In this document: piece after piece, positions 1 through 64,000 of the stretch
Layout: each line of letters opens with the position of its first letter
Position numbering within the stretch: the first letter of the stretch is position 1
NCBI GenBank assembly: GCA_964019135.1
Contig: OZ025261.1
Span: 35,950,820 to 36,014,819 of the forward strand
Origin: Arenicola marina
Lineage: Eukaryota; Annelida; Polychaeta; Arenicolidae
DNA length: 64,000 bases
Direction: 5' to 3'
Program-made: the position numbers and the translations under genes
The notes under the pieces: generated by a model
What the model saw: only the letters and a program-made list of their open reading frames with translations
Databases searched by the model: none
What the model was told of the DNA's origin: nothing

Positions 1-3000
1 AACGGGCGGCTGGTTATTAAGATGGGAACGGGCGGTTGGTTATTAAGATGGGAACGAGCGGCTGGTTATTAAGATGGGAGCGGGCGGCTGGTGATTAAGA
101 TGGGAACGGGCGCCTGGTCATTAAGATGGGAACGGGCGGCTGGTTATTAAGATGGGAACGGGCAGCTAGTCATTAAGATGGGAACGGGCGGCTGGTCATT
201 AAGATGGGAACGGGCGGCTGGTTATCAAGATGGGAACGGGCACCTGGTTATTGAGATGGAAACGGGCACCTGGTTATTAAGATGGGAACAGGCGGCTGGT
301 TATTAAGATGGGAACGGGCGGTTGGTTATTGAGATGGGAACGGGCGGCTGGTTATTAAGATGGGAACTGGCGGCTGGTTATTAAGATGGGAACGGGCGGC
401 TGGTTATTAAGTAGGGAACGGGCGGCTGGTTATTAAGTTGGGAACGGGCGGCCTGGTTATGAAGATAGGAACGGGCGGCTGGTTATTAAGATGGGAACGG
501 GCGGCTGGTTATTAAGATGGGAACGGGCGGCTGGTTATGAAGATGGGAACGGGCGGTTGGTTATTAAGATGGGAACGAGCGGCTGGTTATTAAGATGGGA
601 GCGGGCGGCTGGTTATTAAGATGGGAACCGGCGGCTGGTGATTAAGATGGGAACGGGCGGCTGGTTATTAAGATGGGAACGGGCAGCTAGTCATTAAGAT
701 GGGAACGGGCGGCTGGTTATTAAGATGGGAACGGGCAGCTAGTCATTAAGATGGGAACGGGCGGCTGGTTATTAAGATGGGAACGGGCGGCTGGTTATGA
801 AGATGGGAACGGGCGGTTGGTTATTAAGATGGGAACGAGCGGCTGGTTATTAAGATGGGAGCGGGCGGCTGGTTATTAAGATGGGAACCGGCGGCTGGTG
901 ATTAAGATGGGAACGGGCGGCTGGTTATTAAGATGGGAACGGGCAGCTAGTCATTAAGATGGGAACGGGCGGCTGGTCATTAAGATGGGAACGGGCGGCT
1001 GGTTATCAAGATGGGAACGGGCGGCTGGTCATTAAGATGGAAACAGGCGGCTGGTGATTAAGATGGGAACGGGCGGCTGGTTATTAAGATGTGAACTGGC
1101 GGCTGGTTATTAAAATGGGAACGGGCGGCTGGTTATAAAGATGAGAACGGGCGGCTGGTTATTAAGATGGGAACAAGCGGCTGGTGATTAAGATGGGAAC
1201 GGGCGGCTGGTTATTAAGATGTGAACTGGCGTCTGGTTATTAAGATGGGAACGGGCGGCTGGTTATTAACATGGGAACGGGCGGCTGGTTATTAACATGG
1301 GAACGGGCGGCTGGTGATTAAGATGGGAACGGGCGGCTGGTTATTAAGATGGGAACGGGCGGCTGGTTATTAAGTTGGGAACGGGCAACTGGTTATTAAG
1401 ATGGGAGCGGGCGGCTGGTTATTAAGATGGGAACTGGCGGCTGGTTATTTAGATGGGAGCGGGCGGCTGGTTATTAAGATAGGAACGGGCGGCTGGTTAT
1501 TAAGATGGGAACGGGCGACTGGTTATTAAGTTGGGAACGGGCGGCTGGTTATTAAGATGGGAACGGGCGACTGGTTATTAAGATGGGAGCGGGCGGCTGG
1601 TTATTAAGATGCGAACGGGCGGCTGGCTATTAAGATGGGAACGGGCGCCTAGTTATTAAGATGTGAACTGACGGCTGGTTATTAAGATGGGAACGGGCGG
1701 CTGGTGATTAAGATGGGAACGGGCGGCTGGTTATTAAGATGGGAACGGGCGGCTGGTCATTAAGATGGGAACGGGCGGCTGGTTATTAAGATGGGAACGG
1801 GCGGCTGGTTATTAAGATGTGAACTGGCGTCTGGTTATTAAGATGGGAACGGGCGGCTGGTTATTAACATGGGAACGGGCGGCTGGTTATTAAGATGGGA
1901 ACGGGCGGCTGGTGATTAAGATGGGAACGGGCAGCTGGTTATTAAGATGGGAACGGGCGGCTGGTTATTAAGTTGGGAGCGGGCGGCTGGTTATTAAGAT
2001 GGGAGCGGGCGGCTGGTTATTAAGATGGGAACGGGCGGCTGGTTATTAAGTTGGGAACGGGCGGCTGGTTATTAAGATAGGAACGGGCGGCTGGTTATTA
2101 AGTTGGGAACGGGCGGCTGGTTATTAAGATGGGAACGGGCGACTGGTTATTAAGATGGGAGCGGGCGGCTGGTTATTAAGTTGGGAACGGGCGGCTGGTT
2201 ATTAAGATAGGAACGGGCGGCTGGTTATTAAGTTGGGAACGGGAGGCTGGTTATTAAGATGGGAGCGGGCGGCTGGTTAATAAGATGCGAACGGGCGGCT
2301 GGCTATTAAGATGGGAACGGGCGCCTGGTTATTAAGATGTGAACTGACGGCTGGTTATTAAGATGGGAACGGGCGGCTGGTTATTAAGATGGGAACGGGC
2401 GGCTGGTTATTAAGATGGGAACGGGCTGCTGGCTATTAAGATGGGAACGGGCGGCTGGTTATTAAGATGGGAACGGGCGGCTGGCTATTATTATGGGAGC
2501 GGGCGGCTGGTGATTAAGATGGGAACGGGCGGCTGGTTATTAAAATGGGAACGGGCTGCTGGTTGTTAAGATGGGAACGGGCGGCTGGTGATTAAGATGG
2601 GAACGGGCGGCTGGTTATTAAGATGGGAACGGGCTGCTGGCTGTTAAGATGGGAACGGGCGGCGGGTTATTAAGATGGGAACGGGCGGCTGGTTATTAAG
2701 ATGGGAACGGGCGGCTGGTTATTAAGATGGGAACGGGCGCCTGGTTATTAAGATGGGAGCGGGCGGCTGGTGATTAAGATGGGAACGGGCGGCTGGTTAT
2801 TAAAATGGGAACGGGCGGCTGATTATTAAGATGGGAACGGGCGGCTGGTGATTAAGATGGGAACGGGCGGCTGGTTATTAAGATGGGAACGGGCTGCTGG
2901 CTATTAAGATGGGAACGGGCTGCTGGTTATTAAGATGGGAACGGGCTGCTGGCTATTAAGATGGGAACGGGCGGCTGGTTATTAAGATGGGAACGGGCGG

Positions 3001-4545
3001 CTGGTTATTAACATGGGAACGGGCGGCTGGTTATTAAGATGGGAACGGGCGGCTGGTTATTAACATGGGAACGGGCGGCTGGTTATTAAGATGGGAACGG
3101 GCGGCTGGTTACTAAGATTGGAACGGGCGGCTGGTTATTAAAATGGGAACGGGCGGCTGGCTATTAAGATGGGAGCGGGCGGCTGGTGATTAAGATGGGA
3201 ACGGGCGGCTGGTTATTAAAATGGGAACGGGCTGTTGGTTATTAAGATGGGAACGGGCGGCTGGTTAAGATGGGAACGGGCGGCTGGTTATTAAGACGGG
3301 AACGGGCGCCTGGTTATTAAGATGGGAGCGGGCGGCTGGTTATTAAGATGGGAACGGGCGGCTGGCTATTAAGTTGGGAACGGGCGGCTGGTTATTAAGA
3401 TAGGAACGGGCGGCTGGTTATTAAGTTGGGAACGGGCGGCTGGTTATTAAGATGGGAGCGGGCGGCTGGTTATTAAGATGGGAACGGGCGGCTGGTTATT
3501 AAGATGGGAACGGGCGGCTGGTTATTAAGATGGGAACGGGCGGCTGGTTATTAAGATGGGAGCGGGCGGCTGGTTATTAAAATGGGAGCGGGCGGCTGGT
3601 TATTAAGTTGGGAGCGGGCGGTTGGTTATTAAGTTGGGAACGGGCGGCTGGTTGTGAAGATGGGAACGGGCGGCTGGTGATTAAGATGGAAACGGGCGGC
3701 TGGTTATTAAGATGGGAACGGGCGGCTGGTTATTAAGGTGGGAACGGGCGGCTGGTTATTAAGATGGGAACGGGCGGCTGGTTATTAAGATGGGAGCGGG
3801 CGGCTGGTTATTAAGATGGGAACGGGCGGCTGGTTATTAAGATGGGAACGGGCGGCTGGTTAAGATGGGAACGGGCGGCTGGTTATTAAGACGGGAACGG
3901 GCGCCTGGTTATTAAGATGGGAGCGGGCGGCTGGTTATTAAGATGGGAACGGGCGGCTGGCTATTAAGTTGGGAACGGGCGGCTGGTTATTAAGATAGGA
4001 ACGGGCGGCTGGTTATTAAGTTGGGAACGGGCGGCTGGTTATTAAGATGGGAGCGGGCGGCTGGTTATTAAGATGGGAACGGGCGGCTGGTTATTAAGAT
4101 GGGAACGGGCGGCTGGTTATTAAGATGGGAACGGGCGGCTGGTTATTAAGATGGGAGCGGGCGGCTGGTTATTAAAATGGGAGCGGGCGGCTGGTTATTA
4201 AGTTGGGAGCGGGCGGTTGGTTATTAAGTTGGGAACGGGCGGCTGGTTGTGAAGATGGGAACGGGCGGCTGGTTATTAAGTTGGGAACGGGCGGCTGGTT
4301 ATTAAGATAGGAACGGGCGGCTGGTTATTAAGTTGGGAACGGGCGGCTGGTTATTAAGATGGGAACGGGCGGCTGGTTATTAAGATGGAAACGGGCGGCT
4401 GGTTATTAAGATGGGAACGGGCGGCTGGTTATTAAGGTGGGAACGGGCACCTGGTTATTAAGATGGGAACGGGCGGCTGGTTATTAAGATCGGAACGGGC
4501 GCCTGGTTATTAAGATGGGGACGGGCGGCTGGTTATTAAGATGCG
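1..4545. repeat. 26-bp minisatellite array (about 175 units)
   Basis: Head-to-tail units close to AACGGGCGGCTGGTTATTAA plus GATGGG (26 bp) run from the window edge to about 4545, so the array continues to the left. Variants (GAGCGGGC, CTGGTGATTAAG, GGGCGCCTGG, TAAGTTGGG) recur in the same order, showing higher-order structure. One marked pair is the shortened unit followed by AAGACGGG near 3262 and again near 3860, a shift of 598 bp or 23 units. Another shift of 260 bp (10 units) is seen between about 535 and 795. No gene is supported inside it. Confidence 0.97.
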
Positions 4546-5520
4546 TCAATGTACCACTGACAGGTCCCATGCTATTAGCGCTACCAATTATTATTATCAA
4601 TGAGCGTAATGTTTGATGTATGTGCAGTTTTTAGTGCGCACGTTTTACGTTTCAACGGCATGGTTACCCGCCTGCGTATTACTTTTACGTGAACGGATGT
4701 CTTCTTCCTTGATTACCGAGCCGGCAGAACTCAATCATCTGGCCCCATTCCCTATATAGGCTACGTTGCCTAACTGGCAGTGTCTAACTTGGAGGCTATT
4801 TTTTCACTTCGACCGAATTGACATACAATTCCCAAAACCTTGCTGTTCTGTATTTATTATACTGCCAGACTGTAACAGGCTCGTTTCAAGCGAGGGTTTC
4901 TGTATAATATGCCGCAGCTACACCCACCCCCCGCCTTCACTTTTATGATTTATTTATATCCTAGGATGATTTATATGAGTTATATATTAAAATTCAAATG
5001 GCTGCTTATATTGTCAAATTAAACGATTATCTTCCTTGCCTTTAGTATTTAGTTTATTAAATATTTAATTTTTTTATCCTTGCAGCGATGTGAAATAAAG
5101 ATATTTTTTTTGCATGATTTTATTCTATAATATGCTTACCAAATATGTGCAAATTACGTACATGTAGGTCTCCTAACAGCTTGTTTTGGCTATGTAATAA
5201 CAAATATCACTGGAACATGTAAAAAATATGGTAAAAACTGATAAGAGGGCCTCTAATTGAAAATTTTCCAGCTCTTTAACAAGCATTATTGTTTTCTCAT
5301 TTGTGAGCTTTGTATATAATGTTCTTTGCATGGTGTGAAAATTATAAAAGTTCAGGACAAAACAGTGTATCATACCTTCTTACCTCGAACTCAAAGAGAT
5401 TAGCAATGATATACCACTCGAATCCCCCCAAAATTAACTCCACCTAATTCCTTTTCAATAGTTTGATATACCGTGGTAAATCTGCGAGAATTTTTTCATC
5501 TTGTTTTCATCATGCACGAG
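4546..5520. other. Non-coding gap, nothing recognised
   Basis: Unique, AT-rich sequence between two satellites. The short open frames here (for example 4766-4948) have no recognisable domain or splice context. The last 30 bases form a pyrimidine-rich tract that would serve as the acceptor for the exon starting near 5521. Confidence 0.5.
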
Positions 5521-5759
5521 AAAAGACCAGTGGCCAAACCCAATACCACAACTATCAACCTATTCTGTTAAAGGTGCAATTCCCGGAAGACCCAGTCGCA
5601 AGGCGAACATGAGTGTTGTCTACGTCGACGAGTCGGCCACAGCGGGCCACCAGGGGGAAGGTTCGAAATCACGTGACAGCCCCCCTCTGACGTCACGCTG
5701 GAAGAGAATCAGTCGCGCCGTTAAGAAGCACAAGGTGGCAACAGTGGGCAGGAGTCATG
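5521..5759 (+). CDS. Unrecognised protein, penultimate or first coding exon
   Basis: Exon of a gene I cannot name. A pyrimidine-rich tract ending CATGCACGAG precedes it, and the frame is open from there. An internal ATG at 5609 (MSVVYVDESATAG...) with A at -3 could be the true start. The translated part is polar and then basic (SRWKRISRAVKKHKV near its end), with no signal peptide or membrane helix. It ends CAT-G followed by GTAAGAATAC, a strong 5' splice site that leaves one base (phase 1). The exon at 16385 begins with GT after an acceptor AG and restores a Gly codon in an open frame, so the pairing fits. From the 5609 ATG the two exons give 259 codons including stop. The acceptor position and whether earlier exons exist are uncertain. 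Confidence 0.5.
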
Positions 5760-8700
5760 GTAAGAATACCAGTCACATGGCACTAGGGATTCATGGTAAG
5801 GACTCCAGTCACATGGCACTATGGATTCATGGTAAGGACTCCAGTCACATGGCACTAGTGATCATGGTAAGGACTCCAGTCACATGGCACTAATGATTCA
5901 TGGTAGGGACTCCAGTCACATGGCACTATGGATTCATGGTAAGGACTCCAGTCACATGGCACTAGTGATTCATGGTAAGGACTCCGGTCACATGGCACTA
6001 GTGATTCATGGTAAGGACTCCAGTCACATGTCTAGTGATTCATGGTAAGAATACCAGTCACATGGCTCTAGTGTTTCATGGTAAGGACTCCAGTCACATG
6101 GCACTAATGATTCATGGTAAGGACTCCAGTCACATGGCACTAGTGATTCATGGTAAGGACTCCGGTCACATGGCACTAGTGATTCATGGTAAGGACTCCA
6201 GTCACATGTCTAGTGATTCATGGTAAGAATACCAGTCACATGGCTCTAGTGTTTCATGGTAAGGACTCCAGTCACATGGCACTAATGATTCATGGTAAGG
6301 ACTCCAGTCACATGGCACTAGGGATTCATGCTAAGAATACCAGTCACATGGCACTAGTGATTCATGGTAAGAATACCAATCACATGGCACTAGTGATTCA
6401 TGGTAAGAATACCAGTCACATGTCTCTAGTGTTTCATGGAAAGAACTCCAGTCACATGGCACTAGTGATTCATGGTAAGGACTCCACTCACATGGCACTA
6501 GGGATTCATGGTAAGGACTCCAGTCACATGGCACTAGGGATTCATGGTAAGAATACCAGTCACATGGCACTAGTGATTCATGGAAAGAATACCAGTCACA
6601 TAGCACTAGGGATTCATGGTAAGAATACCAGTCACATGGCTCTAGTGTTTCATGGTAAGGACTCTAGTCACATGGCTCTAGTGTTTCATGGTAAGGACTC
6701 AAGTCACATGGCTCTAGTGTTTCATGGTAAGGACCCTAGTCACATGGCTCTAGTGTTTCACGGTAAGGACTCTAGTCACATGGCTCTAGTGTTTCATGGT
6801 AAGGACTCTAGTCACATGGCACTAGGGATTCATGGTAAGAATACCAGTCACATGGCACTAGTGATTCATGGTAAGGACTCTAGTCACATGGCTCTAGTGT
6901 TTCATGGTAAGGACTCTAGTCACATGGCACTAGGGGTTCATGGTAAGAATACCAGTCACATGGCACTAGGGATTCATGGTAAGAATACCAGTCACATGGC
7001 ACTAATGATTCATGGTAAGAATACCAGTCACATGGCTCTAGTGTTTCATGGTAAGGACTCCAGTCACATGGCACTAGGGATTCATGGTAAGAATACCAGT
7101 CACATGGCCCTAGTGATTCATGGTAAGAATACCAGTCACATGGCACTAGAGATTCATAGTAAGGACTCTAGTCACATGGCACTAATGATTCATGGTAAGA
7201 ATACCAGTCACATGGCACTAATGATTCATGGTAAGAATACCAGTCACATGGCACTAATGATTCATGGTAAGAATACCAGTCACATGGCTTTAGTGTTTCA
7301 TGGTGAAAACTCCAGTCACATGGCACTAGGGATTCATGGTAAGAATACCAGTCACATGGCACTAATGATTCATGGTAAGAATACCAGTCACATGGCTCTA
7401 GTGTTTTATGGTAAGGACTCTAGTCACATGGCACTAGGGGTTCATGGAAAGAATACCAGTCACATGGCACTAGGGATTCATGGTAAGAATACCAGTCACA
7501 TGGCTCTAGTGTTTCACGGTAAGGACTCTAGTCACATGGCTCTAGTGTTTCATGGTAAGGACTCTAGTCACATGGCACTAGGGATTCATGGTAAGAATAC
7601 CAGTCACATGGCACTAGTGATTCATGGTAAGGACTCCGGTCACATGGCACTAGTGATTCATGGTAAGGACTCCAGTCACATGTCTAGTGATTCATGGTAA
7701 GAATACCAGTCACATGGCTCTAGTGTTTCATGGTAAGGACTCCAGTCACATGGCACTAATGATTCATGGTAAGGACTCCAGTCACATGGCACTAGGGATT
7801 CATGCTAAGAATACCAGTCACATGGCACTAGTGATTCATGGTAAGAATACCAATCACATGGCACTAGTGATTCATGGTAAGAATACCAGTCACATGTCTC
7901 TAGTGTTTCATGGAAAGAACTCCAGTCACATGGCACTAGTGATTCATGGTAAGGACTCCACTCACATGGCACTAGGGATTCATGGTAAGGACTCCAGTCA
8001 CATGGCACTAGGGATTCATGGTAAGAATACCAGTCACATGGCACTAGTGATTCATGGAAAGAATACCAGTCACATAGCACTAGGGATTCATGGTAAGAAT
8101 ACCAGTCACATGGCTCTAGTGTTTCATGGTAAGGACTCAAGTCACATGGCTCTAGTGTTTCATGGTAAGGACCCTAGTCACATGGCTCTAGTGTTTCACG
8201 GTAAGGACTCTAGTCACATGGCTCTAGTGTTTCATGGTAAGGACTCTAGTCACATGGCACTAATGATTCATGGTAAGAATACCAGTCACATGGCACTAGT
8301 GATTCATGGTAAGGACTCTAGTCACATGGCTCTAGTGTTTCATGGTAAGGACTCTAGTCACATGGCACTAGGGGTTCATGGTAAGAATACCAGTCACATG
8401 GCACTAGGGATTCATGGTAAGAATACCAGTCACATGGCACTAATGATTCATGGTAAGAATACCAGTCAAATGGCTCTAGTGTTTCATGGTAAGGACTCCA
8501 GTCACATGGCACTAGGGATTCATGGTAAGAATACCAGTCACATGGCCCTAGTGATTCATGGTAAGAATACCCGTCACATGGCACTAGAGATTCATAGTAA
8601 GGACTCTAGTCACATGGCACTAATGATTCATGGTAAGAATACCAGTCACATGGCACTAATGATTCATGGTAAGAATACCAGTCACATGGCACTAATGATT

Positions 8701-11700
8701 CATGGTAAGAATACCAGTCACATGGCTTTAGTGTTTCATGGTGAAAACTCCAGTCACATGGCACTAGGGATTCATGGTAAGAATACCAGTCACATGGCAC
8801 TAATGATTCATGGTAAGAATACCAGTCACATGGCTCTAGTGTTTTATGGTAAGGACTCTAGTCACATGGCACTAGGGGTTCATGGAAAGAATACCAGTCA
8901 CATGGCTCTAGTGTTTCATGGTAAGGACCCTAGTCACATGGCTCTAGTGTTTCACGGTAAGGACTCTAGTCACATGGCTCTAGTGTTTCATGGTAAGGAC
9001 TCTAGTCACATGGCACTAGGGATTCATGGTAAGAATACCAGTCACATGGCACTAGTGATTCATGGTAAGGACTCTAGTCACATGGCTCTAGTGTTTCATG
9101 GTAAGGACTCTAGTCACATGGCACTAGGGGTTCATGGTAAGAATACCAGTCACATGGCACTAGGGATTCATGGTAAGAATACCAGTCACATGGCACTAAT
9201 GATTCATGGTAAGAATACCAGTCACATGGCTCTAGTGTTTCACGGTAAGGACTCTAGTCACATGGCTCTAGTGTTTCATGGTAAGGACTCTAGTCACATG
9301 GCACTAGGGATTCTTGGTAAGAATACCAGTCACATGGCACTAGTGATTCATGGTAAGGACTCTAGTCACATGGCTCTAGTGTTTCATGGTAAGGACTCTA
9401 GTCACATGGCACTAGGGGTTCATGGTAAGAATACCAGTCACATGGCACTAGGGATTCATGGTAAGAAAACCAGTCACATGGCACTAATGATTCTTGGTAA
9501 GAATACCAGTCACATGGCTCTAGTGTTTCATGGTAAGGACTCCAGTCACATGGCACTAGGGATTCATGGTAAGAATACCAGTCACATGGCACTAGTGATT
9601 CATGGTAAGAATACCAGTCACATGGCACTAGGGATTCATAGTAAGGACTCTAGTCACATGGCACTAATGATTCATGGTAAGAATACCAGTCACATGGCAC
9701 TAATTATTCATGGTAAGAATACCAGTCACATGGCACTAGGGATTCATGGTAAGAATACCAGTCACATGGCTCTAGTGTTTCATGGTAAGGACTCCACTCA
9801 CATGGCACTAGGGATTCATGGTAAGAATACCAGTCACATGGCTCTAGTGTTTCATGGTAAGGACTCCAGTCACATGGCAGTAGGGATTCATGGTAAGAAT
9901 ACCAGTCACATGGCACTAGGGATTCATGGTAAGAATACCAGTCACATGGCACTAGGGATTCATGGTAAGGACTCTAGTCACATGGCACTAATGATTCATG
10001 GTACGAATACCAGTCACATGGCACTAATGATTCATGGTAAGAATACCAGTCACATGGCTCTAGTGTTTCATGGTGAAAACTCCAGTCACATGGCACTAGG
10101 GATTCATGGTAAGAATACCAGTCACATGGCACTAGGGATTCATGGTAAGAATACCAGTCACATGGCACTAATGATTCATGGTAAGAATACCAGTCACATG
10201 GCTCTAGTGTTTTATGGTAAGGACTCTAGTCACATGGCACTAGGGGTTCATGGAAAGAATACCAGTCACATGGCACTAGGGATTCATGGTAAGAATACCA
10301 GTCACATGGCTCTAGTGTTTCATGGTAAGGACTCTAGTCACATGGCTCTAGTGTTTCATGGTAAGGACTCTAGTCACATGGCTCTAGTGTTTCATGGTAA
10401 GGACCCTAGTCACATGGCTCTAGTGTTTCACGGTAAGGACTCTAGTCACATGGCTCTAGTGTTTCATGGTAAGGACTCTAGTCACATGGCACTAGGGATT
10501 CATGGTAAGAATACCAGTCACATGGCACTAGTGATTCATGGTAAGGACTCTAGTCACATGGCTCTAGTGTTTCATGGTAAGGACGCTAGTCACATTGCAC
10601 TAGGGGTTCATGGTAAGAATACCAGTCACATGGCACTAGGGATTCATGGTAAGAATACCAGTCACATGGCACTAATGATTCATGGTAAGAATACCAGTCA
10701 CATGGCTCTAGTGTTTCATGGTAAGGACTCAAGTCACATGGCACTAGGGATTCATGGTAAGAATACCAGTCACATGGCCCTAGTGATTCATGGTAAGAAT
10801 ACCAGTCACATGGCACTAGAGATTCATAGTAAGGACTCTAGTCACATGGCACTAATGATTCATGGTAAGAATACCAGTCACATGGCACTAATGATTCATG
10901 GTAAGAATACCAGTCACATGGCACTAATGATTCATGGTAAGAATACCAGTCACATGGCTTTAGTGTTTCATGGTGAAAACTCCAGTCACATGGCACTAGG
11001 GATTCATGGTAAGAATACCAGTCACATGGCACTAATGATTCATGGTAAGAATACCAGTCACATGGCTCTAGTGTTTTATGGTAAGGACTCTAGTCACATG
11101 GCACTAGGGGTTCATGGAAAGAATACCAGTCACATGGCACTAGTGATTCATGGTAAGAATACCAGTCACATGGCTCTAGTGTTTCATGGTAAGGACTCTA
11201 GTCACATGGCTCTAGTGTTTCATGGTAAGGACTCTAGTCACATGGCTCTAGTGTTTCATGGTAAGGACCCTATTCACATGGCTCTAGTGTTTCACGGTAA
11301 GGACTCTAGTCACATGGCTCTAGTGTTTCATGGTAAGGACTCTAGTCACATGGCACTAGGGATTCATGGTAAGAATACCAGTCACATGGCACTAGTGATT
11401 CATGGTAAGGACTCTAGTCACATGGCTCTAGTGTTTCATGGTAAGGACGCTAGTCACATGGCACTAGGGGTTCATGGTAAGAATACCAGTCACATGGCAC
11501 TAGGGATTCATGGTAAGAATACCAGTCACATCGCACTAATGATTCATGGTAAGAATACCAGTCACATGGCTCTAGTGTTTCATGGTAAGGACTCCAGTCA
11601 CATGGCACTAGGGATTCATGGTAAGAATACCAGTCACATGGCCCTAGTGATTCATGGTAAGAATACCAGTCACATGGCACTAGAGATTCATAGTAAGGAC

Positions 11701-14700
11701 TCTAGTCACATGGCACTAATGATTCATGGTAAGAATACCAGTCACATGGCACTAATGATTCATGGTAAGAATACCAGTCACATGGCACTAATGATTCATG
11801 GTAAGAATACCAGTCACATGGCTTTAGTGTTTCATGGTGAAAACTCCAGTCACATGGCACTAGGGATTCATGGTAAGAATACCAGTCACATGGCACTAAT
11901 GATTCATGGTAAGAATGCCAGTCACATGGCTCTAGTGTTTTATGGTAAGGACTCTAGTCACATGGCACTAGGGGTTCATGGAAAGAATACCAGTCACATG
12001 GCTCTAGTGTTTCATGGTAAGGACCCTAGTCACATGGCTCTAGTGTTTCACGGTAAGGACTCTAGTCACATGGCTCTAGTGTTTCATGGTAAGGACTCTA
12101 GTCACATGGCACTAGGGATTCATGGTAAGAATACCAGTCACATGGCACTAGTGATTCATGGTAAGGACTCTAGTCACATGGCTCTAGTGTTTCATGGTAA
12201 GGACTCTAGTCACATGGCACTAGGGGTTCATGGTAAGAATACCAGTCACATGGCACTAGGGATTCATGGTAAGAATACCAGTCACATGGCACTAATGATT
12301 CATGGTAAGAATACCAGTCACATGGCTCTAGTGTTTCACGGTAAGGACTCTAGTCACATGGCTCTAGTGTTTCATGGTAAGGACTCTAGTCACATGGCAC
12401 TAGGGATTCATGGTAAGAATACCAGTCACATGGCACTAGTGATTCATGGTAAGGACTCTAGTCACATGGCTCTAGTGTTTCATGGTAAGGACTCTAGTCA
12501 CATGGCACTAGGGGTTCATGGTAAGAATACCAGTCACATGGCACTAGGGATTCATGGTAAGAATACCAGTCACATGGGACTAATGATTCTTGGTAAGAAT
12601 ACCAGTCACATGGCTCTAGTGTTTCATGGTAAGGACTCCAGTCACATGGCACTAGGGATTCATAGTAAGAATACCAGTCACATGGCACTAGTGATTCATG
12701 GTAAGAATACCAGTCACATGGAACTAGGGATTCATAGTAAGGACTCTAGTCACATGGCACTAATGATTCATGGTAAGAATACCAGTCACATGGCACTAAT
12801 TATTCATGGTAAGAATACCAGTCACATGGCACTAGGGATTCATGGTAAGAATACCAGTCACATGGCTCTAGTGTTTCATGGTATGGACTCCACTCACATG
12901 GCACTAGGGATTCATGGTAAGAATACCAGTCACATGGCTCTAGTGTTTCATGGTAAGGACTCCAGTCACATGGCAGTAGGGATTCATGGTAAGAATACCA
13001 GTCACATGGCACTAGGGATTCATGGTAAGAATACCAGTCACATGGCACTAGGGATTCATGGTAAGGACTCTAGTCACATGGCACTAATGATTCATGGTAC
13101 GAATACCAGTCACATGGCACTAATGATTCATGGTAAGAATACCAGTCACATGGCTCTAGTGTTTCATGGTGAAAACTCCAGTCACATGGCACTAGGGATT
13201 CATGGTAAGAATACCAGTCACATGGCACTAGGGATTCATGGTAAGAATACCAGTCACATGGCACTAATGATTCATGGTAAGAATACCAGTCACATGGCTC
13301 TAGTGTTTTATGGTAAGGACTCTAGTCACATGGCACTAGGGGTTCATGGAAAGAATACCAGTCACATGGCACTAGGGATTCATGATAAGAATACCAGTCA
13401 CATGGCTCTAGTGTTTCATGGTAAGGACTCTAGTCACATGGCTCTAGTGTTTCATGGTAAGGACTCTAGTCACATGGCTCTAGTGTTTCATGGTAAGGAC
13501 CCTAGTCACATGGCTCTAGTGTTTCACGGTAAGGACTCTAGTCACATGGCTCTAGTGTTTCATGGTAAGGACTCTAGTCACATGGCACTAGGGATTCATG
13601 GTAAGAATACCAGTCACATGGCACTAGTGATTCATGGTAAGGACTCTAGTCACATGGCTCTAGTGTTTCATGGTAAGGACGCTAGTCACATGGCACTAGG
13701 GGTTCATGGTAAGAATACCAGTCACATGGCACTAGGGAATCATGGTAAGAATACCAGTCACATGGCACTAATGATTCATGGTAAGAATACCAGTCACATG
13801 GCTCTAGTGTTTCATGGTAAGGACTCTAGTCACATGGCACTAGGGGTTCATGGAAAGAATACCAGTCACATGGCGCTAGGGATTCATGGTACGAATACCA
13901 GTCACATGGCTCTAGTGTTTCGTGGTAAGGACTCTAGTCACATGGCTCTAGTGTTTCATGGTAAGGACTCTAGTCACATGGCACTAGGGGTTCATGGTAA
14001 GAATACCAGTCACATGGCACTAGTGATTCTTGGTAAGGACTCTAGTCACATGGCTCTAGTGTTTCATGGTAAGGACTCTAGTCACATGGCACTAGGGTTT
14101 CATGGTAAGAATACCAGTCACATGGCACTAGTGATTCATGGTAAGAATACCAGTCACATGGCTCTAGTGTTTCATGGTAAGGACTCTAGTCACATGGCAC
14201 TAGGGGTTCATGGTAAGAATACCAGTCACATGGCTCTAGTGTTTCATGGTAAGGACTCCACTCACATGGCACTAGGGATTCATAGTAAGGACTCTAGTCA
14301 CATGGCACTAATGATTCATGGTAAGAATACCAGTCACATGGCACTAATTATTCATGGTAAGAATACCAGTCACATGGCACTAGGGATTCATGGTAAGAAT
14401 ACCAGTCACATGGCTCTAGTGTTTCATGGTAAGGACTCCACTCACATGGCACTAGGGATTCATGGTAAGAATACCAGTCACATGGCTCTAGTGTTTCATG
14501 GTAAGGACTCCAGTCACATGGCAGTAGGGATTCATGGTAAGAATACCAGTCACATGGCACTAGGGATTCATGGTAAGAATACCAGTCACATGGCACTAGG
14601 GATTCATGGTAAGGACTCTAGTCACATGGCACTAATGATTCATGGTACGAATACCAGTCACATGGCACTAATGATTCATGGTAAGAATACCAGTCACATG

Positions 14701-15989
14701 GCTCTAGTGTTTCATGGTGAAAACTCCAGTCACATGGCACTAGGGATTCATGGTAAGAATACCAGTCACATGGCACTAGGGATTCATGGTAAGAATACCA
14801 GTCACATGGCACTAATGATTCATGGTAAGAATACCAGTCACATGGCTCTAGTGTTTTATGGTAAGGACTCTAGTCACATGGCACTAGGGGTTCATGGAAA
14901 GAATACCAGTCACATGGCACTAGGGATTCATGATAAGAATACCAGTCACATGGCTCTAGTGTTTCATGGTAAGGACTCTAGTCACATGGCTCTAGTGTTT
15001 CATGGTAAGGACTCTAGTCACATGGCTCTAGTGTTTCATGGTAAGGACCCTAGTCACATGGCTCTAGTGTTTCACGGTAAGGACTCTAGTCACATGGCTC
15101 TAGTGTTTCATGGTAAGGACTCTAGTCACATGGCACTCGGGATTCATGGTAAGAATACCAGTCACATGGCACTAGTGATTCATGGTAAGGACTCTAGTCA
15201 CATGGCTCTAGTGTTTCATGGTAAGGACGCTAGTCACATGGCACTAGGGGTTCATGGTAAGAATACCAGTCACATGGCACTAGGGATTCATGGTAAGAAT
15301 ACCAGTCACATGGCACTAATGATTCATGGTAAGAATACCAGTCACATGGCTCTAGTGTTTCATGGTAAGGACTCTAGTCACATGGCACTAGGGGTTCATG
15401 GAAAGAATACCAGTCACATGGCGCTAGGGATTCATGGTACGAATACCAGTCACATGGCTCTAGTGTTTCATGGTAAGGACTCTAGTCACATGGCTCTAGT
15501 GTTTCATGGTAAGGACTCTAGTCACATGGCACTATGGGTTCATGGTAAGAATACCAGTCACATGGCACTAGTGATTCATGGTAAGGACTCTAGTCACATG
15601 GCTCTAGTGTTTCATGGTAAGGACTCTAGTCACATGGCACTAGGGTTTCATGGTAAGAATACCAGTCACATGGCACTAGTGATTCATGGTAAGAATACCA
15701 GTCACATGGCTCTAGTGTTTCATGGTAAGGACTCTAGTCACATGGCACTAGGGGTTCATGGTAAGAATACCAGTCACATGGCTCTAGTGTTTCATGGTAA
15801 GGACTCTAGTCACATGGCACTAATGATTCATGGTAAGAATACCAGTCACATGGCTCTAGTGTTTTATGGTAAGGACTCTAGTCACATGGCACTAGGGGTT
15901 CATGGTAAGAATACCAGTCACATGGCTCTAGTGTTTCATGGTAAGAACTCTAGTCACATGGCACTAATGATTCATGGTAAGGACTCTTA
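5760..15989. repeat. 36-bp satellite, about 284 units, inside an intron
   Basis: Units of 36 bp built on CATGGTAAGAATACCAGTCA followed by CATGGCACTAGGGATT, with a second class reading GGTAAGGACTCTAGTCACAT. The first unit starts exactly at the 5' splice site of the upstream exon and most units repeat that junction (CATG/GTAAG). Because 36 is twelve codons and the unit lacks stops, it gives a spurious 2778-codon frame on plus and many 64-111 codon frames on minus. Frame-changing indels near 5861, and 34-bp variant units near 6030, 6206 and 7680, break the frame from the exon. Higher-order copies are offset by 864, 1548 and 3096 bp (24, 43 and 86 units) and by 1474 bp (41 units less 2 bp). Confidence 0.95.
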
Positions 15990-16384
15990 TCTCTGAAGAT
16001 TGGGGCAGTGTATCCTGACATGTTAAATTTGATAAAGGGATGCAATAAAACTATTGAAATGAAATGGGAGCATTGTTGGCGACACGTACGTTGCAAGCCA
16101 AACGTAGAATTTGTTGGTGAGTTTAGTAAACTGTGCGTTGATTGGGAGGGATGTATCGTAAGGTACAGATGTTGAGGGAAGTACCGACCATTGATCGAGG
16201 AAAGTTGTTTTATCGTTCTTTAACCCCATCACGCCCCTTTAGTTACTAGTGTAATCGTCCTGTAATTAAGACTTTCGGAACGGTTCGGTTTGAAAAGGAA
16301 AAGATATTTATCTATAGACACTTAAATGCACACATTTTAATGTATATATATATATATATATATATAAAGTGTTTTGACTCGTAG
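15990..16384 (+). other. Intron remainder with (TA)n tract
   Basis: Unique sequence after the 36-bp array. A pure TA dinucleotide tract lies at about 16342-16367, just upstream of the acceptor GTTTTGACTCGTAG that precedes the exon at 16385. No coding feature is seen. Confidence 0.6.
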
Positions 16385-17010
16385 GTTATGACGTCAGACC
16401 GTCTGTGCGTCGCACCGATAGCACGCAGAGGCGCGACGGGCTGACGCCGCTGACAAACCTCTACAAACCCTCCCCCAACACCGTCACGTTCGCCCCTGAC
16501 GGCTACGACAGCGACGTGACTGGCAGCGAAACTCATATCGACGTCACTGATGGCGCCACTTATGACGTCACGCCCGTTGCGAATGGACTTCCGGCCCAGG
16601 CGTATCCTTCACGGATTGAAGACAATAATAACCTTATTAGGATCGGCAGTGCATCGGGCGATAATACAATTGCTGTGGAGGAGTTAAGGCCCGGCCACGT
16701 GGAGGCCACGGACCTTAAAATGACGGGAAACTCCGCAACTAATCCTCATCTGCAAGTCACCTCACGTGTTCATAGTCAAAGCGCGATACATACTAGGGTC
16801 GACCATAGTGACGTCACACCAAATAGAACATCGAGCAGTGGTGGGAAGCTGGCGGTGGCAGGTTCGCCGGAGATGGCACCGTCAGTGGGCGACGTCTCAT
16901 GTACCCATGTCCAACGTAAAGACGTGGTCGCCATTGAGACAGTCACCGTCAATGGCATTGGGAATCCAGGATTTTGTCTGAGTGAAAATATGACGGATAT
17001 CGAAGCGTGA
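16385..17010 (+). CDS. Unrecognised protein, terminal exon
   Basis: Open from an acceptor (CTCGTAG) to a TGA at 17008-17010, 626 bp. The phase matches the donor at 5759, giving Gly-Tyr-Asp-Val at the junction. The ~208 residues are hydrophilic and Ser/Thr/Asp-rich, with recurring DVT motifs (SDVTG, IDVTD, YDVTP, SDVTP), and end NMTDIEA. There is no membrane segment, cysteine pattern or catalytic motif. It looks like a disordered C-terminal tail. G+C is clearly higher than in the flanks, which supports coding. I do not recognise the family. A candidate AATAAA lies at 17380. Confidence 0.55.
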
Positions 17011-17365
17011 TGGCAACATTCCCGCGATATCCGCCATGTTGGATTTGTAATGATGTAATCAGAGACGTTCGAAAGGTTCCTGCAGAGTTAAACCGCATTT
17101 TGTGTGTTATTTATATATATGTGTGTGTATCTATATACATGAGCGTGGATGTTAACAAAGAGCCTTCAAGGCTTGTCTTATCGCACAATGCAATACATGT
17201 ACCAAGTTCACAGCTGTTTGCATTCGTGGCTCCATGAATGCGGTCGTACGGGGAATGGTTTCTGGTGGGCGCTGAGAGTTGTCTATACAATAGTTCATAC
17301 TTAAATATAAGTTCAACACCAGATGAAAATTCCTTTAGTTTCAACGTGTGTCAGAGAAGGAAAAC

Positions 17366-17852
17366 GTATTAGAACCGTTAATAAATACTGAATTTCGAAC
17401 GGAAATATTGTAAAATAACCGTTAAAGCTATTTAAACAGAGGTTTCACGTCAATCTACACAATTCTGCATACGATACTGAAATGAAAGGTCGTATTACGC
17501 ATTTAACATGACTGTTCTTGCCTAAAAGTTTTCTTTAGCAAACCTGCCAGAAAAAGGTATTTTTGGAATGACAGCTGACCGGAAGTTGGAGGCTAAGTGC
17601 ACTACGTCACTGATTTGCGTGTAGTTCACAGGTTTTCCCCACCATTTTAGGGATGTTGAGCGGGGCTCCAGGCAATGAATGCCAGTGATAATTAAGTGAT
17701 AAGAATGAATTATTCTTGCTCTAATTAGGCCATAACATGCACCAAATTTATATCCTGACATGATTTTGGCCGGAATTAAGCAACTATTTCAATAACTTTA
17801 ATAAATATAGGTTGTGTTAACGGAAATGTATTAGAACCGTTAATAAATACTG
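17366..17852. repeat. Pair of 25-bp direct repeats, 462 bp apart
   Basis: GTATTAGAACCGTTAATAAA plus TACTG occurs at 17366-17390 and 17828-17852, each near an AACGGAAAT. The cause is unknown. It could be a local duplication or the ends of a small element. Confidence 0.6.
17380..17385 (+). terminator. Candidate polyadenylation signal AATAAA
   Basis: AATAAA 370 bp after the stop codon of the exon ending at 17010. It lies within a 25-bp direct repeat that also occurs at 17828-17852, where a second AATAAA is present. Confidence 0.35.
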
Positions 17853-18167
17853 GCCAGTTAGATGTGCGACAAATGTGATGTAGTGCTTTTGATGTAGTGG
17901 CAAGTGGGGATCGTGTTCCGAGAGAACTTTCGGCATACAAAGGAAGGGCGGATACAAGATATAGCTTTTACGACGCCAGATAACATTTTGTTAAATATAT
18001 GTCATACGTATTGGCAGGTATATTTACGCGGTGTTGGATGCAAACGAGAACCACTCATCCTTTATGCTCACTGTTTTCATGTTACGGGTAATTGTTAAAA
18101 ATAGTTGTTGCTTGAGGTCCATAGAGCTCCCCCCTCCCTGATAACTGTAACTTATATGCCACATGTC

Positions 18168-18173
18168 TATAAA
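18168..18173 (+). promoter_or_regulatory. TATA box
   Basis: TATAAA in the context GTCTATAAATGCGGG, 55 bp before an ATG at 18228. A start site about 30 bp downstream would give a 5' UTR of roughly 30 nt. Confidence 0.4.
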
Positions 18174-18227
18174 TGCGGGTTTCGCCGGGCAGACACCAAA
18201 CGCATTTCAATTCCAGGCTGTTGAGTC

Positions 18228-18275
18228 ATGCCAGTTGCTGTCGTCTGTGACAATGTGCAGCATCAGCCCATGCTT
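18228..18275 (+). CDS. Putative short first coding exon of an unidentified gene
   Basis: ATG (G at -3) followed by 16 codons reading MPVAVVCDNVQHQPML, then a near-perfect donor GTAAGTAATT in phase 0. With the TATA box at the expected distance this looks like a first exon. No downstream exon could be recognised, so the gene is not identified. It could also be an abandoned promoter or a chance arrangement. Confidence 0.3.
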
Positions 18276-20455
18276 GTAAGTAATTGCATGAACCAGTCCC
18301 GCCGTTCCGCGTGACTGATTTGTTTGTTGAATGGCTGGAGACGAATGTAAATGCGAAATTGGCCACTGTCAGGCCAGAATATAACGCGGGGTGCCCGCTC
18401 GGCCATCCAAACTCCGCGGTGATAAAAAATCTTCATATAAAGCTGTGTGTAACAATAAATCGATATCGCTTGCTGCTTCGTGTGTATGTATGTCTCACGT
18501 GACTTGGAACCATTCGATCTCGGTCGCCGGTTCCACACACTGCCACTACGCGGCGCTACCGTCGCATCGTTCTTTAACATAAGCGAGGGAATGGGACGTC
18601 CAGCGGTTTGACGAGCAAATACCGGTATCTTAACGGTCTGTGGTGGACCCCAGCTTTAATAGCGTCTGGCGCCCCGCTATAACTCACGTCTCGTTGGCCT
18701 GCAATTGTCATGCTGAGTTCTCGGACACGTGACAGCCTCGCGATTGCGAGTAAGGCCAAACATATTAACGGCTCGTCTTTGTGTTTCTGGTCTCGGCGAG
18801 CGGCTCATTTTCGCAATGCAACTTGTGACTTTGCCACCGATCGGTTTGACGATTTAAGACGCTGCTTATTCATCGCATGTACATGGGTTTGTTGCATGTT
18901 GTCAGTGGTTGAAGCAATATGTTCACGCCACGCTACTCCAGGAATATAACTGTGTCGTTCGCATTATCGGGATATTGTTCAGCTTGCGACCTGTGACTGT
19001 CTGTGATCGAGTCCTGTGATAATTAGTGAATAGCACATGTAATGCACAATATATATATATATATATATAGGCCCACTACAGTGATTAGATTTTGACTAAT
19101 ATATAGGCTGTTAAAACTTTACCTTGGTATCAAATTTAACACCATAATTAAATTGCGCATGATAATTGCAAATGACAAAGAAACGAGATTGCGTAACCCG
19201 TAGGGTGAGATGACGTAAAATGTAAAATCCAGATTATGTCTTCGGTCCACTACAATGACCTTGATCTTCACAGTTGACTTGACAGTGACTTTGACCTGTG
19301 ACCTACAGACCCCGTTAACGAACTTGCTCGGATATCGATGAGTAAATTTATACGACGAAATGTTGCGTTTTGTGGCCTACACAGAGTGCACAGACACAAC
19401 CTGAGATCCAGATTTGACCATTCAAATTCGTATTTAGCCTCTAAGATCCAGATTTGATACCTCAGACCAATATTGACCCCTGAGATCCGGCAGCTCCATA
19501 ACTGTCGTTATAGTGAGCATCCTCTCAATTGTTAGCCCCATCCCTAAAGTAAAAGTCACTCTTCAGTTTCGCCCCCAAGGTTCAACGATCTCATTCGGTA
19601 GACATCTGAAACCAAACTGCCTGCGGTCTACATTTCTAGTTGCTACATCCCTACCATGCACATTAGTTTCATAGCAACCAACTCAATCATCCCACCACCC
19701 CAGCTTGAACCCCCCACAACAGTATGCCTACACTGGCACCGCGGTCGCTGTCACAGCTCGCGACAGTGAAGAGCTTCGCTGTAATGTTGTTATAATAAGA
19801 TTATAGTCGAGATAAGATTATAGTCGAAGCGCGCCGCGCTGGAAAATATTATATGTGCAGTTGCAGCAAGGCACCCCACACTAATTTAAGGAGTCCATCC
19901 TGATGACGTGTACTACTTCCGTATTATAGTCGACATATTGCCGATATTTGTTGAACCAAATCAGTTGGCCAGTTTGCAAATATATGTGATCGTATGAATT
20001 ATTATCGCTGGCCGAGGACGTGAAGCCGTGATAGTCGCAATAAAAAACTACAAAGAAGAAATGTACGCCATTTCTCAATCAAATATGTCGTTATAAAACC
20101 TATTAATGTGCCACAAGGAGGGGAGCGAATCAAACAGAACCCGTCCTACAGCCATAGAACTAGGCATAATATGGGATCTGGGCTATTGCACAGCGCATAC
20201 TAGTTGTCAGAGACGAACAGGGAGGGATTGGGGGGAGGGGGGTGGGGGGGGGGCGCCAAAGATAATCGCGCAAAACGCGCGCCCACGCTAAACCTACATC
20301 CTGGATCTGCCCCTGTCGCTGCCACCACCGATGGCATTAATAACTGCTAATTGTCATCCAATATTTATATTAGCCATTCCCCATACGCCCATATCAAGCA
20401 GTTATCAACACCGAGAGGTACACTTAAACCCAGTTGTTGCTTCATACCTAGGATC
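18276..20455. other. Non-coding stretch, nothing recognised
   Basis: No exon with supporting splice sites or family similarity is seen. It contains a TA-dinucleotide tract at about 19051-19068, degenerate repeats of GATCCAGATTTGA near 19400-19490, and a G-run near 20225-20255. The short frames here look random. Confidence 0.5.
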
Positions 20456-20805
20456 CTATGTATGGCGGGGGGGGGGGCAAGGGGGGTGTCGTGTTCCCAG
20501 ATCACGAAGAATAATTTTTTTTATTCCCAGGTCATGATGAATGAAAAAGGATAACTCCCAGTATACATAGGAAGGGCGGATACATGATATAAATTAGCGA
20601 TTTCCCGATTAAAGATTATTTAATATTGAAATTCCCAGTTCACGATTAATGAAATTAATGAAATCCGAGATCACGACGGTCGGCTAATACCCCATTCCCA
20701 GTTCACGAAGAATTATTTGCCTCAATCTCAGTTCACGGTGTAATGAAAACCCCATTCCCGAGGAACGGAAATACCCTTTGCCCCGCCCCTCCCCCCCATG
20801 AGTAA
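20456..20805 (+). mobile_element. Interspersed repeat, copy A (poly-G to poly-C flanked)
   Basis: A segment bounded on the left by a G-run and on the right by a C-run (GCCCCTCCCCCCCATGAG). Internally it repeats the motif TTCCCAGTTCACGAAGAATT in degenerate form. The part from about 20567 matches a second copy at 58980-59213 closely and in the same order and strand. No coding capacity is seen. It is probably a non-autonomous element, class unknown. Confidence 0.6.
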
Positions 20806-21340
20806 ACTTACGTAAACCGTCTTAAATTCTTATTTTAGGAATGCATTTCCAACTTATGTGAGACGAACAGGTATGCATTAACCTTCGTAAGTATAAATAT
20901 AGAATATATATTATATAAATGCCGCATTGCATTGTGTTAGGAGGTTGCGATCTATTTGAGAGACTGAGCGCAGTTTGGTCGTCACCCCCTCCCCCCCCCC
21001 AGCCCTCCGCCCTCCCCCCCGCTGGGATACACGTACTATATAACATGACAGTTCGTTCTATGAATAATCAGTTCAAACAGCCAGGTGCTACAATATATGC
21101 GGATCGTGTGTGGGGCGGGCGCCAGACTTATCGAGCCGATAAGTAAATCAGTGGGCGCAAAGGTTGGGATAAAGACATCGAAGGGGGTACCAGTAATTGG
21201 TGTGTACCACATCGATATACCACACTCAGCGAGCCAATGCCTGACTCAGCAGTGATATCTCACGGACACGGGCTCATGAAAGAACAGGGCACTGGACGCC
21301 GGCGCGGTGACGTAGGTGCTCTATGACATCAACCTAATAT

Positions 21341-21374
<34 letters not shown>
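21341..21374. repeat. (TA)n microsatellite
   Basis: Uninterrupted TA dinucleotides. Confidence 0.85.
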
Positions 21375-21376
<2 letters not shown>

Positions 21377-21539
21377 TGTAAAGGCCGAGAGAGGTCAGGG
21401 GGACATGCACACAGTGAGTTTCATCGGCTGATCAAACTACCCGACGTCATGGTGCTACATGGACCACATGGTTGGTTTGTTGCAGTAAGAAGGTTCTTTA
21501 TTATCTGTATGTCATATGATGACAATGGAAGGAACTAAA

Positions 21540-21644
21540 GGTAGCAAGGCAGCCATGTCTCGGGGAGTAACCCCTTACTCTTTGTGTAGAGAGACCCTTA
21601 CTCTTTGTGTACAGAGACCATCGTTATCCTACATAAACATGCAC
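21540..21644 (-). mobile_element. tRNA-SINE 3' part, minus orientation
   Basis: GCAGCCATGTCTCGGGG followed by CTTACTCTTTGTGTA (partly duplicated) matches the reverse complement of the SINE at 22630-22780. It directly abuts the 41-bp array, whose unit carries the SINE's B-box region on the same minus strand. It is therefore the tail of the SINE from which the array grew. Confidence 0.5.
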
Positions 21645-22625
21645 TGGTGGGGCTCGAACCACGCACCGGCCACTTGGCCTGGCCGGGCACATGTGGGGCT
21701 CGAACCACGCACCGGCCGCTTGGACTGGCACTGGTGGGGCTCGAACCACGCACCAGCCGCTTGGCCTGGCACTGGTGGGGCTCGAACCACGCACCGGCCG
21801 CTTGGCCTGGCCTGGCACTGGTGGGGCTCGAACCACGCACAGGCCGCTTGGCCTAGCACTGGTGGGGCTCGAACCACGCACCGGCCGCTTGGCCTGGCAC
21901 TGGTGGGGCTCGAACCACGCACCGGCCGCTTGGCCTGGCACTGGTGGGGCTCGAACCACGCACAGGCCGCTTGGCCTGGCACTGGTGGGGCTCGAACCAC
22001 GCACCGGCCGCTTGGCCTGGCACTGGTGGGGCTCGAACCACGCACCGGCCGCTTGGCCTGGCACTGGTGGGGCTCGAACCACGCACCGGCCACATGGCGT
22101 GGCCTGGCACTGGTGGGGCTCGAACCACGCACCGGCCGCTTGGTCTGGCACTGGTGGGGCTCGAACCACGCACCGGCCGCTTGGCCTAGCACTGGTGGGG
22201 CTCGAACCACGCACCGGCCGCTTGGCCTGGCACTGGTGGGGCTCGAACCACGCACCGGCCGCTTGGCCTGGCCTGGCACTGGTGGGGCTCGAACCACGCA
22301 CCGGCCGCTTGGCCTAGCACTGGTGGGGCTCGAACCACGCACCGGCCGCTTGGCCTGGCCTGGCACTGGTGGGGCTCGAACCACGCACCGGCCGCTTGGC
22401 CTGGCCTGGCACTGGTGGGGCTCGAACCGCGCACCGGCCGCTTGGCCTGGCCTGGCACTGGTGAGGCTCGAACCACGCACCGGCCGCTTGGCCTGTCACT
22501 GGTGGGGCTCGAACCACCCACCGGCCGCTTGGCCTGTCACTGGTGGGGCTCGAACCACCCACCGGCCGCTTGGCCTGGCCTGGCACTGGCGGGGCTCGAA
22601 CCACGCACCGGGCGCTTGGCCTGGC
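21645..22625 (-). repeat. 41-bp array of SINE B-box units (23 copies)
   Basis: Units of 41 bp, or 46-47 bp where GGCCT is doubled, contain GGTGCGTGGTTCGAGCCCCA on the minus strand. GGTTCGAGCCC is a near-consensus RNA polymerase III B box. I count 23 copies of CTCGAACC on the plus strand. The unit matches the SINE at 52510-52560 (ACCGGTGCGTGGTTCGAATC) and not a complete tRNA: acceptor-stem and A-box partners are absent. The several overlapping 80-414 codon frames in both strands are repeat artefacts. Confidence 0.85.
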
Positions 22626-22785
22626 TTGTCTGAGCATAGCCTACAACAGCCTAACGCACTACACCAACCACAACACGTGGGTCGGTGGTTCGAGCCCCAC
22701 TGTGGTCAGGTCTGTGTTGTCGCAGGACAAAGATCATATGTCTTTGTTCGCAAAGAGTAAGAGGTGACACCGGGGACATGGCTCC
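22626..22785 (+). mobile_element. tRNA-derived SINE, plus orientation
   Basis: Contains GTGGGTCGGTGGTTCGAGCC (B box), then a tail reading through CGCAAAGAGTAAGAGGTGAC to ACATGGCTCC. The tail is the reverse complement of the sequence at 21540-21600, so the 41-bp array lies between inverted SINE copies. Confidence 0.55.
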
Positions 22786-25130
22786 GCTCTTCCCTTCCTT
22801 CTCCCATTGACGCCATATGACCAGCATAACCTACTCCCACACGCCAGGGCGGTCTCAGGATGTAGGTGCTATATAATAAGCAGAGATGGTGGTGAATTCG
22901 CCTTGATTTTTAATGATTGCGCATATGAAATAAACAGAGAGGAAAATGGAAAAGGAAAAATACTCATACCGGAACGCATACCCGAGAGGTGTCATATCAA
23001 GATTCTGATTATCCCTTCCACGAAAAATCACAGAACCACGAATGCAAAACATTCCCTCGATAACAGACAACTAGGGTACCCTCATACAAAATATGGTACT
23101 TAGATACTGACAAAACTATAGAATCCAGATCTAGGCAAAACTACGGTATCTAGACGCTGACAAAAGCATGGTAACCACATAAATCAAAGCTGTGGTATCC
23201 TGTTTTTATTTTGGATTGCTGAGTTTTGGGGTTCGGGGGGTTGTTTATTGGGCGATGATCATTGGCGGACCTCTTTAATTGTCGGTTGTAAAGTTATGGG
23301 CAAGGCATGGATAGCCCGGAAGACGTATCATCAGATCGTGAAAGGCAGGAAGCCCACTTCAGTTGCCATTGCTTATTAATGGCTTGCTTAGTCCAGGAGC
23401 TGCAGCGGGTCCTGGGGGTAGTAGAGGAGAGGGGGGTGGGGTGGCATCCGCTGTGCCCCCCCCCCTACAATCCCTCCCTCTCCCTACCCACTACTGACTC
23501 GCCGAAGTGGCCGTATCACTCCACGACCATTGTCATCCACGTTGCGCCGAACCTTTGTTTCAGGAAAGCTCACTTATGACGCCTAACAAGAACTAGCATT
23601 GTAATGCATTTAACATTCATATTAATGTCAATCTACCTTGCTAGCAGTCACGAAATAGATTGATTGTTATAATAATTAAGTCAGTGCTCGCCAAGTATCA
23701 CACGTGAGCTGTACAGACACAGTGGTACCCGCTAACATTAAACTAGCTCAGAGGCGGATCTATAAATTTGATAAGGGGACGGGTGGGGGGAGGGGGGCAC
23801 TGACCACTTGTTTTGCGGCTGGGTGGGGGATTGAGAATAACAGGGAGGGTTCACCAATTTCCTTACGACAGGGGGGCCGTGGTCTCAGGATGTGGTGGCG
23901 CTATGTGGTGGCGCTATGTGGTGGCTTTATGTGCCCCATCCATCACGAACGCACCAGCCACCGCCGCCCAGTGGCCGCTTGCTGTTTGGTTTAGCACACA
24001 ACTGTGCGTGTTGCTGTTATGGCGACAAAATCTCCCTCCCTCCAATCCTCAATAAAATGTTTTGTTAAGGATTGTGTAAGGTTTGCCCCTGGGTACATGA
24101 AACGCTACTAATGGCAACTCTAGAGCGCGATCGATCCGCGGCGTTTGCGGGGGGGATATTCACCGATCCACATCGATAAGCACGATTTAGAGATGCCAAT
24201 TACCAATATCGATCTGTGGCCGATTGCTCACAATAAGCGGTGAAAGCCATTCACGCTCGACGGAGCCATGGGAATGCAGAGGTCTTCGCCAGACAGGTCG
24301 AGGAGATGGCCGGGTTTAACGCGGGCCAGAATGATTTAACGTGAACCAAAGAAAATATCATTCGGGGGCTTGTTGGTTTATTTATGGTCGTAGCCTAAGA
24401 GAGCGTAGCTCCGCCAGAGAGGGTCACCCCCGCCCCCCTCCCCCATTTATAAACTCCGCAGATCTCCCGGTCTCTATCACTGTTTATCAGGGGTCGCATG
24501 CATGGCAGAAGAGTGGATGGGAGGCGTGATCAATGGCGTCTGAACACCAGATGAGATCTAGGCGCTGTGACGAATGCATTATTTGAAGGCGAAGTTTCAC
24601 AATGGAAGCGGTGATAAAGTGAGTGAAAACTGTGCCATCAGCTTCTTCTCAAAATGTATGATTTGTGCGCGGCAGGGGGCGAGGGGAGGGGGGCGTAAGC
24701 ACCCGGGTGGATCTAAGGTGAAAAAATCAAAGCATTCAATAATTGAAGACCAAAAATCAAGAAAAACGCAATCAAGAAAAAATAACTTATCTAACCCAGA
24801 AAATGTGGTCATATGGGCGGTGTGCAAGGGGACTCTGGGTTCGCCCCCCGCCGCACCCCACGGGTTCCACCCCACCCCGTCAGCAATGACGCATCGTGAG
24901 AACCCTTTCTCTCGGCAGATCGAGGACCTCCCCTGACGCTATAATAGGTGGTGTGTGGAGCGGGCGCCCTATACTGGGAGAGTGCCTAGTGAGAGTCTTT
25001 GTGAGGATCACGTGGACGCTCCATGCTCTGTCACGTGGTCAGGTCACTCAGTTCTCGGGTTCCGCAGACCCTATTGGATTGGCGGCGATCAGTGGCGCCA
25101 CCTGCAGACTTGCATAGACCGGTTGGCCTA
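22786..25130. other. Non-coding stretch with G-rich repeat fragments
   Basis: No gene recognised. Fragments of a common repeat (GAGGCGGATCTATAAATTTG followed by a G-run) occur near 23752. G- or C-runs recur near 23430, 24430 and 24680. Short degenerate repeats (TGACAAAACTA and similar) lie near 23085-23190. The open frames at 23307, 23704 and 24574 have no domain and no splice support. Confidence 0.5.
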
Positions 25131-25134
25131 ACCT

Positions 25135-25925
25135 GCCTGTGACACTGGTGACCTGCCTGGGACACTGGTGACCTGCCTGTGACACTGGTGACCTGCCTGT
25201 GACACTGGCGACCTGTCTGTGACACTGGCGACCTGCCTGTGACACTGGCGACCTGCCTGTGGCACTGGTGACCTGCCTGTGACACTGGCGACCTGCCTGT
25301 GGCGACACTGGTGACACTGGTGACCTGCCTGTGGCGACACTGGCGACCTGCCTGTGGCGACACTGGTGACACTGGTGACCGGCCTGTGACACTGGCGACC
25401 TGCCTGTGACACTGGCGACCTGCCTGTGACACTGGCGACCTGCCTGTGGCCACACTGGTGATACTGGCGGCCTGTCTGTGGCGACACTGGTGACACTGGT
25501 GACCTGTGGACACTGGTGATACTGGCGGCCTGTCTGTGGCGACACTGGCGGCCTGTCTGTGGCGACACTGGCGGCCTGTCTGTGGTGACACTGGTGACAC
25601 TGGCGGCCTGCCTGTGGCGACACTGGTGATACTGGCGGCCTGTCTGTGGCGACACTGGCGGCCTGTCTGTGGTGACACTGGCGGCCTGCCTGTGGCGACA
25701 CTGGCGGCCTGTCTGTAGCGACACTGGCGGCCTGTCTGTGGTGACACTGGCAGCCTGTCTGTAGCGACACTGACGGCCTGTCTGTGGTGACACTGGCGGC
25801 CTGTCTGTGGCGACACTGGCGACACTGGCGGCCTGTCTGTGGCGACACTGGTGACACTGGCGGCCTGCCTGTGGCGACACTGGAGATCTACTTGTGGCGA
25901 CACTGGCGACATTTTGGTAGCCTAG
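25135..25925. repeat. 20-bp minisatellite (GCGACACTGGCGGCCTGTCT)
   Basis: About 35-40 units of the 20-bp motif, some extended by an extra 9-bp GGTGACACT, which disrupts a fixed period. Units left of 25440 favour GACACTGGCGACCTGCCTGT and those to the right favour the GCGGCCTGTCT form, so variants are spatially sorted. The 269-308 codon minus frames are artefacts of the repeat. Confidence 0.92.
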
Positions 25926-27596
25926 CTGCCTGTGACGACACAAGCGACACTTATGGCCTGGCGAGGGTGAGCGGGAAGGGACTGTGATACAACCTGCCAC
26001 GAATGCGTATTGATTGACAAAAGTGTTTCCCTTTGCTTCATATCTGGGCTTCAAGTAATGTGGTTAATACAGGTGTGGCGCAGATCACCCTAAGCGTGAT
26101 GACGCAGATATGTGTATCGATATATGTGTATTGCCACCTTGTCCCATATATATATGTATACTAAATTATGCCATGGACATAATATAAGCTTTCCGAAACT
26201 GTGAACAATCTTGTAAAGCCACTTATGTGCCAGAGAAACCAAGAAAAATCTAATTTCTTTTGTTCACAATGGCGCTTCTGTACATTATCCTGGAACGTTG
26301 GGCAGCAAGTTGGGGATAGGTTACAAAAAGGTGCACAATGTTTTCATGTTTGTATCCAGGTATAGGGCAATCGTCAAAGTAACTAAAGTTGAACTTATTG
26401 CAATAAGTATATAGAGCGGGAAGTCATATTATCAGGCATGCATGCTGCAACAAACAGTTTTTGAAATGTTGGTGCCATAACAAATAAGTGTTTTAGTATG
26501 AGTTTATAGTTTGTATTCCACGAAATCACTATAAGCGCGTTCGTCAAAGTAGAAAAAACTGAAGTCCGGTGGGTTGATTTGTATCTGAACTATATTTGAA
26601 AACTCCCCAATGATGTCACAAGATTGACAGGTGGGCTTTGATAAAGTGTACAGTGTATCTGTTGTCGATGGCGTGCTTTTTGTTGAGTTCAAGCCAATGA
26701 GCAGAGGGAATCTGAGTCTCAATGTAAAAGCATATGCATTTGTATTCCTCTTAGACATCACTTTCCTCGCTCTCAAAATTTAAATCGCTATGTACCAAAA
26801 AGTGTGGAAAAGCTAATCCCTTGTACTATTTGGGGCGTTATAACTCAGGAATGTAAAAGAGTAAACACAGAAGAAGAATATGAGCCACTTTGTTTTGGCG
26901 TCGCACCAATATTTTAAAACAGCCAACTTACATGTGCCATGTTAGAGTTTTTACATTTTAGAATCAAGACTAAAAGTTTCTCAAAATTATGATTTATATA
27001 TGTTTCATATCTCGTTGAGTCTGTAAAACAACGAATTCAACATCAAATTGCGCGGACTAGTTTATCGCGCGCGGACGTCCTAGCGAGCCGCGGTTGACAT
27101 CACACAGAACACAAAACAGCGAACAGGCGCGCAGGGATATAAAGCCGGCCAGCAACTTCCGCTCCGGTGAACACATTTGCTTCTCTCCGGATATAAAAAA
27201 TACAGAACATATTGCTTTAACAACAATATCATAGTCACGTTGTGATTATGCTAATAAGGTTAAAATGGTTTTATTTCGTTCATAAATAGGTAACTAGGTA
27301 ACTATCGGTTGAGAGACAGTTCCTTGGCTGTATATTATCACGGTTGGTAATCATGAAAGGAAGAAAGTGATTAATCGTGCACTTTGGTCTTGCGTTCTCA
27401 AAATGACAAAATAAATAACCGGCCTAAACCCCTTCAGTTTACCTAATTCGCCTAGCTACCACGTACTTCTTAGTACAATGTATTCTGGACAATTTGCATT
27501 ACTCGAGCTGGAGTATAGTTGTTTTGCTGGACAGCTGTTCGTACATATAATTGCGCCCAACCTTCCAAAAAAACAGCTTTTATTATACCGTTCGAT
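25926..27596. other. Non-coding stretch, nothing recognised
   Basis: Mostly AT-rich unique sequence. A minus-strand frame at 26504-26776 has no recognisable domain. A TATA-like element sits at 27138. No exon could be assigned. Confidence 0.5.
27138..27143 (+). promoter_or_regulatory. TATA-like element without an assigned gene
   Basis: GGGATATAAAGCCGGCC lies in a short GC-rich patch (CGCGCGGACGTCC, GGCGCGCAGG upstream), which resembles a core promoter. No coding exon was identified downstream. Confidence 0.25.
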
Positions 27597-28165
27597 GCGG
27601 CTCCCTCCTCGTCCTCTACCACCACTCATCTTCCCACAACGCCCTTATGATCCTACCTTCACACCCTGTGGCTCCCTCCTCGTCCTCTACCACCACTCAT
27701 CTTCCCACAACGCCCTTATGATCCTGCCTTCACACCCTGTGGCTCCCTCCTCGTCCTCTACCACCACTCATCTTCCCACAACGCCCTTATGATCCTACCT
27801 TCACACCCTGCGGCTCCCTCCTCGTCCTCTACCACCACTCATCTTCCCACAACGCCCTTATGATCCTGCCTTCACACCCTGTGGCTCCCTCCTCGTCCTC
27901 TACCACCACTCATCTTCCCACAACGCCCTTATGATCCTGCCTTCACACCCTGTGGCTCCCTCCTCGTCCTCTACCACCACTCATCTTCCCACAACGCCCT
28001 TATGATCCTGCCTTCACACCCTGTGGCTCCCTCCTCGTCCTCTACCACCACTCATCTTCCCACAACGCCCTTATGATCCTGCCTTCACACCCTGTGGCTC
28101 CCTCCTCGTCCTCTACCACCACTCATCTTCCCACAACGCCCTTATGATCCTGCCTTCACAGCCGC
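27597..28165. repeat. 71-bp tandem repeat, 8 copies
   Basis: Eight nearly identical 71-bp units with GGCTCCCTCCTCGTCCTCTA at the start and GCCCTTATGATCCTGCCTTC near the end. Pyrimidine-rich on plus. Only a few positions vary (CTACC/CTGCC, TGTGG/TGCGG), so the expansion is recent or strongly homogenised. Confidence 0.95.
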
Positions 28166-28952
28166 CCGCCCCCACCCCCAATCCCAGTTCGCTCCACCCA
28201 CTACCTCTTCGAGTGCCGGGGCTTCCATAGAACCCGTGGGAGCGCCAGTCTGGTCTCTTCACCCAGCTGTAAGGGCCCCCGGAAGCCCCATTGACAGCCC
28301 AACCACACCATGGTGATGTAACTGAGGCGCATTCACGTATTGATCAACTTTCAAAATGTACAAACTGAAAGTGCGTGTGAGTGAGGGGGGGGGGGGGGGC
28401 ACCATGATCACACCACCCAGAGCCATAGTAATATTCGTAACAGTTACATACTCGGGTATAAGATGCTGCATTGATAATCACCATTTTCCCAAGGACAGTA
28501 ATCCGAAGTGATATGTTATAGGCTGAACTCCTAAGTTCATAAGTTCGACATGTACTCGGAACCCAGAAAACATGCCAACATTGGCCCTATGTATTCTGTC
28601 GACAACCGTAAAGCGACGGCTGGCGTTCTTCACAATGTACGAAGGCAACCACAATAGAAGCAGAATTGAATACAAATAAAAAAGATACATTAAACGATTT
28701 TGTTAACATCTGTTTTAGTGTTATGTCTATTTATATTACTTCTTTCGCTATCTTACCTCTAATCAAACAAAAGCACAAACTGTAACAGAGCAGTCTCTTT
28801 AGGACTAATTCTGTGATGGATTTAGACAGATGATGAAGTAGCCATTGACAGAAAAACACCTTCTGAAAATGGTAATTTCATTAATTTTTTCCTTTATATT
28901 TGTGAAATGCAGTTTTACATGGAACATGATCCTCAACAAACATATTTAAAGT
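28166..28952. other. Non-coding gap
   Basis: Nothing recognised. A G-run occurs at 28384-28400. Confidence 0.5.
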
Positions 28953-29510
28953 TGAAACTTCTTATTGCAAGCACAATTATATAATAAATGTGAAACCATC
29001 TAAATAGTTTGTATCTTCATTGAACAATCATTTTTCATGTAGGTTCTGACGACTAATCAGGGTCTGGCCTGACCAATAATATTTCTAGATGTAGCGGTGA
29101 ATTACGGTTACATCTGAATAAATAAAAGTAATTTATTTGCGGAAACTTCTTATTGAAACCACACTTATATATTAAATGTGAAACCATCTAAACAGTTTGT
29201 ATCTTCATTGAAAAATCATTTTTCATGTAGGTTCTGACCACTAATCAGGGTCTGGCCTGACCAATAATATTTCTAGATGTAGCGGTGAATTACGGTTACA
29301 TCTGAATAAATAAAAGTAATTTATTTGCGGAAACTTCTTATTGAAACCACACTTATATAATAAATGTGAAACCATCTAAACAGTTTGCATCTTCATTGAA
29401 AAATCATTTTTCATGCAGGTTCTGACGACTAATCAGAGTCTGGCCGGACCAATAATATTTCTAAATGTAGCGGTGAATTACGGTTACACCTGAATAAATA
29501 AAAGTGGCAG
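28953..29510. repeat. 188-bp tandem repeat, three copies
   Basis: Three units starting near 28953, 29141 and 29329, each beginning AAACTTCTTATTG and containing TAATCAGGGTCTGGCCTGAC and GCGGTGAATTACGGTTACA. Units two and three are nearly identical and unit one is slightly more divergent. No coding capacity. Confidence 0.93.
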
Positions 29511-32500
29511 GGGACATATAGTTCCTGTAGTTAGTAGTTTGCAGTTACGCACTTTTTACTGTGTCCCGAGTGATATTATATTTATCATTGGGGACATGTT
29601 ATGAATTACATTGCGCCGCGGTAAAGCTATTCTCGTGGCGGAGTTCTATATATTAATCGCATCAAAATGGTCTATCGGAATCTTTCAAGCACAAAGTTAT
29701 GTATAGGTGCTACAAAGACACAAAAACAAAAGCGCCTGGTGTGCAAGATTCTCTTGGTCAAACTGATATATTATATATTATATAAGCACGGGAATAGACG
29801 CCACGATCCAATCTATACCAAACTAAATGCAAACAAGCAAGTCTTTCAATAACCATATAGATGACAAACAAACCGAACACGGACGAATAGTTACTCAACT
29901 TTTTATTGCTCAATATAATACTAGGAAAATAAAGAACTTTCCACACCTAAATATGGCTATATTTTGATTGTGACAGGCATGCACATGCGACAAAACATAG
30001 CTACATCATTTTGTGTGCGGATATACATAACTGTAAAATATTACTCACCAAAATCCCGCGAATCTTAACCAGATATTAGCACTTATTTAGAGAGCTGGGA
30101 GCACAGATTCATAACGCAGTAAACGCAAAATTAGGTCATTCCTGCTCTCCAATGCTGCCGAGATTCGCCTATCATTCGAGAATCTTACGAGGTAAGGACT
30201 TGATACCAGCATCGCTAGTTAACAGCATCGCACAAAGCCAGCACAAGATGGCCGCCGACATCAGATACAAACCCGGCACAACGGTGTATTTAAACCAGCG
30301 CGCGGTCTCCATGGCAACAATATCGTCAACAGGCAACCGTGAAGGTTTTTGATTCCACGCCGCGTCTTAGGCTTAGCTTTGTAATGGCTACATCATTTGA
30401 GCAGCTCTTACATTATAACTACCACTAGAGCTATGTTTAGACCTCGTCTTTTTTACGATTCACCACTTCTTGATGATTCACCACTTTCATATCGAACACA
30501 GTTGAGCTTTTCCTCAACGGAACATCCTGTACATGAATGATTCGATAGCAGAATAGACCTACAACAAACCCACACATATTTAATAACACCCAACGTGAAC
30601 TGGGATATGTTTCAACAGACTACTAGCCATCAAAGTACGTGTGTAAGCCTATATAGACGATGAAAGTAATTGAGGTATTATTTTAGATATGCCCATTTCA
30701 CATTTGTGCCCGGTAAAGTTCTAATTAATTTTCATTCAAGTGAATAAGCATACAGCTATTTTTCACGGTCGGCTAATCTACAATGCCATACTTAATTTTG
30801 ATGTTTTTCTCTCTGACATGTATGCACTTCTATTTGTTTGATCGCCTTGATGTTGCCTTGAAACCATAGCAAAGAGGCATCGATCTACTTACTATAACAT
30901 ATACGTTGAATTGACCTTCTGATATGGTATTCTCGACAAAACTTGATATATAAATCTCACGTATTTGTGACACAAGGCATCGATAGCATCAGTGGTGTAG
31001 CGCCTTTGGTCGCGGACAGTTGAGTGTTGATTTTAGCGTTTACATCCAATTGTTGCCATGGCGATACATGTACAGACTAATTAACATGCAACCGAAGAAG
31101 CTGATACCTGGAATAGGGGATTACGTATCCGTTTGACCATCAGGATAAATAAACCACGATTATATACATGATACCTTGTGAGGGGATGGTTGGATCTATT
31201 GCACCAGCCGTCTCGGCATCTACATTCATGTCCCAATGTCACACGCTGCGGTGAAGACCGTATTACTGAGCTAAACCAAGACACCACACTATAAACACAA
31301 GACACGCACATTACAGAAGCATAAACGAAGAAACATTTAACTTGCTGAATGAAGTAATATGTAACATATTTTAAAGCACCATATCAAGACCCATCAGATC
31401 AAAGGCAAAGAAAGAAAACAAAGATCGCATCTTTAGTTAAATCACATTAAGATAAGCTCAGGAAGTGGATGACCTGATTATATACTCGCGAGATGCTTTA
31501 GGATCCATTAGGATCCTACGATGAACCCCAGCGACCAACCCAGCAGACAAGTGAGGATCTCGCGTAGGGTGGACTCTATATAATGTGATTGCTAGTATGT
31601 ATGATGTGGAGCACCTCCGGCTACGATATCACACCAAAAGTCATGGTTTGCGATAGCCGCTACAACGCGCATGAAGACACGGGTGATTTACACTGTGATC
31701 CGTCCTAAACTAGAGTACATTCGAGTTTATTAATATAACACATATACACGGCAGGACTAGCAGCGCTACGTATGAAGACCTTAATATGTGTAAGTCCACA
31801 GCCCATGCCGAAGTCAGCACATATAGTTAGGCCAATACGTTGCGAATTGAGACTGTATAAATGCTAGCACATACATAAGACACTAGTCTCTAACGGTTGG
31901 GTTGAGCAAGGTGAAAGGTAACTTAAAGACCGCTTGCCAATTTGATAAAATGTTGATGTGAACGTAAAGACAGACACGTTAAAATATTATCTGATTCTGG
32001 CGACAATATACGGAGAGATCCTTATTGCAAATGCATGACCCACAAGGTAGTGGATTGGAGATGACTTATGTCAGTGAATAGCTTCAGTTAGACAAAGACG
32101 TTGGGGTATCTTGTACGGGAGAGTACGGTCCGGATCCCAGTACTGGATCAGAGTACGGTTCTCTGTTCCGGATCCCAGTACTGGACCAGAGTACGGCAAT
32201 CTGTTCTGGATAATGTCGCAAGCTCACATCCGCATAACCGTGACCATGACTTTATGCTGACAACTTGTGTATTTCAGAACAAGTCTAACGGGACTATAAA
32301 AAACCGATTACATACATAGCTATACATAACGCTGGGTAACTTGATATTATCGAGACAACACATCATATGAGACACGTGTACTTATTTTCATACAAGTAGG
32401 CCAAGGTCCATCACGAGTGGTCACTTGCGCATGAAACTAATACCTTAATAACTCTCGCCGACAAATGAACAAGACTCTTCAAGCCATGGCTGGCATGCAT

Positions 32501-33528
32501 CCATGCAGGACACCGCAGCGCATGTATTAATAATGAAACAAACATACACTGCTCACAAGCGACCATCATTGTTACGCGTTAAGCGCTTGCAAGGCCAGTA
32601 TGACATAAATAAGCAAGACCTTAACTTGTAAGTAAGTACAAAATTTAATCATCATGACAACAAAAAGACACCCACACATCAGCTTATGCACAAGGAAACT
32701 TATCAATGCTCAATCTTAACGCTCAAAAGACAAATACGCGAGGAGACGCACCAACCTGAATCATACATGGATGAAGTTATTTTTGTCACAGATTGGTTCA
32801 GATAGGCAACCGACAGTGATATAATGCGAATAATCCTATAAATGTCCCGAGTAATGAGGAACGCATGCCCGCGGACACGACATTAAATGCTCGTGTGTTT
32901 AATACTTCAAACCACATATTATTTGAGATATTCAAATAAGGTGTAGCAATGACAACATGTTAAATGCATTGAAAGTGTTGCTTAAACAACAACAAACGTT
33001 TTTTTTTTCAACCACAAGGAATTCGCTTACGGAATCCCCAAACAACCTTAACTACAACCCGAAATTATTTGCACCTTTCTATGTTTGGTCTCACCAAGAT
33101 TCTGCACCGAGTGACCGACACCACAATGGTCTTCTCGGCAAGCAGCGTACAATGTTTTGGGGTTGTCTTGGTTACTTCTTACTGGAAAAAAACCTGCTAA
33201 TTCCAAGCTGACCTTCGGAACAAAGTGCAGAATCTTTAAAACGCACTTTCCAGCTGCACCGATCGATGAACAACCATGAGCTATCACAATAATACGTTCG
33301 CCACAAATGACCACGATGAAGTAAAACATTTGGCGCACATCTGTCGAAGTACAACCCTGGAACTAATGCTCCGCAACAGAAGCCATGGCTTTGGGCTAGA
33401 CGAAGTCTCCATACCTGCGACTAACTACAGCCGACAGATTAGAATTTCGCCCAAGCTGTGGACACGCACCGTGAAATCGACCACAGATGTATACGACCCT
33501 ACAGCGTACTACACCGTGCAGCGGCCCA
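29511..33528. other. Non-coding stretch, possible distal regulatory sequence
   Basis: No exon recognised over 4 kb. A small two-unit repeat of CCGGATCCCAGTACTGGA lies at 32113-32205. Candidate YY1 and RFX-type motifs occur near 30245-30318 and 31052. The region is downstream of the minus-strand gene ending at 33529 and may include its 3' UTR. Confidence 0.45.
30245..30318 (+). promoter_or_regulatory. Promoter-like cluster: YY1-type and RFX X-box-type motifs
   Basis: AAGATGGCCGCC (YY1-like) at 30245 and GTCTCCATGGCAAC (RFX X-box-like) at 30305. A second X-box-like GTTGCCATGGCGAT is at 31052. Such motifs mark ciliary gene promoters in animals, but no gene was found beside them, so this is a weak call. 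Confidence 0.2.
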
Positions 33529-34280
33529 TCATTCGTTCTTTGCCTTGCGCTTCCAGGTCGGGATGGGCACCTTGGCGGCGACGGTCTTGGTGGTGGTCAC
33601 GACGGCACTCCCGGCGTCATAGCCCTTGCCGGCCGCCCATTTGACGCTGCCGACCCCCAGGCCGACAGCCCCCGTCACCGCACCCGTCGTCGTCTGGTAC
33701 ACGCCACTCGTCATACGCCACAATATCCCAGACTGCTTCTGAGGCACTGCACGGGCGGGAAGCAAGCGAAACACATGTACTGAAGTAATGTACAGTCGCC
33801 TAATGGAGGGGTCGTGTAATAGAAGGATTACTGTAGTCTCAAATAACCCACACAAGAAGTAAGGACATTATTCCTTCAGTATATCTAACAAGAGTCAAAG
33901 TGGTTGTGCACGCATCAGCTTAGGGGAGAAATGTCATGTAACACTGCAAAATCTGTCACTCATCTCACATTTGCAATTACAGATACAAGTCAGAATCTCA
34001 AATGGTTAGTTACAACCAAAAGGTCAGTACTACTAGCACTTACTTACACTGCTCTTGTATTGTTTTCTTTATTGTTAATGGCATCTTTTAAATTTACCAG
34101 TACAAATATTGGAAATCTGGGACCTCACAAAATATGTAACAACTTACCAATGACTTCATCTGTCTTCTTGTCTGACTCTAATTCCGGGGCATCATTTTCT
34201 TTTACTTCATCTGGGTCTATAACATCATCAGGTGTCAATGCTGGCGTCCTTTCCATCTCAGACGTTTCTGCTGCATTTTT
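33529..34280 (-). CDS. TMEM263-like membrane protein, two 3' coding exons
   Basis: Exons at 34148-34280 and 33529-33746 on the minus strand. The upstream exon has a clean acceptor (TTAATCTTCAG) and ends with G before GTAAGTTG. The next exon starts after GCCCGTGCAG and completes a Val codon (phase 1). The joined product includes an acidic N-terminal part (DDVIDPDEVKENDAPELES) and a Gly/Ala/Thr-rich hydrophobic core (SGILWRMTSGVYQTTTGAVT, GAVGLGVGSVKWAAGKG). The tail is KVPIPTWKRKAKNE. Order and motifs match vertebrate TMEM263 (PGMLSRVTGGIF..., tail KVPLTGKKKDKSD) as I recall it, but the middle is about 20 residues shorter. From an ATG at 34256 it is 108 residues. A phase-0 acceptor upstream implies at least one more 5' exon, not located. 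Confidence 0.7.
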
Positions 34281-36485
34281 CTGAAGATTAAGACAATATG
34301 TTAACATAAGAAGATTTCCAGCCCAACCAGGTAACTTTGACATTACCATCAGGGTAGCCAGAATTGTTCAACATGGTGCCAGCCAATGAGGTTGCATGTT
34401 GAGCTTGCAATGCTATAAACAAAAGTAGTTTGTGAGGTCACATAAAATTGTGAGCACCATGAGTTTGTTCTCAACCTCTTGACAAAAATGCCGTTTTTAG
34501 GTCGGTAAACCGCATCTAAGTGCCTGCCAAATTGAAAATCTACCCACCCATCCATGTATATCATCAAAATGTAGGCATCACTGTATTTTCTTGCAGTACT
34601 AATAATATATAAATTTCCCACAGATTTAACGTTTGGATTTCTATGTAAAATATTGCTAAGAAAGATTTTGACAGTTATTATACATATATGTATTTACCTC
34701 ATGTTGTTGTCTTACAAAAACTGACTTAAGGTTTAAGTTGCCAATTTTTTGTAAAGAAATCAAAGAGTGGCTGGGCATGGTTTCAGAACTTGATGGTATT
34801 ACTAGATACAGCTGCTGCCAAAGATTAAGTGGACCATACAGAAACTATAGTCAAAACGGAAACTCTCCAGAAATCAAAATTTGCAAATTATTTGTTTACT
34901 CTACGAGTTGAGGACGAAATCTATGCATATTCCTATGAACTGGGGCCTGTCTGAATTTTTTTTTATCTGATCTGCAGTTCGATTCCTATCCTCACAATAC
35001 ATGACCTGCCATGCTATTTAATAGAGCAGACAATCGTTCTCTTGTCAGTCGCACAAATGTAAAGGTCATCTAACTGCTAACTGAGTGGTTCAAAATCTAG
35101 GTCAGGTTGGCAAAGTCTACCACGTCATTTGACGAGGGTACCGAGGTTGAATGCAATGGTCAGGGGGTAGTGGTTGATCTGCTGAACCCACTTTTGCAGG
35201 AGGCATTTGCTTTTGCGCAATGAATTCAAGTTTAGCCTTAATTGATACTAAACTGATTTCAAGTTTACTCTGGATCACTTTAGGTATGTGTCAATGCTTA
35301 AAAACAGAGTTAATGATAAAACACTACAAAGGAATTCAAACCTATGACCCCTTACAAAGATGTAAATGGTATCGCCCAGTGACTTCACAGTAAATAGTGA
35401 ATGGCGCCATCAAGGCGATCGGCTGCTTCGAAGTGTAGCAAAGCAACATTTGCTTATAGTATATTTGCAAGTGTCTCAGGAAATGTGAGTTGACATACAC
35501 TTATTAGGCCCCATTTGAAGTTTATACAGAAAGTATTTTTTTCTTTGAATCAGTGAATATTTTCTCGTAAACGGGAAGTTTCATTGTCTGGAGAGTTTCT
35601 GTTGCGACTATAGATACCAGGTTGGCGCCATGCAACAGTGGTTCCGCAAATGCTTCCATAGTAATTGGCTTCATTTAGCAGATGGGATTATTATAAGGTG
35701 GAGATGGTAAAAGAAGACCCCCGATGTCCTAGCCAGTCAGGTAGTCCTGCAAGCAAGCCGCTGTGGCTACCGCCAATAGTTGCGCGACTGGACCCATATC
35801 GGAGCTGACTACGTTACATCTATGGAACTAAGACCAGGGAGGTCCCGAGAGATAACTTGGACTTAATTTATATATAAGTCCCACCGGTGTATAAGTTGCA
35901 TTCCTTGGAAATATTGGATATTTCAATTTGTAACTTTGATATCATAAACAGTTAAATAGGACCCCATAAACTGAAAAATAAAAGAAGCCAAATTTGCCAT
36001 GTTTTCTTACCTTATGCAAGTATGAGGACACAGTTTGCACAATTGTAGACATAATGATGCTGTGTTGAAAACTCTTGCAGTAGTATATGAACAATGCTGT
36101 TATTCTTCACTTCAGTCACTCAACCGAAACAATGACATATGGTATATACTGCGCCACTGGACTGCTGGTGGAGTTCACAATGGCAATATGGTTGAAGAAC
36201 GATTGCGTATCAAAAGTTGACGCTAAAATAGCTCAGTTCTCCTTCTCATAAGAGTAACGTCCCTTCCATACAACCTGAAGTCGTCCTCTGGTAACTGTGG
36301 TCTATGTCTGTAACATTTAAGAACCTCTGCAAAGTCTCTATAATCGGCTGCTTATCTTCGAAATATTGCAACATCATTCCCATGGCCATGTAACCAGCCC
36401 GAAGCTCCGTTGTTTTGCAGGCAAACGTGGACACGTTACTCATATGTGACGACGGCTATGATAGGATAACTCCCGATATATGGCC
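34281..36485. other. Upstream and intron region between head-to-head genes
   Basis: Contains the unseen 5' part of the minus-strand TMEM263-like gene and the upstream region of ADA2. A minus-strand frame at 36246-36443 (MSNVSTFACKTTELRAGYMA...) includes a possible donor (TTCAG then GTTGTATG). Its phase does not fit the exon ending at 34280, so it is not assigned. Otherwise nothing recognised. Confidence 0.45.
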
Positions 36486-36493
36486 TATAAATA
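36486..36493 (+). promoter_or_regulatory. ADA2 TATA box with adjacent CCAAT
   Basis: TATAAATA within GGCCTATAAATAGCCAATGA, 121 bp before the ADA2 start codon at 36614. This predicts a 5' UTR of about 95 nt. Confidence 0.55.
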
Positions 36494-36613
36494 GCCAATG
36501 AGAGGAGGAATTGCAACGGTTTTGTAAGCCTCGTTTTCATGTTTGTTGATATCCAGCACGTGATGGCTCTCGGTTGATTTCGTCTTTCTCACAGTTGCTG
36601 ATTTCGAGACAGC

Positions 36614-39600
36614 ATGACGCGAGGGTGTCCGACCGGTCTACTCCAAGTGTTGCCGTATATTTTACTGCTTTACTCAGGCATTCTGTTAGTGTCTGTTGGT
36701 GCTGAAACTAGAGATGATTACATGGAAAGACGACATGAATTCATACACGCAGAAAACTCTGAACGAACGGGGGGACAACTTTTATTGTCCCCTGCCGAAC
36801 AAACGGTCAACAAACAGCTGATGAGCCAGAAAGCCATTGAAATGAAAGCAGCAAGACGAAACAGCTCTACCTTTCCGCCTGCGATGCACTTTTTCCATGC
36901 TAAACGTTACATCGATCAGAGTCCCATCTTCAAGTTCATCCAAAAAATGCCCAAAGGTCAGCAAAATAGTTCATTGCCAGGCAAACTATCACTTTATATT
37001 TGGTTTGCCAGCTTGTCATATTATTGTTCTTACTTGCATCTTGATCAGAAGTAAAGAGCATCAATAATAGACACAACACATCACATACGTCACATAGATT
37101 TCACTACAAACACTACTCTTCCTTTTCAAGCTTTTGGCTGCAAGGGAAGCCAAGATTAAGGGGGGGCATTAATGGGAGTTAGAGGGGGAGGGGGCCTCAA
37201 GGGCAGTCAAGATTAAGGGGTGGGGATGAATTAAGGGGAGAGGGGGATTCAAGGGAAGTCAAGATTAAGGGGGAGGGGGCCTCAAGGGAAGTCAAGATTA
37301 AGCGGGGCGTTAAGGGAAAGTGGGGAGGGTGACTCAAGGGAAGTCAAGATTAGGGGGGAGCCTCAAGGGGGGGGGGGGGCATTAAGTAGAGAGGGAGGGG
37401 GCCTCAAGGGCAATCTAGATTAAGAAGGTGGGTTAAGGGGAACATGGTCCCAAGGGAAGTCAAGATTAGGGGGCCAGGGGCGGGTAGTAAGGGGCAATGG
37501 AGAGTAAGTAGGGAGGGGCCTCAAGGGAAGTGGAGAGTAAGAAAGAAGGGGTCCTCAATGGAAGTTAAGATTAAGAGAGGCATGAAGGGAAATGGAGGGC
37601 CTCAAGAGAAGTCAAGAGTCTGGGGGGCATTAAGGGGAAGTGGAGAGTAAGGGGGAAGGGGGCCTCAAGGGAAGTCAAGATTAAGGGGGGGCGGGGTGGG
37701 TTAAGGGGCAGTGGAGAGTAAATGGGGAGGTGGCCTCAGGAGAAGTCAAGAGTAAGGGTGAGGGGAATTAAGGGGAAGTGGAGATTAAGTTGGAATGGGG
37801 CTTCAACGGAAGTGAAGATTAAGCCTATAATTCATGGAAAGTGGAGAGTAAGGGGGAAGGTGGCCTTAAATAGAAGACAAGATTAAGGGGGGCATTAAAG
37901 GGAAGTTGAGGGTAAAGGGGAGGCCTCCTCAATGAAAGTCAAGATTAAGGGGGGGGGGGTTAGGGGAAGTCAACAGTCTGGGGGGCATTAAGGGAAAGTA
38001 AGAGTAAGGGGGAAGGGGGCCCGAAGGGAAGTCACAATTAAGGGGAAGTGAAGAATAAGGGGGAAGGGGGACTCAAGGGAAGTCAAGATTAAGGGGGGGG
38101 CATTAAGGGGAAGTGGAGGAGGAGGGGGTCTCAAGGGCAGTCAAGATTAAGGGGGGACCTCAAGGGAAGTCAAGATTAAGGGGGGGATTAAGGCGAATTG
38201 GGGAGTAAGGGGGGAGGGGGACTCAAGGGAAGTCAAGATTAGGGGAGGTTACATTAAGGGGAAGTGGAGGAGGAGGGGGGGTCAAGAGCAGTCAACATTA
38301 AAGGGGGGGAGAGCTCAAGAGAAGTCTAGATTAAGGGGTGGGGGGGGGGATTAGGACAAATTGGGGAGTAAGGGGGGAGAGGGTCCGAAGGAAAGTCAAG
38401 AGTAAGGTGTGTGTGGGTTAAGGGTAAGGGGGCCTCAAGTGAAGTGAAGAGTAAGGGTGAGGGGAACTGAAGAGTAAGGGAGGAGGGGTCCTCAAGGGAA
38501 GTCAAGAGTAAGGGTGAGGGGAACTGAAGAGTAAGGGGGCCTCAAGTGAAGTGAAGAGTAAGGGTGAGGGGAACCGAAGAGTAAGGGAGGAGGGGTCCTC
38601 AAGTGAAGTCAAGAGTAAGGGTGAGGGGAGCCGAAGAGTAAGGGAGGAGGGGTCCTCAAGGGAAGTCAAGAGTAAGGGGTGTGTGGGTTAAGGGGAAGGG
38701 GGCCTCAAGTGAAGTGAAGAGTAAGGGTGAGGGGAACCGAAGAGTAAGGGAGGAGGGGTCCTCAAGGGAAGTCAAGAGTAAGGGGTGTGTGGGTTAAGGG
38801 GAAGGGGGCCTCAAGTGAAGTGAAGAGTAAGGGTGAGGGGAACCGAAGAGTAAGGGAGGAGGGGTCCTCAAGGGAAGTCAAGAGTAAGGGTGAGGGGAAC
38901 TGAAGAGTAAGGGGGCCTCAAGTGAAGTCAAGAGTAAGGGTGAGGGGAACCGAAGAGTAAGGGAAGAGGGGTCCTCAAGGGAAGTCAAGAGTAAGGGTGA
39001 GGGGAACTGAAGAGTAAGGGGGCCTCAAGTGAAGTCAAGAGTAAGGGTGAGGGGAACCGAAGAGTAAGGGAGGAGGGGGCCTCAAGGGAAGTCAAGAGTA
39101 AGGGTGAGGGGAACCGAAGAGTAAGGGAGGAGGGGTCCTCAAGGGAAGTCAAGAGTAAGGGTGAGGGGAACCGAAGAGTAAGGGAGGAGGGGGCCTCAAG
39201 GGAAGTCATGAGTAAGGGTGAGGGGAACCGAAGAGTAAGGGAGAAGGGGTCCTCAAGGGAAGTCAAGAGTAAGGGTGAGGGGAACTGAAGAGTAAGGGGG
39301 CCTCAAGTGAAGTCAAGAGTAAGGGTGAGGGGAACCGAAGAGTAAGGGAGGAGGGGGCCTCAAGGGAAGTCAAGAGTAAGGGTGAGGGGAACCGAAGAGT
39401 AAGGGGGGAGGGGTCCTCAAGGGAAGTCAAGAGTAAGGGTGAGGGGAACTGAAGAGTAAGGGGGGAGGGGTCCTCAAGGGAAGTCAAGAGTAAGGGTGAG
39501 GGGAACCGAAGAGTAAGGGAGGAGGGGGCCTCAAGGGAAGTCAAGAGTAAGGGTGAGGGGAACTGAAGAGTAAGGGGGCCTCAAGTGAAGTCAAGAGTAA

Positions 39601-42600
39601 GGGTGAGGGGAACCGAAGAGTAAGGGAGGAGGGGTCCTCAAGGGAAGTCAAGAGTAAGGGTGAGGGGAACCGAAGAGTAAGGGAGGAGGGGGCCTCAAGG
39701 GAAGTCAAGAGTAAGGGTGAGGGGAACCGAAGAGTAAGGGAGGAGGGGTCCTCAAGGGAAGTCAAGAGTAAGGGTGAGGGGAGCCGAAGAGTAAGGGGGC
39801 CTCAAGTGAAGTCAAGAGTAAGGGTGAGGGGAACCGAAGAGTAAGGGAGGAGGGGGCCTCAAGGGAAGTCAAGAGTAAGGGTGAGGAGAGCCGAAGAGTA
39901 AGGGGGCCTCAAGTGAAGTCAAGAGTAAGGGTGAGGGGAACCGAAGAGTAAGGGAGGAGGGGGCCTCAAGGGAAGTCAAGAGTAAGGGTGAGGGGAACCG
40001 AAGAGTAAGGGAGGAGGGGGCCTCAAGGGAAGTCAAGAGTAAGGGTGAGGGGAACCGAAGAGTAAGGGAGGAGGGGGCCTCAAGGGAAGTCAAGAGTAAG
40101 GGTGAGGGGAACCGAAGAGTAAGGGAGGAGGGGGCCTCAAGGGAAGTCAAGAGTAAGGGTGAGGGGAACTGAAGAGTAAGGGGGCCTCAAGTGAAGTCAA
40201 GAGTAAGGGTGAGGGGAACCGAAGAGTAAGGGAGGAGGGGGCCTCAAGGGAAGTCAAGAGTAAGGGTGAGGGGAGCCGAAGAGTAAGGGGGTCTCAAGTG
40301 AAGTCAAGAGTAAGGGTGAGGGGAACCGAAGAGTAAGGGAGGAGGGGGCCTCAAGGGAAGTCAAGAGTAAGGGTGAGGGGAACTGAAGAGTAAGGGAGGA
40401 GGGGGCCTCAAGGGAAGTCAAGAGTAAGGGTGAGGGGAACCGAAGAGTAAGGGAGGAGGGGGCCTCAAGGGAAGTCAAGAGTAAGGGTGAGGGGAACCGA
40501 AGAGTAAGGGAGGAGGGGTCCTCAAGGGAAGTCAAGAGTAAGGGTGAGGGGAACCGAAGAGTAAGGGAGGAGGGGGCCTCAAGGGAAGTCAAGAGTAAGG
40601 GTGAGGGGAACTGAAGAGTAAGGGAGGAGGGGGCCTCAAGGGAAGTCAAGAGTAAGGGTGAGGGGAACTGAAGAGTAAGGGAGGAGGGGGCCTCAAGGGA
40701 AGTCAAGAGTAAGGGTGAGGGGAACCGAAGAGTAAGGGGTGAGGGGTCCTCAAGGGAAGTCAAGAGTAAGGGTGAGGGGAACCGAAGAGTAAGGGAGGAG
40801 GGGGCCTCAAGGGAAGTCAAGAGTAAGGGTGAGGGGAACTGAAGAGTAAGGGGGCCTCAAGTGAAGTCAAGAGTAAGGGTGAGGGGAACCGAAGAGTAAG
40901 GGAGGAGGGGTCCTCAAGGGAAGTCAAGAGTAAGGGCGAGGGGAACCGAAGAGTAAGGGAGGAGGGGGCCTCAAGGGAAGTCAAGAGTAAGGGTGAGGGG
41001 AACCGAAGAGTAAGGGAGGAGGGGGCCTCAAGGGAAGTCAAGAGTAAGGGTGAGGGGAACTGAAGAGTAAGGGAGGAGGGGGCCTCAAGGGAAGTCAAGA
41101 GTAAGGGTGAGGGGAACCGAAGAGTAAGGGAGGAGGGGGCCTCAAGGGAAGTCAAGAGTAAGGGTCAGGGGAACCGAAGAGTAAGGGAGGAGGGGGCCTC
41201 AAGGGAAGTCAAGAGTAAGGGTGAGGGGAACTGAAGAGTAAGGGGGCCTCAAGTGAAGTCAAGAGTAAGGGTGAGGGGAACCGAAGAGTAAGGGAGGAGG
41301 GGTCCTCAAGGGAAGTCAAGAGTAAGGGTGAGGGGAACCGAAGAGTAAGGGAGGAGGGGGCCTCAAGGGAAGTCAAGAGTAAGGGTGAGGGGAACCGAAG
41401 AGTAAGGGAGGAGGGGGCCTCAAGGGAAGTCAAGAGTAAGGGTGAGGGGAACCGAAGAGTAAGGGAGGAGGGGGCCTCAAGGGAAGTCAAGAGTAAGGGT
41501 GAGGGGAACCGAAGAGTAAGGGAGGAGGGGGCCTCAAGTGAAGTGAAGAGTAAGGGTGAGGGGAACCGAAGAGTAAGGGAGGAGGGGGCCTCAAGGGAAG
41601 TCAAGAGTAAGGGTGAGGGGAACTGAAGAGTAAGGGGGCCTCAAGTGAAGTGAAGAGTAAGGGTGAGGGGAACTGAAGAGTAAGGGAGGAGGGGGCCTCA
41701 AGGGAAGTCAAGAGTAAGGGTGAGGGGAACCGAAGAGTAAGGGAGGAGGGGGCCTCAAGGGAAGTCAAGAGTAAGGGTGAGGGGAACCGAAGAGTAAGGG
41801 AGGAGGGGGCCTCAAGGGAAGTCAAGAGTAAGGGTGAGGGGAACCGAAGAGTAAGGGAGGAGGGGGTCTCAAGGGAAGTCAAGAGTAAGGGTGAGGGGAA
41901 CCGAAGAGTAAGGGAGGAGGGGGCCTCAAGGGAAGTCAAGAGTAAAGGTGAGGGGAACCGAAGAGTAAGGGAGGAGGGGGCCTCAAGGGAAGTCAAGAGT
42001 AAGGGTGAGGGGAACTGAAGAGTAAGGGGGCCTCAAGTGAAGTCAAGAGTAAGGGTGAGGGGAACCGAAGAGTAAGGGAGGAGGGGGCCTCAAGTGAAGT
42101 CAAGAGTAAGGGTGAGGGGAACCGAAGAGTAAGGGAGGAGGGGTCCTCAAGGGAAGTCAAGAGTAAGGGTGAGGGGAACCGAAGAGTAAGGGAGGAGGGG
42201 GCCTCAAGGGAAGTCAAGAGTAAGGGTGAGGGGAACTGAAGAGTAAGGGAGGAGGGGGCCTCAAGGGAAGTCAAGAGTAAGGGTGAGGGGAACTGAAGAG
42301 TAAGGGAGGAGGGGTCCTCAAGGGAAGTCAAGAGTAAGGGTGAGGGGAACTGAAGAGTAAGGGAGGAGGGGTCCTCAAGGGAAGTTAATATTAAGAGGGG
42401 CATGAAGGGAAAGTGGAGAGTAAGGGCGAGGGGCCTCAATGGAAGTCAAGATTAAGGGGGCGGAGCAGAGGAAGTCAAGAGTCTGGGGGGGTGGGGGGCA
42501 TTATGGGACAATGGAGAGTGTTAACATTGTTAGAAATTCTTTTTATTTGTGAAATCAAGTGTGCGCTGCAGGCTTCACGTAATCCCCCCCCCCCCCCCCA

Positions 42601-45600
42601 CCACTTCACTTTAAATTTGCATCCGACGGGCATGCGGCGTGTATCCATAGTATGGTCGTGCTAAGGAACATGTTATGCCCCTGCCACTGTCTGAATCGAC
42701 AAGCGATGCATTTAGGTGCAAAAGTGAACTTGACGAACACTTGAGCGCAGACCTGTGCCGGAGATGTCTTTTGTTATTATCGTCATAGTGTTTGCGTAGT
42801 ACTCAGCGTAGCTATAACTGAGGGTCTCCCAGTGGTAGCGGGTCATCTATTCGCATATAATTATACTACCTCTTAATTTACATCATTTATATGCTAGGCC
42901 TACATGACCCCGAGCGTGAGCTGCTGGCAGATTCAAGTGATTATTGAGTGGGCAAATGGGGGCATATTCACGTGTGGCGATTCCTTTGTGGCTTTGCTTT
43001 GTGTTAAAGACACGAAGAACACCAGGGAAGATCAGACGAAGATGTACTATATTATATAGCATATCGATTGAGTAACGTATTTTCGGGAAATAAATCCGAT
43101 ATATTCTATAGTAAGTATCATAGAATAAAACTATTTAATAGTGCATTCTCTGGAACTCAACTACTAGGTATATGTAGTATTGAAAACTATAGAATGATAG
43201 ATAGGTAGGTAGGTAGTTTCTTTGTCAAAAAGGCCATCAGGCGTATGGGACATAACAATGAACATAAACACATTTGTCACAAAATAATACATTTTCCGTG
43301 TTCTTAAATTTACGGCTGCGCACGGACACGTTTTTCTAAAGTGTGCGCAAACATCGCTAATTTTCTTAGGGTAAACCTATCTCCACTTGACATCAAAATA
43401 ATAAAGTTTTCCTATGTTGGGGGATTCCAAAAAGCGTTATCTATATATAAAAGTCTGATATCCATAAACTTCGGGCAACACATTAACACGTGGTATTCAT
43501 CTTCTATAACAACGACATGTCTTACTGCACAGTATTTACAACTTCGGTTTTCAAGTAACGTTCCATCACGACGACCTAATTCAATAGAGAGGCTATGAGC
43601 TGAGCATCTAAAACGCGAAAGAGATTTTCTAAGTTTAGCGACATTTACTCTGAGTAAATATACTTCAAAGGAGAATTGGTCCTTAAATGTATAAAATACA
43701 CTAAGACGACTTTGGTTCCTAACCATCATATTCCACTCTTCAATAAAACTGGTTTCTAATCTCTGGTTTAGCTCAGCAATAAATAGACTTTCGTGGAAAA
43801 CTGATTGGATAAATTAAAAATCATAGAGCCTTCTCTGAGCTAGCCCAGGATGATTTACTTTGATTTTCAAATTCTTTAAGCATGTTATAACAGCTTTTGA
43901 CATACCTATTATTTGGCATCCGTAATATCTTTAACCAGTACTTAATACACTTAACAGTGTAAATTTTTGCTACGGGTAACCTGCCACATTCCCCTAATGC
44001 GCGTCCGATGTTGACCTGGTTAGTCCCAATAATCTCTTACAAAACCTAGCTTGGACTTTCTCGATTTCCTTATACTCTTGATAATCCCAGATTTCGGCTC
44101 CATACGTGAGAATTGGCACGATAATTTTAACAAACAAAGTAAATGCTGCTTCTATAGGTAGACCGTTAAGTTTCTTATCAAGCCTGTAGATAGAGGCCAA
44201 TGCTCTGTTGGCTTGACCAGTCAGTGTTGAAACAGCTTTCAACCATCTAAGTGTGCTAGTTAATACCAGGCCTAAATATTTATACGACGATACAACTTTT
44301 AACGGTTCACCATCGAAAAACCATCGTTCATTTGCTTTAACTATTCCTCCTCTCCGAAATACCATGACTTGCTTTTTGTTCATATTCACTTTTTAACTCC
44401 ACTTCTTACAATATGCCTCTAAGATATTTATCGTTTGTTGCAGACGTCCTACAGTATCCGCGCAGTTTGCTAAATCATCGGCAAACATGAGTGATATTAT
44501 GTTTGGGGCATCATTGCTTACGTAGATACCTGGGCAGTTAGAATTTGATAACTGAATTTGATAGACATTTACAATATCACATTTCACCGTGGTGTATCGA
44601 CGGACGGACTGTTGATATTGAGATGTCAGAAGTCTAATGCTTTGAGATGATACACTTTAGATGATATATATCATGGCATATGCAATAAAACCCTCCCGAA
44701 CCCAGTATATGTTGGCCGAATGCCATTGTCCTAATTGGCCGTATCGTGGATTTTATCCGGTAACAGTTTTGTAGTAGACAGTTATTCCAAATGAAACTTA
44801 CAAAATACTGGTTTGCAACCGTAATGACACAATATTCCTAATATTTCCAAAGATGCGACGTTTTCTTGAATGTTTAACAGTTCAGCCGTTGAGATTCATC
44901 GCTTAACTTGTGATGAAAACCGAATGCAGAACAATCGTCGTGAGACCTACCTACCAAGCATTCTTGCTCTTGTGAAGTAAAGACGTCTTTGTTGGTCTGG
45001 GAACGTTCATCGTATGCAAGATAAAAGCATTCACAGGGATGTGCTCTACGGTGAACTCGCCGCCGGCAAAAGGCCAACTGGACGGCCAAAGCTTAGGTTT
45101 TAAGGATGTTTGCAAGCGTGGCATGAAGGCTTTCGGCATTGATCCAGATTTTTGAGAATATCTAGCATCACAAGAGAGGGGATAGGCACGTGTCGTGCGT
45201 GAGGGAATGGCCCACCACGGCTTTAGTTTGAGAAATTGGATTTGAAACGCCAATCTAGGCGTCCACCAGCGAGCAAAAACCAAGACCTATCGACAGGTCA
45301 CCGATGCGACGACTGCGGTAAGCTTTGTCGATCACAGATAGGCTTATTCACTTATAAGCGTAAATGCCGCGTTACAAATCGTATAACTTAAACCAAAACG
45401 AAGCTGCAAACCCATCGTCTGTCGCATACGGACGGATGCCAACCACCAGGCAAAGCATTGTCATGGCTTTGCTAGAATAATCGTCGTCAAGCAGAAAATA
45501 GTGGCTGGTTTTGTAGCGAAATGGTTGTCAAGGAAACATGTTGACATGGCTTTTGTAGAACAATCGTTGGGATTAGAACAGTCGTCGTCAAACAAGAGGT

Positions 45601-48600
45601 ATGCATGGATATGTGTGGATAAATCGTCGTCAAGCAAGAAATAGGACTAAGAAATGTTAACATGGTTTTGCATAAAAATATCGTTGTCAAGCAGCGAAGT
45701 TGCAATGGCCTGTGTAGAACAAGCGTCGTCAAGCCAAGGTGATATTGAGAAAGTCGTTATAATGGTATGTTTTATTTAGAACAATCAGCGTACACCAGGG
45801 AATTTGAAATGACTTGTTTTAGCCCTAACCTGGACATTCTCGTTTTGTTGAGATAATACGTCTAAAGTGATCTACAGAACTTTATTTCGTCGAATAGCTG
45901 TCGTTTCAACATCTATTTTGTCTACATCAGTTTTGTAGATATGTTGCCACTGATACTGATCGAACGAAATAGGTCTGATTGGCAGAAAGCGGGCGGGGGG
46001 GTTGTGGCACCTAAATTTCGATAATCACAGAGGGGTGGGGCGGGGGCAATCCCTATGCCACACAAGTATAGTAGGTGTCCCTCCATCCGGACCCGTCTGC
46101 ATACCTCCCACGCCGTCTATTTATCGTGGTATACCTTTTGTGAAGACCGGGTGTCACGAATCCTGAGATTTCATCACATGTCGTCATTTGGTGTTGTAAC
46201 TGTGTCACCTGTCCAGTGAACCTACATGTGTCGTTGGTTTTGTAAAGCTCGCCAAGCAGAATGTACTTCTGTTGCACAAAATCAAGTTTTTGTATAAATG
46301 TAACTTTCGTCGTGACAAACACGTATTCTGTCCACGGCAGCTTATCCTGTTGTGAAAAAGGTAATGCGGTAACGGGATATGCTTCTGCAAAGACAAAATA
46401 CACTTTGGTTGGCCAAAATATTATTTGGTATGGACAACAATTGCTTTTGTCAACAGAAAGTTTTTTTCGACGAAATGAATGACTTTTGACGACGGAATGA
46501 AGGAGCTTACACGTGGCGTTCCATTATCGTCGTCGAAGAGGAAACATGAAATGTTTGCATATAACAATAGCAAGAGGCGTCCATAGCAGAATCCACAGTT
46601 TCAGCGTAGCGCGCTATTATATGATAATGGTTATTGCAACAATAGTGAGATTCAATATGACGAAACAGACAATGCATATTTATATTCTGGTACTTTTAGA
46701 AGGAGCTTCCCTGGCTCAGATAATAAGCGGGCTGAGCTGCAGATGAACAGATCAGGAGTACAAACCCTAGAACCTGCGTCTGTGGCATGTTTCATTCAAT
46801 CCCTTTGCATTGTCCCGGGAGGTTCCCTGGCTCAATTTAGTCTTCTATCCATGCCCACAGGCAGCCTCAAGCACCAAACATTGCTCTTCAGTAAAGATAA
46901 TCTTTGACCTCCTCCATTGTTTACAGTGACTTTCACTCTTGGTATATTTAACCCACGCTTGTATCTTTACGATTTTCTATGACGTACTATGTGGTACGAT
47001 GACGGGGTATATTGTGTTTATGTCATCGTGCGCAGGCGCAGTGTTACACGTCCACGACGCGGCACTCACCGACACCCATTGGCTGATCAAGCGAGCCACG
47101 TACGATCCCCATTGCTACATGTGCCACGACGAAGAGGGACTCGTTCACTTCGAGTTCTTCAAGAAGCACCCGAAACACAACAAGACTCTATGGTTTGATA
47201 GTAAACTGCATGAGGGTATGTATATATATATATTGCATATTTTGCGTCTGAGCTTGCTTACTATTTTGTCTGTGTTTTTGTTTTTTTAATTGACAAAAGC
47301 ACAAACTGCTAAAGATTTTGCTAAGCACGTTTATGCTTTGATTTTTTAGTCAGAATGGGATGTTTTTTTTATATAGCTTACCTATTTATCTACATTCCCG
47401 AATGTCTATGTTGTGTCTTCATTGCACAATACAGTTACTGGCTAAGCTTATTTTTGCTTTTCATTTTGTGGCTTTGTTACCCTGAGTGGTTTTCTGTAAA
47501 TGATGATGTTGCTGCTGCAGATCGTTCGGAACAATTGGCTGACGTAAACGATAAGGAAGGCCATGTATTTAATGTCCTGAGCAATACTTGCTATAGATCG
47601 TCTAGAGGTAGGAGAGTTCGGGGGAATTCAAGTTATCTCTTGCTTTACTTCTGGCCCTCATGTACACAAGTTAATTGCCGTATTATAAGTTGTAATGTGC
47701 CTTTTGATTAGGCAGATTTACCTTCCTGTGGTGAGGGTAATGTACTCGGGCTGAGGATGGATGGAGGATTGCATGAGGATTTCATATTGATTTACATTAA
47801 TCAATTCTGAAACAGATTGATGCATGCCATGCTTCCTGCACGTATGTTGCAGTCAATGTTCATTGATTGTTTTTAGACATTGCACAATACTATTGCAATA
47901 TATATAGATCAAAAGATATATAGATTGATGTTAATAGATAAGATAATTAACCAATATCCCTCTTTAAATCTGGGATCTGAGCCTCGAGTTTGTGTCACAT
48001 ATCTGTTCTAAGAATGTATCTTGTATATAGTCCATAGGTCCCAAACAATTTTGCCATAGGGTCTAACTGTTCTCCCCTAGATATAGCACTGTTACAATGG
48101 TTCCATTGATCATAAGGGGTTCTGTAAGTGACGTCACATGCCGTCTGCGCCCACCCCTAGAAACAACCATTGTGGCTACAACGCGATGGATGTTTTGGAT
48201 ATGAAGGTACTGTTAGAGTTGAAAACCATATGGAATAGATGTTTGGGGTGTACCTTCATACTCATGCTAGTTTTAATCGAAAGACGCTGGTTTTCTGTGC
48301 GTTTCACGCCGTTACAAAGAGCTCCCCATGTTTTGTATATAGGGCGGTGAAGTGTCATGTACCCAAAACCGGATTCGCTGGAGGTGAGCGCGCGCTGTCT
48401 GTTATGTCACTTACAGACCCTATTACCACTATTACTGCACGCCACGCTGATGCGATAATCATAAAACCTACGAAAGATAGATGTATTATTTAAATAATAA
48501 CATAATAATATTACTCCTCTTTAGAATTTCATTATACATTAACTAATATATTCTTCTTGCTTAATGATTTGTAAATCTATTATTATCCAGTTAATAACAT

Positions 48601-51600
48601 TAAGAACCCATGGAAAATGTTTGTATTTTGAAACATTTAATTACAATAACTATAGAACTATTGATTCATTCTACATAATTACGCGTAATGTTTGGTTTCG
48701 CGACTTTATGTCAGCACGAAGAGATAATTAAATATATGTTTTGTGCCTCTTATTTGCAGAATGCGACTGGAAGCAGGTGGTGGCCATGAGAAATCGTTCT
48801 GGGGACATCAAGGCCTTCGATGATATGTGAGTTATATGTATATATATGGTGTATACGACCATTGTATCAGTGGCTATGTCCCGGGGGGCACTGCCTTACT
48901 GTAGTGGTAGAAGTGTGCCATCCATGCCATAGAGAGATAAATGCGCGATTTTGTCGTTACCAAGACAGATGTTTATGGTCATGGCCAAGTATATAGAAGT
49001 TACATATAGAGATTTCGAAAGTGTTCAAATACAATTTCAGCTGTTGACTATATATTCCAGTTGATATCGAAAGTGTTCAAATAATTAACCTCCATATACA
49101 TTACCATGATGATCAGTGTCAATTTTGGATGCCTTTCTTAACCATATTTTCTTCTCTAAAAGACCACAAAATCTCGCACTTTCTCTTGCTCTCCACATGC
49201 CCTCTATGGCATAGGCGGCACACCCCCTCCATGGTACTAATGTAGAGCCCCCCCCCCCCCCGCCCCCCCTCGTTTCGGCAGGTTGTACAAGGCGATATCC
49301 CTGTACGTCGCTGACCCCGACAAGATGTACCCAACGGTAGACAAGGCCTGGGCCAGGTTCCAGACGCTCTTTGAGTCCGTCCGTGGCTTGATCTTCTACA
49401 CACCAGTGTTCCGAGACTACTTCTACGAGGGTTTGCGAGAACTGCTGCAAGATAACGTTCAATATGTCGAGATCAGATGTGTCTTATTCCCCGTGAGTAC
49501 ACCCTTTAAACAAATGTGGCTTTCCCCTCATATATAAAATGACATATTGCTTATCGATGACAAACTATTCAGTGCTTTAATGTTGAATACCTTCAGCCGG
49601 TGTAGCGTAATAACCTGTTCAGCGTTTGCGTCTGACGAGTGTGCATTTGCAACGAATGGGCTTGCGATGTAAGAAGCCCGTGTATGTTAGGCTTGGCGTT
49701 CGGATTAAGGTTCTGGTTAGGGGTATTGGCATGCAAGAAGCGTGGCCTGACAGGTTCTCGCGACCGGACAGATTATTCTGTTACGCTGTGCTTGTCTGAT
49801 GTCCATTAAGGTTTTGACCGTTTATCAATGAATGAGTTGTTTGCTTTTTCTTCACAGTTGTATGATCTCGACGGGACAGAGCGGGACATTTCTTATACAG
49901 CCCAGACCTACCAGGAGGTGTTCAACAAATTTACAGAGGATCATCCCGATTTTGTTGGAGTCAAATTAATTTACACTTCGGGAAGGTACATATTTTAGAT
50001 TCATGATTCATGAAGTGATATAAACACTTGGTTTTGCTGTGTTTCTCATTTCGCAGAGTGCGTAAGCGTTTTGTTCTGGAAAATGCACGTTGAAGAAGCT
50101 ATAATAATTATGAAATATCATCTATATTATTTCAGAATAATTATTATTATATTATTTCAATATATTTTTTATTTTATTATAATATTATTATATTTTACCG
50201 TATAAAATGTTGCCACAGAGATATCAAATGAGTCAAATGTATATCAATACTCACGTTTATACGTCACATTTTCTTCTGGTAGATCCCTGGATAAAAGTGC
50301 CATTGCAAAAGATATTCAAGAGCTACTTGCCCTGCAAAAGAAGTTCCCAGGCCTGATAGCTGGCTACGACTTGGTTGGGCAGGAGGGTCAGGGACACCCG
50401 CTGGAGTACTTCCTCGATGATTTGCTGTACCCGTCCCAACATGGCATTGACCTGAAGTATTTCTTTCATGCTGGAGAGACAAGTACGCCATAGATTTCAG
50501 TATTTATAGCTTATGCTTCATTTGCCACTCTTGGTTCGCTGCTCAATTGTTGCACATATATTATATGTATTAATACATATATATATATATATATAAGATA
50601 TATACGACGTAATAATCTCATTGCATTTGGTTAATCTCGTCGCCGTCGTGGACAGCTCTACGTCGAACCTGTGTTGTGTGTCTTGTTGAAAGGAACCTTG
50701 CTACAGATCCAAATATGTAGTTAAGATATCAGATTTTGTGAAAATGACGTGCAATAGTGTTCTTGATTTACCTTTAATTGTGGATCACTGTCAGTGATGG
50801 TGAACGTGTTATAGGGTTTCCGTAAAAGCGCCCATGGCTGTCATCTTGAATGATGTCAGGCTGCCATCTTTAATGATGTCAGGCTGCCATCCTTAATGAT
50901 GTCAGGCTGCCATCTTCAATGATGTCATGACTGCCATCGGTAATGATGTCATGACTGGCGATCTTTAATGTCATGGCTACCATCTTAAATGATGTCATGG
51001 CTGCCATCTTTAATGATTAGACATAATGCCTGGTGTACTTAATGGGCTGGCTTCTTTTCTATTTTATAATAAAATGATACATTGGCTTTCAGATTGGTTA
51101 GGCACGGATGTCGATGAGAACATTATTGACGCCTTGTTGCTCAACACCAGTAGGATTGGACACGGGTATGCGTTAGCCAAGCACCCCAAAGCCATGGCTA
51201 TGGTTAGGGAGGCCGATATAGCCATTGAGGTCAATCCCATTTCAAACCAGGTAAAGTTTTAACGTTATTGGTTCATGCACGGCATGCATAACTAAAATAC
51301 AAACTTCGTTCGGCGAATCCATGCGTTACTATTGTAGATTCTAGGTGATGGTTATTGATCGACTAATATAACTAATAAAACAATTGATTTGTTCCGATGC
51401 ACGTCCTTAAACTACTGGATGACTTCCCAACCTTCTTTCACAGAGGCTGCCAGTTGTCGTCTGCCCTTTAATGATTTTTTTCATTGATAATGTCCAATAT
51501 AACAATTAGTGCTTTTCGCTGCAGGTCCTTAAACTAGTGGATGACCTTCGCAACCACCCGGCGTCTGTGCTGATGTCACAGGGGATCCCAGTTGTCGTCT

Positions 51601-52354
51601 GCCCGGATGACCCCGCCATGTGGGGTGCTATCGGCGTCTCCTATGACTTCTACGAGGCGTTCATGGGACTTGGCGGGGCACGGGCCGACCTCGCCTTCCT
51701 CAAACAGCTGGCGCTCAACTCCATCAGGTCTGTGCCACTCAAATATAGCCCCTCCGAATGGCGCTTCCCCAAGAATTAGGGAGAGCAATATCGAAGCTCC
51801 AAAATTAGGACTGTTCAAGACTGGGCGTGATAAAAACACCTTAAAAGTGATATCGCGATTATCGAGGAATTCGTAGACTGCTATAACGGTTCGCGGTAAA
51901 TTGTGAAATGGTGTTCGCGTTGAACCAGGACTTGTACGGATGACCATCACCAAAAATTGACAACAGCTACTCGCGAATCTCCAAGAATTCATGGATGTCA
52001 ATCGCGGAGATAGGAAAATGTGTTCCTTTCCCTCTATATATGGTGCTTAAATCTCTGGATTTGTCTCCGTTACATGTACCAATGGCATACAGGGATTATC
52101 ATATTATGTTTATACATTATCGTTATTAAAGTATTATTTATATTTGTTATATTCGTTATGGCATTTGAGCGTATATTTGCAGTAAATGGATAAATGACAG
52201 TGAAACGATGCTTCCTGCATAATATTAATATATTTATTACGTTTGTTTCTGCAGGTTTTCCTCAATGTCTGATAACGAGAGGTCTCTGCTCACGACAGTA
52301 TGGCAGAAAAAGTGGAATTTGTTTATTGAAAGTGTATCTGCTGGTGAAATATAA
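36614..52354 (+). CDS. ADA2: ADA2/ADGF-type secreted adenosine deaminase, nine exons
   Basis: Exons: 36614-36956, 47036-47215, 48760-48826, 49282-49492, 49858-49985, 50283-50482, 51093-51250, 51525-51727, 52255-52354. All introns are GT-AG, every phase matches, and the sum is 530 codons with TAA (529 residues; vertebrate ADA2 is about 510). A hydrophobic leader (about residues 8-30, ending LLVSVGA) indicates secretion. Deaminase motifs: zinc site HVHD at H119/H121, HAGET (H372, catalytic E375), RIGHG (H400) and DDPAMWG (D457). The Cys-containing insert typical of ADA2 (PHCYMC...ECDW) and sequons (NSS, NKT, NRS) are present. It converts extracellular adenosine or deoxyadenosine to inosine forms. 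Intron 1 is 10.1 kb, filled with a satellite and LINE debris. It looks intact. Confidence 0.95.
37150..42490. repeat. 57-bp polypurine satellite in ADA2 intron 1
   Basis: Units of 57 bp on plus: GTAAGGGTGAGGGGAACCGA, then AGAGTAAGGGAGGAGGGGGC, then CTCAAGGGAAGTCAAGA. About 90 units by length. The plus strand is almost all purine. The left third (37150-38440) is divergent and the rest is homogenised. A shorter variant (GAGTAAGGGGGCCTCAAGTG) recurs at spacings such as 278 and 390 bp, giving a higher-order repeat. The variant breaks frame, so minus-strand frames of 74-188 codons reading [19 protein letters not shown] are artefacts (57 is 19 codons). Confidence 0.95.
42491..43329. other. Intronic sequence, nothing recognised
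   Basis: Part of ADA2 intron 1. It has a C-run at 42584-42600 and a short TAGG tetranucleotide repeat near 43200. Confidence 0.5.
43330..44640 (-). mobile_element. LINE (non-LTR) 3' half, antisense in ADA2 intron 1
   Basis: Minus-strand segments encode a reverse transcriptase from the FADD box ([16 protein letters not shown], around 44480) through [18 protein letters not shown] and [20 protein letters not shown]. Past a stop and frame break near 43990 comes [22 protein letters not shown]-terminal domain follows with CKYCAVRH...[11 protein letters not shown] (zinc-knuckle-like, 43412-43729). An in-frame stop also lies after the AYCKKWS segment near 44393. The 5' half (endonuclease and first RT blocks) is missing, so it is a 5'-truncated, inactive copy. 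Clade not fixed; the C-terminal C-C-H-C pattern fits Jockey/CR1-type elements. Confidence 0.85.
44950..45385 (+). mobile_element. Second LINE remnant, 3' end, plus strand
   Basis: Reading plus, it resembles the C-terminal region of a common invertebrate LINE. It has [11 protein letters not shown], then [20 protein letters not shown], and finally a C2H2-like end ([20 protein letters not shown]). Several stops and frame breaks show it is dead. It differs from the minus-strand LINE beside it, so two elements inserted here in opposite orientations. Confidence 0.65.
45480..45760. repeat. Degenerate tandem repeat (TCGTCGTCAAGCAAGAAA)
   Basis: The motif AATCGTCGTCAAGCAAGAAA and variants recur about five or six times at 55-65 bp spacing, alternating with ACATGGNTTTTGTAGAACAA-like segments. 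The array is old and diverged. Confidence 0.5.
45761..47035. other. End of ADA2 intron 1, nothing recognised
   Basis: No further features. Short open frames near 46053-46746 have no support. Confidence 0.5.
47521..47607 (+). CDS. Possible in-frame cassette exon in ADA2 intron 2
   Basis: An 87-nt segment (29 codons) preceded by GATGTTGCTGCTGCAG and followed by GTAGGAG after TCTAGAG. In the phase set by exon 2 it is fully open ([20 protein letters not shown]...) and returns the same phase to exon 3, so inclusion would insert 29 residues into the ADA2-specific insert domain. Vertebrate ADA2 has no counterpart there. It may be a chance arrangement; no transcript evidence is available. Confidence 0.25.
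48117..48420. mobile_element. MITE-like element in ADA2 intron 2
   Basis: The left end GGGTTCTGTAAGTGAC and the right end GTCACTTACAGACCC are inverted copies of each other with one base of indel, bounding about 304 bp with no coding capacity. Flanks suggest a short TA-type target duplication, but this is not certain. Confidence 0.45.
50571..50596. repeat. (TA)n microsatellite in ADA2 intron 6
   Basis: TA-dinucleotide tract with minor interruptions, just after exon 6. Confidence 0.75.
50833..51020. repeat. 23-bp tandem repeat in ADA2 intron 6
   Basis: About eight units of GATGTCAGGCTGCCATCTTT plus AAT, ending 70 bp before exon 7. Units vary (CAGGC/CATGA/CATGG). Confidence 0.85.
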
Positions 52355-52499
52355 GTCATTCTATACGCAGCGACCATTCAGAGGCTTGTGTTTTATGGTA
52401 TGGGTGCAGATATTGAGGTAACATGAATGTTCACTAGTAGACTATCGGATTTAAGAGGTGTTGGTGATATTAGTCTTGCTGACGAAACGCACACTGTTT

Positions 52500-52575
52500 T
52501 ACGCATGGTGTGCTCTGCTGGGCTGGTCCAAGCTACCGGTGCGTGGTTCGAATCCCACCTGTGCAAATGATCTGC
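52500..52575 (+). mobile_element. tRNA-derived SINE head
   Basis: CTGGTCCAAGCTACCGGTGC then GTGGTTCGAATCCCACCTGT contains an exact B box (GGTTCGAATCC). Nearly the same 35 bp forms the minus-strand unit of the array at 21645-22625. A folded tRNA with acceptor stem is not evident, so a SINE is preferred over a tRNA gene. It lies 150 bp after the ADA2 stop, probably in its 3' UTR or just beyond. Confidence 0.55.
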
Positions 52576-54089
52576 AAAAGTTAAAGCGTCTTACTTAAAT
52601 ATCGGAGAAGATTAATTACTAATTGTGAAGAAATATATATATGTTTAACATGATCAAATGACAAATTGTTCTTCAAAGCAACCAAATATTGAATGCGTTG
52701 TAGTGGTATTATATTAAGAAGTCGCTGATATATTTGTGAAATACAGTGGTGGATCAGGTTACACACCAATAGGGTCGTGCGTAGGAAAGTCTATACCGTC
52801 AAGTAGTGCCTAAAATATGGTCGTATATCCGGGTTATATGGTTACTAATTATTTCTGTCTTTGTATATATTGTTTGTTTGACTAATGTTAGCCAGGTTAC
52901 TGTCTGTTCAATTAATCGGTGACTTATTCAATCATGCATGCGGATGTTACGGTTGCGTGATGCGGTCGACCTCATCACATGCTGAATCGCGGAGTCACTA
53001 ATTTGTGGCGGGTTGCGCTAGGGTGGGCGTCATACTATGAGCTGTAGCAAAAAATATCGCACGTCAACCTATGTTCTGCTTGTTTGTAAAATAATGTTGG
53101 ATACTTGCTCTATAATTTCCTATGGCCCACACAGACAAACATGGGTACCGATTTTTCTCTGTCATGGGGTTGAAAATTTCGTTTTTTCCATTGCTTACTT
53201 ATCATGGGGATGGTTTCTATTGGTGTGTAACCTACAGCAGTCTATTCAAGGCGTGGGGTCTGTCTAAAGCTCAATAAGGAATGGTCACGATATCAAAATT
53301 GATACATTGATGGATATGACGTGATATATAATTTTTTCTCTATTTTTGATGTTTAAATTACAACTTTTTATCTGTTCTGTTAAATCATGCAATGAGGTAG
53401 ATTTGTTCCTGTTTTGCTATTTTTTTACGGCTACATTCGTTGGAATACGCGCGAGATGCTTTAGTGTACTCAGAGAATTATATTTCTATTATGCGTAACA
53501 AAGAGAAATGTATTCCTACGCATGTACGTGATACCATGTAATAAATGATTTAAGATACTGTACGTATTGGCCTTTAATGTTGTTTCTGGTACATGATAAT
53601 AATTTCTAGCAAACGATATGTTTATTTCTCTGTTATATGGTCAAACGAAGCTTAAACATGATTCAGAAATCCTTGAACACGTCTGTCCGCTTATTACACC
53701 TACTAAGTGTGAAACGGATAATTAAACTTACATAATTGTTGAAAGCGATTCTTGAATGATTCAAGCAATATTCCTCGCCTGCGTGCAAAGTAAAATTGAA
53801 TCCTGGAATTGTCAAAAAACAATTATTTTTAAACTGAATGGTTCTCTTTCGTGCGCGCTGACTTGCGTAAATGCAAAGTAATTCGAGACTGCTCTAGAAC
53901 CGAGTGATCCCGGCTTTCACGTTTCAGAATCAGTCCTGCTTCTTGTACTTTACTACCACCAAGAGACCAAACCTACGCAGTGTGCGCCATCCGGATCCTA
54001 GGTTACTGCAATATTGAGACTAAATATCTGCAGTGTGAGCACTCCTTATCCAGAATTAACGTTTGAAGTAGTTACATTCCTGCACCAAT
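52576..54089. other. Region between convergent ADA2 and forkhead genes
   Basis: AT-rich and non-coding. It holds candidate poly(A) signals for both strands: AATAAA at 53540 (plus, ADA2) and TTTATT at 53621 (minus, forkhead gene). If these are used the two 3' UTRs nearly abut. Confidence 0.4.
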
Positions 54090-54890
54090 GAACACTTCTG
54101 ACAACTAGGTTATTTGGCAGAATAACGTCTCGTCAGACAGTAACGAACACTCCTGACAGCGTGGTTCACTGTGGCATAATGACGCCAGACGGTAAAGAAC
54201 ACTCCTGACAGCGTGGTTCAATGTGGCATAATGACGTCAGACGGTAAAGAACACTCCTGACAGCGTGGTTCAATGTGGCATAATGACGTCAGACGGTAAA
54301 GAACACTCCTGACAGCGTAGTTCACTGAGGAACAATGACGTAAGACAGTAACGAAAACTTGACAGCGTGGTACACTGGTAGAATGACGTCAGATGGTTAC
54401 GAACATTCCTGACAGCGTGGTTCACTGGTAAAATGACGTCAGACGGTAAGAAACATTCCTGACAGCGTGGTTCACTGGTAAAATGACGTCAGACGGTAAC
54501 AAACACTCCTGACAGCGTGGTTCACTGTGGTAGAATGACGTCAGACAGTAACGAACACTCCTGACAGCGTGGTTCACTGGTAGAATGACGTCAGACAGTA
54601 ACGAACACTCCTGACAGCGTGGTTCACTGGTAGAACGAGGTCAGACGGTAACGAACACTCCTGACAGCGTGGTTCACTGTGGTAGAATGACGTCAGACAG
54701 TAACGAACACTCCTGACAGCGTGGTTCACTGTTAGAACGAGGCCAGACGGTAACGAACACTCCTAACAGCGTGGCGTCAGACTGTAACTTAACACTCCTG
54801 ACGGCGTGGTTCACTGGTAGAATGACGTCAGACGGTAACGAACACTCCTGACAGCTTAGTTCACAGTGTCCCAATGACGTCAGACAGCGA
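54090..54890. repeat. About 50-bp tandem repeat with CRE octamers
   Basis: About 16 units of GGTAACGAACACTCCTGACA, GCGTGGTTCACTG, and GTAGAATGACGTCAGAC. I count ten exact TGACGTCA palindromes (about 54233, 54284, 54383, 54432, 54482, 54535, 54586, 54688, 54822, 54874); other units carry one-base variants (TGACGCCA, TGACGTAA, CGAGGTCA). The array ends 20 bp from the stop codon of the minus-strand forkhead gene and would lie in its 3' UTR. Confidence 0.9.
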
Positions 54891-54910
54891 TGAACACCCC
54901 ACACTGCCTT

Positions 54911-57900
54911 TCATTGTGGCAAGTTGGTATCGGAGGCTGACTGACCGCTGCAGGCGGTGTCTGCCGAGGTCGACCCCCTCGCCGCCGTGTCCTCCAGCGG
55001 GAAGAGGCTCTCCGGTGGCCCCGCCGAGCTGCAGACCGAGGAGGTGCTGGGCACGGCGACCAGGCGGGCCGGATGCGCCGCCTCCTCCATCAGCCCGGAC
55101 TCCTCGACCGCCTGGCCCCGGGCCACACGGTTCAGATGAGCTGAAAGTATGTTGACAGTCAATAAGGCAAACAATTTAAAAATGGTTAAATTCCATTTAA
55201 AAGATCTTATTGGGTGTTGGATTCACATTAATCTGACTGTAGAAATCTTCAAAGATAAAGATGATATATATCCCTTAATTAAAATAAATATAATATTCAT
55301 GTGTATCGTTATATTACTGTAGCATGTTTAGAGGACATCTATCTCATATCTACAGTACGACCAAGACCAATTTATCGAAAAGGCGTATATACTTATTGAG
55401 CAGTCAGGGCTTCAAATGACCCCCCCCCCCCACCTCTCTTACGTTCAAATGCACCGTTACGGTCGAAATTTTGAAAAAGTACCCAGTGGAAGAAGAAAAA
55501 ACACTTGTAATAAGTGTCAAACCCTTATGACCAATGTGCCGCTCATCACCTCCCTAAATCTGTCGTCAATGTCGGAAAAGACTACGCCCCACCCCCCCAA
55601 CTCCGTGCCCATCATAACTACTACATACCTTGGGTATCCTCCGCTTGGTACGGCAGGAAAGGCACGGCAGACATTGGGAAGCACATGGGTAACATAGCGC
55701 CGTGTGCCTGGGTCATGCCTCTGTACAACGGTCTCCAGTAAGGCAGGAAAGCGTTGGGCTGACCCATGTAGGCACCACTGCCACCCAGACGCTCACTGTG
55801 ACCACCGCTGTGTAGAGGGTGCTGATGCCCATAGCCGTTGCCATGGTAACACATGGGCCTCTGGACGCCGCCGTACAGGGAGAATGGCGGCGGCAGGCAC
55901 GACGACTGGTGGTGATAATAGGAGTTGTCGCATCTCTGAAACTCGCTGGAATAGTTTTCGCCGCGAGAATCATTATTATTGCCATCCGTGATGTTGGAGG
56001 TGGTGTTATAACCAAGATGGGGCTGAATGTGGTATTTGCTGAGCGTGCACGGGATGACGTCATATCCGGTGAAGTCGTCATCACTGCTGTCCAATGAGTT
56101 CGTGTCTCTGTCTGAGGAGGGCGTGCCATGAGGAGCCGTGGAACCAGCCTGATGCCTGGAGCCTTCTCCACCCATGGAGACGCCGAGCGATTTCTGTGGC
56201 AGCCTCGGGCCCGCCGCATTTGGCGACCGTCGTTTGGTTTCATATTCCGCCAACTTTTGCTTCTTCTGTAAAACCAGCAGAAGCAGTTTGCAAACAAAAT
56301 ATTCACACTATTTACGCTGTCATGTGACTTTATGCTTTTTTTCGTAGCAGCGAAACTGGAATAATGTTTGGTAGCAAAACATATAAGACACACCCCGAAA
56401 AAATCCGACACAAAGCACTATCGACATATTCTACAAACATGTATAGTTATGCTATTCCTCACTTCACACGACATATTATGTTATCTATTTTGTAACCGAG
56501 ATGTTATAAGACACTGGGTGAGTGGGTTTCCCAATAAATTGAGGGTGGGGCTCCACCCCCAATAAAGAGGCCCAAGCAGAAATACATAAAGGCATACTAC
56601 ATTATCAATGTACTATATGTACAATATTATATATATATATATATGTACAATATTATATATATTTATAAACCATCATGAATATGAATCTGACCCAGTGGCC
56701 CTTGACGCTGTTATCCATGACCTCCAGAGAGTGGGGCCTCTGGACTGGCTGGCGCTGGTTGGAGTGAGGCTCCCGATAGCCCCACAGGAAGCCGCGCTGA
56801 GCCTTCTTGGCTTTGAAGAAGGCAGAGTTTGTCGTCAGTGTGTGTCGCACGGCTGGCTGTCGGAGGGCAATAGAAGACGATACGCATATGGCATTGGTTC
56901 GCGTGCGAGATCGGTTTGTCTGAGCGCGAGTCCATACCCTGTCCGAGCCAACGCTTTTCACGCACCCACGGACCTTATAGTACATATCAGTCTGCCAGTT
57001 TTTTTTCCTGGCTTAAACCCTACTTAATTAGTACTAAGTAAGACATAATAAGTCACTACTAAGCGTTTATGTTGTATTTACAGTTGCAACGAGCTAAAAA
57101 ATGATGTAGTTATGTCGATTTTCGCCTACTTTCCATCTGGTTTCCTCCAGTCTTCGAAAATACGGAAAGTTCGTTCTGAAAGAGAGAAATGTAAGCGTTA
57201 ACTGTAGATGACACTTGAAGCATCCTGGATCCCGGGAGTCAGTGTGGCGCGTAGCTTTCATATTTAAGGCTCAGAGCCGTGGCGGATTCGTGGGGGAGTA
57301 GATTACGAGAACAATGCCTCCGGTCGTTCGTCGCCGCAAAGTCTCACTTCGCGCGATACTCAGCCATGAGGATATCACTTGCCATAGGCCATCACGCAAA
57401 GGTGTCTAAATATATTCAGTTCAATTAATAGGTGTGGAGCTTTACGATAATTTGTTCATGATTGAACCCCATAATTAAGATGATTCCAAAGCCATGAAAT
57501 GATATTGGTTCGAGACTTACGCAATCCATTCGTAGATTTCACTAACTGTTAGCATTTGATTTTCCCTTAGCGCAAACTCTATGAGGTCTGAGTAGTGATA
57601 GGGAGGCTTCACCGCATCCTCGTCGTCATTGGCGTCCAGATCACCTAGAACGAAGCAATTATTGCAAGTACTGCATGTCAATCTACAGATTGTACGTGGC
57701 GTGGTCACATCACGTACTTACATTTATGTTGGGTGAAGCGGGTACGATTTTATAGTTAAATTAAGTTTCTTTTCTAATTACTTCGCGTGTATGTGATGTC
57801 TGGAATCAATAGGTCAATCAGGGCCAACAGTATAGTCATAATCGTTTCTTCTTTTTAATTATAACTGGTCTAAGAATATTGGTATTGCTCCAAAACGACC

Positions 57901-58207
57901 AATCTACCATGGACAGTGCTCTTTGCGGCAGACCTTTTTTCGAACTCTTCATCTTGCTTCTAGAAGTCCCTTCCGCCTGATCATCCGCACCCAATCCAGT
58001 GGCATCGCTATGTAGGATCTCGGAGTTTACCGGGAACAAGTACTCCGGAAGCAGGTCTTCTGTTTTGAGCCCGACAAGGCCGTGCAAACTCTGAAGATCT
58101 TCATCAATGTCAACGAAGCCTCCGTCACCATGGTCACGACGCTGACCTCTGGCGCTGACAACCGCCTCTTTCTGACTCTTACTGCCCGCCTCAAGCGAGG
58201 TGTCCAT
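54911..58207 (-). CDS. Divergent forkhead-domain transcription factor, six exons
   Basis: Minus-strand exons: 57934-58207, 57521-57644, 57130-57175 (46 bp), 56722-56856 (donor could be 56692), 55629-56265, 54911-55140. All phases match; 482 codons with stop. The N-terminus has DIDEDLQSLHGLVGLKTEDLL, reminiscent of the leucine motif before the domain in FoxN/FoxJ proteins. The domain (about 104-178) reads KPPYHYSDLIEFALRENQ, LTVSEIYEWIATNFPYFRR, RWKPAVRHTLTTNSAFFK and RGFLWGY. The usual NSIRHNLSLN is PAVRHTLTTN and the wing is short. A Tyr/His/Gly/Pro-rich region follows. It is a nuclear DNA-binding regulator by family; class not assigned. The start ATG (58207) has G at -3 and +4, but TTTCAG just before it could be an acceptor. 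A TATATA lies near 58335 on minus. Confidence 0.8.
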
Positions 58208-58574
58208 GCCCTGAAACCGACCGACCAATGGAGTATATACTTGACGTATTGTTTTAATATTAATTCGCTATGCAGAAACGGATCACTGGCAGTCACTCAT
58301 TTGCCCTTTTACCGTCAATCAAGAACTTGCCTGGATATATAAGACAAATCAAGAATTCCTGATGTGGTAAATTGCAACAAATGAAAAAAGAGATAAAGGC
58401 TTAGTTGAACAAGACGGTTGCCCAAGGTATTATTCGCAAGGTATATGAGCCCATTGTTTGGGAAAATACTCCAGCATATAGCCGGGGAAGCAATGGGCAA
58501 CTCCGCATCTGCCGGACCTGAAAAAAATGCCATCATCCCATTCCTACCCTGGAATAAAGAACACACGTGTTGGC
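58208..58574. other. 5' flank of the forkhead gene
   Basis: No gene. A possible minus-strand TATA (TTATATATCC, 58333-58343) lies about 130 bp upstream of the forkhead start codon. Confidence 0.4.
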
Positions 58575-60290
58575 TGGATGCAAGTATTTCTCGACGCAAA
58601 AAATGGATATTGGTCAGTTGAGCTTGACCCTGAAAGCCAACGCCCCACTACATTTAATTCAATTTTGGCCGTTTTTGTTGTAGAATGATGCCATTTGGAC
58701 TAGTGATGAGCCATGATGTTTTCCGGCAGACGATGGACCAAATACTGGAAACATGCCCCAGGACATCAGGTGTCGCCGATGATGTGACAGTCCGCGGTAA
58801 GACCGCAGAGAAACATGACTCAAATCTGCACAATATGGTAAAAGTGGCTCAAGAGAATGGTCTTGTTTTTACAGTGTTTTAACAGGAACAATACGTCGGG
58901 AGAAGAAAATTACAATCTACGGACTAGTAGTAGGGGGCGGGGGGGGGGGGGGTCGTCTTCCCATATCAAGCATGCAATGAAAGGGATGAAAGGGCGGATA
59001 AACGATACTAAATTGACGAATTCCCGATTCACGGTTATTTAATATTAAAATTCCCAGTTCACGATCAATGCAAATCGTTGATCACGGCGGTCGGCTAATA
59101 AACCATTCCCAGCTGACGAAGAATTATTTTCCTTATTCCCAGTTCACGGAGAGATGAAACGCCCAATCACGAGGAACGCAAATACCCCTTGCCCCCCCCC
59201 CCCCCCCCATGAGAAGATCGAAGCGATCAAGTCTCTCCAACCCCCAAGTAGCAAGACAGAACTAGAGGAATTCGTAGGCATTGTAACTTATGTGGAAGAA
59301 GGATGCAATTTCAATCGTCAGGAAGTCAACAGAACTCCTTTGAATCCGTGCAGGAGCTGCTATAGAGACAACCTTGGCGTATTCGACCCACGTAAGGATA
59401 CAGTCATTTTCATCCTTCAGGGGTATCGGAGTTGTTCTACTGCAGGACAACCGTCCTGTGGCATTCGATTCGAAATCACTTACACTAATGGAGCAGCGAT
59501 ACGCAACCGTTGAATGGGAACTACATGCGTTTGTTTTGTTGTTGTTAACGGTTTCAGACGTATGGTAAACCCTACAGGGTGGAGAGTGACCATAAACCAC
59601 TAGAGATGATATTCCTGAAGAACGGCAGCCGCTCCACGACTCGAACGTATGTTATAATTACTAGCCTACGCCTGCAAGGGTATATATGATATCACTATCA
59701 AGTAGGCCTACAAACCAAGCAACAAGATGGTGACAGCAGACAGCATGTCTCGTCTCCCAAACGTGCCGATGAAGCCATTGCTATGGATGTCACACTTCGT
59801 CCAATTCAGTACAGCACAACTGGATCAGCTCAAGCAACAGCCAAAGCAAAGATCCTATCATATCAGCGTTGCAGGAAGTCATTGTTGGGGGCTGGCCATC
59901 CAACCGGAAGAAACGCCCAAGTCTAGTGCAGGGCGGGGGGGGGCGCCGGGGGCGGGTGCCCCTCTTCCAGGAACGAGCCATGCAAGCACTGTTAAAGTCT
60001 ACCACCTCCAACTCACCCCCACCCCCGCGCTATTGAATTCACGAAGCAGCTATCCTCTGAACATGGGATAAGCAAAATAGATTGTAAGTGACAATAGTCG
60101 CCATTTCAACAGCCAGCAGTATCGTGAATTTCAAAGAAGATGATGGTTTGATCACATCCTCACCTCATTTCCCACAGTCCAATGGTTCGTTAGGTCTACA
60201 TCGAAAGAGCCATCCAAACAGTCAAGAATTTGAGGAATGACAAGGCCAGTAACAAATGGACCCTGACCTTGCACTCCAGTGTTTTTATAT
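58575..60290 (+). mobile_element. Ty3/gypsy LTR-retrotransposon fossil
   Basis: Plus-strand pieces in gypsy pol order: reverse transcriptase, the RT-RNase H connection, RNase H, and a trace of integrase towards 60290. No LTRs or gag were recognised, so it is an internal fragment. It is clearly broken, with several (about half a dozen) interruptions, and is old. An unrelated interspersed repeat (58925-59213) is inserted in it. Confidence 0.8.
58925..59213 (+). mobile_element. Interspersed repeat, copy B, inserted in the gypsy fossil
   Basis: Bounded by a G-run (58926-58951) and a C-run (59193-59208). The segment from 58980 matches copy A near 20567-20805 motif for motif, including GGTCGGCTAATA, ATTCCCAG and CACGAGGAACGCAAATACC. 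It lies between the RT and RNase H parts of the host fossil, so it is younger. Confidence 0.7.
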
Positions 60291-61345
60291 ACCGGCAGTC
60301 TTATAAACGAGAGCAAGAGAACATACATTTGGAGATACAGCGTTACCGCAAAGCATATCCGATTTTAAATAATACAAACGTTGGGCAATGTTGTTTAGTT
60401 TAGCAGACTTTATCTTTATCGTTCTGTTTCAACTGCACCCACAGTCCTTTCCCGGGAGTTATTCTGTCTTGACCACGTACTGACGATTGTAGGGCCTACA
60501 ATAATACATAGTTCGGGTCATATTATAGAAGTCCAGTTTTCCTCAATGTCTATTTCGGCCGGGCGCCTCTGTAAAACTGAGTGTGACAATGATTAATCTC
60601 CAGACACTTTATTGCAACTAAAGAGATCCAACAGATTAATCTGCTCGCTTGTTTACCAATGTTTACTTCATCCTTACTTCACCACAAAAGCAAAGATACG
60701 ACGAACCTATAAGCTTACTACAGAAGTGGATCACCACAGTCCATACACAAAAGTTAAGTAAGCCTAAGGTTTTTATTTTTAGTTTGAAATAAAATTGAAC
60801 TCAAAGTCTGAAACCATGACAACGTAGAAGGAGGCCATCAAACTGATTGAAACAGCGGGAATGCTACGCCTAACAAAAAGCCTATTTTGTCAATCTAATG
60901 TCAAACTGTCCGGTACCCGGTCTCACCTGTAGGCTGTTCTGCACAAAGCATCTGAGACTTAAGGATTAATATTCCTTAGTGTTGAATATATTCTATTCTG
61001 ATTTCAAAGTATCAGAATTAACCTGATTTGGCCGCTCTTGACTACAGAATATGGCCTTCTATGTTATATTTCAACAGAGGAAAGGTGCTTGGATACCGTG
61101 CAGACGGCGGGATGGTTGTCATGGATAAAAAGACCTCTATTGATGACGTCACGCACGCGCGATAACAATATTTAATATTTCCTTCGTACAAATTGTTCTC
61201 CAAAATGCATAATGTCGATATAGTAAAGTAATAGCTGCTATGCAAATAAACTATCTTTAATATATTTAGTGACATAAGGTTGGAGATGGTCACCATACAG
61301 GCAAAATGGTCATATATGGTTATGTATTTATCCAAAGGAAAATTT
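60291..61345. other. Intergenic, nothing recognised
   Basis: AT-rich unique sequence between the gypsy fossil and the ILRUN promoter. The minus frame at 61042-61335 has no recognisable domain. Confidence 0.5.
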
Positions 61346-61352
61346 CGTATAC

Positions 61353-61376
61353 GCGCATGCGCATTTCAACTTCCGG
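61353..61376 (+). promoter_or_regulatory. ILRUN promoter motifs: NRF-1 and ETS
   Basis: GCGCATGCGC (exact NRF-1 palindrome) at 61353-61362 and CTTCCGG (ETS core) at 61370-61376, about 130-150 bp before the ILRUN start codon. There is no TATA box, which fits a housekeeping-type promoter. Confidence 0.5.
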
Positions 61377-61504
61377 ATACCCAACTGGCTTCTGTTTGCT
61401 ACGTTGGAAAATGCTACTGCTGTTTACATCCAAAATGTTGACAAATACCCATCCAAACTAACGAACATCCCGTTTTGAGGGTAGTATCCTAAGCGTAAAC
61501 AAGC

Positions 61505-61659
61505 ATGGAAGTGGACAATGATATAGATTCGCAACTGTTACAGCAGTTTAGCTCCATGGGCACCACTGATAAAGAGGTGTTGATTGCGGAATTTCAGAGA
61601 CTGCTGGGCGATCAGCTGAATGCCGCAGGATGCGCGTTTTTCCTTGATATGAACAATTG
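61505..61659 (+). CDS. ILRUN: ILRUN (C6orf106) homologue, first coding exon
   Basis: The first 51 codons plus two bases start at an ATG and read MEVDNDIDSQLLQQFSSMGT, TDKEVLIAEFQRLLGDQLNA, AGCAFFLDMNNW. This matches the N-terminal UBA-like region of vertebrate ILRUN nearly residue for residue (GTTDKDVLISEFQRLLG, NPAGCAFFLDMTNW). The donor GTTAGT splits the Trp codon (TG/G). The remaining UBA-like helix and the NBR1-like domain lie beyond the window. Vertebrate ILRUN dampens antiviral and inflammatory transcription through IRF3 and p300/CBP. Intron 1 is at least 2.3 kb. Confidence 0.92.
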
Positions 61660-61757
61660 GTTAGTTCCCACAATGCCAATTCTAAAACATTTGGGTTATC
61701 CTGAGTGGTATTTATTGCAACAAATTTTGAGAAAATTAATACTACGTGTACACCAGC

Positions 61758-61850
61758 TAGCCCTGGTACATGCCTCTCTTACCACGCCCGTAAACGGAGC
61801 TAGGGTCACCCTATCTCCGGGCGTGGTAAGAGAGGCATGTACCAGGGCTA
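61758..61850. mobile_element. 93-bp palindromic MITE with 9-bp target duplication
   Basis: Perfect 33-bp terminal inverted repeats (TAGCCCTGGTACATGCCTCT... and its complement) surround a loop of under 30 bases that itself folds (TAGGGT/ACCCTA, GGAG/CTCC). TACACCAGC flanks it directly on both sides (61749-61757 and 61851-61859). A 9-bp duplication fits a Mutator-like element better than hAT (8 bp) or Tc1 (TA). It sits in ILRUN intron 1. Confidence 0.8.
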
Positions 61851-62165
61851 TACACCAGCCAGCCAAGTTAAGGAACCCCAGTGACTGAATCACTGACAGT
61901 TGCCTAGCTATAATTTATAAAGTCTGAACATAAAGTGACAGCTAGTCTGAAAACAAGATGCTACTGTCGTAAGACAGTTTGAAAAGGGACAATATATATG
62001 TTATCCATTTCCCAAATATGTATGACATCAGTAATGTCTTTTCAGTTTAAGTAACAGCTGCCTGACATCAAAATTACTAGTAAAGTGAAGGCTTTAAATA
62101 GCAGAATACATTTGCAAGGTGTTAACTTTGCTATTCGGGGATCGGGGATTAAGCTAGGGGTTGTT

Positions 62166-62262
62166 TAGCAGCCTGGGGAATTAGCTACTAGGGGAGTTAA
62201 GCAGCCTGGGGAATTAGCCACTAGGGGAAGTTACGTAGCCTGGGGAATTAGCTACTGGGGGT
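62166..62262. repeat. 33-bp tandem repeat, about three copies
   Basis: AGCAGCCTGGGGAATTAGCT followed by ACTAGGGGAGTTA, three copies with small changes. Confidence 0.8.
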
Positions 62263-63786
62263 AGAGCGGTCTGGTACAGCTAGCCTGGTAAACTGCTAAC
62301 GTATATACAAAATCAATACAGTGGTAAGTTTAGATATAATATATTTCATAAGATAAAAACTATGTGGGTTAATGATACAAGAAATTATGGGCTATACCTT
62401 GCAGTCTGTCGTGGGTCCTGGAGTCGTCGGGGAAGGGAGAGTGGTGTCATCTTTAGGTCGTCGGTACGTGGAACCTCAAGTTCCTGGCCTTTGCCCTTTT
62501 TGTATCCGTTCAGACTGACCAGTGTGGGCGTGGCGATACCCCTCATTGGTCAGTCTGCCCGAGGTCACCGAGCTGGTTATTGGCTGCTTAGGCCGCTAAT
62601 CGGCCACCATGCGTTGTCCGCCCCTGCTCACGGACCAGACCCCGCATGGCATCGCTGAGCCGTGTAACAAAGGCAGCAAACAAGTATAGCAATGTGTGTG
62701 GTCTGCACCATGTCGTGATCAGCGCCATGTAGGAATGTTCTCATATGGCGCTGCGCTAAATAGGAATTCCCACATGGCACGGCCATGTCGGAATCGTGTA
62801 GAATTTAGTCTTTGTCCATTTTAATAAGAATAATAGTTAGATTTATTTTTACACTGTTCTCGCCCAATTAAATAAAATAATTACAATACAATAGCTGGCT
62901 CAGTTAGAATAATTCTGATATAGTTCTGGCCTAATTAGAAATTCTTATTTGTTTATGGAACCAAGTTAAGTGATTTAGGCTATGTCTGCTTCTGGTTAAT
63001 TGTAACCCATGTTCAACATTTAGCATCACATTAAATCTTTCCCGCCTACCAATGTTTTTGTAGTCTTAGTTTAACAGGTTGGATAGTCTAAAGCAAATCT
63101 TAATTGCTGCCAAAAGAAAAGGTGGACTAAGGTTTAATGCCTACTTTTGCATTGACGTTTTGTTAGTAATGGTTGGCACTGTAGCACTATAAAGAGAGTG
63201 GCTAAATATGTGCTGAGTGTTTCCAGTCTTCCATGTCATTTGACTGTTGGGTTGGTGGAGATTTCCTAAATATCCTGGGATTGCGCAGTTGCCGGTTGCA
63301 ATGAATGAGAATTCCGAAAATGTGCAGCGCAGATTCCAACTTTGCACGGAACATATGCACGCTGAACGCCTTTAAATGGTTTATGTCTTACATGTTAACT
63401 TGCATATTTTATCTGTATTCTACTTCAGGGAAAATCATTATTTTAAGAAGTAGCTTTTGAAATGGACTCAAAATCGAAAAGTGTTCTACTATGCAAACCT
63501 GTACCTAGCCTGAAAGTTGAGATGATACAGTGTTGACACATGTTCTTATGACTGTACAATCATAAGAAGTCCTTGTGTACCATCCAATCTTTCAGGCTAA
63601 CCTTTACCTTGATCATGTTGATGATGGCAATATCAGAGCTAAGTGACAGCCTTTTATTTTTACAGTGTCTCACCAGATACTTGGACCAGAATCCATCTAA
63701 TTTGGTATATAAACAATTGAAATAACAAGTAATTGCATAAAACCCAATACAGGTTTCTGTGGTATGCCTTTCAAAGCCAGAAAATT

Positions 63787-63925
63787 GATCAATTTAGTGA
63801 CAAAAGTGATCAATTTAGTGACAAAAGTGATCAATTTAGTGACAAAAGTGATCAATTTAGTGACAAAAGTGATCAATTTAGTGACAAAAGTGATCAATTT
63901 GGTGACAAAGGTTATCAATTTAGAA
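63787..63925. repeat. 21-bp tandem repeat, about 6.5 copies
   Basis: GATCAATTTAGTGACAAAAG plus T repeated in register; the last units are slightly altered. Multiples of 21 give short open frames on both strands that are not genes. Confidence 0.93.
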
Positions 63926-64000
63926 AAACACCCAATGCAAATAATTAATCATGTGTGTGTATATATTCAGATACTATCAGACCTAAATAACAATGCCTAC

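What the first reader, a model, noticed from the sequence alone, without database searches (positions are those of the whole stretch)
5760..15989. Array of nearly 300 tandem 5' splice-site-like motifs starting at a real exon's donor
The upstream exon ends CATG/GTAAGAAT. The 36-bp satellite begins at that base and most units repeat CATG/GTAAG(A/G), with the +1 to +5 match to U1 snRNA. The array appears to have grown from the exon-intron junction itself, so the pre-mRNA would offer hundreds of decoy U1 sites. This could titrate U1, suppress premature polyadenylation along a long intron, or create variable donors that add 12 residues per unit. I know of no described satellite of this type.
Basis: partly seen in the sequence, partly recalled or inferred. 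Interest (0 to 1): 0.78.

Follow-up and report, generated by a model that had tools for sequence, protein, structure and literature searches.

The report
Splice-donor satellite in annelid potassium-channel intron
In a worm's potassium-channel gene, the point where an exon meets its intron seems to have been copied in tandem nearly 300 times, leaving a string of spare splice signals that looks like a by-product of repeat expansion rather than a built device.

Summary
The array is real: 284 units of 36 bp at 5755-15981 on +; 240 of 284 carry a 5' splice site scoring at least as well as the upstream exon's own donor. The neighbouring open frames fit, in phase, the tail of a Kv3/Shaw potassium-channel gene: exon 5574-5759 (not 5521), last exon 16385-17010. 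The array fills about 96% of that intron and overlaps the exon's last 5 bp. A genome search found no second copy. Two further arrays start at donors: the same gene's T1 exon, and a lipocalin-like gene met in a 50-kb sample, whose units copy 30 bp of exon plus 15 bp of intron. Arrays bearing CAGGTAAGT look about five-fold over-represented on a small, partly listed sample. Best explanation: minisatellites born from exon-intron junctions, donors carried as passengers. No special conservation of donor columns or coding was seen. Only donors 1-3 of 284 give an in-frame full tail. U1 titration is unlikely; protection from premature polyadenylation and real donor use need RNA data that were not available.

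The parts
5574..5759 (+). Predicted penultimate (cassette-like) coding exon of the Kv3/Shaw gene, 186 bp, phase 1 at both ends; ends CATG|GTAAGAAT
   Evidence: Upstream Kv3 exon (L013:6000-7122) ends in phase 1 at GAAG|GTGGGT; acceptor ...ctattctgttaaag|GT at 5573/5574 is in phase (my reading); joined reading frame open. No Pfam, PDB or paralogue match (searches used 5534-5758, one search used 5480-5893). 5526 is another phase-compatible start; 5521 is not.
5755..15981 (+). 36-bp minisatellite array, 284 units plus a partial one; most units carry ATG|GTAAG(A/G)
   Evidence: higher-order offsets 1548 and 3096 bp; no second copy found in the genome apart from a weak match to a 34-bp array on C20
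5760..16384 (+). Predicted last intron of the gene, 10,625 bp; about 10,222 bp of it is the array, about 403 bp is not
   Evidence: Coordinates; splice positions predicted, no RNA
5832..5866 (+). 35-bp spacing between donors 3 and 4 that breaks the reading frame
   Evidence: donors 1, 2, 3 give +0, +12, +24 residues; the other 281 stop early
16044..16049 (+). AATAAA, the only AATAAA/ATTAAA in the predicted intron, 63 bp past the array
16385..17010 (+). Predicted last coding exon (acceptor actcgtag|GT, phase 1, stop at 17008-17010)
   Evidence: Open frame of 207 codons (16387-17007); open in the same frame in 2 of 3000 dinucleotide shuffles; codon score +19.6 bits, a weak measure; no Pfam, no meaningful PDB and no paralogue match
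1..4543 (+). End of a different, 26-bp array (about 15.8 kb, from L013:8735 through L014) in the preceding intron of the same predicted gene

Best explanation
A locus-specific intronic minisatellite that arose by tandem duplication across the 5' exon-intron junction of the penultimate exon of a Kv3-type channel gene, then grew by slippage or unequal exchange, including block duplications of about 43 units. The units inherited the last few exon bases and the donor. Growth was tolerated because the first donor still ends the exon correctly and everything beyond is removed as intron. The extra donors are passengers; an occasional use of donors 2 or 3 would add 12 or 24 residues to the channel's tail. 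Shown: array, unit content, boundary, gene context by homology and phase, lack of special conservation at donor columns. Inferred: direction of growth, that donor 1 is the one used, neutrality.
For: Array homology starts 5 bp inside the predicted exon. Gene context: BTB/T1 exon and S1-S6 exon on the same strand upstream, best PDB match Kv3.1 (KCNC1) at 1e-79, phases compatible through the predicted junctions. No second copy of the repeat found. Same architecture twice more: lipocalin-like gene in L055, exon 1 (117 bp...QYLGQWYQ|GTAAGT) followed by 45-bp units, six of which match the last 30 exon bases at 24-28 of 30 and carry CAG|GTAAGT (gene supported by Lipocalin_10, 5.8e-7, in a downstream frame); Kv3 T1 exon donor L012:9659/9660, where TRF starts a 29-bp array 11 bp downstream and by eye the first unit begins at the donor. 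CAGGTAAGT triplets at minisatellite spacing: 5 arrays in the first 46.1 Mb of C1, both strands, against 1.05 expected from the same-dinucleotide control, P 0.004. Neutral pattern in the 278 full-length units: of 47 distinct variants 35 non-synonymous, 12 synonymous, 0 stop, against 36.0, 10.6 and 0.39 expected; 1.5 variants per donor column against 1.27 elsewhere.
Against: No outgroup, so the order of events (junction first, array later) is not shown. Only 5 bp of exon are in the Kv3 unit, unlike the 30 bp in the lipocalin case. Mean divergence at the six donor columns (2.7%) is below the mean of the other columns (10.9%), although 8 of 36 six-column stretches are lower still. A second donor 9-mer, AAGGTAAGT, gave 17 arrays against 9 for the control (p 0.084), and real donors make these 9-mers commoner in any case, which I could not correct for. 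In the 43 arrays held, units with GTRAG are about as frequent as chance (7 observed, 5.0 expected).
Confidence: 0.62

Rival explanations
1. Reverse order or coincidence: a minisatellite arose in the intron on its own and the exon's donor was later supplied by, or happens to abut, its first unit.
For: In the 43 non-duplicate arrays held, units containing GTRAG are no commoner than chance (7 against 5.0); arrays are abundant in what I hold (68,364 of 269,131 bases, not a random sample), so some will lie beside donors. Without the array the intron is only about 400 bp, so adjacency by chance is a matter of a few per cent (my estimate).
Against: Five exon bases are shared at the boundary; two other donors have arrays starting at them; in the lipocalin case 30 bases of coding sequence are in the full units, which cannot come from the intron.
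Confidence: 0.2
2. The array is kept because its U1 sites work: they suppress premature polyadenylation, buffer donor choice, or tune exon inclusion.
For: 241 strong sites in transcript orientation, predicted U1 pairing -8.0 to -8.7 kcal/mol for the three commonest strong forms; one AATAAA 63 bp beyond the array.
Against: Donor columns show no special conservation; one AATAAA in the intron is unremarkable; U1 titration is implausible by number (recalled U1 abundance). No RNA data.
Confidence: 0.08
3. The array is coding: a long exon encoding a 12-residue repeat (HGKNTSHMALVI-like), open for 2779 codons.
For: Open frame 7657-15996 with the same peptide unit as the exon's read-through.
Against: Openness is nearly automatic: few one-step changes of the unit make a stop (0.39 of 47 variants expected); codon score -770.7 bits over 2779 codons (a weak measure, see Tried and rejected); frame broken between exon and array body by a 35-bp and three 34-bp spacings; synonymous and non-synonymous variants as expected without selection.
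Confidence: 0.03
4. The flanking exons are not real and the array is intergenic.
For: No family, structure or paralogue match for either exon; the upstream frame, tested as 5534-5758, is open in 334 of 3000 shuffles, so not unusual by itself, and its codon score is -6.3 bits (+7.2 from the ATG at 5609).
Against: Last exon open in only 2 of 3000 shuffles; phases agree with the Kv3 exons upstream.
Confidence: 0.07

Closest known systems
Intronic minisatellites / VNTRs that affect splicing (e.g. TERT VNTR6-1, 38-bp unit in intron 6, PMC11830802, start of abstract seen in the listing; ABCA7 VNTR, recalled)
   Same: Tandem units of tens of bp in an intron
   Different: I saw nothing in those listings about units carrying the neighbouring exon's own donor or an array starting at the junction
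Tandem dual-specific splice sites (DSS) in polyubiquitin UBC and VCX3A (PMC10809524; abstract and sections 7 and 9 read)
   Same: Tandem repeat whose units carry splice sites; the authors argue that expansion of such repeats is less deleterious because the extra part can be spliced out
   Different: There the units are coding and AGGT serves as donor or acceptor; here the repeat is intronic, donor-only (ATG|GT), with hundreds of units
Earthworm metallothionein genes with minisatellite arrays in intron 1 (PMC12783039; passages seen)
   Same: Annelid gene with a large minisatellite region in an intron
   Different: The passages seen do not describe donor-bearing units or a start at the junction
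Intron gain by tandem genomic duplication (potato RdRp gene, PMC4974935; start of abstract seen in the listing)
   Same: Tandem duplication tied to splice sites
   Different: There an intron is gained; here an existing intron is enlarged

Membership tests
Minisatellite | Tandem head-to-tail units of roughly 10-100 bp | tested here: met
   36-bp unit, 284 copies
Minisatellite / VNTR | Copy number varies between individuals | not testable with these tools
   One assembly only
Classical satellite DNA | Same repeat at many loci or in heterochromatic blocks | tested here: not met
   One weak hit elsewhere, to a different 34-bp repeat; the search skips very common words, so this is a limited test
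Tandem dual-specific splice sites (UBC type) | AGGT in each unit, usable as donor and acceptor | tested here: not met
   Consensus unit reads ATG|GTAAG, so no AGGT at the donor. The lipocalin units (CCAG|GTAAGT) do contain AGGT
U1 telescripting element | U1-binding sites protect against a downstream poly(A) site | tested here: inconclusive
   Sites and one AATAAA are present; protection needs RNA experiments
Kv3/Shaw potassium channel (host gene) | T1/BTB domain plus six-segment channel closest to KCNC | tested here: met
   BTB_2 6.3e-29, Ion_trans 3.5e-46; KCNC1 271.6 bits against 221.7 for the best Kv1. Only solved structures were compared
Kv3/Shaw potassium channel (host gene) | The two exons beside the array belong to this gene | tested here: inconclusive
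   Phases and strand agree; no homology for the tail exons, no RNA

The most novel reading that the evidence does not exclude
In this annelid, exon-intron junctions are recurrent birthplaces of minisatellites: a genome-wide class of junction-born arrays in which an exon's own 5' splice site is multiplied from a few to hundreds of times, enlarging introns without destroying splicing and producing natural ladders of competing donors.
Probability: 0.3. Interest if true: 0.75.

Novelty: new variant of a known kind. Interest (0 to 1): 0.5.

Why it matters
If right, it shows a simple route by which introns grow: duplication across a donor is tolerated because the first copy still ends the exon, so the array can expand. 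It also offers a natural experiment on an old question, how the spliceosome chooses among many near-identical 5' splice sites: 241 sites scoring as well as the predicted authentic one, in order, in one intron. Long-read RNA from this animal would answer it directly.

Tried and rejected
Coding repeat: rejected on variant classes, frame breaks and codon score. Genome-wide satellite: rejected, no second copy found. U1 titration: rejected on numbers (recalled). Sea-urchin origin: a Bindin search found nothing but its controls were silent too; the mitochondrial contig has cox1-cox2-cox3-nad6-cob-atp6-nad5-nad4-nad1-nad3-nad2, the standard annelid order as I recall it, gene names given by me from the translations. 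Species not determined. Rfam: no match in the window.

The first codon model was faulty because minus-strand loci were read on the wrong strand; it was repeated. There, leave-one-out scores of 16 kinase exons ran from -69.1 to +162.1 bits, 5 of 16 below zero, so the score discriminates weakly and a small positive value means little.

Boundary test: of 74 array 5' boundaries (43 arrays, both strands; boundaries near locus ends, duplicate loci and probable ciliate loci dropped) 4 have a donor of 8.4 bits or more within 15 bp; background 1.1%, about 0.8 expected. One of the four is the given array, one (57-bp array) has donor-like words in its own units, one (L055 43-bp array) is at no exon known to me, one is the Kv3 T1 exon; so this is weak. 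The lipocalin array is not among the four because its units reach 30 bp into the exon. Of 8 donors that I placed by homology or resemblance (Kv3 three; ADA2-like three, of which only exon 1 passes its Pfam cut-off; lipocalin-like two) 3 have an array starting at them, but this set was not chosen blindly.

Pattern counts (matches, forward and reverse; then the tool's reversed-pattern control): CAGGTAAGT triplets 568 and 922, control 437 and 156; CAAGGTAGT 65 and 200, control 124 and 173; AAGGTAAGT 114 and 214, control 33 and 188. Match counts are dominated by array length. Array counts come from the first 100 listed places and rough contig lengths: CAGGTAAGT 5 arrays on C1 to 46.1 Mb (one of them possibly two); CAAGGTAGT 9 on C1 to C8:38.8 Mb; AAGGTAAGT 17 on C1-C8 plus 1 on C9; reversed motif TGAATGGAC 1 on all of C1. 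My notes and first took the listing as one strand only; one search shows that strands are listed together, so the expectation is 1.05, not 0.52, and P is 0.004, not 0.0002; against the reversed motif P is 0.03.

Papers: ten searches ran (two searches were rejected for wording). In the rows listed I saw no satellite grown from an exon's donor; the library is open-access only and most hits were seen as listings, so absence there is weak. Passages of PMC3045353, PMC3039753 and PMC8460440 and the abstract of PMC11782384 were seen and not used.

Full report
What is there. TRF reports a 36-bp array at 5755-15981 with 284.3 copies. I split it into 284 units plus a partial last one; 279 of 283 spacings are 36 bp, three 34 and one 35. 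Of the 284 units, 240 score at least 8.83 bits as 5' splice sites, the score of the exon's own donor; 229 read ATG|GTAAG(A/G) exactly. With the partial unit, 241 such sites lie on the + strand, 6 on the other; shuffles give 4.75 on average. The array has block structure: exact 200-mers recur most often at offsets 3096 and 1548 bp. A genome search with the first 246 bases found only a weak match to a different 34-bp array on C20.

Host. The window lies in an 867-Mb genome at C14:35950820-36014819. The mitochondrial contig has the gene order that I recall as standard for annelids and reads in table 5. Species was not determined.

The gene. Upstream on the same strand are an exon with a BTB/T1 domain (L012, donor AAG|GTTAGT after 9659, phase 0) and an exon with the six-segment channel (L013:6000-7122, donor GAAG|GTGGGT, phase 1; positions read by me); Pfam 6.3e-29 and 3.5e-46, closest solved structure Kv3.1 at 1e-79. 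A phase-1 donor needs a partner with two leftover bases. From 5574 the exon is 186 bp, 62 codons, phase 1 at both ends, and joins in phase to 16385, giving an open tail to the stop at 17008-17010. The last exon's frame (16387-17007) is open in 2 of 3000 dinucleotide shuffles of itself; the upstream frame, tested as 5534-5758, in 334 of 3000. Neither has a Pfam, useful PDB or paralogue match, as could be expected of a fast-evolving tail but leaving the assignment unproved. The predicted intron is 10,625 bp, about 96% array.

Did it grow from the junction? The homology reaches 5 bp into the exon. That alone is thin. Two other cases carry more weight. In a 50-kb sample fetched as a control, L055 holds a lipocalin-like gene on the minus strand: exon 1 (6647-6531) ends ...QYLGQWYQ|GTAAGT, and the array that follows repeats the last 30 exon bases (24-28 of 30 identical in six units) plus 15 intron bases. 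Here the unit contains coding sequence, so the junction is the source. A downstream frame matches Lipocalin_10 at 5.8e-7; exon 1 itself has no lipocalin match (only DUF6705, 0.0027, under its cut-off) and is assigned by its place and a recalled motif; the second frame has none, nor does exon 1 in the PDB. And at the Kv3 gene's own T1 exon TRF starts a 29-bp array 11 bp past the donor; by eye its first unit begins at the donor. Among 8 donors that I placed by homology or resemblance, 3 have such an array; the set was not chosen blindly.

Genome-wide. Triplets of CAGGTAAGT at minisatellite spacing: 5 arrays in the first 46.1 Mb of C1, both strands. A control with the same dinucleotides, CAAGGTAGT, has 9 arrays listed over C1 to C8:38.8 Mb, so 1.05 would be expected (P 0.004); the reversed motif has 1 array in all of C1 (P 0.03). 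A second donor form, AAGGTAAGT, has 17 on C1-C8 against 9 (p 0.084). True donors make such words commoner in unique sequence too, which I could not correct for. In the 43 non-duplicate arrays held, GTRAG-bearing units are 7 against 5.0 expected. The class is suggested, not established.

Function. Distinct variants among the 278 units of exactly 36 bp: 35 non-synonymous, 12 synonymous, 0 stop, of 47; expected 36.0, 10.6, 0.39. The long open frame is therefore no evidence of coding. Donor columns have 1.5 variants each against 1.27 elsewhere; their mean divergence is low (2.7% against 10.9%) but eight of the 36 six-column stretches are lower. Donors 1-3 give the full tail with +0, +12, +24 residues; the other 281, past a 35-bp spacing, stop at residue 107-118 of the joined piece instead of 271. 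One AATAAA lies at 16044. None of this shows use of the extra donors.

Known relatives. Polyubiquitin's tandem dual-specific sites (PMC10809524; abstract and sections 7 and 9 read) are the nearest in idea; there the units are coding and AGGT acts both ways. Intronic minisatellites are known, also in an earthworm (PMC12783039; passages seen). In the rows of ten searches of an open-access library I saw no satellite grown from an exon's donor.

Verdict. Observation confirmed; junction origin likely; functional proposals mostly unsupported. A new variant of a known kind.

Noticed in passing
L055:6248-6647 (minus strand), G000:C10:25.0 Mb: Lipocalin-like gene whose first intron starts with a 45-bp array; full units carry the last 30 bp of exon 1 and CAG|GTAAGT.
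   Followed up: yes
L012:9660-9981: 29-bp array starting at the donor of the Kv3 T1 exon; units read ..GGCAAAG|GTCAGTC.
   Followed up: partly
L013:8735 through L014 to window 4543: 26-bp array of about 15.8 kb in the preceding intron of the same predicted gene; a 49-bp array of at least 18 kb (L019, L011) lies further upstream.
   Followed up: no
window 36602-51780: ADA2/ADGF-like adenosine deaminase gene (exon 1 passes its Pfam cut-off, later exons are weak); its first intron holds purine-rich 57/63-bp arrays (37183-42458). The part 38427-42458 has 209 sense-strand sites of 5 bits or more, 1 as strong as the Kv3 exon's donor.
   Followed up: partly
G000 small contigs C443, C465, C504, C330, C652, C609, C497, C684, C232: Kinase matches with in-frame TAG/TAA but no TGA, which looks like contamination by an organism with a ciliate-type code.
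   Followed up: no
G000:C3, 14-57 Mb: Dozens of similar kinase-like matches, mostly open frames of about 280-320 codons: a large local expansion.
   Followed up: no
G000:C5:5.402-5.437 Mb: Five kinase gene copies spaced about 8.5 kb apart.
   Followed up: no
G000:C2:42.756-42.764 Mb: Long array rich in TGAATGGAC units about 20 bp apart, met as a control hit.
   Followed up: no
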